Both the position numbers and the translations under genes were made by a program. From the NCBI GenBank assembly GCA_037951105.1, contig JBAMJV010004005.1, positions 1-64,000 on the forward strand: a stretch of DNA of 64,000 bases, read 5' to 3'. This document shows positions 1 through 64,000 of the stretch, piece by piece. The first letter of the stretch is position 1. Every line of letters starts with the position of its first letter. Source of the stretch: Echinarachnius parma. Its lineage: Eukaryota; Echinodermata; Echinoidea; Clypeasteroida; Echinarachniidae. The notes beneath the pieces were generated by a model. It saw only the letters and a list, made by a program, of their open reading frames with translations, was not told where the DNA came from and made no database searches.

Positions 1-1662
1 CTAAGCAAGTAAAGCTGAGTTTTGAGACCCTAAAACGAGTAATTCATCTTTTTGAGACCCTAATCGAGTAATTAATTCATCAGCCTATAAAAAAAGATAC
101 CACTTTTCCCTGATTTTGGGTGATTTTGAGACCCTATTCGAGATACTCGAGTATCTCGCCTGATCGTAAAAAACAACCCTAATTACTCGTTTTCTTGGTC
201 ACGCATGATACCCCCCTTTACAATGAGGACAAGACCCCCCCCCCCCCCCCCCCCCCGGGCATACGTCCCTCTTTTATAAAACGTCTGAAAACAGTTTCCA
301 GTTGACGGACGAGGATGATGTAACACACACCAACACAATCAGATCGAACAAGCCCTGTAATTTGGATCTACGAATGAAAAACTGAATGCCGTCCCTTCAT
401 CAAATAATTAAACTGATTTAGCATATATTACAATAATATTGTACTTATTCTTGTAAAGGTATTTGTGAAGCCGACATTTGTAAAGGTAGTCACGGAAAAA
501 AATCTTCAAAAATTAAGAATATGTAATAACATGTAGTCAGTTTAAACCCTAATCCCAATAGGGGAGGGGGGGGGGGCATTTTGGCCCCCCCTGTCGTTTT
601 TTGACTCGTGCATCTAGACCGATTGGATTTCACGTTCAAACTTCATGACTTTTTTCTCTTCAAGTCTCCCGCAAGTTTAGATATAGATTCACCCGGTCGG
701 ACATGTAGAACATGATTTTAGAGGTCGATAATTGCTCGACCGTCAACAAAAAACTGCAATTTTTTGTACAGGTTTCTATGCAATCATTATCCGATGCCAT
801 GTTAACCCATGTTAACTCCAAATCTGTTATAATTGTTACATTGAATTATAATTTGGATTATTTCTTTGTTATTAGTTTAATTCATACACTTCAGAGATAA
901 ATTCTTCCCCAAAAACAAAAACAAAAAAAACAATAAAAACAATAAAATACATAAGAATGAAAACAATGTGGGTAAATCCGGAAATAATAATTTGCATATT
1001 TGCATAATTTATGCAAATTAGTGATATTTTTAATCACCATAAAAAACATGGATATGATGAATTACATCACTTGAAAGTATTTTTACAGAAAACCTGAAAA
1101 AATCCTGTAATTTCTCTTGATTTTAGATGAAAATCCCAATTTTCCCCCATATTCGTCCAAAATTTGCATATTCAAATTGTAATTAATTTTAAAAAAAATA
1201 ATAATAGTCCAATTTTGTTTTTCTTTTCGAATTCTTATTCTACTTGACTTGTTTTACGTATGTGCCAATTTTCAAGTCAATCGGTCCATTCGTTGCCGAG
1301 ATTTGAGGGGGGGGGGGGGGCCATTTCCCCCCCTCCCCCCCCCCCCCCCCCCCCCTAATGGACTCAAGTGACCAAAATAACCCAATGGGATTAGGGTTAA
1401 GCGAGGTTTGGTTATTTTGTACAGTATTCGGTCATCCATTGTTATACATGCGCGGGTCACGTAGGGGTCACGCATAGCGTTGTGGTAGGCTACTCCGTGG
1501 AATCCATGTACGAACTTCCTCACTGGGTGAATATACGTATAGTGCACAATTAACCATTGGACGATGGTTTATTAGTTTTAGCTCTATAACTCCACGAAAA
1601 AGAGATTTCAATTAGCCCTAATTTGTTCAGGTATGCTATTAAATGACATTTTCTTTCATATA
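1..1662. other. No gene recognised; poly-C/G tracts
   Basis: AT-rich sequence with pure C or G runs near 236-256, 566-577 and 1308-1355. The text GGTCACGCATGATACCCCC (about 200) recurs inverted near 51450-51475, so a repeat family spans both ends of the window. Confidence 0.7.
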
Positions 1663-1753
1663 AGACAATAATCTCGCAACTTTTGAAATTTGGCTTGCAA
1701 AAGAGGGGCTGTCCCTTTAAGCCCAAGAAAAACCCCATCCCCAACAAAATATA

Positions 1754-1801
<48 letters not shown>

Positions 1802-1944
1802 CACACACACACACGTACGCACGCACGCACGCACACAATAAGACAATAAGACAATAATCTCGCAACTTTTGAAATTTGGCTTGCAAAAGAGGGGCTGTCC
1901 CTTTAAGCCCAAGAAAAAACCCCATCCCCAACAAAATATACATG

Positions 1945-1988
<44 letters not shown>

Positions 1989-2158
1989 CACACACACACA
2001 CACACGTACGCACGCACGCACGCACACAATAAGACAATAAGACAATAATCTCGCAACTTTTGAAATTTGGCTTGCAAAAGAGGGGCTGTCCCTTTAAGCT
2101 CAAGAAAAACCCCATCCCCAACAAAATATACATGCGCGCGCGCACACACACACACACA
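1663..2158. repeat. Tandem repeat of about 186-191 bp with (CA)n core
   Basis: 2.6 copies starting at 1663, 1849 and 2040. Each has AGACAATAATCTCGCAACTT, CTTGCAAAAGAGGGGCTGTC and CCCCATCCCCAACAAAATAT followed by CA/CGCA runs. Diverged single relatives lie near 46626 and 59421. Confidence 0.9.
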
Positions 2159-2818
2159 CGAACAATTTTTTTTAAAAGTAATTTTTAATTATTTTTTTAT
2201 TCCTCCAAATTAAAACATTTACAATTGAATATACATAAACAAAATATGTCCAATGTGAACATCTTAAACAGAGAATAAAACAAATTACAATTCTAATGAA
2301 AGAAAGTATAAATAATTACCTTGCATAAATAAACAATTACAAATCTTACATCACATAATTATGAACTACAATCGAATAATGATAATTGGAGGTTTTTAAG
2401 CTAAGATAAAAAAACAAACAAACAAACACCCTCTACCCCTACCCCCTACCCCCCTACCCCCCCCCCCCCCTGCATACTCAATCGCTACCACCTGGTCGGT
2501 AATCTGCTCAGATTCCTTTATTAAAAAAATGTTTTTTACAAATACATAATTATCAATACTTTTGAATGTGACAAGCTCACGGGAGAAATATCGTATATAA
2601 ATTTTTTTATTCTAAACTGCCTTACAAATTAAATCTTATTATAATTTAACTGTTTCCCATTTTTGTAAGTGTAGCCCTAATTTCCCCATTTTAATTGCTA
2701 TTTTCTCTTCTTGATCCTTATAATCTAATAGGAGTTTATGTATTTTATCAATGGTTGGTAATACACCCTTTTTTCTAAATACAAATAACAGTTATTTTAC
2801 CATAAAAATTACGAACAC

Positions 2819-2840
2819 GAATTACGACCACACACACACA

Positions 2841-2892
<52 letters not shown>

Positions 2893-2925
2893 CACGCACA
2901 CGCACACGCACACACACACGCTCAA
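2819..2925. repeat. (ACGC)n/(CA)n microsatellite
   Basis: About 100 bp of ACGC and ACAC units. Confidence 0.9.
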
Positions 2926-3310
2926 GGGGTCCAATATAAATCCAACTATGAAATACACTTCATAAACATTACAATTGAAGAAAAAAAGGAAAATACAAAT
3001 CTTTATGGTTGTAATTCAAGTTATTATATAACTTATATAAAACTATTTTAATTTTATTTAGATTGTTAAACACTTTATCATTGTGTGATTAGTACAATAT
3101 AAGCTGTGCAAAATTGAGTGGAGGAATCATTTCAGATTGTGATAAAAAGTCTGTATGTAATAATCTTAAGATAAAAATTTGATTTAAATGTTAAAATATA
3201 TCATAATCATTGCATAATCTAATCATTTAAATTAATTTTAAAAATCAATTGCATTACATAATATTGCATGATCACAATCATGCAACATATACAAATATTT
3301 TAAAAATACT

Positions 3311-3798
3311 TTAAAGGGAAATGCCAGTAGTGGGAAACGCCCCACACACAAAAAATGAAATGTACGCTCTTAGTACCAATCATGTGAAAGAATATGTTTT
3401 TACTAATACGGGATGATACAAATTTGGCCTGGAAACCGCGTACTAATTGTTATATTTGGTAAATTATAAAGGTATCTACTGCGGATTGATATCTCGCCGA
3501 TGGTTGTATGTTGATATACAGCCTCGTGCGATGCGTGTTAATTCTATGGCAAATGCGCACATGGTAATTCGCACGAGCGAATGAGCGTATAGTGTGGCCA
3601 GCGCAGACGGGCCAAACTTACGGTGAATTTAGGCTCAATGTCAGCGGCTTTCATAAACGTTTTAACTGATATTTCTGTACTTAACGATACTAAAGTTCAG
3701 ATTTTTCCACACACGCCCCTTTTTATGCTATTTCAACAATACTAATCAATTAGTTTGGCCAATAGAGTTATTTTCCACTACTGGCATTTCCCTTTAAA
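3311..3798. mobile_element. TIR element, 488 bp
   Basis: Left end TTTAAAGGGAAATGCCAGTA, right end the complement TACTGGCATTTCCCTTTAAA. No coding sequence; a MITE by structure. Confidence 0.85.
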
Positions 3799-4274
3799 AG
3801 AATAATACATGTTATAAGACTGCTACTGTATAGAAGACATGCACAACATAAAGATCTTATTCAGTTTGAAGACGACTCAAAACAAAAATACATTTATTCA
3901 CCGTTTCATGAAAATATTTCAAATAGTTGTACTTTGAACTACTATTATTTCAGGCTTCAGCTGAGCTATGGTGATTATGATAATGATAATGTTGATAATG
4001 ATGATGATAATGATGGTAATGACAATAATTATAACAATAATTGTTATGTCGATGATGATAATCTTAATCTCTCCATACAGGAAAAGTAACTATATGGCAG
4101 TATATACATATATACAATATTAGTTTTTATCAGATTAAACATTACTTTATAAGTAATAAAAAATGCTTTACTCATTGTCGTACAATACAGCTTACTTCCC
4201 CCTGCAATCTCATCCCATGTACATGCAACTTGCATTTGTGGAGTGATTTTTTTCTAAAGCAATCACTTCATTTT

Positions 4275-4806
4275 TAAAGGGATAGTTGAGTTCTGGTATA
4301 TAGAGGGTGCAGGTAATGAAAAAACGGAGTGTCAAATTCGAAAGAGCAAACAATTTTAATGACAGAATTAACTTTATTTGATCAATGATTGGTTCAGAAA
4401 CAGCTGAAATATATTTTATCGGAATAAACCTGGGACCCCACGTTTATTCAATGATTTAAGAAGAAAAACAAATGGCTACACTTTTTTAAAATGTACAAAA
4501 TATGCTTATAAATAGTTGTTGATGATCCCTCTATTTAATCATTATTTTTAACAAAACATCACACGCACAATTTTTTATAAAGAATGGTTGAAACCAATGA
4601 GTTTTTAGAGAGCGCCCTCTTGAGTTTTAAAAGCTCTTTTTGAATGATAACAGGCTTTTTACTTTGTCGTTTGTAATTTTGTATACCTTTCGAGCATGGT
4701 GGAGTTATAACTATTAGTTTGCAATATAATGGTAGAGGTTTTGGTTCCTAACATTCAGTTTGACAGAAACTGTACTCTCTTTACCAAAACTCAACTATCC
4801 CTTTAA
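4275..4806. mobile_element. TTAAAGGGATAG-family TIR element, copy 1
   Basis: Left TTAAAGGGATAGTTGAGTTC, right ACTCAACTATCCCTTTAA. The interior has GAGAGCGCCCTCTTG. Directly abuts copy 2. Confidence 0.85.
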
Positions 4807-5246
4807 AGGGGTAGTACAGTTTTGGTAAGGCTGAGCTTTAGTAACCAAAACCTGCACATTAACATTACAAACTAATATTTATAACTCCACAGTGCTCGAA
4901 AGGTATATAAAATTACAAACGACTAAGTAAAATACCTGTTATCATTAAAAAATAGGCATTAAAATACAAGAGGGCGCTCTCTAAAAAAGCATTGGTTTCA
5001 ACCATTTTTCATACAAAATTATGCATGTGATGTTTTGTTGTTATGATAAATCAGGGGCCCAGATTTAGTCCGATTGGATATATTTATTGATATTTCAGCT
5101 TTTTCTGAACCGATTTTGATCAAATTAAGTTTATTCTGTCATTAGAATTGTATGCTCTTTCAAATTTTACACTCAGTTTTTCATTATCTCTCAAAACAAA
5201 TATTTTGAGCAGCGCCTTTCATACCAAAAATGATCTATCCCTTTAA
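4802..5246. mobile_element. TTAAAGGGATAG-family TIR element, copy 2
   Basis: Left TTTAAAGGGGTAGTACAG, right GATCTATCCCTTTAA; the interior is related to copy 1 in the opposite orientation (AAGAGGGCGCTCTCT). Confidence 0.8.
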
Positions 5247-5451
5247 GCTGAACAGTGGGCACACTACTACCATGCCCATGAAACAACGCTGCAGTTAACG
5301 GAGTTGAACAAATCATTAAAGATGTTTATTTCAAACATAAGACAAGGCGATAGCCGTATTTGTGTCTCGCCCATTTGCGCGCATTCATGCAACATTGGAC
5401 CTCATTTGACCTTTGACCTACTTATGTGACCTTTGACCCGTAAGCGTCACA

Positions 5452-5481
5452 GACAGACGGACGGACGGACGGACGGACGGA
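5452..5481. repeat. (GGAC)n microsatellite
   Basis: About seven GGAC units. A shorter similar run lies at 44214-44234. Confidence 0.85.
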
Positions 5482-5559
5482 CCGACGCAATTTTGATCCC
5501 TTAGTCTCCCTCCACCTACGGTGGGCTCGACAAAAACTGACCAGAAATATATAAGTGAA

Positions 5560-5690
5560 AATAAACAAAGAAAATGGGGTTTCCCCTGGATTTGAACTGG
5601 GAAGTTGTTTGGTGAATTGGAATCACATCTTGTAGTGTGCGGTGGGCTTTTAACAGCACATAGGTAACCAGAGCAAAGTTATAACGATGT
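5560..5690 (-). repeat. tRNA-derived SINE remnant
   Basis: The minus strand has a B-box-like AGTTCAAATCC followed by CCCATTTTCTTTG, the same downstream sequence as the SINE at 8.2 kb. No A box recognised. Confidence 0.5.
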
Positions 5691-5849
5691 TTAATATACA
5701 TAAAATAAACATAAAGTAGTTCTTATTGAGGTTATAACAATACTTTTATAAGCTAATCTCATATCTAGGTCACATTCACCTGTTTAGCACACAATTGTGA
5801 ACATTTCATGGCAAATACAATATTAAATAGTAGTCTGACTTCTTTGTAA

Positions 5850-6012
5850 CTGACACCATATTGAGTTGAGCAAATTTGATTGGGTTGAGCAAGTTTGATT
5901 GTGTCGAGTTAGTTTGATTGAGTTGAGTTAGTTTTGTTGAGTTGAGTTGAGTTAGTTTGATTGAGTTGAGTTAGTTTCAGTTGAATCAGTTAGAGTGAGT
6001 TTCATTGAGTTG
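5850..6012. repeat. TTGAG/TTAGTTTGA minisatellite
   Basis: Irregular pentamer-based repeats of GAGTTGAGTTAGTTTGATTG type. Confidence 0.8.
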
Positions 6013-6334
6013 TCAAGTTACATTACCTATTACCATCAGAATCAACCATTTGATTAGTTAGCACCTATTTCCATTATTTCAGTCCATTTTATTTTTAAAA
6101 GTGTTAAATTTGTCTTTATCAAATACAAAAAACTACAACCGATGCATTTCATATCATACCTGGTGAGTGTACATCTAACCCTAACCCGCCCGAGGGGTTA
6201 GAGGAAATGGACCCTGAATGGCGTATCGCATCTTTTTAAGTTTACACCCCTAAAAGGCATTTTTGGGGGGGCAAAACTACCTTTAATGGCGCAACGTTGA
6301 AAACCTGTTCCCTGAAAAAGTACCCTTTTTGTGA

Positions 6335-6340
6335 TTTATT
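6335..6340 (-). promoter_or_regulatory. Possible AATAAA polyadenylation signal
   Basis: First AATAAA seen on the minus strand about 320 nt after the stop of the NRF-6-like gene. Position is plausible but there is no transcript evidence. Confidence 0.3.
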
Positions 6341-6658
6341 TTCTTTTGAAGGGACCCGTAAGTGTGATCAGTGCTGAAAAACCATCCCTTTTTAAGGAAA
6401 ATGTTGACGACCCCATATAGCTGAAAAAACACCCTACAACATCATATTGGGAGTGACCCCCCACCCCCCGTTACCACCCACAATCCAATTATCGAATATG
6501 GCAAGTGTCAAGAGTGTATTACAAAATATGTGGACAATGTGAGATACATAAAAAGTATGTCTTTGTTTGGGGCCACAAGGCAAAAAATGTAATGTCTTGC
6601 ATTGCATCGTATAAATCTTGATAGAAAAAATAGAACTTAATTGATACAAACAGGTCCG

Positions 6659-6799
6659 CTACACTCTCTCCTTCTTGTCCTGTGTTGCCGATGGGTTCAT
6701 CAGCATCTTCTCGAGGTTTCCAATTGGGAACTCGACGAGCAGGGCCACAAACAGGGCCACAAAGTGGGCCAGGACCAGGTACGAGACAAACAGGTATAC
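6659..6799 (-). CDS. NRF-6-like gene, exon 16 and stop
   Basis: Residues 712-757 and TAG. The last span is rich in Val, Leu, Phe and Ala, then EFPIGNLEK and a charged tail ending in Lys-Lys-Glu-Arg-Val. Acceptor GTGCTGCAG. Confidence 0.92.
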   Translation of the reverse strand, partial: VYLFVSYLVLAHFVALFVALLVEFPIGNLEKMLMNPSATQDKKERV

Positions 6800-9700
6800 C
6801 TGCAGCACAAGAACAAAACAAAGATTAGTGTTGAATTTTAATAACTTTAATCAATTCAATCAATACAGGGTGGCCAAAAAACAAATGGAACGGGGGTACT
6901 TGCCATCGAGTAACGATCAATGTGTACGATTGTTAGTAACCTCTTTTCTCTCTACACAGCTGAATGCGCACTAACAATGGCGCACGCATTGATCGATGGT
7001 ATGATGGGCAGTAAGTGCAATTTATCAGGCACTGACTCGGTAAAAATTGACAAAAATGGGAACCTGACATGGTCTCACTTAAAGACAAAAACTATTTGAC
7101 CAAAATGACTATTCTTGGTATAATTTTTCTTTGTAAAAGATGCCTTATCCCGTGAACATAGTCGGAACGTTTCTTTATTATAGCAAGTACCCTGTACCGT
7201 TTTTTTGGCCAACCTAACAATATTATCGTTTTTTTCTTCTTTCTTATGGACTAGGTTCCCACTGGCCACTTCAGCAGAAGGCTATGGAAGATCTAGAATG
7301 TGGGACTTTAAGTGACTGAATAACTCAGCTTACACAATACATACTGGAAGATTAATATCTCTGTCGTTCAAAATGTTGGGAAATCACTAGCTACTACTTC
7401 TACCAGTTTGTTAGAACCCAAGTAGAAAAGGGGGCTGCAGCCCCCTAGACCCTAACCTGATTAGACGTATCCATAGCAAACATGCAGCTAAATGCTTCTG
7501 GGGTGTTTCACAAAGATCCTAAGTTGAACTTAACTCTAAGTTGGACTTTAAAATTATGGAAAGCCGTTAGTTTCTTTTAAATTTTTTTAAAATAATTTCT
7601 TTTAAATGCATACAATTTTTTATTCAAATCATTGATATTTTCTATTATCAAGGGGATTTCATGTTCTTGATGTACAATTTATGAAAAGTCTGAAATACTT
7701 GATTTATGATTTTTAATATGTTTTATTCCAAGGCTACAAATGGCTTTCCAAAATTGTTAAGTCCAACTTAGGATCTTTGTGAAACACCCCCCAGAACTCA
7801 TTGAAGTTATTATTATAATCTCTATTGACTTGCATATTACATAATACATGGGTTAACCATAACACCCTGACTACAGGAACAAGGTGAGTTGTGTACAAAT
7901 CTATAGGGATTTCAGGAACTTTAAAAAAAGGGAACGGGTTAACTTACCAAATTGAGGGCGGACCAATGGAAGGGGGTTGCCATGGAGAAGGAGTAGAGGA
8001 ATATGACGATGGGATGGAAGAGGTACGTGGCATAGGTCAGTCTGCTTAGCGGTATCCATAGCGACCAGCTCAGGAAGGAGTTGATGACCCCTGCAGCAGG
8101 TATGGTAGAGGGAGAGAGAGAGAGAGAGAGAGAGAGTAAAACAATTTGATTTGATTTGGACTAAAAAAGAGCAAAGAAAATGAGATTCCAGCGGGGTTTG
8201 AACCAGAGACCTGCGGATTGCTAGACCGGATTGCTAGATCTCCAATTTGATTTCTATCCTTTGGTTTTATGTCAGGTTTATAATAGCTTCTGACCATTCG
8301 AGCAATGAAAGCCAAGGGGTTTCTGGGACGAACACTGAACAAAGGGTTTTCGATAGCTCAGTCGGTAAGAGCGCCGGTCTAGCAATCCGGAGGTCTCGGG
8401 CTCGAATGCTCTTTTTCAGTCATATTATATTTCTGGTCAGTTTCTCTATATGTTTGAATTGATTTGATTTTGATTTGATTTTATTCATTTATTTTTAACA
8501 TTATCTCATGACCAGAAATACTTATACTAGTGATAAAGAAAATATTCATTAAACATTACAAATTGAACATGATTGTATAGCTTATACATTGATTTACATA
8601 ATAGTAATGGAGAAATATAACACATATACATCTTTTTCACAACATAAGGGTTTATAATTCAATCAACTAATATACGAGATTAACCAATATATTAATTGCA
8701 AATACTTTGTATACTATGTACACCCATGAACTACTCAACACACATCTTCCATGGGTAAAATGCAAATTGTAAAGAAAGCTCACTAACGATGGTAAAAGGT
8801 AAAAGTTTTGTTGTAATTGGTAAAATTTTAAACTTTTACCTTCTCCAACCTGTACAGCACCATTTGTTATCATTGTATTTCATGTACATCATTGTATTCG
8901 TAGTGTGCTATATGTTCTTTCATTTCATATTATTTGAAACTACAGTCAAACCTGCCAATGCGACCACCTGTCTATAGCGACCACCTGCTCATAACGACCG
9001 CTCTCTGGTCCCCCCGTGAAAAATCATGTGTTAAGCGACCTGCGTAATGCGACCACCTGCCTAACGCGACCAGCGACCACCCTTTTTGGGTCCCGACACA
9101 CATATAAATCTGTGTATAGCTACCACAAAATTAGCGATTGAGCAACCAAGGCATCAAATCTGTTGCCTCTGGTCGCTCAAGGCTCCAATTCTGAGCATGT
9201 CAATGCATAAAACAAGCTTTTAAAATGACAATGAACTTCAGACAGACGCTAAATTACCGACAAAAAGTGCTTCAACTCATAAACAAAGAATGTTCAGCTC
9301 TTCAGTACACGGTGCTGATACAGAAATGGGTTGAACAAAGGCACTATATTTAACATCACAACATCACTAACAAATTTTAATCGCCGAGACAGAGTTTTCT
9401 CACTCTTTTCAATGATAAACCTTGCGCTTGTTGCGACCATTTTACATTTTGCATTTTGCATTTTTACTTCAGAATTCTATAGAAAACTATACTGTGCATA
9501 AGCGTAGCTGATTCTGTCATGATGACAGACATCAGAATGGCACATTGACACATTTTGTATTTTCAATTTCACTTGAAAGATAATACACACATTTAATATC
9601 ATATTAAATATAACGCCATTGATATATAATTTCAATTTGATTGTGGTTATTCATGCAACAAATACTAAATACGCTATAGACAGGTTTGACTGTATATGCA

Positions 9701-12201
9701 TTGCATGCCCCTTCAGTTAGTTTAGTTAAAGGTAGTTCAGATTCGTCAAATGAGATGCGCGGCGCCATCTTGCATACGCGTTGCGCACGGTGCGTAATGC
9801 ACGTTAGCTCAGTGTCATGCGGTGCGCGCAAACTAACCCAGTTCAAAATGGCGACCCGCTATGTAGCATCCCCACGCTTGATGCCCTTTAAAGTCCTTCC
9901 CCCTCTAATTTTGGCACAAAAGGCGGCACCTATCTCCGATTCATTAGCCCTACCCAGGTAGCAAGCCAACGTTGGACCAACGTTGGAATCTCGAAACTTG
10001 TTGGAAGTTGGATACCAACGTTGGACCAACGTTGGATTAACGTTGGATTCTCGCAACTCCTTGGAAGTTGAAATCTGGTTGGATACCAACGTTGGTCCAA
10101 CGTTGGATTAACGTTGGATTTTCGCAACTGCTAGGAAGTTGAAATCTGGTTGGATACCAACGTTGGTCCAACGTTGGATTAACGTTGGATTTTCGCAACT
10201 GCTAGGAGGTTGAAATCTGGTTGGATACCAACGTTGGATCAATGTTGGACATCCGCATACAAATATCACAATCTAAATGTTAGAATCAGGTTGGATGCCA
10301 ACGTTGGTCCAACATTGGAAATTTGCCAACTCGTTGGACGTTGGACAGACTTATTGGACCAACGTTGGTATTTTGTTTTCGCCAACGTTGGAGCAGCGTT
10401 GGTTGGGCGTACACAAGCAACGTTGGTCCAACGTTGCCGGACAACGTTAGACCAACGTTGCCAAAACAATTGGACAACGTTGGTCCAACGATGGACCAAC
10501 GTTTGTTTGCTACCTGGGTAGGCCACACGTCTACTAAATGTAGCAAGAGCTACAGAAGGGGGCCAGTCTTCTAATAACTTGTGCGATTAACTTTCCCTTC
10601 TCCATTCTATAAACGTCGAGTGCCTGGCTAGAAGGCAGAAGGTACCATTTTTAAAGTCTTTGGAATGACCCGGTCTGGATTCGAACCTGGGACCTCCCGT
10701 GCATGAGGCGGTCACTCTAACCGCTAAGCCGCTATGCTTGATTAATATTCGCCCCTTCAGAGGGGCCAATATTAATCAATTAGTTGATTGATCAGTTTCT
10801 GTAAGTGGAGACATCAAAATTACCACTGCCGTCCTATCGCAGGATCCCACTTGGTTTTTAGCAACGGTTTTGCGCACAGTTGTACATTGTGCCCACTCGT
10901 AATACGTTCCAAGCGTGAGGCCAAGCCGTCACGCTCAGCTATTGCGCGCTATAAAATACATGTTTTGTTCTCGCGGGTGATGACACATCGTTCCTATGTG
11001 GCCAGAACGCATTTCAGGAGAGCGCGTCACGTACATCGTTCACGCGCGGGCCACTGCGGGATCCCGCTATATAAAATTTTGACGCCTTCCCTAATTTGTC
11101 CAAAACTGCCGGTCAGCTTTGAACTGGCTTTGCTGTTCTTACCTCCATATCCAAAGTGACATGCGAACACCACCCAGCTGAGTGCGACGGCCCAGGAAAA
11201 TGCATACAGGCCGTTGTATGCAATGTTAGCTGCCATGTTTGGTACAATGGCTCCTCTCTGAACGTCGAACAGGCCATAGATGACGGCCATGCCTACCCCA
11301 CCGGCTGCCGCCCAGCCTGCAGCTACAAGAATCTGGAAGGATTGATTGATTGACAGATTGAGTGAGTGAGTGAGTGAATAATTGTGAGATTGATTGATTG
11401 ATTGACCAATTGACTGACTGACTGATTAATTGACTGATTATTAAAATTAACACTGTACTTAATTTACCCTACTTGTTTTTTGTATTTACAAAGATATGCA
11501 AATGTAATGGAATGTATTTACAATCTAAAACCCCTTCTTAATTGGGAAAAATAAACCTTACCTCGATGTTAACCGAGCGACTAGTGGATAATAAACAGTA
11601 GGGGGTCAGGTCGTAAAACACGCAGCGAGCCTTCGGACCCCTTCTTATTCTACCATCCGCAAAATCCTCACTCGGGTAGGTTACCATAACAACCGCACCT
11701 CCCTCATCACGCGAACAGCTGGGGCGACACATAGTATCGGCGCGCGCTGTGTTTTTGTTCACGGCCATTACGTCTTCTACCCGGGTAAGGTTCTGCGCGC
11801 TTCTTTATACAAGGTTTATCAGGATGTCATCCTGATGTTGTCAGGACGTCGCCGCGCTATCACCCTGACCCGTCTAGGGTGAATCTCACCCCGATGTTGT
11901 CCTGATGTTGTCCTGATGTTATACCGATCGGAGCTTCTTAATTGAAACGGTGTAGAATCTCATCCGGACAACGTCAGGACGTCACCGCGACTATTTCTTT
12001 CAGTTAAGAAGGGGTTTAACTAAAGCCTCATAGAAAAGAGTGGCTTATACAATTTTCCATTCAGATATGATCAGAGAAACTGTATTACCGATACTGATCT
12101 GGGGGGTGTACATTGCATGAAGAGTTGTGATTAATCGCCAATTCTGAAAATATGCCCAAATGCGCAACTCTGATCGGCTTTAATGCAAGTTTTCTGACTC
12201 A

Positions 12202-12235
<34 letters not shown>

Positions 12236-15200
12236 CCATCATCACCATCATTTATTTTTATTTGTATTATTATTTGTATTATTATTTTATTATCTCAAGG
12301 CTCCTTACCGGTGACATCCTGACCCTGCGTCCCCCGATCCAGTACAGGACGTACCCCATCGCCATGCCAACCAGGTAGGGCGGGATGCGGCAGTAAGGCT
12401 TCACATAGATCACCTTCTTGTAACTCAAATCAGCTCCTCTGCCAGCAAGCGATGGAAGGAAAAACCTGTTTGAAGATAAACATAGAAATAAAGATTGACT
12501 AAAGTTGAAAAGTAAAATACAGGACATCCAAAGTCCAATCTGCATTCCCCAACCCTAGCCATTGCCATGATGACCAGGTAGGAAAGGCTTTACATAAATC
12601 CCACCTTTGGTAGCTCATATCAGTTCATCTACCAGCAAGATATGGCAGGAAAAACCTGTCCAAAAGATGAACATAAAAAGCAAAGACTAATTAAGAGTTA
12701 AAAAGAACAATACAGTTAAATCTTCATTTCCAAAGGCATACAGGATCAATCCTATTGTCACACAAATGTCGCCCCGCCAAATAGGTAGGGTGGGCTTTAC
12801 ATGTAGACCACCTCCTGGTAACTCAAGTCAGTTCCCCTGTCAGCAAGCAATGGAAGGAAAAACCTGTTTGAAGATTAATTAACATAAAAAGTAAGGCTTG
12901 CATGATTAGAGTTGAAAAGAAAAATATTGGATAGTTCGATCTTGTGATATCATGACAGCAACTTATTTTAACATATAATGAGCCATTTGACCTATATCCT
13001 TCGAGTGCATGACCCTGGAATCTGATCAGTTCACTAGTTTGTTAAAGGTCAAACAGGTAACAAGTTTGATGTTTGATCTGTAAAACAGCTATCAAGATAT
13101 CACCGTAAAAGAACTGGATGGAAAGATGTGTATTTCTGGTTTGATATACACCGCTATGGTAGGAGGTGAAAGCCTATATGTGAAGGATCTTCTCAATGCC
13201 CATGAGCCACTTGGAAGGAATGCTCCCCAGGGAGTTGAGATGATGCACGCAATGTGTGCTGGTTTGCATTGTATCCTATGACCGGGGGTAATATTATCAT
13301 TGTAAAGCGCTTAGAGATGATTATCAATCATATTAGGCGCTATATAAATCGAGTATATTATTATTATTCCGGCTATATGTTTTTGTCTACTAGCAAAGTA
13401 AGAAAATAAATCAATCAATCAAATAAAAGCAATTCATAAATGATAAACATATAACTAATAAATAAATCACGTAATAACTGACGGTAATTAACTAACCAAC
13501 TACCTAACTAACTAACTAACTAATTAACAACTAAATAAATATATCAATACAAATATGTTGTTCATACCCTGCCATTTCTAGGAATAATCCCGGCAAGTAG
13601 TCGTGTTGGTAGACCAGCACAGACGTCGTGATGAAACTGACCAGACACGCCACGGCCAAGGCACAAAATCCTATAGCAGGGAACCTGTGGATATATAGAA
13701 TGTTCATTCTAACATAGGGGAAACTGAAAAGGGGTTGCCCTTGTAAAAAAGTACTGCAGTACTACTACAGTACATTTACCGCAGTAGTACTGCAGTACAT
13801 TTACTCCGGTAAAATGGTAGGTAAAAGTACTCCGGTACTACTGCACTACAAGTACTGCAGTAATACAGTGGTATTACTGCAGTAATACTGCTGTACTTTG
13901 GTACTACCACAGTACTACTGCAGTACTACCACAGTACTACTGCAGTACTACTACAGTACCACGAGTACCACAAATTGTGCGACAGTACTGCCAGTACTGC
14001 ATAAGTACTGCGGTAGTACTGCAGTAGTACTGCAGTAATACCACATGTACACGAGTACTGCGTACTACCGCGGTTGTTCCGCAGTACTCGCAGTACTGTT
14101 TTACAAGGGTGTTGCATGAAGAGTTGCAATTATAATACACGAGAATGTATTAACTAATCAAAAGCATATAGAGTGGGTAGAACGGCTAGCTGGTAAAATA
14201 ATGAAGTCAAAACAGCAAGCAGCAAATCAAACATACAGGAATCAAACAGGAACATATAGGGTAGAACGGAGGAAAACATAAACAATGTGTTGAGGCGATC
14301 AAGTCTGGGTATGCACTAATTTATTGAGGCCAACATTGGCAAATATATATATACACAAATAACAAAAGGATGTAAGATGCAATTAAATAAAAGACAACGT
14401 ACCTATGACTAAAATGGAACAACCTTATTCTACAAAATAATCAATAACAGATGAGATGATGATGGCATGTGGAAAATGTGACTGGACACAATAGAAGAGG
14501 TGTGAGAAATGCATAGAGAAGAGAGAGAGCTCCAGAGTCAAGTGGCCAGGAATGCCATGTAGGAAACAATAGAATAGAAATAGCAGCAGACATGAATGAG
14601 ATGCAAACAGATGTGAATGGAATGGGGTGACGGTGACCAGAAGGGGATGAGCATAATAGAACAGAACTTGAACTAAATACCAATAGCAAGAGAACAAAGA
14701 TAAATAACCAAGGGTAACCTAATGACAAAATAAAGACCCTACATAAGCTTTACCCTTCCAAAAATTGTCCTCAATTTTAAAAGGAGGAAAACATAAATCA
14801 AATATATATCATATATGCAATACCAGTTTCATATTGTTTTTAAATTATACCTATATACACAAGTTCTGCTCCCCGTTAAATCGAACCGAAATCAGGCTGA
14901 AATTGTAAAGGGGGGAACAAAACGATCATAATGTAACATATAGCATCAACGCACTAAAAACAGAACTTAACTTTAGTGAGGTAAACGGTGCAATAACATA
15001 TTTCAATTTATAAATGTAGGCTAATAAAAAGTTTTAAAAAACATAGCTCTGAATTTAATTGAAAATTTCAATGAAATATGGCATTTTCACTTTTTGTACT
15101 AAACCAAAATCTAAATAAATTCAAACGAGATCTGAAAAATAACATTCCAAACTTGTGAATGCAAAAATATATTTCCAAAAGAAAAAAAGGTGTTCTTTCT

Positions 15201-18200
15201 ACTTTAAACGAAAGAAACAAAATAGCTTTGAAAATTGCAAATCTTCTAGCAAAAACATTTTAAAAAAGAAATCGGCAAGCAACAAAATTTAGTAATGAAT
15301 TCAAAGTTCAAATAAATTTGCGAAATAAAAAGGAGTTTATCAATATAGTTCATTAACACAGATGAAAACAAAAAGCTCAAGAAGAGAGTACAATGATTTC
15401 TGTACAACACAGTATCAGTAGTCATAATTGTTTGAAAACGCGGCACGGTAGCGGTCCATCAATGACGACACATACGACGTGTCGTCATCGTCGAAGTGTT
15501 CCCGCGGAGGTGAATGGTAGCGTGGGGGTGAATGGTAGCGTGGGGGTGAATACAAGTGTCGATTCGTTGGCGGCGAGCGCTGGAAATGTTCTGTCGGCGG
15601 CCGGCGCGAATGTCGTCCCGGCGAAGGCGGGTGGGGTTGAAGTCCCGGCGAAGGCGAGCGCGAAGGATGCGCCGGCGGGAAGCCCGGATAACGCTGTGTC
15701 GATGGCGAGTGCGGTCGGCGTGGTGGCGAGCGCGAATGTTGTGAAGCCGGATGATGCGATGTCGGCGAGGAGCGCGGAAAATGTCCTGGCGGCGAGCGTG
15801 GTCGATGATGCGATGGCGGCGAGCGCGAACGAGGTTGCGACGGCGGCGAGCCCAGTCGTTGTGGCGAAGGCGGTGAGCCCAGTTGTTGGTCAGTTGGCGA
15901 CACGCGCTGGTGGTGGTCGTTCGGCTGCGCGCGAGGATGATGCATTGTTGGTGACGCAATGTGTGGACCAGTTCGCTTCTGGCGACGACGCTTGTTGCTG
16001 CGGCGGGCGAGCTGGTCACGAGGGTGCGAAGAATGGAGAAGATCCCTCGCGATGTCGGATATGGCACAGACAACTGTTTCTACAGCATGCAGAGTCGTAT
16101 GGTCGTGCGGATCAGGAGACTCGCGAACGCGACTTGTGCTGCAGCCACTGAGAAAGGTGGTGACATCTCGAAGCATGAACGGTCAGTAGAAACGTTCGGC
16201 GATTGCGTCCATCATGTTGTCGTGGCTCACAGACTGAAAATGCAGAAGAACATCTTGTACCATGCTGGCGGGGACTAGCAGCTGGAGAACATCGCTCACG
16301 CGGTCGTCAGCTTTCTTTCGGCGAAAAAGAAGACCGTCGTGCAGCTCGAATCTGGTTAACTGCCAAAGACACCTGCGCATGGAAGGAGGAGATCGGTGAA
16401 TCTCATTCGAGTCTGGATGAACGTCACTCTCAATGAAGAATTTCAGCTTGCAAACATCTTGGTCGGCGTGTTGGGCTTCGCTGATCCGTGTGGCGAGGGC
16501 GTGGATATCGCTGGGTTGTGGCTGGAGGTCGGCGTCAGCCGTCTGTGTCGAGTTGTCGATGAGGTGAATACTCGGCAGGGGGTGGTGGCGCAACGATGAC
16601 AGCAGGTGGTCGAATCGTCGTTGGATGCTGTCCATGCCCTGCACAAGCTCGTAAAGAATGTGATCAGTGTCGGGGCGTGGCATGATGAAAGCGAAGAAAA
16701 CAAAACTGAAGAAAGAGGTCCAAAATGACGAATGGAGCTCTGCTAAACGAGGCACTACCCAGACAAATGTTCAACGAAAAGTTCTCACAAAATATTATGG
16801 AAACTGAAAACTGTAACAGCGAAAAACAGCTCCAAAATAATGTTCTACTTAATAATGTCCAAACGAAGATGATAACTGTAAAACGATGATGACTTGCAAA
16901 AACTGAAGATAAACGATGACGTGAACGGTACGGAAATAGCTGCCACCAGTATAATACACGAGAATGTATTAACTAATCAAAAGCATATAGAGTGGGTAGA
17001 ACGGGCTAGCTGGTTAAATAATGGAGTCAAAACAGCAAGCAGCAAATCAAACATACAGGAATCAAACAGGAACATATAGGGTAGAACGGAGGAGAACATA
17101 AACAATGTGTTGAGGCGATCAAGTCTGGGTATGCACTAATTTATTGAGGCCAACATTGGCAAATATATACACAAATAACAAAAGGATGTAAGATGCAATT
17201 AAATAAAAGACAACGTACCTATAACTAAAATGGAACAACCTTATTCTACAAAATAACCAATAACAGATGAGATGATGATGGCATGTGGAAAAGGTGACTG
17301 GACACAATAGAAGAGGTGTGAGAAATGCATAGAGAAGAGAGAGAGCTCCAGAGTCAAGTGGCCAGGAATGCCAGGTAGGAAACAATAGAATAGAAATAGC
17401 AGCAGACATGAATGAGATGCAAACAGATGTGAATGGAATGGGGTGACGGTGACCAGAAGGGGATGAGCATAATAGAACAGAACTTGAACTAAATACCAAT
17501 AGCAAGAGAACAAAGATAAATAACCAAGGGTAACCTAATGACAAAATAAAGACCCTACACAATCAATCACTAAGCTACTATTAAAGGTATGGTGACAAGA
17601 AAACTGCCTCAAAATTGGGTTTTACTGTATCTAAGGTAGATTTTCATGAAGATTACTAATACAAACATATTTTCCTCGTGGGAAAACCCGGTAAAATAAA
17701 AAAATCAACTTGTAAATTCTCTTTCGGAACCCCCGTAAAAAAACTGAGTCCCGGGCGAACAAAAAATGACGTCATCTTTGTGACGTCACCGGCAGGCAAT
17801 CGCAGTTTAGCTCGGTCATAGACGTACACGCTGAGTACAATACTCACGTTGACACAGAGATATTATTTCCATTTGTTTCAATATTTGCAAACATTTTGTT
17901 CAGGTTTATATCATGGGACGATATACACTCAGATGTGTAGCTGCATCCTGCTACAATTCATTTCTTAGCAATTCTTAAGCATTTTCAGTAAAACCTCAAT
18001 TTACAAGCAAAAACGAGTTTGTTTTACAAGCAAGTCATAGGCTCTGCATGTAAACAATGCACATTCCTCCGCGTTGCGGTCTGCAAGTGATGTCATGAAT
18101 CGGGTGACACGTGCGCACATTTCCGCTCTGCTATAAATGACTTTTTTTAGGAGCATGGAACGCCGATGCGTAATAAAGCAAAAAAGTTGCATGAAATTTA

Positions 18201-21200
18201 CCTTTTTTTCCCAACTTAAGGATTTCTTTGAAAAAAAGAGTGTGGTATATCAATAAAGGCACATATTTAAAGCTATAAACCTGAATCAAAGCCGGGATTG
18301 CACCCCTCCTTTAAGCGCAAGTCATACAGTATGGGCATTTGAGCCAATCAGAATCGGGCACATAGTCACATTTTCTGACTTGCAATTAAGCACAATTTTG
18401 CGATTGATGCAATTCAAGTTGAACTCAAATTCGAAGTCAGACTTTAAAATACAGAAGGACACTTGTAGTCTTGGAATATGAAATATTCAATATGAAAATA
18501 CAAATATGGGATACTTTTACTAAAATTCTAAGAACTTAAAAACTGTCATTGATAAGGAAATGAATACCGATTAAGACACTGATATATCTATATTTGGCCA
18601 ATAACATACCAATAGTAATGCAGGGCACATTTTCTGATTAGATCCTTAACTGAATGTCTGACCTAGGGTTATAGACTAACTGGTTGGTCGGTCAGTCGGT
18701 TGATTGATTGATTTACAGATTGTTCCATTGCTTGATTGATAAGTTCTCATGCATGATAAATTGACATCAAATAAACATACTCACCAGAACAATGGCAGAA
18801 TGAAGAGGGGACTTAGAACATAGAACTGCATGTCGTTGGCTAGGTACCACCCCCAGTTCACACACTAAGGAGAGAAAAAAAGGTAATACAGGCTACAAAT
18901 TGAAGAAAATGTAAATATCCTTCATGCAAAATCTGAAAGCAAAATTGAAAAGGTCTAGGAAGATACGTACATATTATTAAACATTTGTTGTGCAACATAT
19001 GGAAAGGTTTTTTTTCTATTTATATATGACAACATTTTTTAAAAAGAAGACACAAAATACTAATATTTGCTTCAATTATATACACCTTTTGATGGAGTTC
19101 AGATATATCAAGAAAACTTATAACAGCGTAAGATTTATAACAAAATCAAACAAAAGTCAATTTTAAAGGAACAAATAAACAAGGAGTGAGGGGTCCCTCT
19201 GTTTCTATCATTCTAATAAATCAATGCAAGACGCTCAAAAGTCTGATAGGTAAAACACTTATATAAAAGACGATAATCAAAATTGATTGTCTTCTTGTTT
19301 GACATTTTTATACATAGAAACTAACAGCTTTTGCATTTACCTAAAGGGGACCACCAGGCAAAGAACAACATATAATTATATGTTTTGGTACCATTTTGTG
19401 ATATCAAATAGATACCCAACACTTGTCATTCATGAGGGTGTGTCAATAGCATGAGTGCACTATAAAGTAGCACCTGCTGGAATGCTCCCCCGGGAGTAGA
19501 GAAAGTGCACAATATAGTGCGGAAGTGTATTAAATGGCCGAGTTGTACATATTAATATTAGATGCAGGTTCCTCTGGGGGAACAGAGCAAAGAGCACTGA
19601 AGAGGCTAACCTGGATTAGGAACACAACACAACAACAACAACAAAAAAACATTTTGCAAAGGGTTGTGTAATTCATTAACAATGCAATTAAACTACCACC
19701 ACTTACGGAACCAGTATTATTCATGGTTCTGCACTCGCCAAACATTTGCGATTGTGCCACGCGTATGTTTGGAGACAATAGAATCCCGGACGATTCGTTC
19801 GCTCTGGACAAAGGAGTCTTTGTACACGCAGACCCATGAACGCATGCTTTAGAATGGTGATGCGTTTTCCAATCATATTTGTTTTCTTTCTGGAAGCATA
19901 TTTTTCTGAACTTGCTGATGGAATGGACTACTAAATATGTTATCTTTCATTTATAACAATATTATTTTTGGGTAGTGGTACCCTTTAATTAATTTTTATT
20001 TTTTTAAATTTGAAACAGCCTACCAAAATATATTTGAAAACATGGAGTTTCAACGTGAATTAAACAATTAATCAAATTTTAATTCCTACTCACATCTGTG
20101 GTCCCATCAGGGACTAGGTTGTTGATGTAGAGCAGGTCTGTCCACCACCAATCGGAACAGAACTGCTGGTTGAAGCTATGCAGGCCCCAAACTGGTCCCT
20201 GGCCCAGGTTGGGTAGAACAAACATTAGGACCAGAATTAGAAGTGCGAGTGATGGTGTCAACCTGTGGTAGACGCAAATAGTAGAACATTATTATTTGTA
20301 TCAAAGCAACAAGAAACATAAACATAGAAACATAGGTCCAAAAGTAGAAGTAATGGAGGCCCCAACCTGGTCCCTGGCCCAGGATGGGTAGAACAAACAT
20401 TAGGACAAGAATCAGAAGTGCGAGTGATGGTGTCAATTAACCTGTGAAAGACACACAGTTTATTAAAAACATATTACCCTTCATTTCAACAAAAGCCAAA
20501 AAAGGAACAAGAAGTGAGGAGGCCCCTAACTGGTCCCTGGCCCAGGTTGGGTACAACAAACATTAGGACCAGAATCAGAACAGCTAGTGACGGTGTCAAC
20601 CTGTTTGAGATACAAAGTGTTACAATATATTATAATTCCTTTGCACAAAACAAGAAATGTAGGACTAAAATGAGAACAGAATTAATGGAGGCCCCAAACT
20701 GGTTCCAGGCCCAGATTGGGTAGTATTAGATTTGGACCAGAATTAGAAGAGCTACATAATATGGTGTCAACAGGCTAATGACACAGGAATCGTAATTATA
20801 TAGATATGTTCACATTTCTTTGAAAACAAATATACGGGAGAACAAATGCAAGGCCAAACATTGCTACCAACATTGATATTCAACAATCAGGAAGATTTAG
20901 GGAAATTTCATCAGAAATCAGGAAGATATCTATATAAAATGCATACAACGTTATGACAATAATTTGTTGATGATCAGGAAGATTGGCTATCCGATGCAGT
21001 AATCTTGGTCTATTTTATCAAGAAGACTTGGCAGCTCTGAATAGGTAGAACCAATTTGAGGACGACAATTAGAAGACCTAGTGCTTGTGTCAGGCCACCT
21101 GTCTACAGTGGCCACTTTTGCTGTTTCCCATAGGTAATTACTATACACAGGTTTGATTGTAATTTAGACACAGTCTAGAAGACAAACTGATGAAATTAGG

Positions 21201-24200
21201 TGTTATGTAAATCAAAATGATCATTACCTTCAGAAGGGCGTTAAATAGATTTTTTGTTAGATATAATTTTGCATACCATCTTGTAGGTCGGAGCATGCTC
21301 TACATGTATGCTAAACATTTCATGTATGCTAAACATCATGTATGCTTCTCAGGTAATGATTATTTATATGTTTTTGTTATAGCTATATACGTGGTTTCTA
21401 CAAGACTCCAAAACTTTAAACATAATAATCTCTGAAGTACAAAAAGTGACTAGTAAGCACTCCGTTTTATCAATCGATATTTACCTGAGATATCTGTGAA
21501 CGTAAAACCACACCCAGGGAATTTTTCCTCCAGTTTCTTTCATCTTATTGAGGATCAGGTAGCAAACAAGAAGGCCACTGTTAGAGAGAAGAGAAAAAGA
21601 ATATATAAAGAAACATTAAGCTAAAGGGATATAAAAATACAATTATCAGCAAGACAAGCAAGAAAAAGGGAGGGAGGTGGAAAGAGAAAAGAAAGGTATG
21701 AAACAAGAAGGCTGCTGTAAGAAAGAAGAGAAAAGGGAATTAAATGGAGACAGGTAATAAAGACAAAAGGATGAATACAAAGTAAGAAAATATAAATTAT
21801 AATAGTATGCATTATAAGCAAGAGGTAGGGAGAGTGGGGGAAAGAGAGAGAAAAGGATAATTTACGGATAGAAAGTGATAAAGAGACAAGAGAGAGGAAT
21901 GGAGAAGGGGGAGTGAAGAGAAACAGAAAGAATAAAAACCACACCAGGTTATCTTTCCTCCAGTTTCTTTCATCTTATTGAGGATCAGGTAGCAAACAAG
22001 AAGCCCACTGTTAGAGAGAAGTGAAAAGAAATTAATATCAAATGCATTCTCATTCTCAATCCATCCTTTTTAAAAAAATCCAAAAAGTCTTGAAAATAAT
22101 GTAAATTTGTATCTGCCTTACCAAGAAAAACAATTAATAAATACATTTTTTTGACAGGAATTTGTAAATTTGTCAAATTTGTCAAAATCACTTGACCGGT
22201 TTTTTTTCTTCAGGAAACCCTCCTTTAGTATTGAAATATTCATGACATGAGCTCACAGTATTCATTCATATGACATTTGTTTTACATTGACCCGATAGAG
22301 TACCGAAGCTCTGACATCATAACAATCTATTTTTTGGAATATCTCACTTTGAACTTAATTTTCCGAAAAAGAAAAACAAAATAATGCCCAAAGGTTGAAA
22401 ATCAATCAAATATGTGACCTATTGGCTGAGATATAACCATCCAAATAAATAGATTTTAATAGGAAATCACTGTTACATGTATTTTGCTCTGGTTCGTAAC
22501 GTTATGAATCAGAGCAGAATAACAATGATTTCCTATTGAAATAAATTACTTCGAATGGGCATATCTCAGCCAATACTTAACATATACTGTTGATTTTCAA
22601 CATTTGGACATTATTTTTATGCTCTTTCGGAAAATGAAGTTCAAATTTGGAAATCTAAAAATAGGTTTTTTTATGACGTCACACTTCACCACTCCATGAG
22701 TGCCAGGGTGGACTCAAGCAGGGACAAAATTTGTTACGTTTTCTGTTTCCTGTATAAGTCTGGCAACATAACAAGCACTTAACCAGGTCGAAATTCCCAT
22801 AGAACCAACACACATAGGAGACCCATAGAAACCCATAGGCCTATTGGTTTCAATTGGGAAAGTGTACTATGGGTGTCTATGGGTTTCTTAGGGATTCCTA
22901 TATGGGTTTCCCATGGGTTTTGATTCTATGGGAATTTCGACCTGGGAAATGTCTATGGGTCCCATAGAAACCCATACAGACCCATAGGAAACCCATAGGA
23001 AACCCATAGGATTGTCCTATGGGTTTTTATGTGAATTTCGACTTGGGTTATCTAGTTAGGTTCTCACCTGAGGAAGAAGAAAGTGTCCACAGCCAGGTAG
23101 GCATTGCTGATTACCATAATGGAAAAGTTGTCAAGAAAACGATCTAAAGCAAGTATAATGTTTTCTGCAATGAGGACAAATTAGAGGAAATGCATTTTAA
23201 TGATTCATTTATGTATTTTGTCTATTCAAACAGTTTTAGCCCCATCGTATTTTGTGGGCCTTGCGTAAAAACAATACAAGCATGCAATAAACATCCATTA
23301 TTTTATCAAGAAAAGACAAGTTATATATTTCATAGTCAACAATTGAGCAAGTTAATAAGTGCAGTTGCAATAATGGAAATTATGATATAAAACGGCTCTG
23401 GTAAATTCAGTAACGTGATTGGTTAAATCCAGTCACATGACTATTCATTAAATTTCAACAAACAAGAAAAAGCGTAACACACATGTGTTGTCACTTTTTG
23501 TTGCGCGATATTTGCACGGCTGTGACGTCACAATGCTTGTTGACATAGTTCTACGAAGTCAAACTTGCGAAAGTGATAAAAAAAAAAGATGGAAAATGCT
23601 TCGTTCTGTAAATAATTGTGTTCTGTAGTAAATAAATCTTAGCAGATTCGTAAATTATATGGTATGTGGTTTGATATTAGGAAGTTTTGGAATGGAAATG
23701 CATACAATTCTTTGATAATTCTCACTTTTAACGGGAAAATTTTCGGATTTTCGGCGACTGCATTTGATCTGCTGAGCTGCAGCTAGTCAAATTCAGTGAA
23801 GCGAGTGCACTCTAGTGATGATTAATTTGGTAAATTCCTAATAAATTCACACTCTACAGAGTAGATAGACTTGGTTACCAATTGTGGAGAGCCTGTTTTC
23901 AATAATCTAGCAAAATAAAACAATCCGTGGTTGAGCCTGTTTTATAAAACAAATAATACTACGGCCTTGTTATCGTGCCGTCATGTAAATGCATCGAAAC
24001 TAGACGCAGTGCACTCAGGGAGACAGTGCATACCTCCACCAACACTCAATTTTGATAAAATCCTTGCCCTTTGATTCCCAAGTTGAATTTCCCATAGAAA
24101 CCCATAGGAAACCCATAGAAAACCCATAGGAATATCCTATGGGTTTCTATGGGTTTCTATGGTACCAACAGAAATCCATAAAATAAAAACCCATAGAAAC

Positions 24201-27200
24201 CCATAGGACCCATAGAAACCCATAGAAACCCATAGAACCCATAGAAACCCATGTTCCACTTTCCCTATTGAAACCCATAGGATCCCATAGAAACCATTAG
24301 GCCTATGGGTCTCTATGGGAATCCTATGGGTCTTGGTTCTATGGGAATTTCGACCTGGGTATATCAGGGTATCAAAACAAAATAAAAATATTAAAAAAAT
24401 AATTTTAAAATGATATTTCTATTTTAAATAATCCAATTTGTAATGATAACAAAAGAAATTTTAAAAAAGAGATTGAGAGAGGGTCGAACTCATGACCCTG
24501 AGCCTCTAAGGCAACTTCGCTATCCACTACACTAAACAGTACTTCACAGATATTGAAGGGAAATTTATAGCATGAATATGTCCTTCAAGTAGCCTTATTA
24601 CCCTACACCGAGTTTTGTTACCCGACACAATATCTCTTTAATTTGATGTTTGAATATCGAAATTTGATGATGAAAATGATTCTTGCATTTGTCCTCAGAA
24701 GAGGAGATGAATAATGTTAACAGTGAATGAATCTTGCTGGATAATTTAGGCCGTTTGTGTCGAGCGGATGAATAGTTCTATTACATAGCGATCTTTTTTT
24801 TTTGGAGGGTGTGATCAAATCAGATTGTTCTATCGTAGCTGGCGATGTTTCACGTTAGACAGTGGCGAACCAACTACTGTATACAATGATTACTGATGAT
24901 TATAATACTTAAAGTAATTATATAATGCAACAATTCTTGGAAAATGATTATGCTGATTTTCACAGCATGACATAGCATTCACTACCTTTAAAAAATGGTA
25001 TATAATTTGTCATATTCAGAGAAGGCTAGAAATGAGAGCCAAAGATCTGGAAATGGCTGAAGCAGTTTTAAAACAAGGGAGAAACGGGCCACAAAAATAG
25101 GTGTCAAGCGCTGTAATCTGATAATTTGTATTCGATACAAAACATACTTTAACATGGTTTCTGACAGTCAAATTTTCATAGAAGATTAAGATACCTTCAA
25201 CTTGGAAATACAAACATCCTGAATCTCATACTTTTGTCTAAATTGGACTATTTCAGCTGATAACAGAGAAACTCAATTTGCGACACAACATGGTCGTTCA
25301 GTGATGTAAGGATAGATAGAGATATATATATATAATATAGGTAGATAGATGGATGGATGGATGGATGGATGGATGGATGGATAATTATACAAACTACAAA
25401 CGTAATTTCTTTAAGTGATGATATAATGATCAACAAGAATTTGTCTAACTTGGCTATAGTGATACCAGAATGGTATTTCGCTACTTCCCGTATCTTCTTG
25501 TTTGCTTTGTCAATCTAAATATCCTTGCAGTTTATGGAACTAGTCTGTCTTAGTGGCCACCCGTTTATAAAGCAGCCAACAATGGATACAGTTTTCCCTA
25601 ACCCTAACTTCCCCTTGGTGGTCACTATACGCAGGTTTGACTGTACATATTATACTCTTCGATTTGATCGATCCTTGTAACTAAATAGCACAAGTCCGTC
25701 TTATTTTGCCGGTATGACATAGGCTATTTAGCTAAATAGACTCACGTCTCCCCCCCCCCCCCCCCCCCCAATTGCTGCATTCTATTACCTTATGATAGAA
25801 ATGTTTTCCACTATAGGCCTATATCTTGTTTTTTTTTGTGGGGGCACGGGGGGGGGGGGTGGAGGGAGGGAGGAGGGGTTTGTGGCTTTTACAATCGATT
25901 GTAAGTTACAATTAACTGTAAGTCAGACCATTTGCGTGTTTAAAATAATAATATTGCACATATAGAAACATATAGAACACATGATCTGACTTACAATAAA
26001 TTGCTAGTCTCTGTTTAAAGCACATTTTATTAATGTTTTCTGCACCGATTTTATTTTCAATCTTTATGTGGATATATGCCATGACAGAGAGACCCATTCA
26101 CAAATTAGAACAAATCCAAGTGTGAGAATTCTAATTTAGGGCAATTCCAAGGTAACAGCGTGACGGTAGGAGGGTGTTTCTCACGATGAAAGTCTAAATA
26201 ACTCACAAAATAAAAATGTCCAGAACCAAATTTTGATATGCATCTGTTACCACTATCCTACTAATTATTTACAATAGGAAAGAAAATCAAAATTCCCACT
26301 AAATTATGAATTATGAATATCAATATCTGCGGTAACAGCGTGACGGCAAAAAGACATGGGTTTCTTACATGGTAAGAAACTAAGCAAACTACAGGAACAT
26401 TTTGCAATTTTGTCACATTGATTCTTTGTACTAGACATCAAGCTAGAACATCCAAATAAAAATGTAGAAAAAATCCAATGTTCATAGTAAATAATTTGTA
26501 TGATATCATAAACGTATCTGTGCACGGTAACAGCGTGACGGTAACAGCGTGACCTCTGAATTGTACATGTTATATATATGGGAGATATTGATGAGATGAA
26601 TAAGATTATATCATTTTGATGTAGTCATCCAGAATCTATACAGAACTAGATGAATGGGTAATATAACCCAGATGCTCTGAAATGATGGTTTGCATGACAC
26701 ATATTTGCAGCCTAGCGCCCTCTATTGATCAAAAATGTTTTTGGACAAAACTGAAATTCTTATCTTTTTCAGAATTTAGTTTGAGGAACCATCAAATATC
26801 AAACCCAAAATACAAACTTAATCGCAACAATGAAATATTAGACCTTTGACATCTGACCTTTGACCTTATTTCTCAAATTAGCATACAAATGTTTAATTTT
26901 ATGTGGCACAGTGCATATCTACAAGTGATTTGTTTCATGTAACATGATTTCAATGTCAGTAAGTATTTGTGTTTGAATTGGTAATTATCTGAGTGACCTT
27001 TGACCTGTGCTCCAAACATATTCATAGAATTTTCTTTTATCTACAGTACTCTTTCTAACATTAATTCTGGCATTTTTTTGTGAGATAAAAAATAAACTAC
27101 AATAATTTGACCTGTTGACCTTTGACCCCATGACCAAATTCTATAATCAGGTCATCTACTTCACTGAACGCATACCAGTATTAATTATCATGTCATCCTT

Positions 27201-30200
27201 CAAGGATTCTTGAAATATCTTGAGAATAATATTGTTTGCATATTAATTAGCTGTGACCTTTGACCTTTGACCTCATGGCCCCAAAATGTATCAGATAATC
27301 CATACCTCTGAATACATGTCTTGTACAAAGTTTGAACAGAATCCATCCAACAATTCTTGAGATATTGCCAAAAAAAAGTAGGTTGCGTCACCCTGTTACC
27401 CAAAAAGTAACAGCGTGACCAAATTGATATTGCTTAGATTAATTAGTGGTAAAAGATAATGCTGCTATTTAGCATCCATAATATAGCCCTATGGGTGAAT
27501 GAAGAAGAAACAACAAATAATTTCATTCCCATTCATATTTTTCCAGAAATATTAAAAATACCTGTTTTTAGGGTAACAGCGTGACATATAGATGACTATA
27601 AATGAAACAGTCACTGAAGCAGAACAAAGAGCGAAAATGCCGAAATAGATATTTATCTGATAAATTGAAGTAATGTTCTTACCAACACTGAAAGAAAATT
27701 TTATGAAAACCTATTTTTGCAGCTCTTTTAAGCTTAATATATACAAGTATATTTTGTGAAAATAATTGAAAATTAATTTATGCTAATTAATTCCTATGAA
27801 ATAATAGTTTACGCCAAAATTTGTTTTGAACAAAATGCATTTCTGAATAGTTTAATCTTTAAGCTTTATCATCATCATCATCATCATCATCATCTGTACG
27901 GAAGGATAGGTTGTGTCCTGTAGTTCTTCCGGTCGTTGCATATAGGTTGGGTTGGTGCGGCTGAATTTGTACTATACTATAATATAATAACTGCATTTGG
28001 GTGTTGCGTGTGAGGCGGACTTCAGTGCAAATTGAATCTTTCTTCCCACCAAAATTGGTCCAATTTTCTTTTAAAAACGTCAACTGATGGTGCAGCAATA
28101 ACATCTTCGGGGAGGTTATTCCAATCATTTATTATCCTTAGACTAAAAAAGTTTAGTCTGATGTTTAGCCGGCATCTTGGGTGAAATAGCTTCAGTGTGT
28201 GGCCCCTCGTAGACGGGTAGTCGTTGCGAGTAAAGAAATGATCTGACGCTACATTATCAAGGCTGCGTAGAATTCTGAATACCTGGATCATGTCGCCTCG
28301 CCTTCGTCTGTAGAAGAGCGAATGAAGGTCCAGTGCTCGAAGTCTTTCCTCGTAAGTGAGATGTCTAATTTCATGTACCGATTTGGTCGCTCTTCTCTGA
28401 ACTCTTTCTATTTTATCGATGTCTCCGATGAACTGTGGGTGCCACGCTGACTGTCCATATTCGAGAAGAGGGCGGACTAATGATGTGATTAGAACCGTAA
28501 TTGTGAACTTGTCAATGTGTGAAAATGTTCGTTTGATTAGACCAAGGGTACGATAGCCTTTGTTCACTTGAACTGCGATGTGCTTCTGAAAGGTGAGGTT
28601 GCTATCGATGATGATTCCAAGGTCTGTTTCCTCCGAGGTTTGGTGCAGAGGCGACTCTCCCATTAAGTAGTCTTGGTTAATGTTCCTTCTTCCAAGATGA
28701 AGCACTTTACATTTTGTGTCGTTGAAAGATAGCTGCCATGTTCTTGACCACTCGAGTGCTTTGTTAAGGTCAGCTTGTAATAATGATGTTTCGTCCTCAG
28801 TGTCTGCTGTGCCGTATATCTTGGAGTCGTCAGCATATAGGAGCACGTGACTGTCGATTATTTTGGGTAAGTCATTAATGAAGAGAAGGAACATGACTGG
28901 ACCCAGCACACTCCCCTGCGGTATTCCACTCTGCACTTCTGTCCAGGTTGATTTGCTATCATTGATTGCAACACGCTGCTGTCTGTGCGTTAGAAAGTTT
29001 TTCAACCAGGTGAGGAGCGAGCCGTCTATTCCATATGCCTTGACCTTCTGCATCAGCCGGCGATGGGGAACAGCATCGAACGCTTTACGGAAGTCTAAGT
29101 ATATTACATCCAGTGATTTTCCCTCATCTAGGAGACGTGTCCAGTCCTCGAGCTGCCAGAGTAGCTGGGTGTTACATGATTTCCCTGGACAAAAACCGTG
29201 TTGTTCATCCGATAGTAGATTGTTTCTAATCATGTGTGGAATGATAATGTCACGGATTAAAGATTCAAGGATCTTCACCACTATTGAAGTTAAACTTATA
29301 GGTCTGTAGTTAAAAGGATCCCTTTTAGTGCCTTCCTTATGTATCGGGGTTATGTCAGCAAGTTTCCAGTCTTCCGGTACAAAGCCTTCATCTAATGATT
29401 TCTTGAAGATCACAGCTAGCGGAAAGGCAAGAGCTTCTTGGGCCTCCTTCAGGACTCTGGGATGGATCCCATCTGGTCCTGGTGATTTGCTCGGATTAAG
29501 TTCGTTAAGCTTCTTCCGGACATTCTCTGTTGTTATCTCTATGTTGTTCAGAGGTGCTCCTTTCCATACTTGTTCGAAAGGTGGCATGTTTGTTGTGTCC
29601 TCGACAGTAAACACGCTTTTAAATGCTGAATTCAGTACCTCTGCTTTCTCTCCATCCTCTGAAGCAAAGCTGCCATCATCCTTGATAAGGTCACCAACTT
29701 TTACTCTCTTTTTAGTTTTGCTGTTTACATATTGCCAAAACCTTTTGGGGTTTTCTTTAATATCGTCCATCACCTTTGACTCAAAGTCTCTGCTTAATTT
29801 CCTGGTGCTGGAACGGAGATCATTCCTAATACGTTTGTACCTGGTAAGGTCCCCAACAGATCCTGTATGTGTGTAGGTCCTCCAGGCACGTTGTTTCCTT
29901 CTGGATAGAGCTAAGGTTTGTCGATTAATATAAATGTTCTTCTTCTTGGACTTGTTTGGACATTTTGGGATAGACTCTTCAACTGCATCCAATATTGCTT
30001 GTTTAGTAAAAGCCCATGCTGTATTGCAGTTTACGTGTTCAGTGTGGTTGTTCCAATCGACATTGCCTAGGATTTCTCTAAGGTGATCGTAGTCCCCTCT
30101 ATTGAAGTTGTATAATTTGATACCAAATATGTTATGATTCGACGAATTTGAAAAATGGGTGCTTATGTCAATGTTTGCTTGAAATTGCCCTTTAGCAATA

Positions 30201-33200
30201 GATCTTTAGTGTTTTTCAAAGTCTAAATGGTAAATATAAACTTAATGTGTCTTTAACAACAACTAATTGTATTGCTGGTGTACGTTACGTGTGTATTGCA
30301 TGCGATATTATGCACATGTTTCGATTAGCTGCCTTTGACGTCTTTGTGCCTTAATTTGTAGGACTACATCATACAAGATTTAAGGGTGAGAAGAATGCTT
30401 GCTTTTTATAACAAATAACGGTACCAGGCATAAATGCAGTGCATACACATTTCTACAATATATTAATCCTTTTTTCCCCCTGGTTTTTCCATAAGGATCG
30501 AGCCGACGGTCCCCGGGGGGGTACTCACGTATATTGGGTATACGGGGATGTGCCGCTGGGAAGGGTGACTTTTTCAAGAAAGATCCTTAGACATGGGTCC
30601 CCTTTTCAAGAAAGATCCTTAGACATGGGTCCCCTTTTCATCAAAAAAATCCTTAGACATGGGTCCCTTTTTTCAGATTTCCCCTTTTTTATACGGGATT
30701 TTTGGATTTGCCGATGTAAAATTGCAAAAATTTCAAGCTCGCTACGCTCGCTAATTTAAAACCGCAAAATTTGCGGGAAATACACCCAAAACATGCGCCG
30801 CAGGCGAAAAAAAAATCCTAGGCATGGGTCCATTTTTCGCAAAAAGACCCTTAGATGTGGGTATGGGTTTGGAGGTCTCAGCCGCACACCCCCGTCCATC
30901 TATAATCCGAGTACCCCCCCCGGGCCGACGGTACGACGCACCAAACAGCGCTGCACCCAACGCCGCCCCCGCCGTGACTGCTGGACCGACGTACGACCAG
31001 CGCCTGGGCAATAGCTGCGTGCCTGAAGCTGCCCTGGCTGAAACCAAGGGCCCTTAAAACTCACAGGTACAAATCAATAGAAATAAAAGCCCGGAGCAGA
31101 CACACAACTAAGACCACAGCACAGTAATGCTCTGCATTGCATTAACAATGAATATACACAAGTGTTCAATTGAAGAAAAAAAAGTGGCACCCAGTATGGA
31201 CAGGTCTCTTAACTTCGCGCGTATCCCAACTTCGCGCATCATAGGCGAGATACGCATAAATTAGAACACGGACACGGCGACGGAAATTTTCAATGTCAAA
31301 TGAAAGAGCACACATCAATTACTCATCAACCAAAAAAATAGCAAATAAAGAGCGATATTTTTGTGGTCATTTTTTGTAAATTTCTTTGGTGTTTCAATAA
31401 AATTATGGAGGAGGAAGAATCAAGCAAATTAAACGGAAATCGTTCCAGTAGAACAATTTTGATGTCATCGAAAGGCTGCGCAAAATGCTCCTGTATTCAA
31501 CCTACCCTTCAAATTTACTTTCGGATCGCGCAATCTCCGTAGATAGCTTGACAACGCTGCGCGTGCTAAGATGCTAATGCGCGCAAAATGTTTGCATCAT
31601 CACACTGCCATTGAAATGCGTGTTACAGTTTGCCACACGGGATACGTGTTAAGTCAATGGCAGGGTGCCCTATGTATTGACGCGCGAAGTATGCCGACTA
31701 CCGTATGGTAGGTGTACTACACATCGGCACTGTTTTTAATATCGGCACACCGCGTAATATTTGTTTTTGCGCGTGTTGTGAAAAATCGCGCATGTGATGA
31801 TGCGCGCTACCCTTAAAAACTAAACTGGTCGAAATTTTGAGGAGAAATAATGCGTAGATCGTCCGCTACGAGTAAATTTGTGAAATGATGCCAATAAAAT
31901 TAGCATCGCACAAGAAATTTGGAGTTGCGTGCATTGTCAACGAGAGTTGAGGGGGTGCCGGTATTAAAAACACTTCGAACTTGTGAAGCCAAAAAAACAT
32001 GCGCGCGTTCGAAGGCGCTATCTCAAAATATAATTAATACATCGCAAATCTGATCATCGCATCGGAATCTGCACTATTTTCTCAATGTGTGAGTACAATT
32101 TCAAGAAATGTGTACAATTTTTAAGTCTTAAACTGTCGGAAATGTGTTAGTGTGCCGATGCGGGGGTTACTCAATCATACTCTGTGAAAAAGTTCTTGCT
32201 GATATGACATGCCACGGAATCGGGTCATTATAACCACGAATTGTGAGTTTAAAATGAAATCGTTCAAGATTAATCGAATCCTCAGAATTTGAGGGGTAAT
32301 TTATGATTGTTTCATTGAGATTACTGTAATTTTCTTGATCCTAAGCCACTTTGAAAAAATCCGAAATTCTCGTGCGCGAAGTTGGGATACACCTTCATAC
32401 TGGCAGTAGTAATTTGCTATAAATTCAAAGTATAATACTAGCCGACTCGACCCGATCCGACTGGTTTTCAGACTGATTAACTGAGTACGTTGCCGCAAGC
32501 TCAGTCAGCTGCCAGTCAGAGGTCATTCGATGCTGAACATGTTGAATCAGCTCTGACTGAGCGAAATAAACTGGCTCTAGTCAACTCTAGCCTGAATGAA
32601 ATCCAGTCAGATCTGGGCGAGTTGGCTCTGTCTGCACCAGGCTAAGTTAACATTATCCTAACCCTAACTCTAGTGAACGCTAGCGCGGAGCGCTAGCGTT
32701 CTAGGTCGGGCTAATAGTGCCCCCGAATTTATCATTTTTATGTACACGATAATGTGGTTCTGATTTTACCACACAATTAATTTGGCCGATAATGTCTACT
32801 TTCAGTAACTTTCCCAATACTGTTATTCTGGAACAGAGTCCAGTAAGTTTTGAGGATGTTGACAATGTGTATTAATTTTTGAAAGAATTTCGCCCTTATC
32901 TTATATTTCAATTGTTTTGTCATAATAAAAGAAAACCCACATTGGGTTGAAATCCAGTTAACTCTTGTTGTCCACATTGAGTTGTTATTAACAATATGTT
33001 AGACGTAATTTTTACCAGTTTTTGCTATATCCCAAGTCGAATTTCCTATAGAAACCCATAGGAAACCCATAGAAAACCCATAGGAATATCCTATGGGTTT
33101 CTATGGGTTTATATGGGACCAACAGAAATCCATAAAATAAAAACCCATAGAAACCCATAGGACCCATAGAAACCCATATGATCCCATATAAACCATTAGG

Positions 33201-36200
33201 CCTATGGGTCTCTATGGGAATCCTGGGAATTTCGACCTGGGTTATTGACCTTGAAAATTGAATGGGTTCTATTCTAGATAAACACAAAGCTTCTATGAAA
33301 AATTGGTTGAGATATCTGAGTAATTGTGTGCAGGAGACTGGTGACGAACGAACAAACAAACAAACAGGACCGAAAACATAGCCTCCTCCAATTTCGTTGG
33401 CGGAGGTAATGAAGCATTATAAAGAGATGATACTATTGCATCTTCTTAGGCATAGCTATTTCATTTTCTAGATGAAAACAGTAATGGTTATAATTGGCTA
33501 TTCCTATTTGATCATAATAATGCTGTATTTTTTCCTTTTCATTTTGGATATTTCAATGAAGTTTTAAATCACTGTTACAAAGGAGTTAATGACTACTTAC
33601 CTGAAGTCATGGAAAATATGGTCATTGCTAGGGCCTAACCGATGCGGGATTTCACTGCCGATCCGATGTCCGATGTTTTTCCCCCCCGTATCGGCCGATC
33701 CGATCCGATGCACCAATGTTTTTCCCCAAAAATGTTGCCTTATGTTTCCTATTGTTTTTTTCTACTACGCGGCTGCGATCTGCTAAGGCCTCCTCTGCAT
33801 GCGAGGCTCCGGGCTGGCCCGGCTGAGAGCAGAGGGAATATGTGCATAACGATCATGACCTGCGCAAGCACTTACAAAAATGCAATGTTTTACGCTTAAA
33901 TTCATCTTTTTATATGGCAATAAAATAACAAACGTTGATGCTTCGGTTGATTTATGAAACAATATTTACGGAAACTATGATTACAAAATATACAGAATTA
34001 CCTCTGTTACGAGCAGAACATTACTTTTTCCCGAGGTAGATGAACGAAAACTTGATTCGATTGCGTGTAGTTTTTGACAAGTTGATGCGTGGCCAGTGAA
34101 AAAAATACAATTATGCTAGGACTGAGAGCAGCGAAAATTATGCAAAATCGCCAAAAATTATGCCAAACCCTCTTTTGGAGCCGAGAGTCATTTTTTAGAC
34201 CGAAACCAGGAAATGTTAAGGTCTAGACCAGGACCCATTCATTGGTTTGGAATCATGTAAGCGGGGGGGGGGGGGGGGGGGGGTATAGTAGAAGACATTT
34301 TTCGAAGCCTAGACTGAGAATTTTCGACGTTTTTGAGACCGAGACCAGGTCCAGTCCCAAATTTTCGAGGCGAGACCAGGATTTTTACACAAATTCCGAG
34401 GCCGAGACCAGGATCTTCGAACCAGAATTATGCTAAAAAGAGTCAAATTATGCCAGAATTCGTAAAATTATGCCAGGCATAATGCCAGATGCCAAAAGGG
34501 TCAAAATTATGCCAGAACTGGCCACATAGTGATGATCTAGAATAACTAGCAACTGGCGCAAGTAAAAAAGTCCGTATTTTCAACGTTGCCAATATGTGAA
34601 GTACGTGATTACGTGTATGCATTTAATACATGTGGTCCATGCGGTCTGCAAATTGGCAATGAACGGAGTTCGCCAAATAATTTATGTTCCAAGTTCAAGC
34701 GAGATATTGGTAGAATCTTCTGAGATAGTCCGCGCATTCGTTTGCATTTTTTGGGGGGCTATTTTTGTTGCCATATATTCTTGGATACAGGGGCGTAAAT
34801 CCCGGGGGGGTGGGGGGGATGCATCCCCCCCCCCCCCCCGCTCTTGAAGGAGGGGGGGGGGGGTGCCTGTACAAATCATCCCCCCCCCCCCGAGAATTAA
34901 AAAAAATGAATAAAAAAAAAAAAAAGAAGGAAGAAGAAGAAGAAAAAAGAAAGCATATAATGCATGAGAAATTAGTGTTTTTTAAATGTAATTATAACTG
35001 TTTATATTCCACATACTAAGAATCTTGCTCTACGATTGGTCAAAAGTTAATCACGTGATGAAACATAGTTTCGCCCATCATTGATGGGAGAAGAAAACTT
35101 CGTTACACTGTGTAGATATCTTGGGCGAAAGTGCGTTGCACTCACTAGATAATTGGTAAAGTACTATCTACACTCCGCGGTTGCATTGAATTTAACGTGG
35201 AGTGTGTGGCCACTCAAATTCAGTACTTGCGCGATAACTCTATGCGCGCGAATTGTATTCGTTGTGCATGCATACGGTATACGGAGATACTAGTACACTG
35301 CACTGCACAGTGCACTGTATGTGTATTGTACATGCATTACATACATGCACCGTTTGCTGTTAATTGCTTGTTCTGTTGCTCTACTATGGCGGCCACAGAC
35401 GTAAGATTTGAGCTCTTTAACGAAGCTGAAATGGACACTTTTTTGCTTGAGAGTGAAAGTAAAAATACCAAGCGACAACTTAAGTTCAGCCTGAAAGTGT
35501 TCCAAGATTATTGCGATGCTGGAAGCATACTTTTTAACGAATTGTCTGATAGTCTATCAGGTTATGTAAAGCAGCAATTTTTTTTGCTATAATCTTGGAA
35601 ACAGTTTTTAATTTGGTCTAAATACATTACTGATGAGAAAAAGTGATGTTTCCATTTTTTATTTTTGGTCCCAGGGTGCATTTTGGCGATTTTAAAGATA
35701 ATTAGCTAATTTGCATATTTGTGAAATAAGGTCAGGGGTCATTTTCTATCTAGGAATAGTACAATATTGATAAAAACTAGTATTCTAGGGTATTTTGAGG
35801 CAAGGATTCCATTTCCGGTGCTCGTTTGTAAGTGCTGTATGGGAAACACTCTGAAATCAAAGATGGCTTCCCCTAATTTGCATATTTATGAATATTATTG
35901 ATTTTCAGTGGCTACAGCCCCTAATAAGCAATAATTCCGGATTATTATTTGTCAGTTATGTTCTAAGTATGTATTTAAGATATCAAAGATGAGTTAACAT
36001 CATGGCAACCTCTAGCAATGCATATTATTTGCATAAATATGTATTTTACCTAATTTGCATATTCCCCTAAATCGAGCATATTGGGAACCCGGCAAGTAAA
36101 AAAGACAAGTAATACCACTTTTCCAAGGTTTTAGGGGGCAACGAATCCATTCATGATACTTATTTACCTGTATCACCTCGGCAACCCACATAAATTCAAG

Positions 36201-39200
36201 ATGGCCGCGATTGTCATTTTAAAGTAAATAATGCTATTTGCTACTTAAACGGCATTTAATTGATAAAAGTATGATTTGCTTACTGTAAGCAAACAACTAC
36301 ATTGTGATTCAAATATTCTAGTTGCTCATTCCAATAATTAAAAGTCAAAACATTATAATATCAATCTAATATAACCGAAATAATATAGTCGTGTATGATA
36401 ACATGTGTAATTTAGGGAGCAGTCATCTTGGATTTGAGATGGATGCCATGGTGATACAGGTAAATAAGTATCAAAAATGGATCTGCTGCCCCCCAAAACC
36501 TTGGAAAAGTGGTATTACTTGTCTTTTTTACTTGCCGGGTTCCCAATATACTCGATTTTGGGGAATATGCAAATTTGGTAAAATACATAATTATGCAAAT
36601 AATATGCATTGCTAGAGGTTGCCACGATGGCAACTCATCTCTGATATCTTAAATGCATACTTAGAACATAACTGACAAATAATAATCCGGAATGATTGCT
36701 TATTAGGGGCTGTAGCCACTGAAAATCAATAATATTCATAAATATGCAAATTAGGGGCAGCCATCTTGGATTTCAGAGTGTTTCCCATACACCACTTACA
36801 AACGAGCACCGGAAATGGAATCCTTGCCCCAAAATACCCTAGAATACTAGTTTTTATCAATATTGTACTATTCCTAGATAGAAAATGACCCCTGACCTTA
36901 TTTCACAAATATGCAAATTAGCTAATTATCTTTAAAATCGCCAAAATGCACCCTGGGACCAAAAATAAAAAATGGAAACATCACTTTTTCTCATCAGTAA
37001 TGTATTAAGACCAAATAAAAAAATGTTTCCAAGATTATAGCAACAAATTTCACAACATTTATTTACACTTCATTAGGGGATATACTCTGACGTGGACTTG
37101 AAAGCGCTAGACCAAGTGTTGGGGAGACTCTATTTTCGCGTTTGTTGACTTTTGAACTGTTTTTTTGGAGTTTACATTTCGCGTGTTAGCTTTTGGAATT
37201 ACCCTGTTACCGAAATTGGAATAACAAGTCATTGTTGGTAAGTAGATCAAACCTAGTAGTAACTAACAGTACTTAGACTTAGAAGTTAGACTTAAGCCCG
37301 GCGCAGACAGAGCCGACTCGACCCGATCCGACTGGCTTTAATCAGGCTAGAGTTTGGCCTGGTCGGTCGGAGCAGATTTATCGTGTTGAATCGGCCCCAA
37401 CTGGCATCCGACTGTCTCTCGACTGGCAAAATGTGTGTCGCGAGGCACTGAAAACTGAGCCGATCGGAATGACAACCAGTCGAGTCGGCTCTGTCTTCGC
37501 CGGGCATTCTGAGTACTTAGAGTAGACTAGTCTAGGGGTAGGCCTGCTTAGACTACAGTACTAGTACAGTAGTAGTACTACGAGACTAGATCTAAGTTCG
37601 ATGTGAACCAGTCGAGTCGGCTCTGTCTGCGCCGGGCATTAGAGTACTTAGAATAGACTAGGGGTAGGCCTGCTTACACTACTACTTGTACATTATTACT
37701 TAGTACTACTAGACTAGATCTAAGTTCGATGTGGAATATAAAGCAAATAATCACCTTTTGGTTTCAGGCGATGGCAAACTATCACTTCCTCGGCGATCTG
37801 AATGTATACGCTATCTTTCCTCAGCTTCGCTTCGGAAAGATAGCTACATCCAGCTCGCCTCGGAAGTGATAGATTGTCCCATCGCCTTCACCAACGGTAA
37901 TTATTTGCTTAATAGCCTACACGTATACAGTATGTCACGATCATTAAAGAGTAGTTGCGCGAAGTGCCCGAACAAGCGCTTCATAAACTTCAGAATAATT
38001 TTTTGTTAGTATAGCCCAGACGTAAAATGCGCCAGAAGAATAGATGAAGACTGAAGGTCAAGACCAGGCGAGTTCCAGACTAACAGTGGCCGTTTGTCTC
38101 TTATCTAGTCCCCTTTTCATAAAAAAAATCCTTAGACATGGGTCCCATTTTGTAAAAAAAAAATGAGACATGGGTCCCTTTTTTCATTTATTCCTTTCCC
38201 CTCTTTTCTCCCTCGTTTTCTCCGGGATTTTGGGATTTTCCGCTGTGAAATTGCTAAAAATTTCAAACTCGCTCCGCTCGCTTGCATACGTAATATTTAA
38301 CAACCTCGGATGTTTATATATTACCCTTCATAATGCCATATCATAAGTAATAAGACGAATATACCCATACAATTATATTGAAACAAATGGCAATTTTCCG
38401 CTGTGAAATTGTTGAAATTTTCAAGCTCGCTCCGCTCGCTCGCTTGCATACGTAATATTTAACAACCTCGGATGTTTATAATTATATTACCCTTCATAAC
38501 GCCATATCATATGCAATAAAATGAATATACTCATACAATTATATTGAAACAAATGGCAATTTTCTGCTGTGAAATTGCAAAAAATTGTAAACATACGTTA
38601 TATTTAACAACCTCGGATGTTTATATATTACCCTTCATAACGCCATATCATAAGTAATAAGACGAATATACCATACAATAATGTTGAAACAAATGGCAAT
38701 TTTCCGCTGTTAAATTGCTAAAATTTTCAAGCTCGCTCCGCTCGCTCTCTTGCATACGTAATATTTAACAACCTCGGATGTTTATAATTATATTACCCTT
38801 CATAACGCCATATCATATGCAATAAAATGAATATACCCATACAATTAAATTGAAACAAATGGTAATTTTCCGCTGTGAAATTGCTAAAAATTTCAAGCTC
38901 GCTCCACTCGCTTGCATACGTAATATTTAACGACCTCGGATGATATTACCCTTCATTATAAACGCCATATCATAAGCAATAAAACGAACCATTATTGAAC
39001 CAAATGGCAATTTTCCGCTGTGAAATCGCTAAAATGTTCAAGCTCGCTCGCATATATTTCACAACCTCGGGTGTTACCCTTCATAACGCCATATCATAAG
39101 TAATAAAAACGAATATACCCATACAATTATAATGAAACAAATGGCAATTTTCCGCTGTGAAATTGCTGAAATAATATTTTCAAGCTCGCTCCGCTCGCTC

Positions 39201-42200
39201 GCATATATAATATTTCACAACCTCGGGTGTTTATATTACCTTTCATATAACGCCATACAATTATAATGAAACAAATGGCAATTTTCCGCTGTGAAATTGC
39301 TGAAATAATATTTTCAAGCTCGCTCCGCTCGTTCGCATATATAATATTTCACAACCTCGGGTGTTTGTATATTACCTTTAATAACGCCATACAATTATAT
39401 TTAAACAAATGGCAATTTTCCGCTGTTAAATTGCTAAAATTTTCAAGCTCGCTCCGCTCGCTCACATATATTTCACAACCTCGGGTGTTTATACATTATA
39501 TTACCCTTCATAATATATCATACCTAATAAAGAAATTATCAAGAAACTGCAAATGATTGCCCATTGTTTAACAGCTAAAATGTAATATTTAAAGAGTGAC
39601 TAAATTAAAAAAATTTAAAGACTTTGGTTGATCTATAATAATGAATACATCACATATCTGTTGACTATTTGATGTACATTTTTGTCATATTTTTTATATT
39701 ATTTTTTCTATTATTTTTATTCTACCTGCTAAGATCCACCCCTAAAAAAACCAGAAGCTATTGACTTCTGTGACATCACAATACCATTCAACCATCGATC
39801 AGCTAGATAAACATAAACAAAAGATATGTTCTCACCCACTAAGTACCTTATTGCATTAGCGTTGGATGTTTTCATTGAAACCCTTCTTTTCATGGTGAGT
39901 GGGCATTGTATAAAACATACAATGCTATTGTAAATAGGTGATCAGTGGACATACCAATAACTTTTGTTCATCTAGCTGACTGATGGTTGAATGGTATTAT
40001 GATGTCACAGAAGTCAATAGCTTCTGGCCGGTTTTTTTTAGGGGTGAAGCTGAGCAGGTAGAAAAAAGTAATAGAAAAAATAATATAAAAAATATGACAA
40101 AAATGTACATCAAATAGTCAACAGATATGTGATGTATTAATTATTATAGATCAACCAAAGTCTTTAATTTTTTTAATTTAGTCACCCTTTAAAGTTCGAA
40201 ATCCTTAGACATGGGTCCAATTTTGCGCAAAAAATCCTTAGACATGGGTCCATTTTTTTACAAAAAATCCTTAGACATGGGTATCTATTTACAGCAAAAG
40301 GACCCGTGGATGTGGGTATGGGTTCGGAGGTCTCAGCCACACACCCCCGTCCGACTATAATCTGAGTACCCCCCCCCCCCCCCCCGGGCGCGATCGCGCG
40401 CGTGTGCGTAAATTATTTTGGGCTTGTGCTTGTGCTAGTATGTGATGGCTATCGCCGAGCATCCCCCCACTCCTCTGTACGGATTTACGCCCCTGCTTGG
40501 ATATGTTTAAAAAACCATGTGAACATGTAAGTAAATTAACCGATCGTCTGGCGTAGGTTCAATGAATCTTTAATTTTTATTCTTTTTCGGCTTGTGCAAG
40601 GCAGCAGCGGCACTAGCATTTTCTAGTGCAATGCATAACCCAGCTCTGCGTGGCACCCAAAGCTCTGGGGGGCCGATCTGTGCGTGTTCCGTATACCGGT
40701 TACGTTCCACGGATGGGCAAATTGTTGAATTCTGTTCAATTTTTGTCCGTAAATTTGTCAAACAAATCAATGATTTTGCGGAAATAACCACTCATACGGT
40801 AAAATACATACATGGACAATTTTCTAAATTCTGTTTTTTCATTTCCGATTTTGCAAATTTCACTTCTTTTAAGTGAATCGGTAGCGCATCGGCCGATTTA
40901 TCAAAATATTGCCGATCCGATGTTTTGCCGATGTGGCCAAATATCGGCCCGATCCGATGATCGGTTAGGCCCTAGTCATTGCAAGCGTGTGACCAAGAAT
41001 GACCCATGAAATGCTGATGACTCGAATGCCATTGAGGCATGGAATCCCTCCCTTAGTCTGCTTGGTGCCCAGGATCTTAGGAAGGTTGCGTGAGATGGCA
41101 AAACAGAGCAGAAACAGCGCAAAAGCACCTGCACAGAAAATGTTAGTCACCGTTAAGGAATTAATTACTACCTACCATTCGCCATGGGATATAGGGTCAC
41201 CAAGGGCGTGTGACCTAGGATGACCCAGGATATGCTGATGACCCGGATCCCGTTGAGGCAAGGGACCCCTCCCTTAGCTTGCTTCGTGCCCAGGATCTTG
41301 GGAAGGTTGCAGGAAATGGCAAAACAGAGCAGAAAGCGGACCCATGCACCTAAGCAGAAAAATAAGATTCAGATGAATAGTACAAATGTATGTCGTGCAT
41401 TATGAACAATCTCTGTGATGCCCTATGCAGGGTCGTGAATAAAAGTGAATAAAAGTGCTGATAAATTGGATCCCATTGAGACACGGTAATGACGGTATCC
41501 CACCCTTAGCCTGGACAGTCTCGGTCTGTAGGAGCTTGGGAAGGTTGCAGGATGGCAAAACAAAGCAGAAATCCCCCCAAAGCAACTGCAAAGAAAATTA
41601 ATTCAGATAAATATTAAATGTCATGTATAATAAACAACATTCTCAATAAGAATATAAGCCAAATCCAGATGACTCCCAAGCTGTTGAGGTATGAGATCTT
41701 CGTTCCCAAGAACTAAAGAAGGTTGCAAAAGATGGCAAAACAGAGCAGAAAGCAAACAAAGCATCTGTACAAAGAGGGAATTAATTGCAGTAGTAATTCT
41801 ACGTATTGTTATTGTGAGAACATACCCAATGCTTTTGACCGAGACATCGTTATAAAGGTGTCGCCGAGATTCATGCATCTTCTATCGATTGCTGATGACT
41901 CAAATGGCTTCTCCTAGCTGCTTTGCAAACTTATTAAATAAATGTCATTTCAATAAATTAAATTTCAAATGCAATTCAAGCAACAATCAACAGAAGTGTG
42001 TTAAGCATCATAAATAGAGATACTAGATAATAAAGAACTTCACACAGAATGTTTAATAGCAAAAATCGATTGAAACAATATTCATAAGCTTAGAAAAGAA
42101 CAACATTGATCAATTGACATTCCAATTTGAATTTCAGATTTTTTCAAAATAGTTTTGATATGCAATTTCATTAAACAAATGTTGCAACCTAACACATGTA

Positions 42201-45200
42201 AAGAGTAAAGAGAAAATCAATGTCAATTAGCTGTCTGCAAATTCACAACAGAACATTTAGATTTAATTTGTATACATTAAATCTTGCTGCATACTTACTT
42301 GGTTTAGTTTCTGATGCCGGTGTTGTTTCCTCTGCAAGCAGAGGTGAGTTCTCAGAAGGTTTCTTTGCCGGCGAATTGGACGTGGTATTTATCTGCAAAA
42401 GAAAAAAAGAATGATACTTTTGTCAGGAATATGAAGTTGATGATATGAATGATGGGAGTATCGAAGTTCAAAACATTTTGAACAGAAATATACTGATTTT
42501 CGTAATGATTCTCATACCACTTAATTCAGAATATTCTGTAGTATAATGAACATGTTTTTGTTTTGAGATTATTCAATGTCTATGATTTATTTTGTCTAGT
42601 TTTTCGAAACCCTTTCATTTTTAACGCTGAAATCAGTGACATTGAAGTCAGCCCACTAAATTTCCCATTCATTTGTACGCAACTTTTTAAATAGTTGTTG
42701 TATCTAACTTCATAATCATTTAAAAGGCATGTTCATGCACACACAAAACAGAGTGACATAAAAGTTTGAGCATACTATAATTGCTATTGCAATTTTGCAA
42801 TGCATGCTGAAAATTAGATGCGCACTGCAAAATTGATTGCCAAATTTTTGTGCAAACTTGTGACATTAAAGGGATAGTTGAGTTTTGGTAGAGAGGGCGC
42901 TAGACTACTTATTTTTGTGTGAGGTAATGAAAAACTGAGTGTAAAATTTGAAAGAGCATAATATTTAAATAATAAAATCATCTTTGTTTGATCAAAATCG
43001 GTTCAGAGACGGCTGAAATATCCATAAATATAACAATTTGTAATAAACCTGGGGCTCCAGGTTTATTAGAGAACCAGCCGTTAAAAATTCAAAAAAATGC
43101 TTCCTCTTTTCAAAAAGTTACAAAATAGGTATTTAAATAGTTGTTGGTCTCTATCTAATCACTATTTCAACAAAGCATCACATGCACAATATTTTATTCA
43201 AAATGGTTGAAACCGATGAGTGTTTAGAGAGCGCCCTCTTACGTTTTAACGGCTCTTTTTGAATGATAACATGATCTTTACTACGTCATTTGTAATTTTG
43301 TGTTCCTTTCTAGTTATAACTATTAGTTTGTAATGTAATGATGCAGGTTTTGGTTACTAAAATTCAGTTTCACCAAAACTGTACTCTCCTTACCAGAACT
43401 CAACTATCCCTTTAAAACACTCAACGGCTAAGTACAATTCATGTTTGAAAGAGAATCATGTGTTATTAGGTCAGTCATAGATGCACTTGTTGATTTAATT
43501 TGCAAGTAATATGGAACCTGAATTTCAAACAGTACAAAAATAACAACCAGAACGTCAATGACGTAGCGCTCATCCGGCATCTCGCAACATCAAATATCGC
43601 AAATTTCATGTGGTACACTTTTCAACTGGTCAAAAAATAAAAATTTGATGCCCTGGAAGGGACATAAAAATGTTTTAAAAAATAAAAATTAGAGTGAAAA
43701 AAATATATATTTGATGCCCTGGAAGGGACATGGGAAGAAAAAAAAATAATAAAATAAAAAAATAAAATAAATAAATTTTAAAAAAATAAATGAAATAAAA
43801 AAACAAATACAAATAAAAAAAATAAAAATACAAATAATAATAAAAAAAATAAAAAAAATAAATATAATAATTAAAAAAAAATAATAATAATAAATAAATA
43901 AATAAATAAATTAAAAAAAATAAATAAATACAAAATTACCATAATTAATTAACGGAGAAAAATTTCTAAATTCTGTGTAGAAGTTTAGTGTACCAAAGTT
44001 AGCTCTACCAGATAAAGCAAACCAAATCAAAATCGGTCGAGAAATGAAGAAGCATTTTTTGTGATTTCAAATAAATTTGCATAAATTACCATAGATAATG
44101 AATTTCACGATTCTGTGTAGAAGTTTTAAATCCCCCTCCTAGCCCTATCTTATGAAACAATCAGAATCAAAATCGGTTGAAAAATAACGAAGAAGAAGCA
44201 TTTTGAAAACTGTGGACGGACGGACGGACGGACGACGGACGCCACACCATGGCATAAGCTCATCGGGCCGTTCAGGCCGGATGAGCTAACAAACAAAGGA
44301 AACATCTCTCTCACCTCTGAGTCTTCGCAATCTCCTGGGCCCAACTCTGCATACACATTCTCCTCCACATCACTATATCCTGCTGATCTCCCGTCTCCAT
44401 GACGATGACCGTCAGCCTCCACAGGGGTAGGGCTGTTCTCAATACTGAACCACCTCCCACTGCTGTAATTGTCAACGATGGTTGTGGGTCTATTTTGATA
44501 GTAATCCACGACTGACCCCAATATAGCTAGTGCTGCTAGTAGGCTGATAAATGTGCTATAAAAAGAAAAGCGATTGACAAAAATATTGTTGAAGCATATT
44601 TTTGTTGGTATTAGAGCATTATTGGATAGTAATTTTAGTAGGTTTAATAATTTTAGTAAGTTTAATAATTCTCTCCTAAGTGATCTTTCGTTAAAATGTG
44701 CATATATGGTCCTTGTGTCACTGAGTCAAGGAGCAATAGCCGCTTCCTTCCTCTTGGTCTTTTCCCATCAAGTCTGCCTTCTAGTCTGCCTTCGTGTTAT
44801 TGAACCTGTCTATAGAGGTCACCTGTCTACAGTGGCCAATTTCCTTTTTCCCTTGGTGGTCACCATACACTAGTTTAACAGTATATACTCATCCTTCCTC
44901 ATTTACCCCATCAAGTTAACTGTTTTGATTTAACTCATTGAGTGCCAAGCTTGTATTGTTGCAAGTTACAATACACACATATGCCATAGAAAATTAAACA
45001 CTCAAGAGTGTTAATTAATTTTTGTTATAGTATACTCATCTATACTCATCCTTACCAAGTAGCGATGAAGCCAGCATCAAAGTCTGTGTTGGGTTTGTCT
45101 GTGCAGTACACTTCTGAGCCATCTATGGAGGAGAGAGAGAGCCCTTCCACACCAAGAATGTCTAGGAAATAGAAACAAAAACAGAAGATACAAAACATAA

Positions 45201-48200
45201 TAATGAGGGAATAATGTAGTAGTAGCAATATAACATTTAAAGAATGTTGTGTATTTAGGCATCCTGAGAGGCACATTATTATCTTTTGTCATCAGGTGCC
45301 GCACAATTATGCAGGAATGTTTGATGGCTATTTGACTAGCTATTTGTCATAGGCTTAAACTGCACTAAGTAATGGCGGCGTCAGACTAGAGCCACGCTCT
45401 AGCCACGATCTAGACAATAGCTGATCACAATCACTGGAATGTATCTGCAAAATGTCTTTTGTCCAATGAGGATCTGAATGGGAAGATTATCTCACATGTG
45501 TCAATAGATATCCTTCCATGAATGCACAGACAATAGCTCGCTGAACAAAAGACTAGGTCGGCAAAAGACCCACGACCGACCCACGACCGCTTTTTAAGGT
45601 TTGGACATGTCGAAAGCGCTCGAAAGCGGTCGTGAGTCTTTGGCGTTCTACTCTTTTGTTTAGGGAGCCATGCATGAGAGGCTATCCTTTTCACCTATGT
45701 GCGATAATCCTCCCATTCATTCGTCATTTAATCATCGTTCGGACAATGCTTCGCCTCCCACTGCCAAATTTATGAATGGGGATTATGAGCGTAGCAATTT
45801 TATGAATGGGGATTAGGAGCGGCGCGAGAGCGTAGCTATATGTGACGGGGGTATAAAGAAAATCACATCATTCTATTGTCCAACAGTCGAATGGGCAAAA
45901 ATGTTTGAAAACATTATGCACTGCACAAAAAAGAAGGTCATAAATGCAAGCCCATCACCTACCACAGTGCTAAAGGAGAATAGATCACAAATTCTATTGA
46001 GCTAAGGTGCAATGTGCAAAATGCTTTGAAGTTATTAACACCTTGAGTGCCAAGCTCGCATTTTTGCGAGTTACATACACGATACACACAAATGCCATAT
46101 AGCATTAAAAGCCCTGGCACTCAAAGTGTTAAAGAGTGTCTAAATCATTCTATAGACAACTAGTCATAAATGTGAGTTGCACCCAAATCAACTTTAACCG
46201 GTAAACGGATGTCTATCTAGGAGAAATATGGTCCTATTCATTGTTCATGAATTATATAAGATATATTATAGCCTCCACACACTAACTTTGTTTTCTACTT
46301 GCCCATTCAGGCGAGTAAAGTCATAAATTTCCACATGGCCAAGCAGAAGGGTTACTTCCCCCCCCCCCCCCCCCCCAAAAAAAACAAAAAAACAACATTT
46401 TATGTGAAACAAAAGAAAAATTGATTATGCTCAATCTGTATGCAAATTTGTTGCTTGTTAGTTAAACAGATATGCTATTTGCCCGATCTGGCAAGTAAAC
46501 TAGACTATTCATGAAATTTTACTTGCCCGACATCAATTCTTACTTGCCCCGGGCAAGTGCTGTTGTTGAGCCTTGAAAGTGAATAGTACATCTATTCACA
46601 GTTTATGCATACTTGATTCTTATGGGACAATAATCTCGCAGCTTTTGAATTTTGTCTTGCAAAAGGCGGACTAGGATCTTTAAAGTCTCACCAAGTAGTA
46701 ATTCCAGGGCGTTTCTCACATCCGTCCCATTGCAAGTCTCTGGGACACACACTCCCCACTGTATGGGTAGAACCTGGATAATAATGAAACAACAACAGTA
46801 TATGATTTACATCAAAGTCAATGGCTAATATTGTCATCGCCCTGTTAAAAACAAAGAAAAGGGAACGAAAGAGAAGAAAAATACTTGAATTTAAGAGAAA
46901 TTCTTACATCGATCCTCCTCATCTCCTAATACTTTGTATTTCCCATATTGTGCATGTCACATAAACAAATTTCCATATTTCAACCAAAAAAATTAACTAG
47001 AATTTGAACTTCATGTGTATGAGTAGAGCATCTAGAAGCTACCCTGCACGTTGGTGCCCAGTACTGCGGTCAAATTGGCAGCTATTCCAACCAGGAAGTG
47101 ACGATACTCTTCGACAGCCATGCACAGGTCAAAATTTGCAAATTTTAATTTATATCATATATATATTTCTGGTCATGCAATCTCCCTATATGAAATAAGG
47201 TGTAAATTTCATAACAATGCCTCATGAAAGATTTTCTTACCGCGTTGGCGCCCAGTACTGCGGTCAAGTTGACAGCTAGTCTCACCAGGCAGTGACGATA
47301 CTCCTCCACAGCCATGCACTGGTCAAAATGGCCTAACCACGCCAGGTTTCCAGCGAGGATTCCAGATGCAGGCTTGCCGAACGAATCCCGGACTGAGGAA
47401 TGAGAATAACAAGATATGTATACAATATCAATAAGTCATTATTGTCATTGATCATGGAAACAGCGATCTCATTTAATGGTCAGGCACTGGTCAAAATGAC
47501 CAAGCCACGCCAGGTTTCCAGCGACGATCCCTAATGCAGGCTTGGCGAATGAATCCAGAACTTGAGGGAAGACAATCAAAAAGAGATACAATATCAACTG
47601 CGGTTTTTCTGCAGTACTCGCAGTACTTTTTTACAAGGGAAGACTGCTCACGTTGCTTATCATTGTAAAACTTGTACTCGTGCATGCATTCAGAAGTATA
47701 TATGCTCGAAATTTGAACAGTCCCACTGGCCCGGGGCCCCCCCCCCCCCCCCCCCCAAAAAAAAAAATTAGCTTTGGGCCACCAAATTTTATAAATGATT
47801 ATTCCCACTGCCCTGATATGAATGGGCACTTGGGCAGTAAATAAAACAGAATTGTTAATGCTTTTCTTTGTTTGGGGCCACCAGATTCAGTTTCGGGCCA
47901 ATAGAATGTGAACAATCTTGTTTTACTTGCCTGACAGGGCAAAAAGGCAACAAAGTTCATTTTTAGCATAGCTGAGTAATCCTACACTTACTTTGAATAG
48001 TTTCTTCAGATGCGGACATCAGTCCAAACAGATCAGCCAAGCATGCTGCCGAAATCAGTCCCATGTCTGGCGGCTCGGCCGACAGCTGCATATCGTGTCT
48101 GTTCATTTTAACGAACTCGGCATAACCCGCTAACTGGTCAGCAACCCCTCTCCTCGTGTCTCCCGATGCAGGCTGCAAGATGGTGACCAAGACCAGGTAC

Positions 48201-48250
48201 GTCGTCATGACGACAAGCATCTGATGGCTGCTCGTGATCCTTTGAGCCAT
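6659..48250 (-). CDS. NRF-6-like membrane acyltransferase, 16 coding exons
   Basis: Sixteen exons with GT/AG boundaries and matching phases join to 2274 nt, 757 residues plus stop. Seen: a hydrophobic signal peptide (about residues 1-30), a Cys-containing luminal domain with two N-glycosylation sequons (N128, N152), a first membrane span near 195-219, an acidic hydrophilic loop (220-310), then a multi-span membrane domain to about 735. In the membrane domain R347 and H358 form the R-X10-H motif of acyltransferase-3 proteins, and FFFLSG (391-396), RYLRLTP (423-429) and a YLFHP motif in exon 15 follow in family order. Known: worm nrf-6/ndg-4 and insect drop-dead relatives are multipass proteins linked to lipid or yolk transport and drug uptake; the acyl donor and substrate are not defined. 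Inferred: an endomembrane or surface acyltransferase. Positions use exon 7B, which is split by a transposon here; exon 7A substitutes without changing frame. No closer orthologue can be named. Confidence 0.93.
6864..7217. mobile_element. TA-flanked TIR element, 354 bp
   Basis: Left TACAGGGTGGCCAAAAAAC, right end complements it (TTTTTTGGCCAACCTA). The TA borders suggest a Tc1/mariner-type MITE. An internal inverted repeat surrounds ACGATCAATG. In intron 15. Confidence 0.7.
7496..7796. mobile_element. TIR element, 301 bp
   Basis: Left TTCTGGGGTGTTTCACAAAG, right CTTTGTGAAACACCCCCCAGAA. Further inside, AAGTTGGACTT faces AAGTCCAACTT. In intron 15. Confidence 0.9.
7948..8090 (-). CDS. NRF-6-like gene, exon 15
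   Basis: Residues 664-711. FLSWSLWIPLSRLTYATYLFH is a hallmark of the family near its C terminus. Acceptor GCTGCAG, donor GTAAGT. Confidence 0.93.
8160..8235 (-). repeat. tRNA-derived SINE remnant, minus copy
   Basis: The minus strand has CTAGCAATCCG, then a B-box-like GGTTCAAACCC (8194-8204), then CTCATTTTCTTTGC. Faces the plus-strand copy at 8.35 kb. Confidence 0.6.
8345..8412 (+). repeat. tRNA-Ala-like sequence or SINE head
   Basis: A box TAGCTCAGTCGG (8354-8365) and a weak B box GGCTCGAATGC (8399-8409), with a loop offering AGC as anticodon. The acceptor stem does not close, so this is more likely a SINE head than a working tRNA gene. Confidence 0.5.
8941..9694. mobile_element. TACAGTCAAACCTG element, long copy
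   Basis: Left TACAGTCAAACCTG, right CAGGTTTGACTGTA, with TA borders. Interior starts with repeats of GCGACCACCTG. Short relatives lie near 21090-21160, 25545-25650 and 44800-44882, which carry CACCTGTCTACAGTGGCCA-type text. Confidence 0.8.
9951..10520. mobile_element. CCAACGTTGG palindrome-rich TIR element
   Basis: Left end TACCCAGGTAGCAA, right end TTGCTACCTGGGTA. The interior is a string of CCAACGTTGG and related palindromes, with three tandem units of about 65-70 bp between 9990 and 10240. In intron 14. Confidence 0.88.
10672..10745 (-). repeat. tRNA-like SINE remnant
   Basis: The minus strand has AGCGGTTAGAGTGACCGCC and a B box GGTTCGAATCC (10678-10688), with CAT in the anticodon-loop region. 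Stems are imperfect. Confidence 0.5.
11143..11332 (-). CDS. NRF-6-like gene, exon 14
   Basis: Residues 601-663. Two hydrophobic stretches flank an NMAANIAYNGLYAFSWAVALSW-type block, where Ala/Trp-rich helices are usual for the family. Acceptor CTTCCAG, donor GTAAGA. Confidence 0.9.
11528..12017. mobile_element. TIR element with repeated CCTGATGTTGT
   Basis: Left AAACCCCTTCTTAA, right TTAAGAAGGGGTTT. The right half repeats CCTGATGTTGT and GGACGTCNCCGCG motifs. In intron 13. Confidence 0.7.
12204..12255. repeat. (CAT)n microsatellite
   Basis: About 15 CAT/CAC units beside exon 13. Confidence 0.9.
12309..12465 (-). CDS. NRF-6-like gene, exon 13
   Basis: Residues 548-600. YVKPYCRIPPYLVGMAMGY is a conserved NRF block leading into a span. 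Acceptor CAAACAG, donor GTAAGG. Two stop-containing partial copies lie upstream. Confidence 0.92.
12556..12655 (-). pseudogene. Partial copy of exon 13 (copy 1)
   Basis: Begins FFLPYLAGR as in exon 13, then an in-frame TGA. Lies 190 bp upstream of exon 13. Confidence 0.75.
12778..12863 (-). pseudogene. Partial copy of exon 13 (copy 2)
   Basis: Acceptor and FFLPLLADRGTDLSYQEVVYM, then TAA. Lies 208 bp upstream of copy 1. Confidence 0.75.
13568..13684 (-). CDS. NRF-6-like gene, exon 12
   Basis: Residues 509-547. One span (FCALAVACLVSFITTSVLV) followed by a short loop. Acceptor TCCACAG, donor GTATGA, which is slightly weak. Confidence 0.88.
13737..14110. mobile_element. AGTACTGCAGTAC palindromic element
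   Basis: Starts CCCTTGTAAAAAAGTACTGC and ends GCAGTACTGTTTTACAAGGG, a good terminal inverted repeat. The interior is almost wholly AGTAC/CTGCAG/TACCAC combinations. A trace of the same end occurs near 47600-47640. The LTR element is inserted 20 bp away. Confidence 0.8.
14131..14743 (-). repeat. 3' LTR of the Gypsy-like element
   Basis: Near-identical to 16950-17559. The bases just inside it (14744-14759) read purine-rich on the minus strand (GGAAGGGTAAAGCTTA) and may be the polypurine tract. Confidence 0.9.
15415..16755 (-). pseudogene. Integrase-derived ORF with Ser/Pro/Arg tail, one TGA
   Basis: One 447-codon frame broken by a single TGA at 16183-16185. The first 190 residues hold a short N-terminal region, then a Gypsy-type pre-integrase segment (SEAQHADQDVCKL, LWQLTRFELHDGLLFRRKK) and the LLVPASMVQDVL..H part of the H2C2 zinc-binding domain. 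The TGA falls where the conserved Trp of FYWP is expected, and the frame goes on directly with the next helix. Of the zinc ligands the two His are present (5 apart) but the second Cys of C-X2-C is Ser. The remaining part, to the end, is a low-complexity tail rich in SPP, RSP, His and Arg with a DDDD near the end. There is no integrase catalytic core. Readthrough, a pseudogene or recoding cannot be told apart here. Confidence 0.75.
16938..16949 (-). other. Candidate primer-binding site
   Basis: Immediately inside the 5' LTR the minus strand reads CTGGTGGCAGC. A TGG start next to the LTR is usual for tRNA primer sites; which tRNA is not determined. Confidence 0.45.
16950..17559 (-). repeat. 5' LTR of the Gypsy-like element
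   Basis: Near-identical to 14131-14743. A 147-residue hydrophobic frame on its minus strand spans the LTR and is probably chance, since it has no homology recognised and is cut by the LTR ends. Confidence 0.9.
17560..18784. other. Rest of intron 11, nothing recognised
   Basis: From the LTR element to exon 11 no conserved frame, RNA or clear repeat is seen. It includes TGACGTCA-type short sites (17767-17785) that may be chance. Confidence 0.6.
18785..18864 (-). CDS. NRF-6-like gene, exon 11
   Basis: Residues 483-508. CVNWGWYLANDMQFYVLSPLF is split across the loop and the next span, and W-Y-L-x-N-D-M-Q is a conserved family block. Acceptor TCCTTAG, donor GTGAGT. Confidence 0.92.
20094..20262 (-). 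CDS. NRF-6-like gene, exon 10
   Basis: Residues 426-482. It completes RYLRLTP, then a span (LALLILVLMFVLP), then a loop with CSDWWWTDLLYINN, a typical AT3-family extracytosolic loop. Acceptor ACCACAG, donor GTGAGT. Three or more partial copies lie upstream. Confidence 0.92.
20340..20441 (-). pseudogene. Partial copy of exon 10 (copy 1)
   Basis: Keeps an acceptor and the LTPSLALLILVLMFVLP segment, but four extra bases after the acceptor shift the frame and the second half of the exon is missing. Confidence 0.75.
20519..20600 (-). pseudogene. Partial copy of exon 10 (copy 2)
   Basis: Acceptor AAACAG and an open LTPSLAVLILVLMFVVPNLG segment, ending where copy 1 ends. No donor is seen. Confidence 0.75.
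20686..20771 (-). pseudogene. Partial copy of exon 10 (copy 3)
   Basis: Most diverged copy; the acceptor AG is lost. A further faint trace may lie near 21040-21105. Confidence 0.6.
21485..21577 (-). CDS. NRF-6-like gene, exon 9
   Basis: Residues 395-426. Ser-Gly completes FFFLSG, then a span (LLVCYLIL) and a basic loop ending HRYLR. Acceptor TCTAACAG, donor GTAAAT. A partial copy lies 430 bp upstream in gene sense. Confidence 0.9.
21935..22007 (-). pseudogene. Partial copy of exon 9
   Basis: Acceptor plus about 70 nt nearly identical to exon 9 (GLLVCYLILNKMKETGGKI), then diverges before the donor. Lies 430 bp upstream of exon 9. Confidence 0.8.
22782..23049. repeat. CCCATAG foldback repeat, copy 1
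   Basis: AACCAGGTCGAAATTCCCAT at the left, an internal ATGGGAATTTCGACCTGGG, and a diverged right end GTGAATTTCGACTTGGGTT. The interior is a run of AACCCATAG and complements. In intron 8, ending just before exon 8. Confidence 0.8.
23068..23143 (-). CDS. NRF-6-like gene, exon 8
   Basis: Residues 370-394. It encodes NAYLAVDTFFFL, the start of the family FFFLSG motif completed by exon 9. Acceptor TGCTTTAG, donor GTGAGA. Confidence 0.9.
24077..24360. repeat. CCCATAG foldback repeat, copy 2
   Basis: Left CCCAAGTTGAATTTCCCAT, right ATGGGAATTTCGACCTGGG, with the same GGAAACCCATAG interior. Confidence 0.85.
24479..24540 (-). repeat. tRNA-like SINE remnant
   Basis: The minus strand has an A box TAGTGTAGTGG and a B-box-like GAGTTCGACCC about 33 nt further. 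In intron 7. Confidence 0.55.
25325..25382. repeat. (GATA)n/(GGAT)n microsatellite
   Basis: ATATATATA and TAGA units, then about nine GGAT units. Confidence 0.85.
26152..27585 (+). repeat. Cluster of GTAACAGCGTGAC motifs
   Basis: The 13-mer occurs at 26152, 26332, 26527, 26541, 27407 and 27573, with an inverted one-mismatch copy at 27386-27398. Spacing is irregular; the interval is AT-rich and non-coding, in intron 7. Confidence 0.85.
26854..27272. promoter_or_regulatory. GGTCAAAGGTCA (DR1-type) motif cluster
   Basis: TGACCTTTGACC occurs at 26854, 26994, 27116, 27254 and 27261, overlapping at the last two. This is a perfect direct repeat of the nuclear-receptor half site with 1-bp spacing. 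Two more lie at 5407 and 5427. Binding is not shown; the copies may ride on a repeat family. Confidence 0.4.
27862..30205 (-). mobile_element. CR1-like LINE, 5'-truncated
   Basis: Minus-strand element with an ORF covering RT and its C-terminal region, a 3' UTR of about 160 bp, and a terminal (GATGAT) tract at 27868-27893, a microsatellite tail as in CR1/L2-type LINEs. The endonuclease domain is missing. Sits in intron 7 of the NRF-6-like gene, same strand. Confidence 0.88.
28022..30205 (-). CDS. LINE reverse transcriptase ORF (partial at N terminus)
   Basis: An open frame of about 728 codons with no interruption; the internal ATG at 29992 gives 656 residues but homology-like sequence (IKLYNFNRGDYDHLRE) continues upstream. 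Seen from the ATG: FWQYVNSKTK linker, NPSKSPGPDGIHPRVLK, YRPISLTS, LDFRKAFDAVPH, SGIPQGSVLGP and the catalytic YADD near residue 385, then the C-terminal region with LLEYGQSAWHPQ. It copies element RNA at a nicked target in autonomous relatives. Possibly still translatable, but immobile without an endonuclease. Confidence 0.9.
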   Translation of the reverse strand, partial: RSIAKGQFQANIDISTHFSNSSNHNIFGIKLYNFNRGDYDHLREILGNVDWNNHTEHVNCNTAWAFTKQAILDAVEESIPKCPNKSKKKNIYINRQTLALSRRKQRAWRTYTHTGSVGDLTRYKRIRNDLRSSTRKLSRDFESKVMDDIKENPKRFWQYVNSKTKKRVKVGDLIKDDGSFASEDGEKAEVLNSAFKSVFTVEDTTNMPPFEQVWKGAPLNNIEITTENVRKKLNELNPSKSPGPDGIHPRVLKEAQEALAFPLAVIFKKSLDEGFVPEDWKLADITPIHKEGTKRDPFNYRPISLTSIVVKILESLIRDIIIPHMIRNNLLSDEQHGFCPGKSCNTQLLWQLEDWTRLLDEGKSLDVIYLDFRKAFDAVPHRRLMQKVKAYGIDGSLLTWLKNFLTHRQQRVAINDSKSTWTEVQSGIPQGSVLGPVMFLLFINDLPKIIDSHVLLYADDSKIYGTADTEDETSLLQADLNKALEWSRTWQLSFNDTKCKVLHLGRRNINQDYLMGESPLHQTSEETDLGIIIDSNLTFQKHIAVQVNKGYRTLGLIKRTFSHIDKFTITVLITSLVRPLLEYGQSAWHPQFIGDIDKIERVQRRATKSVHEIRHLTYEERLRALDLHSLFYRRRRGDMIQVFRILRSLDNVASDHFFTRNDYPSTRGHTLKLFHPRCRLNIRLNFFSLRIINDWNNLPEDVIAAPSVDVFKRKLDQFWWEERFNLH
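30507..30925. mobile_element. Element with GTACTC/GAGTAC plus poly-C ends
   Basis: Left end CCCGGGGGGGTACTC, right end GAGTACCCCCCCCGGG. The interior repeats ATCCTTAGACATGGGTCC three or more times. A larger relative at about 38105-40386 shares the interior, the satellite unit and the right end. Confidence 0.7.
31190..32410. mobile_element. Candidate TIR element with CAACTTCGCGC ends, 1.2 kb
   Basis: Left has CAGTATGGACAG then ATCCCAACTTCGCGC; right has GCGCGAAGTTGGGAT then a CATACTGG sequence, inverted. The interior is unusually rich in GCGCG/TGCGCG. No ORF. In intron 7. Confidence 0.6.
32437..32645. repeat. GACTCGACCCGATCC foldback repeat, second copy
   Basis: Shares AGCCGACTCGACCCGATCC and the CTGGCTCTAGTC-type interior with the copy at 37.3 kb. 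The right end is more diverged. Confidence 0.55.
33031..33242. repeat. CCCATAG foldback repeat, copy 3
   Basis: Left CCCAAGTCGAATTTCCTATA, right GGGAATTTCGACCTGGG. Close to copy 2 in its internal order. Confidence 0.85.
33601..33628 (-). CDS. NRF-6-like gene, exon 7B, 3' remnant and donor
   Basis: Holds the second 8-bp target duplication (33621-33628) and the last 20 nt of exon 7B, followed by a GTAAGTAG donor. Removing the transposon and one duplication restores a 174-nt exon in frame with exons 6 and 8; this joint is inferred. Confidence 0.8.
35386..35592 (+). CDS. Crypton/DUF3504-like N-terminal fragment
   Basis: A 68-residue frame starting ATGGCGGCC in a good context. It contains FNEAEMDTFLLESESKNTKR and a VFQDYC segment, resembling the SKNTK-x-VFRDYC N terminus of Crypton-derived (DUF3504, ZMYM/KIAA1958-like) proteins. 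It ends where a large foldback begins, and no continuation was found beyond it. The family call is from memory of the motif pattern and is tentative. Inside the hAT-like element. Confidence 0.4.
   Translation: MAATDVRFELFNEAEMDTFLLESESKNTKRQLKFSLKVFQDYCDAGSILFNELSDSLSGYVKQQFFLL
35586..37041. mobile_element. Giant foldback element, 1.46 kb
   Basis: Inverted arms of about 610 bp (35586-36195 and 36425-37041) read GCTATAATCTTGGAAAC inward from both ends, with a spacer of about 230 bp. Arm similarity looks high with scattered differences. No reading frame of note. Confidence 0.85.
37296..37505. repeat. GACTCGACCCGATCC foldback repeat
   Basis: Starts CCCGGCGCAGACAGAGCCG and ends with the near-complement CGGCTCTGTCTTCGCCGGGC. 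Its flank (about 37490-37570) is repeated directly near 37609-37700. A related copy lies at 32437-32645. Confidence 0.65.
38220..39540 (+). repeat. Satellite array, about 9 units of 134-170 bp
   Basis: Each unit holds ATTTTCCGCTGTGAAATTGC, then TTTCAAGCTCGCTCCGCTCG, ACAACCTCGG and CCCTTCATAACGCCATA. Unit starts fall near 38240, 38391, 38557, 38697, 38863, 39006, 39142, 39278 and 39412. One related unit occurs alone near 30690. Confidence 0.9.
39589..40194. mobile_element. Palindromic MITE-like element
   Basis: Arms of about 250 bp: left has GTGACTAAATT and GACTTTGGTTGATCTATA, right has the complement ending AATTTAGTCAC. The middle holds TTGACTTCTGTGACATCACA in one arm and its complement in the other. 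It interrupts the GGTCCTTAGACATGGG-type element. Confidence 0.85.
40975..41128 (-). CDS. NRF-6-like gene, exon 7B, 5' part (split by hAT-like element)
   Basis: First 154 nt of exon 7B, with acceptor TTTCTGTGCAG and an intact R-X10-H motif (residues 347-358). Reading stops matching the family at the transposon border. The last 8 bases are the target duplication. The remaining 20 nt and the donor lie 7.3 kb away. Confidence 0.85.
41176..41349 (-). CDS. NRF-6-like gene, exon 7A (intact alternative copy)
   Basis: Exactly 174 nt with the same in and out phase as 7B, so it can replace 7B. It encodes the first AT3 segment: FLLCFAIS, NLPKILGTKQAKGGVPCLNG, then an Arg and a His with ten residues between (R-X10-H). 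Acceptor TCTGCTTAG, donor GTAGGTAG. It differs from 7B mostly at the 3' end (PLVTLYPMAN versus LAMTIFSMTS). Since 7B is interrupted, this is probably the copy used on this haplotype. Confidence 0.85.
41440..41585 (-). pseudogene. Decayed copy of exon 7 (7C)
   Basis: It keeps an acceptor (TTTGCAG), NLPKLL, KGGIP and CLNGI, but insertions break the spacing and frame and no donor is recognisable. It lies 236 bp upstream of 7A in gene sense. Confidence 0.7.
41660..41764 (-). pseudogene. Decayed copy of exon 7 (7D)
   Basis: More diverged than 7C. The nucleotide match covers the part coding LLCFAI..NL and the LNG region, with stops and frame loss. A still weaker trace may lie near 41890-41930. Confidence 0.55.
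42299..42392 (-). CDS. NRF-6-like gene, exon 6 (loop)
   Basis: Residues 281-311. A short hydrophilic segment rich in Ser, Pro, Thr and Glu continues the loop. Acceptor TTTTGCAG, donor GTAAGT, phase 1 out. Phase fits both exon 7 copies. Confidence 0.85.
42867..43416. mobile_element. TTAAAGGGATAG-family TIR element, copy 3
   Basis: Left TTAAAGGGATAGTTGAG, right CTCAACTATCCCTTTAA, with GAGAGGGCGCT near the left end. In intron 5. Confidence 0.85.
43735..43935. repeat. A-rich AAAAT/AAATAAAT low-complexity tract
   Basis: About 200 bp of A and T with hardly any G or C, in intron 5. Confidence 0.85.
44315..44555 (-). CDS. NRF-6-like gene, exon 5 (first span and cytosolic loop)
   Basis: Residues 200-280. 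It finishes the first membrane span (FISLLAALAILGSVV) and then encodes a charged, acidic loop rich in Glu, Asp, Gly and Ser. Acceptor TTTATAG, donor GTGAGAG. Confidence 0.9.
45056..45161 (-). CDS. NRF-6-like gene, exon 4 (end of NRF domain, start of first span)
   Basis: Residues 165-200. A further Cys (184) is followed by GFIAT at the start of the first transmembrane span. Acceptor TTCCTAG, donor GTAAGG. Confidence 0.9.
45162..46691. other. Intron 3, repeat fragments
   Basis: Contains an inverted repeat around ACGACCGCTTT (about 45540-45665), direct repeats of TTTATGAATGGGGATTA near 45770-45820, and a poly-C run at 46360. No coding signal. Confidence 0.55.
46692..46773 (-). CDS. NRF-6-like gene, exon 3 (NRF domain)
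   Basis: Residues 138-164, reading VLPIQWGVCVPETC, a typical NRF-domain signature with paired Cys (146, 151), then an N-G-T sequon. Acceptor TATCCAG, donor GTGAGA. Confidence 0.92.
47031..47124 (-). pseudogene. Partial copy of exon 2, 3' half
   Basis: Reads CMAVEEYRHFLVGIAANLTAV, matching the second half of exon 2. The donor has changed from a GT to CA, so it looks unusable. Confidence 0.8.
47241..47392 (-). CDS. NRF-6-like gene, exon 2 (NRF domain)
   Basis: Residues 87-137. It carries the family block around GNLAWLGHFDQC (residues 101-112) and a second Cys at 121, plus an N-L-T sequon. Acceptor ends CCTCAG, donor GTAAGA. Broken copies of its two halves lie on either side. Confidence 0.92.
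47484..47560 (-). pseudogene. Partial copy of exon 2, 5' half
   Basis: Reads VLDSFAKPALGIVAGNLAWL and FDQCL, then runs into a stop. It matches the first half of exon 2 and lies 168 bp upstream of it. Confidence 0.8.
47992..48250 (-). CDS. NRF-6-like gene, exon 1 (signal peptide, start of NRF domain)
   Basis: Encodes residues 1-86 plus one base. The ATG has A at -3 and G at +4, a good initiation context. The first 30 residues hold a long hydrophobic core ending in Pro-Ala-Ser-Gly, as in a cleaved signal peptide. One Cys (C70) follows. The donor is GTAAGT. Any upstream untranslated exon cannot be seen. Confidence 0.9.
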
Positions 48251-48568
48251 TATGAGTGATCGTGCCTCCTATACTAGTTCTACAAATGTAGGAAATTGTA
48301 AATGGAATGTACAATGTTTTTCGCACTACATTTATGTAATGGTGTGATGTGGAAAAGGTAATTCCAACTGATCATTTTCATTTCCTGTCAGCTGCGCTAC
48401 ACTAGGTCACGTAAGCGGCTATTTGTTGGTTTAATCAGCAAAATCTCATCTCCTGGCACCTATATGCAGCCATCACACTAATGTGTCAATACAGTGAACA
48501 GTGACATGCATTCATCTACACACATTGAAAAGGGGTGAACTTTATCCATACATTATCCATCAAGCAAG

Positions 48569-49852
48569 ATGATCCAACACCTAGAACTCAATCACCTATT
48601 CACCGATAACCAGTACGGCTTTCGCAGTGGCAGATCCTGTTCAACCCAATTGACTGTCGTCCTTGAGCAGTGGACCAAGATTCTTGATGATGGCCATGGA
48701 ATAGATTGCCTATACTTGGACTTCCGTAAAGCATTTGACAGTGTGCCACACCAGCGTCTACTTACCAAGATTAGAGCAAACGGCATTGGAGGATGTCTTA
48801 TCAAGTGGATTGAGAAGTACTTGACAGGCCGCAGTCAACGAGTGGTGGTGAATGGGAAGACTTCAGAAACCAGCGAAGTAACAAGTGGCATACCGCAAGG
48901 AAGTGTCCTAGGCCCTGTCTTGTTCAATGTCTACATTAACGACCTACCATCTGTAGCTCAGAACTCTACTGCGAAGTTATTTGCCGACGACACAAAACTG
49001 TACAGGGTTGTAGACAATGAAGAGGATGCTAAACTACTCCAACAAGATCTGGATGCAATCGTTCAGTGGTCAAGTAACTGGCAGCTTCCGTTCAACGAAG
49101 GAAAGTGCAAAGTGATTCACTACGGAAAGAACAACAAGAAGTTCGCCTACACCATGGAAAGCCCTGACGGGAGAAAAGATGTGGCAACGGATGAAGGAAT
49201 GGGAGAAAAGGATCTGGGGGTATTATTTGACTCAGATCTGTCCTTCTGCGCCCATGTAGCTGATGTATCCAAAAGAGCCAATATCAAGTTGGGAATCATC
49301 AAACGTTCGTTTTCATCCCTTGGTTCCAGTGGCATGCTACAACTGTACAAGACCATAGTACGCCCAACACTGGAGTATTGCAATGCAGTCTGGAGACCAA
49401 CTTATCTAAAGGATCAAGACTTACTGGAAAAGGTCCAACAACGAGCTACACGACTCATCTCAGATGTGAAACATCTAAGCTACGAAGACAGGCTCAAGTC
49501 ACTCAAACTACCATCACTAGAATACCGTAGACAGAGGGCTGATCTTCTTCAAATATACAAAATCATGCATGGATTTGAGTCTGTAGAGAAGAATGACATG
49601 TTTGAAATCATCAAAGAATCCAGAACAAGAGGACACAGGCTCAAAATTAGGAAACCTCACTGTAAATCCAGGATGAGGCAGATGTCATTTTCAGTGCGGA
49701 GAATAAATAATTGGAATAATCTTCCTACAACTGCCATTAATGCCTCATCTATTAATAAGTTCAAATCAGAACTTGAAAATCATTGGAAGCACCACCCGCA
49801 GAAATACTGCCCATACCAACGCGAATCCAATGCAGTAAAGAGGGGCACATAA
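48569..49852 (+). CDS. 5'-truncated CR1-like LINE RT ORF
   Basis: 427 residues starting inside RT: YGFRSGRSCSTQL, LDFRKAFDSVPH, SGIPQGSVLGP, catalytic FADD at 138-141, then the C-terminal region RPTLEYCNAVWRP. The initial Met is just an internal residue near the truncation. The frame is intact to the TAA and is followed by AACCAAAGTAA-type short repeats. It lies 320 bp upstream of the NRF-6-like start, on the opposite strand. Confidence 0.88.
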   Translation: MIQHLELNHLFTDNQYGFRSGRSCSTQLTVVLEQWTKILDDGHGIDCLYLDFRKAFDSVPHQRLLTKIRANGIGGCLIKWIEKYLTGRSQRVVVNGKTSETSEVTSGIPQGSVLGPVLFNVYINDLPSVAQNSTAKLFADDTKLYRVVDNEEDAKLLQQDLDAIVQWSSNWQLPFNEGKCKVIHYGKNNKKFAYTMESPDGRKDVATDEGMGEKDLGVLFDSDLSFCAHVADVSKRANIKLGIIKRSFSSLGSSGMLQLYKTIVRPTLEYCNAVWRPTYLKDQDLLEKVQQRATRLISDVKHLSYEDRLKSLKLPSLEYRRQRADLLQIYKIMHGFESVEKNDMFEIIKESRTRGHRLKIRKPHCKSRMRQMSFSVRRINNWNNLPTTAINASSINKFKSELENHWKHHPQKYCPYQRESNAVKRGT

Positions 49853-52800
49853 GCTGAAGCTTCAAGCCTCAACACCAAAGTAAACCAAAGTAAGTAAACA
49901 TGTTACATTCATGCAGTTATCTGGATGAGCGCTCATTGACAAATAAATAAATTCTATTAACAAATGCCTATTTTTCTTTTTCCTCTTCTTTTCAGGTGAA
50001 GTAAAAGATTGTGTGAAAGCCACGGATGCGAATTCAATAACAACATTTGCTAATAAATATATTTAATAAGTTGAATGACCATGTTTTGCATCCTTTATTG
50101 CTTTGATTCCTGGAGCTGGAGTACAAAAGGGCATCTAGTTCCTCCAAAGGTATACAAGAGAGTGTATATTAATATGGTTCACAGGGCTTATTATGGGCTC
50201 AATACCAGCCCAGCGCAATCACTGAAATTATTGGAATTCGGATCATTGGCTCTAGATCTCTAACTCATTGATCTCAGTATGCTGGACATGATTATTGTGT
50301 GAAAGGATGTAGCTAGAACACCAGCTCTTTACCTATTAGACCATGGGGTTCAGCTCATCCACACACTGTATATCGATCAGTCAATTTAGGTCTGGTCCTG
50401 GGCCTGCATCAAGCCCTGGCCCTGCACGTACCCCAGATAGCAATTTAACGTTTATTTAACGTTACCATATGGTATACATTATATTATAATAACGTTTACT
50501 GGATAACGTTACATTATGGTTAGTTTGCTCATTGTTTAGATACGTTATTGTAACGTTAACATTTACGTTAACATTATAACTAAATATGAACGTTATGCCA
50601 ACGTTTACTGGATAACGTTACATTATGGTTAGTTTGCTCATTGATTCTACGTTATTGTAACGTTAACATTTACGTTAACATGATAACTAAATATGAACGT
50701 TATGCCAATGTTTACTAGATAACGTTACATTATGGTTAGTTTGCTCATTGTTTTAACGTTATTGTAACGTTTACATTTACGTTAACATGATAACCAAATA
50801 TGAACGAAAAATTAACTTAAAATCATATGGCAAATGTGTCGGATAAATATATATATACTTATAGAAGTGCCTATACCTAGTCTTACATTATAACAGTTCC
50901 TAGTCATATTCCTAATCCTAATCCTATTCCTAGCTATGCCTTATCCTACACTCGCTACATATCAAGTCTTCATCCACTCAGCTATATATATCCTAGCTTA
51001 TGTGAGAATATTTTGTTTATGGTTAGTATTTTGATAAAGTCGAATATATTTTATAATATTTAAAAGTATTTACATTGATGAATCATGAGAACAAACATTT
51101 AATATGTTTGTTAGATAAGTTAATTACATTTATTTAAAACAATGAGTCAATAATAGATGGATGATTTTGAAACAATCAAATTACTCGAAATTTATACTTA
51201 ATTTGCAGTCAATAATTGCTCATGAATATTCATGAATAACAACAAGCGTTGATCCAACGTTGATTCAACGTTGATCTAACGTTTCAGATTTTTTCAGATT
51301 CAGATTCAGATTCAGTTTATTCAAACCATAAAACAAAAGTAAAAAATATAAATTGCAGTTTGATAATCAAATATACAAAATGGTTTTGGACCCCATAGAA
51401 GCAGGAGTTTGTAAATTGGGGCCCCGGGGGGTCTGTCCTCATAGAAAGGGGGTATCATGCGTGACCAAGGACTTGCCAAAAGCACCCTAAACGAGTATTT
51501 GCGTGGTGCAAAAAATACACCCTAAGTAAGTATGATTATCGGTAATTTGATACCCTAAGCGATTTAGTTGTTTTAGCTGTTTATGAAAGTTAATTATTTG
51601 TATTAAGTGCACATTGCAGCTGATAGCACCCTGAATGGAATGATTCAAGGGATACCCATATTGATAATCTCAGTAGGGTCCAGGGGTGGCTCCCGGAAGC
51701 TCTAGGATTCTTTATATCCATAACAAAACAAATAGTTAACTATTCAAATTAATAATAAGTTATTTATTTTAGTGAGCATATAGCGTGAACTCCTGCATAA
51801 GTGCGTCCAGGAGGCTGTGTCAGATGGTCTTAATGGGGATTTAGGGGCACAGCCCCATGAAGATTAAAACACTCTAGCTCCCAAGAAGACTACTGTTCAC
51901 ATAATGATTGAGAGTGGGCAATGTCCCTTCATTTTATTTTTATTTTATATTTCTGAACCCCAAATATGGAAGAGTTAATAATATTGGCCATAGGGAGCGA
52001 AGCGATCGAGGGCTGGGGCACAGCCAGGGGCGGGGGGGGAGGGGGGGGGGGGGTTGGGAGGTGGTATCTCCCTCCCACGGAAGATTTTGCATTAATATAG
52101 GCTACTTGAAATGGTGCAATTTAATTGGTGCACGTCACACAAACAGCCAGAGCAATGCCAGCCTACACGGCAACTACGTGGCCCGGTACAGAAAAAGTAG
52201 GCCTACTCACCCCAGACCATACGCAAGTTTCGCAGCGAAAATTGAAAATGGATGTATAAATTAGTTTTTGAACGTTAGAATTAATAAGTCTTAGCTCATA
52301 CATTATATTCTTGTTTCTCTTTTTTTGCGGGGGGGGGGGGGGGGGGGGCTTAATTTTTATATAAATCGAATTGTATAAACCCCTAATTCACTATCACACC
52401 AATCTAGTGCACAGGATCACACATTATCACAAGCCCCCCCCCCCCCCCCCCCCCCTCACTCAGGGAGACAGCTCACGCCATCCCCTGAGCTGATACACAC
52501 CATACTGCTTTTACTAGTATCACGACAATAAAGAGGAGACCGCTCACACCACCACCTTATGCTCATCAAACGGGGAGACTTCTCACGCGGAAGGGGGACC
52601 CAGCACGCCAGCGCTTTACGGTTGCGGCAATCCCCGCGCGCGAAATTCGTCCCCTCAGCCAAAAATAAGCAGGGGAGACAAATTCCGCGCGCGGGAATCG
52701 TCAGGCCGGACTATCCTCGCGGGGGGCTAAAACGACCGGGACACCGGCATAGCCCAGGCTCCTTCGTGTGCTACTTCTGGGTCGCAGTACACCGTGCCCC

Positions 52801-53329
52801 ATACTTCATCATCACTAAACCATATCGCGTAGTAGTCGTCAGCAGAATACGGGAGTAACTATTATATCAATAAAACAAGTGTTCCGTGTTATATCAATGG
52901 ACTATGATCAATCAAAGCAGCATACACGTTATTAAATGGCGTAGCTACGTGGGGGTGGGCACACGGGTATGTTTATCGGGATATGTCTGTCTAAAAATGA
53001 ACTAATTCAAATTAAGTGTGTGCACACTCTCATTGGGCTTTAGAAACACCAACTATATTCTCTCACAAAGGGCCTCGCTCCACTAATGTGTAGCTGGGCA
53101 TCAATACGAGGATTGTATATCAATTTACAACATCAATTTAAACAAAAATATCTTCTTCTTCCAGTATTTATTCCTCCGTTATGCGGAGATCAGCAGCGAA
53201 CTGCAGGACCTAGGGTAAGTCGAAATTGGACAGTGTAGCATAGTTACAGCAGTTATACATAACGATGACGTACATTAATAATTTTCAAAATATATTGCAA
53301 ACAAAGAGATGTCAGACGAGAAGAGACTA
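49853..53329. other. Non-coding repeat-rich interval
   Basis: Holds the AACGTTA repeat, a (TTCAGA)n stretch near 51287-51320, long G/C runs (52029, 52328, 52436) and a GC-rich patch at 52440-52860 with CGCGCG clusters. No supported gene. Confidence 0.6.
50432..50815. repeat. AACGTTA-rich repeat, about 108-bp units
   Basis: Opens TACCCCAGATAGCAA, close to the TACCCAGGTAGCAA end of the element at 9951. Three units start at 50494, 50603 and 50710 (TTTACTGGATAACGTTACAT). The right terminal repeat was not found; CAACGTTGAT repeats reappear near 51247-51285. Confidence 0.75.
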
Positions 53330-55410
53330 ATAATACGGATAGACAAGAGAGTGGTTAGAGAATATTCATTGTCAAGGTCACTGGGTCACCTCCTTCAAAA
53401 GCTTGGAGTACACATAGGGGGAGACCCAAAGCACGGACACGGCGTAAAAAACCAAGCAGTGAGAAATGAGGACAGAGCAAGCTGCTAGAAGATATACAGT
53501 GTCTTCAACAGCAAGAAAGCAAAGCTTACACGTCCCATCACGGCACTTCCCAATGACAACAAGACGACTTTGCGTTAAAAAAAAGTCTGAGTGAGAAGTT
53601 GTGAACGGAGTTTAACTGCAAAACGCAGATGTGAAGGCAACGAAGACGGATACAGAAGAGTCATTCGAGGAGAACCCTTCCAGAGAACACTGCTACTTGC
53701 ACCTTGGTACACAGCAGCCAGTGTAGAGATTATGGAAGGCGGGATTGGAGAGTCCTTCATCTTCATGAAGAGACCCTCATGCCATACACAATCGAAAGCC
53801 TTCTGCGCATATAGAGCCAAGAATGTGGGATGTTTATTTAATGTATTATTTTTAATGGACATTTGCAAGACCAGAGAAGTGAGCAAACATGACTTAGACT
53901 TGAAAACCAAACTGGAGCTCATCTGGGATATTGGCATGAGAGAGTGGCCTCTCTATGTATGGTTTCATCACCAACTCTAAGAGTTTGGAAAGAGTAGTGG
54001 TCAGTGAGATGCCACGGAAGCTTGAAGGATCATAAAGAGGTTTTCCACCGCCCTTATATATTGAGATCACCAAGGCCTCTTTTTAAAAAAGAGGGAAAAT
54101 GGCCCAGCCTGATACAGGACTGCAACAACACAAGGAGTAGTCTGCGAGTTGTCAGTCCTGCATGACACAGGTGCTCTGTTGAAACGTTGTCGTAACCTGG
54201 GGCTTTCTTTGGCTTAAGACAAGAAATGGCCTCATTCACATCATTTACTGTCAAAGAAACATGAACACATGTTCTTGTACTAGATGAAGGAGAGGAAACA
54301 CACTGGGTACTAGAACAAGGAACATGGAGATTGGGAACATCAACGGGAACTTCTACCTGAGCCGGAGCAGAATCGGATGCAAGGCGGGTGAAATAATGAT
54401 GCCAACCAAGGATGATATGGGGACCGTAATACTTGTTTTCTTCATATTCTAAGAATGCAATCTCTGGTGTGACTGATTTATTCGGCTTTTGTTGTTTAAT
54501 TAACTTATAAAAAAGAGGTGAAGAGCAGGAATGAGCCAATTCGATTTCCGAATGTATCTTAATATGTTGGCATGGTTGGACTGCAGCAGACTGTCTAGGG
54601 TGCTCTCCTAAACTGTTTTTTGGCAGAAATATATGTAGACCAAAGAGGGTCGTCTTTCGGTTCGCCAGCTTGCTTCCAGGCCCTACAAGACGCCAGTGAG
54701 ACAGAGTAGGCCTCCCTAACTTCGTCAGACCACTCAGGCTTGCCAGGCTTGACAGGCTTCTTGCTGGAGTGGGTCTTGTGTGGGAGACGAAGTGAGAGGG
54801 CAATCATTTCTTCTTGGAGAAGACGGAAGGATGAATCGATGGTGTCGGGTGTTAAATCTAACGAAGTCAGTTGACGAAAAATCTGAGATGAAAAGAGGTC
54901 AAGTGGTTGAGTGCATATATGCTCCCAAATCTCCACTTTGTCTGGTGGCCAATGAATCGTGGTCCTTTTCACAGGAATGGCAGCAGTGGGAAGATCAGAA
55001 GAGCAAATGGGAGTCTGAAATGAACCTGTCAGTGTAAGACAAATAAGGGCTGGCCGATGATCTGAGATGTTCAAAGGGTGTTCTTCAGGACTGGTGTTCT
55101 TTCACAATGGAGAGGTTACAAAAAGAGACGCACATTATGAAGTAGGACATGGAAGCCATCAATATTTGAGAGTTTAGTACCATCATCAGGCATGAATGTG
55201 CAATCCCTTTCCTGATGAAATAAAGAGGTTAGACTTGTGAGCGATTCAAATTTAAGAAAATCCATAAGAAGCGCAGCAGACCGCTTTCTTGACAAGTTAC
55301 CAATCACGTCAGCATTGAAATCACCTGCAATTATTTTAACTGCGGAGCTACTCGTATTAAAACAAATAAACGAATTCAATTTAATCCGAATAAGACTGGG
55401 GGGCATTATG
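53330..55410 (-). pseudogene. Degraded LINE (endonuclease, RT, C-terminal zinc region)
   Basis: Scattered minus-strand pieces in order: endonuclease IIAGDFNADV (around 55320), SDHRPAL (around 55060), a linker with EWSDEVREAY, then LKPKKAPGYDNVSTEHL, YDPSSFRGISLTTTLSKLLE, and ALYAQKAFDCVWHEGL. A Cys-rich end (GKCRDGTCKLC) follows near 53530. Several frameshifts and stops, and the YXDD core is missing. Probably an I- or Jockey-group relative; not active. Confidence 0.8.
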
Positions 55411-57654
55411 CCCCCCCCCCCCCCCCCACCCCCTCTCCACGACTTTTGTGTTTGATCTGGAACGCGTAAAGATGACGCCCCGCCGATTCGTGACTATTTT
55501 CTTTCAAGTCTTGCGCATTTTTTAATACAAAATGTTCGGAAAATCAGACGTACCGTTACGAAGTCACGTGACCTTTTGATAAAAACATAAAACATAATTA
55601 TGGAAATATCACTTTTCCTAAATAGAGATAAAACATTGATTATTTGGTCTTGTTTTCATTTAGGTGTTTTGGGGGGGTCAAAATAAACCCCTCAAAAAAA
55701 GTTCGGAAACTCAACTTTGATCGAATATATCACTCTTATTGTCAAATTGTATTTTTTTCTTTTAGTGTCATTGCAATGCATGATGATTTCCCTTTACAAT
55801 GGTACATTATTTGTCATTTATTTCAAATCAGGGAATACGCAGTGCGTTTCAGAATGGAGGAAAGTCAGAAAGCAAATGTAGCAAAATGGGCCGAAAGTAT
55901 TCAATTGGGAAATTTGACTCTTGTGTCGTATTTTTTAAGGTTCAAGTTGTATCGAAGATTGTAGCGTGTTCAAAGGATTTAAACTTATCAAATTTGGTAT
56001 CATTTTAAAGCCCATGTGTCTATCTTTTCAATACAATTATATACGTAACAATTTTATTAACAGGTAAAGTATGGTACAGCTGAATATGGGGAGGGCCGAA
56101 AGTGAAATGTTGCAAAATGCATTTCATTTTGTGAAATTGAAGGCGTTGCATGGAAAAACGACTATTGGAGGAGATGTTTTGGGGTTTTACATTGCATAAT
56201 CATCAGTAAATTTAACATCATGTGAAAGCGTGTTTATTTTTCCTTAAAATCATGTCTCACCTGTAATAATTATGCTATTGGGGTGTGTGCAGTAAAACCG
56301 GATATGGGGGTCTATTAATGCTATGAATTTAAGACCGTGGCTTCTTGTTTCAAGATTCCGGTAAGATATTGTTGTATTAATCATAACTCTATCATCATTC
56401 CGTGTTTCACTATCGGAAAGCTCGTTTAATATGATATCTCATTTGCAATGAGTATGCGGAATGTGAGTGTGCAGTACAGGAAACTCACAAACTTGATGTA
56501 TTGAAAATGCATCAAATTTCTCTAAACCTACGCAAACTGGCCAGAACTGGCATATTAGCGCCCTCTTTGACCGTATAGGTATACCCTTATTACCACGTAT
56601 CAAATGGTAGAAGTTCGACATTGCAACGTGTCATTTCGAGTCCCATACATTTAGAGGTACTACACACACCTAAATCACATAACCACTATGAATGGGGCAT
56701 TATTTTTTTGACAAATTAACACCCTTCAACATGATGTTGAATTTCATAATGATTATGTAAAGTAAAGTACTAAAATATCCCCACAAAAAGTCATTTTTGG
56801 ATGCAACGCCTTCAATTTCACACAATCAAATGCATTTTGTTTAAATTTTGATGTCGATTTTCCCCAATATTCACCTTTATTGTGCCTACCCGGCTTTCAT
56901 AATCATTCCAAGTGAGGTGTCATTGGAAAGATAATTAAACAGGCTTTTTTCTGATACCGTATTCAACAGCATCTCTTCATTGTCAAGATATTCATCGTCG
57001 AAAGAATTTGAACTTAAGAAAGACCGTGATATGGGTGTCGGAACTTCCAACTGAAGTTTTTTGGCGCCATTTTTAAGGGTTAAACTTGTGCAAACTGTCC
57101 CTGTATATGGGCTTGTTACGTGTGCGGTAGTACGAAGGCATACTATATGAGTTTATCTCTTTCTTTTTCACTTCACATTAATAAACTAAATCAATCAGTT
57201 TTCTTCTCGTACTTGGTTAATCATTACGGAAGTTGTAAATTACACTTGTACTTATACACAATACATATAAATAACAAATAAAACAAAATATACTGAAAAC
57301 ATCGCCAACTAATTTCGATGCTTCTCTCTCATATAGACTCTCGCCACTCATGTGTAGTTGGGCATAAATCAAGGGCTATAATATAGGTTTTCCCGGTTAA
57401 ATTCGTCAGAACAGCAGTCAATTTAGCACGAAATTGACTGACGATTGGGATCATCATTTGATTAACTAAAATGATCATTCAATTTATCTGTAATAGAGCA
57501 CACGATCGAAAATTCCTGTCAAACCTAGAGGTGTCGATTTCGGGAGTATTTACCTTCTGGGACTCGCGCTCAATTTTCGGGCGAGTCACGGGTACCCGAA
57601 ATTCGCCCATTTGTTGATTTCGCTATCGGCATGTCACGCCAGCTGGGAAACCAT

Positions 57655-57703
57655 GTTCATTCAAGTGACAAAAATGCAGTGCATTTTTGTCACTTGAATG
57701 AAC
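57655..57703. repeat. Perfect 49-nt palindrome
   Basis: Two 24-nt arms (first arm GTTCATTCAAGTGACAAAAA continuing to TGCA) around one central G. It would form a perfect hairpin. Confidence 0.95.
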
Positions 57704-58666
57704 TTGATAACTCTTGCGTTCAATGAGGGGACTTTTGCTTTTTTCGGGATATCGAGTATTGATTTTTGCGCCCGGGACTCGACATTTTTTCGGCGGGACC
57801 CGGGTACCCGTGACTCGTCAACAGCACTAGTCAAACCAAAATTTAAAAAAAAGAAGTGTCCAGTTTTTTAAAAATCCCGAAAAAGCGTTCAATTTTGCGC
57901 GGAAAACTCTATGGGAGCTAAATTGAATGACGATTGTGCAGTGTTAAATTGATTAAGAACAACATTCATTTGAATAGGCAGGAGTACAAAATTAAATACC
58001 GATTAACGATTTGAATGCACTTAAGTAAAAATGAATTTAGCGAACAGCACTGGAATAAAAATTGCTCCAATTTGAATGATATAAAAATATTTTGAATGCT
58101 TATTTGCCGAATAGTGCAAGTTACATTAATAAATTATACATACAGCTATAAAACATACCTAATGAAATCGTACATACAAAAAAGAACGACTCCAACTCAT
58201 TTCGATACTTCTCTCACATAGGGTTTCCCACCACAATTGTGCAGTTTGGTTAAAAAAAAAAAAAACTTCGGCACAAATTGTGAAACTGTGTGCAATTCAA
58301 TGAATGAGTGTGGATGGGAGTGTGTATCACAATACCAATTGTCATTTTAATCCTCCTTTCCACCCGGATTTACAGTGGCTAATTGTCCTAGATATTCAGG
58401 GTTATACATTGCCTGCTACTGCAAGAATAGTTGCTATGGACTGGATTCAATAGATCTGGCTGAACCAGATGGACGGGTGGACAATAACCCATTGACGTGT
58501 ACGCAGCCTCTCAATTTTGCTAAGAAGGTTTAATTTTCAAACAAATTTTGAAATCTACTTGTTAAAATACTGATTAATTGTATGAAATTGATTGTGAATT
58601 ACGCAACACGACCACACCCTACAAAATTGTACACGTATCAGCTATCTTTTTCTTCAGTATGGATTG

Positions 58667-59202
58667 AAAGGGGTGGTTCAGTTTTGGTAGAGAGGGCGCT
58701 GCATAACACAATTTTTGTGTGAGATAATGAAATACTGAGTGTCGAATTTCAAAGAACATGCAATTTTTATTGCAGAATAAACTTTATTTGGTCAAAATCG
58801 GTTCAGAAATGGCTGAAATATCAATAAATATATCCGATCGTATTTCATTGGGCCCCGAATAAATACGATGATTTTTTGAAAAAAATAAAATAATGCTTAC
58901 ACTTTTTCAAAAAATTTCAAAAGCGGTTTTTAAATAGTTGTTGATGATCTCTCTATTTAATCATTATTTCAACAAAACATCACATGCATAACTTTGTATG
59001 AAAAATGGTTGAAACCAATGCCTTATTAGAGAGCGCCCTCTTGTGTTTTAATGGCGCGTTTCGAATGATAACAGGCTTTTTACTTAGTCGTTTGTATTTT
59101 TTTATTCGAGCATGGTGGGAATATAAATATTAGTTTGTAATGTTACTGTGCAGGTTTTGGTTACTAAAGTTCAGCCTTACCAAAACTGTTCTACCCCTTT
59201 AA
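58667..59202. mobile_element. TTAAAGGGATAG-family TIR element, copy 4
   Basis: Left AAAGGGGTGGTTCAGTTTTG, right CAAAACTGTTCTACCCCTTT, same interior as the other copies. Confidence 0.85.
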
Positions 59203-61436
59203 TCCATGCCATACCTTTTTGTTTTGCCATACTACGCGCCAACTGTCCAGCTAACGTGAGCGTATAATCATACACGGGCAAAGGTTCCTAAATCAGAATA
59301 TTTTGTTTCTGCGACCGTTTATTATTTCGAGGTCTAAAATCAATAGTATTTCATGAAAAGGGGGTTTCAAGTCCTAATGGTCTCAGACTAGCTCCTAAAT
59401 GGGATTTCCTTCCATATTCAGATTATTATATTCGCAATTTTTGAATGTTGGCTTGCAAAAGGTGGACGTTATCATAAAAGTAACATTGTCCACAAAAACT
59501 TACTTGGAACTTTAGCGGGTCTCATGCACTTACCTCGTTATATTCGTATTACCAATAGCATGGAACATGTTTTGGGTTTCCAATTTATCATTTCGTTATT
59601 AAGATACGAATGATTTAAGTTTTCAGATTTGAAATTCTCTCGAGAAGATGTATAACTGCGTTCAAACTCAGTGCAATAAGTTAGCTAATATCGATTACTT
59701 TGCATTTTCGTTCATTACCCTGTCGCATATGACATCCATTTACCATGGAATGTTCACACATCACTCAGTGGACATATTAAGCCGTTCACTTCGAGATTCT
59801 AAAATCCCCATAGACTTTGTACATAGCCGGATAGCCCACCCGGTTCCCGTAAGCAACGGATTTTAATTAACAGATCGCAGAAATACACATGTACAATTTA
59901 TCAACCCCTTTGGTCAGTTTTTGCACATATCAACAAAGTCGCTAGATCCCTTCAAGTCATACAAGGACTTATACGTGTATCATTATAATTAAAACCATTA
60001 ACAAATGTTACTGTATACATATGGAATTGGAGGGATCCACTTTAAAAGGATCTAGTAACATTGTCCAAATCCACAAAAAATCATTCGAAATTTAGTGGTT
60101 CTCTCCTACCTTGTTCGGACACATTCGTATTACCAATAGAAGCCAAGTTTTTTTTTCTTTTCCCCTTTCGTTAGAAAGATATTAACGATAGAAGTGTTCG
60201 GATTTTTAACTACCCACCGGATAGTCATTACTGTGTACAATGTCACTACAATGAGTAAGCTAATATCACTTAGCATTTTCGCTCATTACTCGGTCATATA
60301 ACATCCATTTATTGTGACATTTTCACACAATATTGTGTGTACATATCAGATCACAAAACTACACGTTATACCAAACTTTGCACTGCACTACTTTTGGTAT
60401 TTAAATGGGATAAGACCTTAGTCGTTGCCACGGCTAGTATGTGGAATACAGTTTGTGGGAACGATTTGTAAATCTAGGAAATGAACTCGATTTGAAAGTC
60501 GAGGGAGCCCGCGGACACCCCCCCCCCCCCCCAAAAAAAAAAACAAACAAACAATCATAGCATGTAACTATTAATGGGACCCCCCAAATGAATATAACAT
60601 GAATATACAGAATAATAATAAACTCGACGCATACAATCAGGGGCCTGGGAACGATTTTTTTTTTCTCAAAGGGGTGCGAGGTTTACAAAAAAAACATAAA
60701 TCACAGAGAAGTCAAAAGTAATAGAACATTATAGTTGCCACCAGCATTAGCAGAGCAGGGTAGTCGAGGCCATTCCTTTCACAATATTATCATAACTAGC
60801 GGCACCCGCGGAAATCCGCGGGTTTTTAGTCAGATAAAAGCGACCACAAATGTATTGATACAACAACCTCTGCAAGATTTATAAAACGTCCTCCACATGG
60901 TAAGAAAAAGCGACTCGGGCGTCGTACCCCTCCCCCACCCCACTCTGTTGTTGACATTTTAATGAACTTTTTAACAAATCTGACCCATACCCGGTAGCGT
61001 ACGTTCCCCGGTACACCCTAATTAAATGTATGCACAATATCAATGCAAATAGAATAAAATTATTAAAATGCATGCAAAATCAAAAAATTAATATTAACAC
61101 ATGCACGATGTGTTTCCGTTGTTTTCTTGTTTGTACTAACACATGCACGATGTATTTCCGTTGTTTTCATTTTTTGTGCAAAGTTAGTAAGGATCGCCTA
61201 TTCCTACAATATGATCTCCACATCTGCGGGATACAGTGTCCTAAAAGTTTGGGTTCCAAATTACATTTTATCCCCTGGTATATGTTTATCATATTCTTGT
61301 GAACCCGTGGATATATTACCTTGGAGGAAATAATCGTAACAGTATCTAAATGCATTTAATCAAATTACACCCTTTATCCTATTTTGTAATATCATTCCTG
61401 AGTGGATTGCGAGATGGTTAAAGGGTACCACCACCC

Positions 61437-61895
61437 AAAAATAATATGTGACCGCTTACACCAAAACCCCCATAAAGTCGCGGTATATGATTCTCCGCTA
61501 CGAGCCAAAGTATGTAATTTTTGCTGAAAAATCAAATTTTAAAACTTTACTTTATCTGAAGGCATAATCTTTTCTCTATCGACTGTTTCAAATTTTGAGT
61601 CTTAAAACGAATCCAAAGTTGAGTAATGAGCAGTTTGGATAGCTCCTCCGCACTACGCGCCTAAGTGACCCTAATCTTTAGAGCCTCTTTTCTCCTCATT
61701 CTGTAAAACTAGACCTTCCCACTCTCCTACATTTAATTGCTTTGTTGAATAGGTTCGGAGTGTCCAAATTTGATGAGTTATATATCATTTTAAAGCTTAG
61801 AGTCTACTCTTTCCAGCTAGATAAAAAAAATCCAAATTCATGTTTGTCAACTTTTTGGGGGTTTTGGGGTAAGCGGTCACATATTGTTATTATAG
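61437..61895. mobile_element. TIR element, about 460 bp
   Basis: Left AATATGTGACCGCTTACACC, then AAAACCCCC; right GGGGGTTTTGGGG, then TAAGCGGTCACATATT. No coding sequence. Confidence 0.85.
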
Positions 61896-62666
61896 AAAGG
61901 TAACATCTGTACTATTCCATTCCTTCAACAAGTTCACAAAAATATGTTTCCAGAAAAAATATATAATTGGAAAACGCATCACCATTCTCAACCATGCGTT
62001 CATGCGGTCTGAATTGCGAAGACTATATGTGTGCACAGCCAGAGCGCTCTGTGCAGAGCGAATGAATCATCCGGGATTCTATTGACGTACGCGTGAATAG
62101 CATTGGCGCACTCGCAAATGCTTGGCCCGTATGGAACCAGGAAATAGCATGGGTTCCGTAAGTGGTGGAAATTAATTGCTTTGTTTATGAATTCACAACC
62201 CTTTGCAAAATGTCGGGTATCTATTTGATATCACAAAACGGTACTAAAACATATAATAATGTGTTGTCCTTTGCCTGGTGGTCCCCTTTAAACCTTATTC
62301 CTTGTGAATTTTATAGAAAGGTGATCGATGGCAAAATACTTTCCTCCCGATCTGAACGATTTTCGGTGAATATAGGCCTCAGGATAACATTGGCATTCCA
62401 CCGAAATATCATGTTTCATTTGGTTACTTTGTTATTGTTGTTGGTGGCATTTGTAGAGGTGAGTCAGGCTTGTGAAGTGGTGGTTGTGGTGGTCTAGTAT
62501 GAGTTGATGTGACCAGTTGGCATTGAACCGGAGTATATTAATTATTAAAAATAGACGGACCATTAAAACACTCCACCTCCGTTTACATGGAAGCTATTAT
62601 CCAAGTACAGTGTGAGGCGGATGTCCTAACCCCCCAATTGTTTAGGTTTATATAATATCTCCATAA

Positions 62667-63200
62667 ATGGGTGGTGGGTTGCACGTAATAAGAGATGATT
62701 TGAATATGTTTAATGATATTTGTGAAAGTTGTTTTGTTGAAATTAATAAACCTGGCAAAAATCTTATTATTGGTGTTCCTGAAAAATCAGTTTATCAATT
62801 TAATCATATTCTTAGAGAAACCATTGAAAAAATAAATGTTGAACATAAAGATTGTATATTTATGGGTGATTATAATATTGATATTAATAAAGTTGATCAA
62901 TTTCATTATGTTAATGATTTTTTAGACATTATAACGTAATTTTCTTTTCACCAACTTATTACTCTTCCTACTAGAATTACGCAAACAACTGCAACTTTTA
63001 TTGATAATATATTCGTTAATAATTCTTGTAATTTAATATCTGGTTCCATTATTTGTGATGTTTCTGATCATTTCCCAATTTTGTGTAATTTTGATTTTTT
63101 CAGTACCAATAAAAACTCAAAGAAAATGTTTTAAAAGACAAATTAATGATGAGAATATATATAAATTTGCACAGGAATTATCCAAGGTAATTTTTTCTTT
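62667..63200 (+). pseudogene. LINE endonuclease fragment, AT-rich
   Basis: APE-type endonuclease motifs: FMGDYNIDINK, HQLITLPTRITQTTATFIDN and VSDHFPI. The frame is broken by a TAA at 62937-62939 and by a later stop and frameshift near 63130. Sequence stops matching beyond about 63200, so RT is absent. Codon use is very AT-rich compared with the other LINEs. Confidence 0.8.
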
Positions 63201-64000
63201 TATAACTGCAAACATGATCCCGATACATTGTATGACTGTCACGAGAGATCGCGACATGGGTCTGCCTGATTTAAAATAAGGCAGGTGGAAAATATTTTGA
63301 AGCGACTGTGGCGTTGTTTCCATGGAGGGGATACAATCACCACTGTTTGGTTGTTAGGGACTAGTATTAGTTAAACTATCCTTTATATTAATGGGAGGAC
63401 GGATTGCTAATCGTTGATTAATTGGGCTATACGTAGTTGGAATTTGGGCTATTATAGCAATGGTTGTGATTCCATTGTATTGGTTTTATTGTGTAGTGAG
63501 GATTGGCCTGAATAGTTGATCGGCGTGTGCCGTTTCTTGGGGCCAGTGGTAGTGTTACATAATAACATGTCCCGGTTGGCCGGTTCTATTTAGCGAGATG
63601 CGGGTTTGCGTGCGGTAGACTGGCATAGCTTGATACATAAATTGATATGGTAATTGCGTATATGACGTAAAAGGGGGTGTGATCAGTGTCGTCCAGTTAG
63701 CTTGCGCGAGAGTAACTTTGGCGCTAGTTTTAAATCACGTGATAGGGGCGTATAGGCGTCGTTGATGCAAAGTGATGTTGAAAGATTGTTTAATGTGTCA
63801 GATCGAAATTTGCCTGCGTGAGAAAAGGTTGAAGGGACTTAGTAACATTGTCCAAATCCTCAAAATAAAATTGTAATTCTAGCGGTTCCTTTATACCTTG
63901 TTGTATTCGTATTAACAATAAAATCATGGGACAGCTTTCGGTTTTTCAAATTTCCCTTTCATTACAAAGATATGTATGATTGAAGTATTTAGATAAGAAA
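63201..64000. other. No gene recognised
   Basis: After the endonuclease fragment there is no supported frame; it ends in a partial dispersed repeat. Confidence 0.55.

Follow-up and report, generated by a model that had tools for sequence, protein, structure and literature searches.

Was the transposon-cut exon 7 of an NRF-6-like gene in the sand dollar Echinarachnius parma an idle spare of its intact neighbor, or was it one of two working forms? The gene lies in the 64,000-nucleotide stretch of contig C4003 that was analyzed here (the window). The gene, its two exon-7 forms (7A and 7B) and the insertion have the following positions.

6659..48250, minus strand: gene for an NRF-6-like membrane O-acyltransferase; 764 aa from 16 coding exons when 7A is used, Pfam domains NRF and Acyl_transf_3
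41176..41349, minus strand: exon 7A, intact; 174 nt, phase 1-1, donor ATG/GTAGGT
41129..41175, minus strand: 7A-7B spacer; 47 nt
40975..41128, minus strand: exon 7B, 5' part; 154 nt including the duplication, holds the acceptor side and the R-X10-H motif
33601..33620, minus strand: exon 7B, 3' part; 20 nt, then donor CAG/GTAAGT in gene sense
33629..40974, no strand assigned: transposon; 7,346 bp, perfect 15-bp terminal inverted repeats, hAT-type ends, interior with other repeats
33621..33628, no strand assigned: target site duplication copy 1, GTCATTGC
40975..40982, no strand assigned: target site duplication copy 2, GTCATTGC

The 764-aa model, in which 7A is used, was open throughout. Both Pfam domains of this isoform scored above the gathering score (NRF 50.8 bits, Acyl_transf_3 71.3 bits), and the Acyl_transf_3 score was alike with the joined 7B (72.2 bits versus 71.3 bits). 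The best matches listed were an unnamed protein (56%) and proteins of Lytechinus pictus (57%) and Diadema antillarum (54%). The R and H of R-X10-H were invariant in 60/60 aligned relatives, chosen from 120 listed matches, and the window's own exon-7 peptides have both residues. A severe effect of losing 7B, as predicted in the earlier note, is expected from this invariance. The gene shares the NRF and Acyl_transf_3 domains and R-X10-H with echinoid NRF-6 or O-acyltransferase-like genes. It may differ from these relatives, which were compared as proteins only, by its tandem exon copies and the insertion.

The earlier note had placed a transposon in exon 7B, and the insertion proved to be precise. 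Including the element, 7B spans 33601-41128 on the minus strand of the acyltransferase gene. The element ends TAGGGCCTAACCGAT and ATCGGTTAGGCCCTA are complementary at 15/15 positions, and the two copies of the target duplication are identical at 8/8. By chance, such an agreement over 23 bp would occur with a probability of about 4^-23 per placement, giving an expected number of about 3e-5 over all placements in 64 kb. Codon 363 is affected as had been described, but in the numbering of the gene model the break falls after its second base and not behind the codon. Reading on from 7B into the element completes a Thr and adds two residues before a stop. Without the element, the halves of 154 and 20 nt join in frame to 174 nt, as had been claimed, with the length and phase of 7A. 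R-X10-H sits inside the 5' 154 nt. Thus the split exon does carry the motif, which is separated from the 7B donor, yet itself unbroken. That donor scored 12.0 on a matrix built from the gene model's 15 donors, whose own scores range from 5.7 to 11.5; the 7A donor scored 7.8 and is among the three weakest in the gene.

Assignment of the element to hAT, likewise proposed before, is suggested by its ends: the length of the duplication, the type of inverted repeat and the clustered subterminal motifs all fit. TAGGG-type ends are common in hAT. The motif CCGAT occurs 8 and 11 times in the outer 150 bp of the two ends, compared with 6 times in the 7,046-bp interior. hAT duplications follow the consensus nTnnnnAn (Ac) or nnnTAnnn (Buster); GTCATTGC has T at position 2, G at position 7 and AT at its center. 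No transposase turned up among the 25 of 55 element ORFs (50 aa or more) scanned with Pfam. Several matches below the gathering score in these ORFs were taken as chance or repeat effects, namely PUF (E 4.9e-4), COX3 (0.0076), LRR_5 (0.042), Tachystatin_A (0.015 and 0.051), ComC (0.19) and Glu_dehyd_C (0.25). Of the predicted proteins, a single unnamed one is related to the element ORF at 35149-35589. The inverted end did not recur in the 64-kb window at up to 3 mismatches, no other copies of the element ends were present in the 233.7 kb scanned (window included), and Rfam gave 0 matches in the window at the gathering threshold. Non-autonomous hAT elements such as Ds are said to combine short inverted repeats, subterminal motif clusters and a variable interior. 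The element resembles them in these features and in its 8-bp duplication, but differs in having no found transposase, no named family and an interior of nested repeats.

We compared the two exons with each other. 7A and 7B are adjacent and homologous, each 174 nt long in phase 1-1, with 44/58 amino acids identical. They differ at 39/174 nucleotides, 23 of them third positions. Most of the differences fall in the last ten residues, directly past the catalytic His, where 8/10 positions differ. In the core codons dS was 0.71 (15 of 32.7 sites) and dN 0.032 (3 of 96.3 sites), giving a dN/dS of 0.045. Because silent sites diverged this far while nonsynonymous sites hardly did, 7A and 7B are an old pair, and for most of their existence purifying selection acted on both. 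Simulations matched to the pair in silent divergence (2,000 runs per setting, 52 attempts per branch) agree. When one copy evolved neutrally along its whole branch or along half of it, three or fewer nonsynonymous core changes occurred in 0/2,000 runs each. At neutral fractions of 0.3 and 0.2 they occurred in 22/2,000 and 236/2,000 runs, and faster settings agreed. The slowest setting (40 attempts), in which silent changes stayed below those observed, permitted a neutral fraction of 0.3 in 95/2,000 and of 0.2 in 546/2,000 runs. The simulations thus bound the neutral time of a copy at about 30% of a branch. On this selection test, core dN/dS and simulations together, the reading of 7B as an idle spare was set aside.

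The eight nearest relatives were compared segment by segment. Over the whole exon 7B scored higher in four, 7A in two and both equally in two, so neither is clearly closer. At the head (positions 3-5) these relatives side with 7A and never with 7B. In the core they match 7B at 2/3 differing positions. At the 8 differing positions of the tail they fit 7B better at 5 and 7A at 1, with 2 equal. Since the relatives split in this way by segment, neither 7A alone nor 7B alone was retained as the ancestral type.

The earlier note had regarded 7A, about 50 bp upstream, as an intact, phase-matched spare that buffers the transposon hit. Intactness, phase and distance all held, with a spacer of 47 nt. 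As a spare, 7A does keep the gene readable, but both exons did coding work, and with tails that differ at 8/10 positions 7A need not substitute for the 7B isoform. Buffering is thus right for readability of the gene and unproven for function. The history also appears wider than a single buffered hit, as the element is missing from a second copy of the locus, whose one exon 7 looks fused.

This second copy was found by a 7A query on contig C8653 of the same assembly, and the single-copy reading of the locus was dropped. The copy is colinear with the window from the 5' flank to the 3' flank, although the window copy is far longer. Its gene has 16 open exons, encodes 776 aa and is intact without the element; compared with the window model, dS was 0.118 and dN 0.05 (dN/dS about 0.4). 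Its exon 7 is single and uninterrupted. The alignment to the window jumps from 40975 to 33626 with a 6-bp overlap within the target duplication, which is what a clean empty site would give. C8653 thus carries an empty site that restores the exon in frame; one failing to do so had been named earlier as a refuting outcome.

The exon 7 of C8653 is a mosaic. Its core shows 7 differences to 7A and 18 to 7B over 129 positions, whereas its tail shows 14 to 7A and 4 to 7B over 30. The contrast between adjacent segments (21:3 versus 2:12) was significant (Fisher p 1.2e-5, permutation 5e-5). The exon thus looks like a fusion of a 7A core with a 7B tail, although gene conversion into the tail of 7A could be an alternative origin. 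The donor and the first bases of intron 7 are nearer to those of 7A than to those of 7B, a resemblance not expected from a simple fusion of 7A and 7B.

Taken together, we consider it fairly probable that two working exon-7 forms existed and that the pair was lost on C4003 by the transposon and on C8653 by fusion of 7A with 7B. The two exons would have arisen by tandem duplication, both working and most likely included one at a time in the mRNA. Both code for a near-identical core, which is predicted to form the start of the acyltransferase domain with R-X10-H, but for different ends of the catalytic helix with the following loop. The pair probably arose before the two locus copies separated, since its divergence (core dS 0.71) exceeds that of the locus (0.118). 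Both copies, probably two haplotypes, would later have been deprived of the pair. A non-autonomous transposon with hAT-type ends would have entered 7B on C4003 and parted its acceptor and R-X10-H from the strong donor, so that a full protein is possible only through the order 6-7A-8. Recombination of 7A with 7B on C8653 would have deleted about one 221-bp unit and left the hybrid exon. The outcome would be two locus copies with different tails.

Decayed copies were detected at exon 7 and at four further exons of the gene.

41430..41585, minus strand: 7C, a decayed copy of exon 7; its first base is 41585, its low end approximate
41640..41764, minus strand: 7D, a decayed copy of exon 7; its first base is 41764, its low end approximate
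47241..47392, minus strand: exon 2, intact; partial copies 47481-47597 and 47049-47135
21485..21577, minus strand: exon 9, intact; decayed copy about 21935-22027
20094..20262, minus strand: exon 10, intact; decayed copies within about 20344-20771
12309..12465, minus strand: exon 13, intact; decayed copies within about 12584-12926

7C and 7D and the similar arrays at exons 2, 9, 10 and 13 were absent from the first reading of the locus.

These copies bear on the possibility that 7A was always the worker and the loss of 7B neutral. 7A is intact, 7C and 7D decayed while the gene stayed open, as did extra copies of other exons, and the nearest relatives side with 7A at the head. However, a wholly neutral copy should show about 26 nonsynonymous core differences and not 3, the tail of 7B fits the relatives better, and 7B has the stronger donor; we regard simple redundancy as unlikely. 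Rather less likely still is that no fusion took place, the C8653 exon being ancestral, and that the 7A tail and the 7B head and core changed unequally after a duplication specific to the window. Agreement of the C8653 exon with the nearest relatives at both a 7A-like head and a 7B-like tail would fit this, as would its 7A-like donor. Yet opposite rate changes in adjacent segments would be needed, and the core distances to C8653 should be equal, which they are not. A misjoin of a transposon contig into the exon is conceivable in draft contigs, but is very improbable given the exact 8-bp duplication, the perfect inverted repeats at both junctions and the clean empty site.

A more serious competitor, though still doubtful, is that C8653 is a recent segmental duplicate and not the other haplotype, with two gene copies sharing out the two tails. 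Substitution divergence between the contigs averaged 5.9% and reached 9-12% around exons 6-8, which is high for alleles and leaves room for this reading. It was 12% around exons 2 and 7, and 19.9% in one block near exon 13; the dN/dS of about 0.4 and the greater length of the window copy point the same way. Against it stand the colinearity through both flanks and a divergence of 2.6% over a 3.5-kb 3'-flank block, though a short block there reached 8.7%. Moreover, the 7A query matched at least four contigs, which form two colinear pairs, and the other NRF-6 locus shows 1.8-4.6% divergence in 10/11 colinear blocks over 300 bp. That locus, too, is present on a pair of similar contigs, which makes it probable that C8653 is the other haplotype.

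If the fusion and the insertion are placed on two haplotypes, each would have kept one form of an ancient alternative exon by a different route, and a heterozygote would make with two alleles what splicing once made. We hold this extension to be improbable. The raised divergence around exons 6-8 could be a sign of two old forms maintained by balancing selection. Raised divergence is not special to exon 7, as exon 2, exon 14 and the vicinity of exon 13 also showed it, while the main 3'-flank block and the regions around exons 9-10 were at 2.6-3.4%.

The spacer is suggestive of mutually exclusive splicing of 7A and 7B. In alpha-tropomyosin, mutually exclusive tandem exons are enforced by a short intervening intron. 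For the mutually exclusive OGDH exons 4a and 4b, PMC7969005 gives 25-41 nt between 5' splice site and branch point and cites a limit of about 50 nt. The 47 nt of the spacer are below that limit, and its 5' splice site lies about 33 nt from a branch-point-like motif picked by eye. Were a 47-nt intron spliceable in this animal, in-frame double inclusion of 7A and 7B might result. The systems are alike in having two similar, adjacent exons of equal phase with divergent segments and a 5' splice site near the branch point. In contrast to OGDH, one exon here was cut by a transposon on one locus copy, and on the other it appears merged with its neighbor. Drosophila Gr39a reportedly shows exon gain and loss. 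It shares tandem copies of coding exons with the gene studied here, in which intact and decayed copies adjoin. Tandem exon duplication in animal genes (PMC9013439) is alike in this respect; the present gene differs from both in that five of its exons are involved and one pair was lost in two ways in one assembly. No comparable case was among the top-listed matches of the open-licence PMC literature.

Tandem exons have mostly been studied while both are in use, whereas here the end of a pair can be read directly. The pair is old enough to measure selection on both exons and was then lost on two locus copies by different mutations, which leave different tails beside the catalytic histidine. This makes it testable whether alternative exons are interchangeable or share work, and whether alleles (or gene duplicates) replace alternative splicing. 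The locus has a homeobox ORF as its neighbor, at C4003 131946-132926.

Exon 7 of the minus-strand NRF-6-like gene has two tandem versions, 7A and 7B, and the interval 33601-41128 spans both ends of the single exon 7B.

41176-41349, minus strand: exon 7A
41128 (start) to 33601 (end), minus strand: outer limits of exon 7B
33629-40974: element of 7,346 bp with perfect 15-bp inverted ends and GTCATTGC flanking it on either side

The earlier note had described an exon broken by a 7.3-kb element, restored in frame by its removal and backed by an intact, phase-matched spare copy; the break, the in-frame join and the intact matching copy were borne out. With its flanks joined, exon 7B was 174 nt long with an open frame and matched exon 7A in length and phase. 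Translation running from 7B into the element reached a stop soon after. The inverted end had no other match in the window with up to three mismatches allowed, and none across four contigs (233.7 kb including the window). C8653, a contig of the same assembly with a second copy of the locus, lacks the element and its exon is uninterrupted at that point; the alignment leaves the window at position 40975 and resumes at 33626, its two sides overlapping by 6 bp within the duplicated target.

With 7A used, the 16 exons had GT/AG splice sites and gave an open 764-aa protein. The Pfam domains NRF (50.8 bits) and Acyl_transf_3 (71.3 bits) both exceeded the gathering score. Of the best three protein matches, those from Lytechinus pictus (57%) and Diadema antillarum (54%) are named 'nose resistant to fluoxetine protein 6-like', and the third (56%) is an unnamed protein. 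These matches make a sea urchin the most likely source. R and H of the R-X10-H motif were invariant in 60/60 aligned relatives, chosen from the 120 matches listed. In the predicted structure (mean pLDDT 83) of the Diadema relative, which stood in for the window's own protein, both residues share one helix, 337-360. The stretch equivalent to the exon's final ten residues forms the end of this helix and the next loop. In a predicted Lytechinus pictus NRF-6-like protein the exon 7-8 region is present twice in succession, which would reflect either another case of exons duplicated in tandem or the merging of alternatives in the gene model.

Between exons 7A and 7B there are 39 differences in 174 bases, 23 of these at third codon positions. 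Residue differences numbered 3/5 in the head (first five residues), 3/43 in the core (codons 6-48) and 8/10 in the tail (last ten). The core had a dS of 0.71 and a dN of 0.032; in the tail, dN (0.69) was near dS (0.86). Simulations were matched to the observed silent divergence and scored for runs with three or fewer nonsynonymous core changes. When one copy was neutral for the whole or half of the branch, 0/2,000 simulated pairs scored in either case; this rose to 22/2,000 for 30% and 236/2,000 for 20% of the branch. Simulating fewer silent changes loosened the bound (95/2,000 at 30%) and simulating more tightened it. Within the limits of this simulation, in which the other copy takes silent changes only and the basis is one short exon, both versions spent most of their history under constraint, and the loss of 7B came late. 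When donors were scored on a matrix derived from the gene model's own 15, the 7B donor (12.0) outscored all 15 (5.7-11.5), and the 7A donor (7.8) was among the three weakest. Over the whole exon, the eight nearest relatives did not side clearly with either version (four were closer to 7B, two to 7A and two tied).

The spacer between 7A and 7B is 47 nt, with about 33 nt from the 7A donor to a candidate branch point, TGACTAAC, chosen by eye. Introns as short as 47 nt are spliced in some animals. PMC7969005 cites about 50 nt as the steric limit and shows that closeness of this kind enforces exclusive use in the case of OGDH exons 4a/4b. By this analogy, we infer that 7A and 7B were alternatives.

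Upstream there are two further exon-7 copies, 7C and 7D, both of them decayed. Decayed or partial tandem copies also adjoin four other intact exons:

47049-47597: exon 2 and its copies
21485-22027: exon 9 and its decayed copy
20094-20771: exon 10 and its copies
12309-12926: exon 13 and its copies

The gene is thus prone to local tandem duplication. C8653 has exon copies of the same sort at exons 2, 9, 10 and 13, and it carries one intact exon 7. At 38 informative sites it favoured 7A by 21:3 to the left of nucleotide 144 and 7B by 12:2 to the right (Fisher p 1.2e-5; single-breakpoint permutation p 5e-5). Its core dS was 0.17 to 7A and 0.68 to 7B, and its tail differed at 14/30 positions from 7A and 4/30 from 7B. 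Most simply, recombination of 7A with 7B would have given this exon, and the decayed exon-7 copy on C8653 likewise appeared by eye to have a 7D-like start and a 7C-like body. However, the C8653 donor and first intron bases resemble those of 7A more than those of 7B. The 7A/7B divergence (0.71) far exceeds that of the locus copies (0.118); therefore, the pair predates the locus copies.

A genome search with 7A located the window at the beginning of contig C4003 and gave, among the matches listed, another exon 7 on C8653 (92% identity to 7A across 156 bases). Colinearity between C8653 and the window extends from 5' flank through 3' flank. All 16 exons of its gene are open (776 aa), with dS 0.118 and dN 0.05 to the window model. 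The locus extends over 302-50432 in the window (about 50 kb) and 782-28411 on C8653 (about 28 kb), 7.3 kb of this difference being explained by the transposon. Substitution divergence averaged 5.9% along a 16.2-kb chain whose blocks were each at least 250 bp long. It was 2.6% in a 3.5-kb block of the 3' flank and 8.7% in a short block further out. The regions round exons 9-10 and 6-8 gave 3.4% and 9-12%, respectively, exon 14 gave 10.7%, exon 2 gave 12.5%, and the highest value, 19.9%, came from a block close to exon 13. Another NRF-6 locus is also present on a pair of colinear contigs (C14084 and C6795), where 14 blocks above 300 bp diverged by 1.8-4.6% (ten on the diagonal), 8.4% (one on the diagonal) and 19-23% (three off it). 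Thus the assembly seems in places to include both haplotypes; most likely C8653 and C4003 are such a pair, and less probably C8653 is a recent segmental duplicate.

Judged by sequence, the window copy would now be able to make only the 7A tail, PLVTLYPMAN, and C8653 only a 7B-type tail, LVMTIFSNTS. The 7A proline two residues past the catalytic His also occurs in 3/60 aligned relatives, which makes 7A plausible as a working exon. The suggestion that redundancy buffered the hit stood as regards an open gene, and for that part only. The two tails on the two locus copies leave room for a bolder possibility, alleles now doing what splicing formerly did.

There are 8 and 11 copies of CCGAT in the outermost 150 bp of either side of the element and six in the intervening 7,046 bp. 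Such clustering is expected of hAT-like subterminal binding sites. No transposase was found in the 25 of 55 element ORFs scanned. The description as a hAT-like transposon is matched at the ends, and the element is probably non-autonomous and a putative hAT. Its interior also holds tandem arrays and pieces occurring elsewhere; 30579-30921 has pieces in common with 38108-40376 inside it.

35580-37047: inverted repeat within the element, 624-nt arms 94.9% alike
39588-40193: inverted repeat within the element, about 600 bp at 84%
35149-35589, plus strand: 147-aa ORF within the element; the only predicted-protein relative of its residues 80-140 is an unnamed 103-aa protein (72%)
28022-30205, minus strand: ORF with Pfam domain RVT_1 (reverse transcriptase)
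48539-49852, plus strand: ORF with Pfam domain RVT_1 (reverse transcriptase)

The last ORF sits within a stretch of about 1.3 kb that is missing from C8653. Elsewhere on C4003, an ORF at 131946-132926 contains a homeobox helix-3 sequence and may resemble UNCX.
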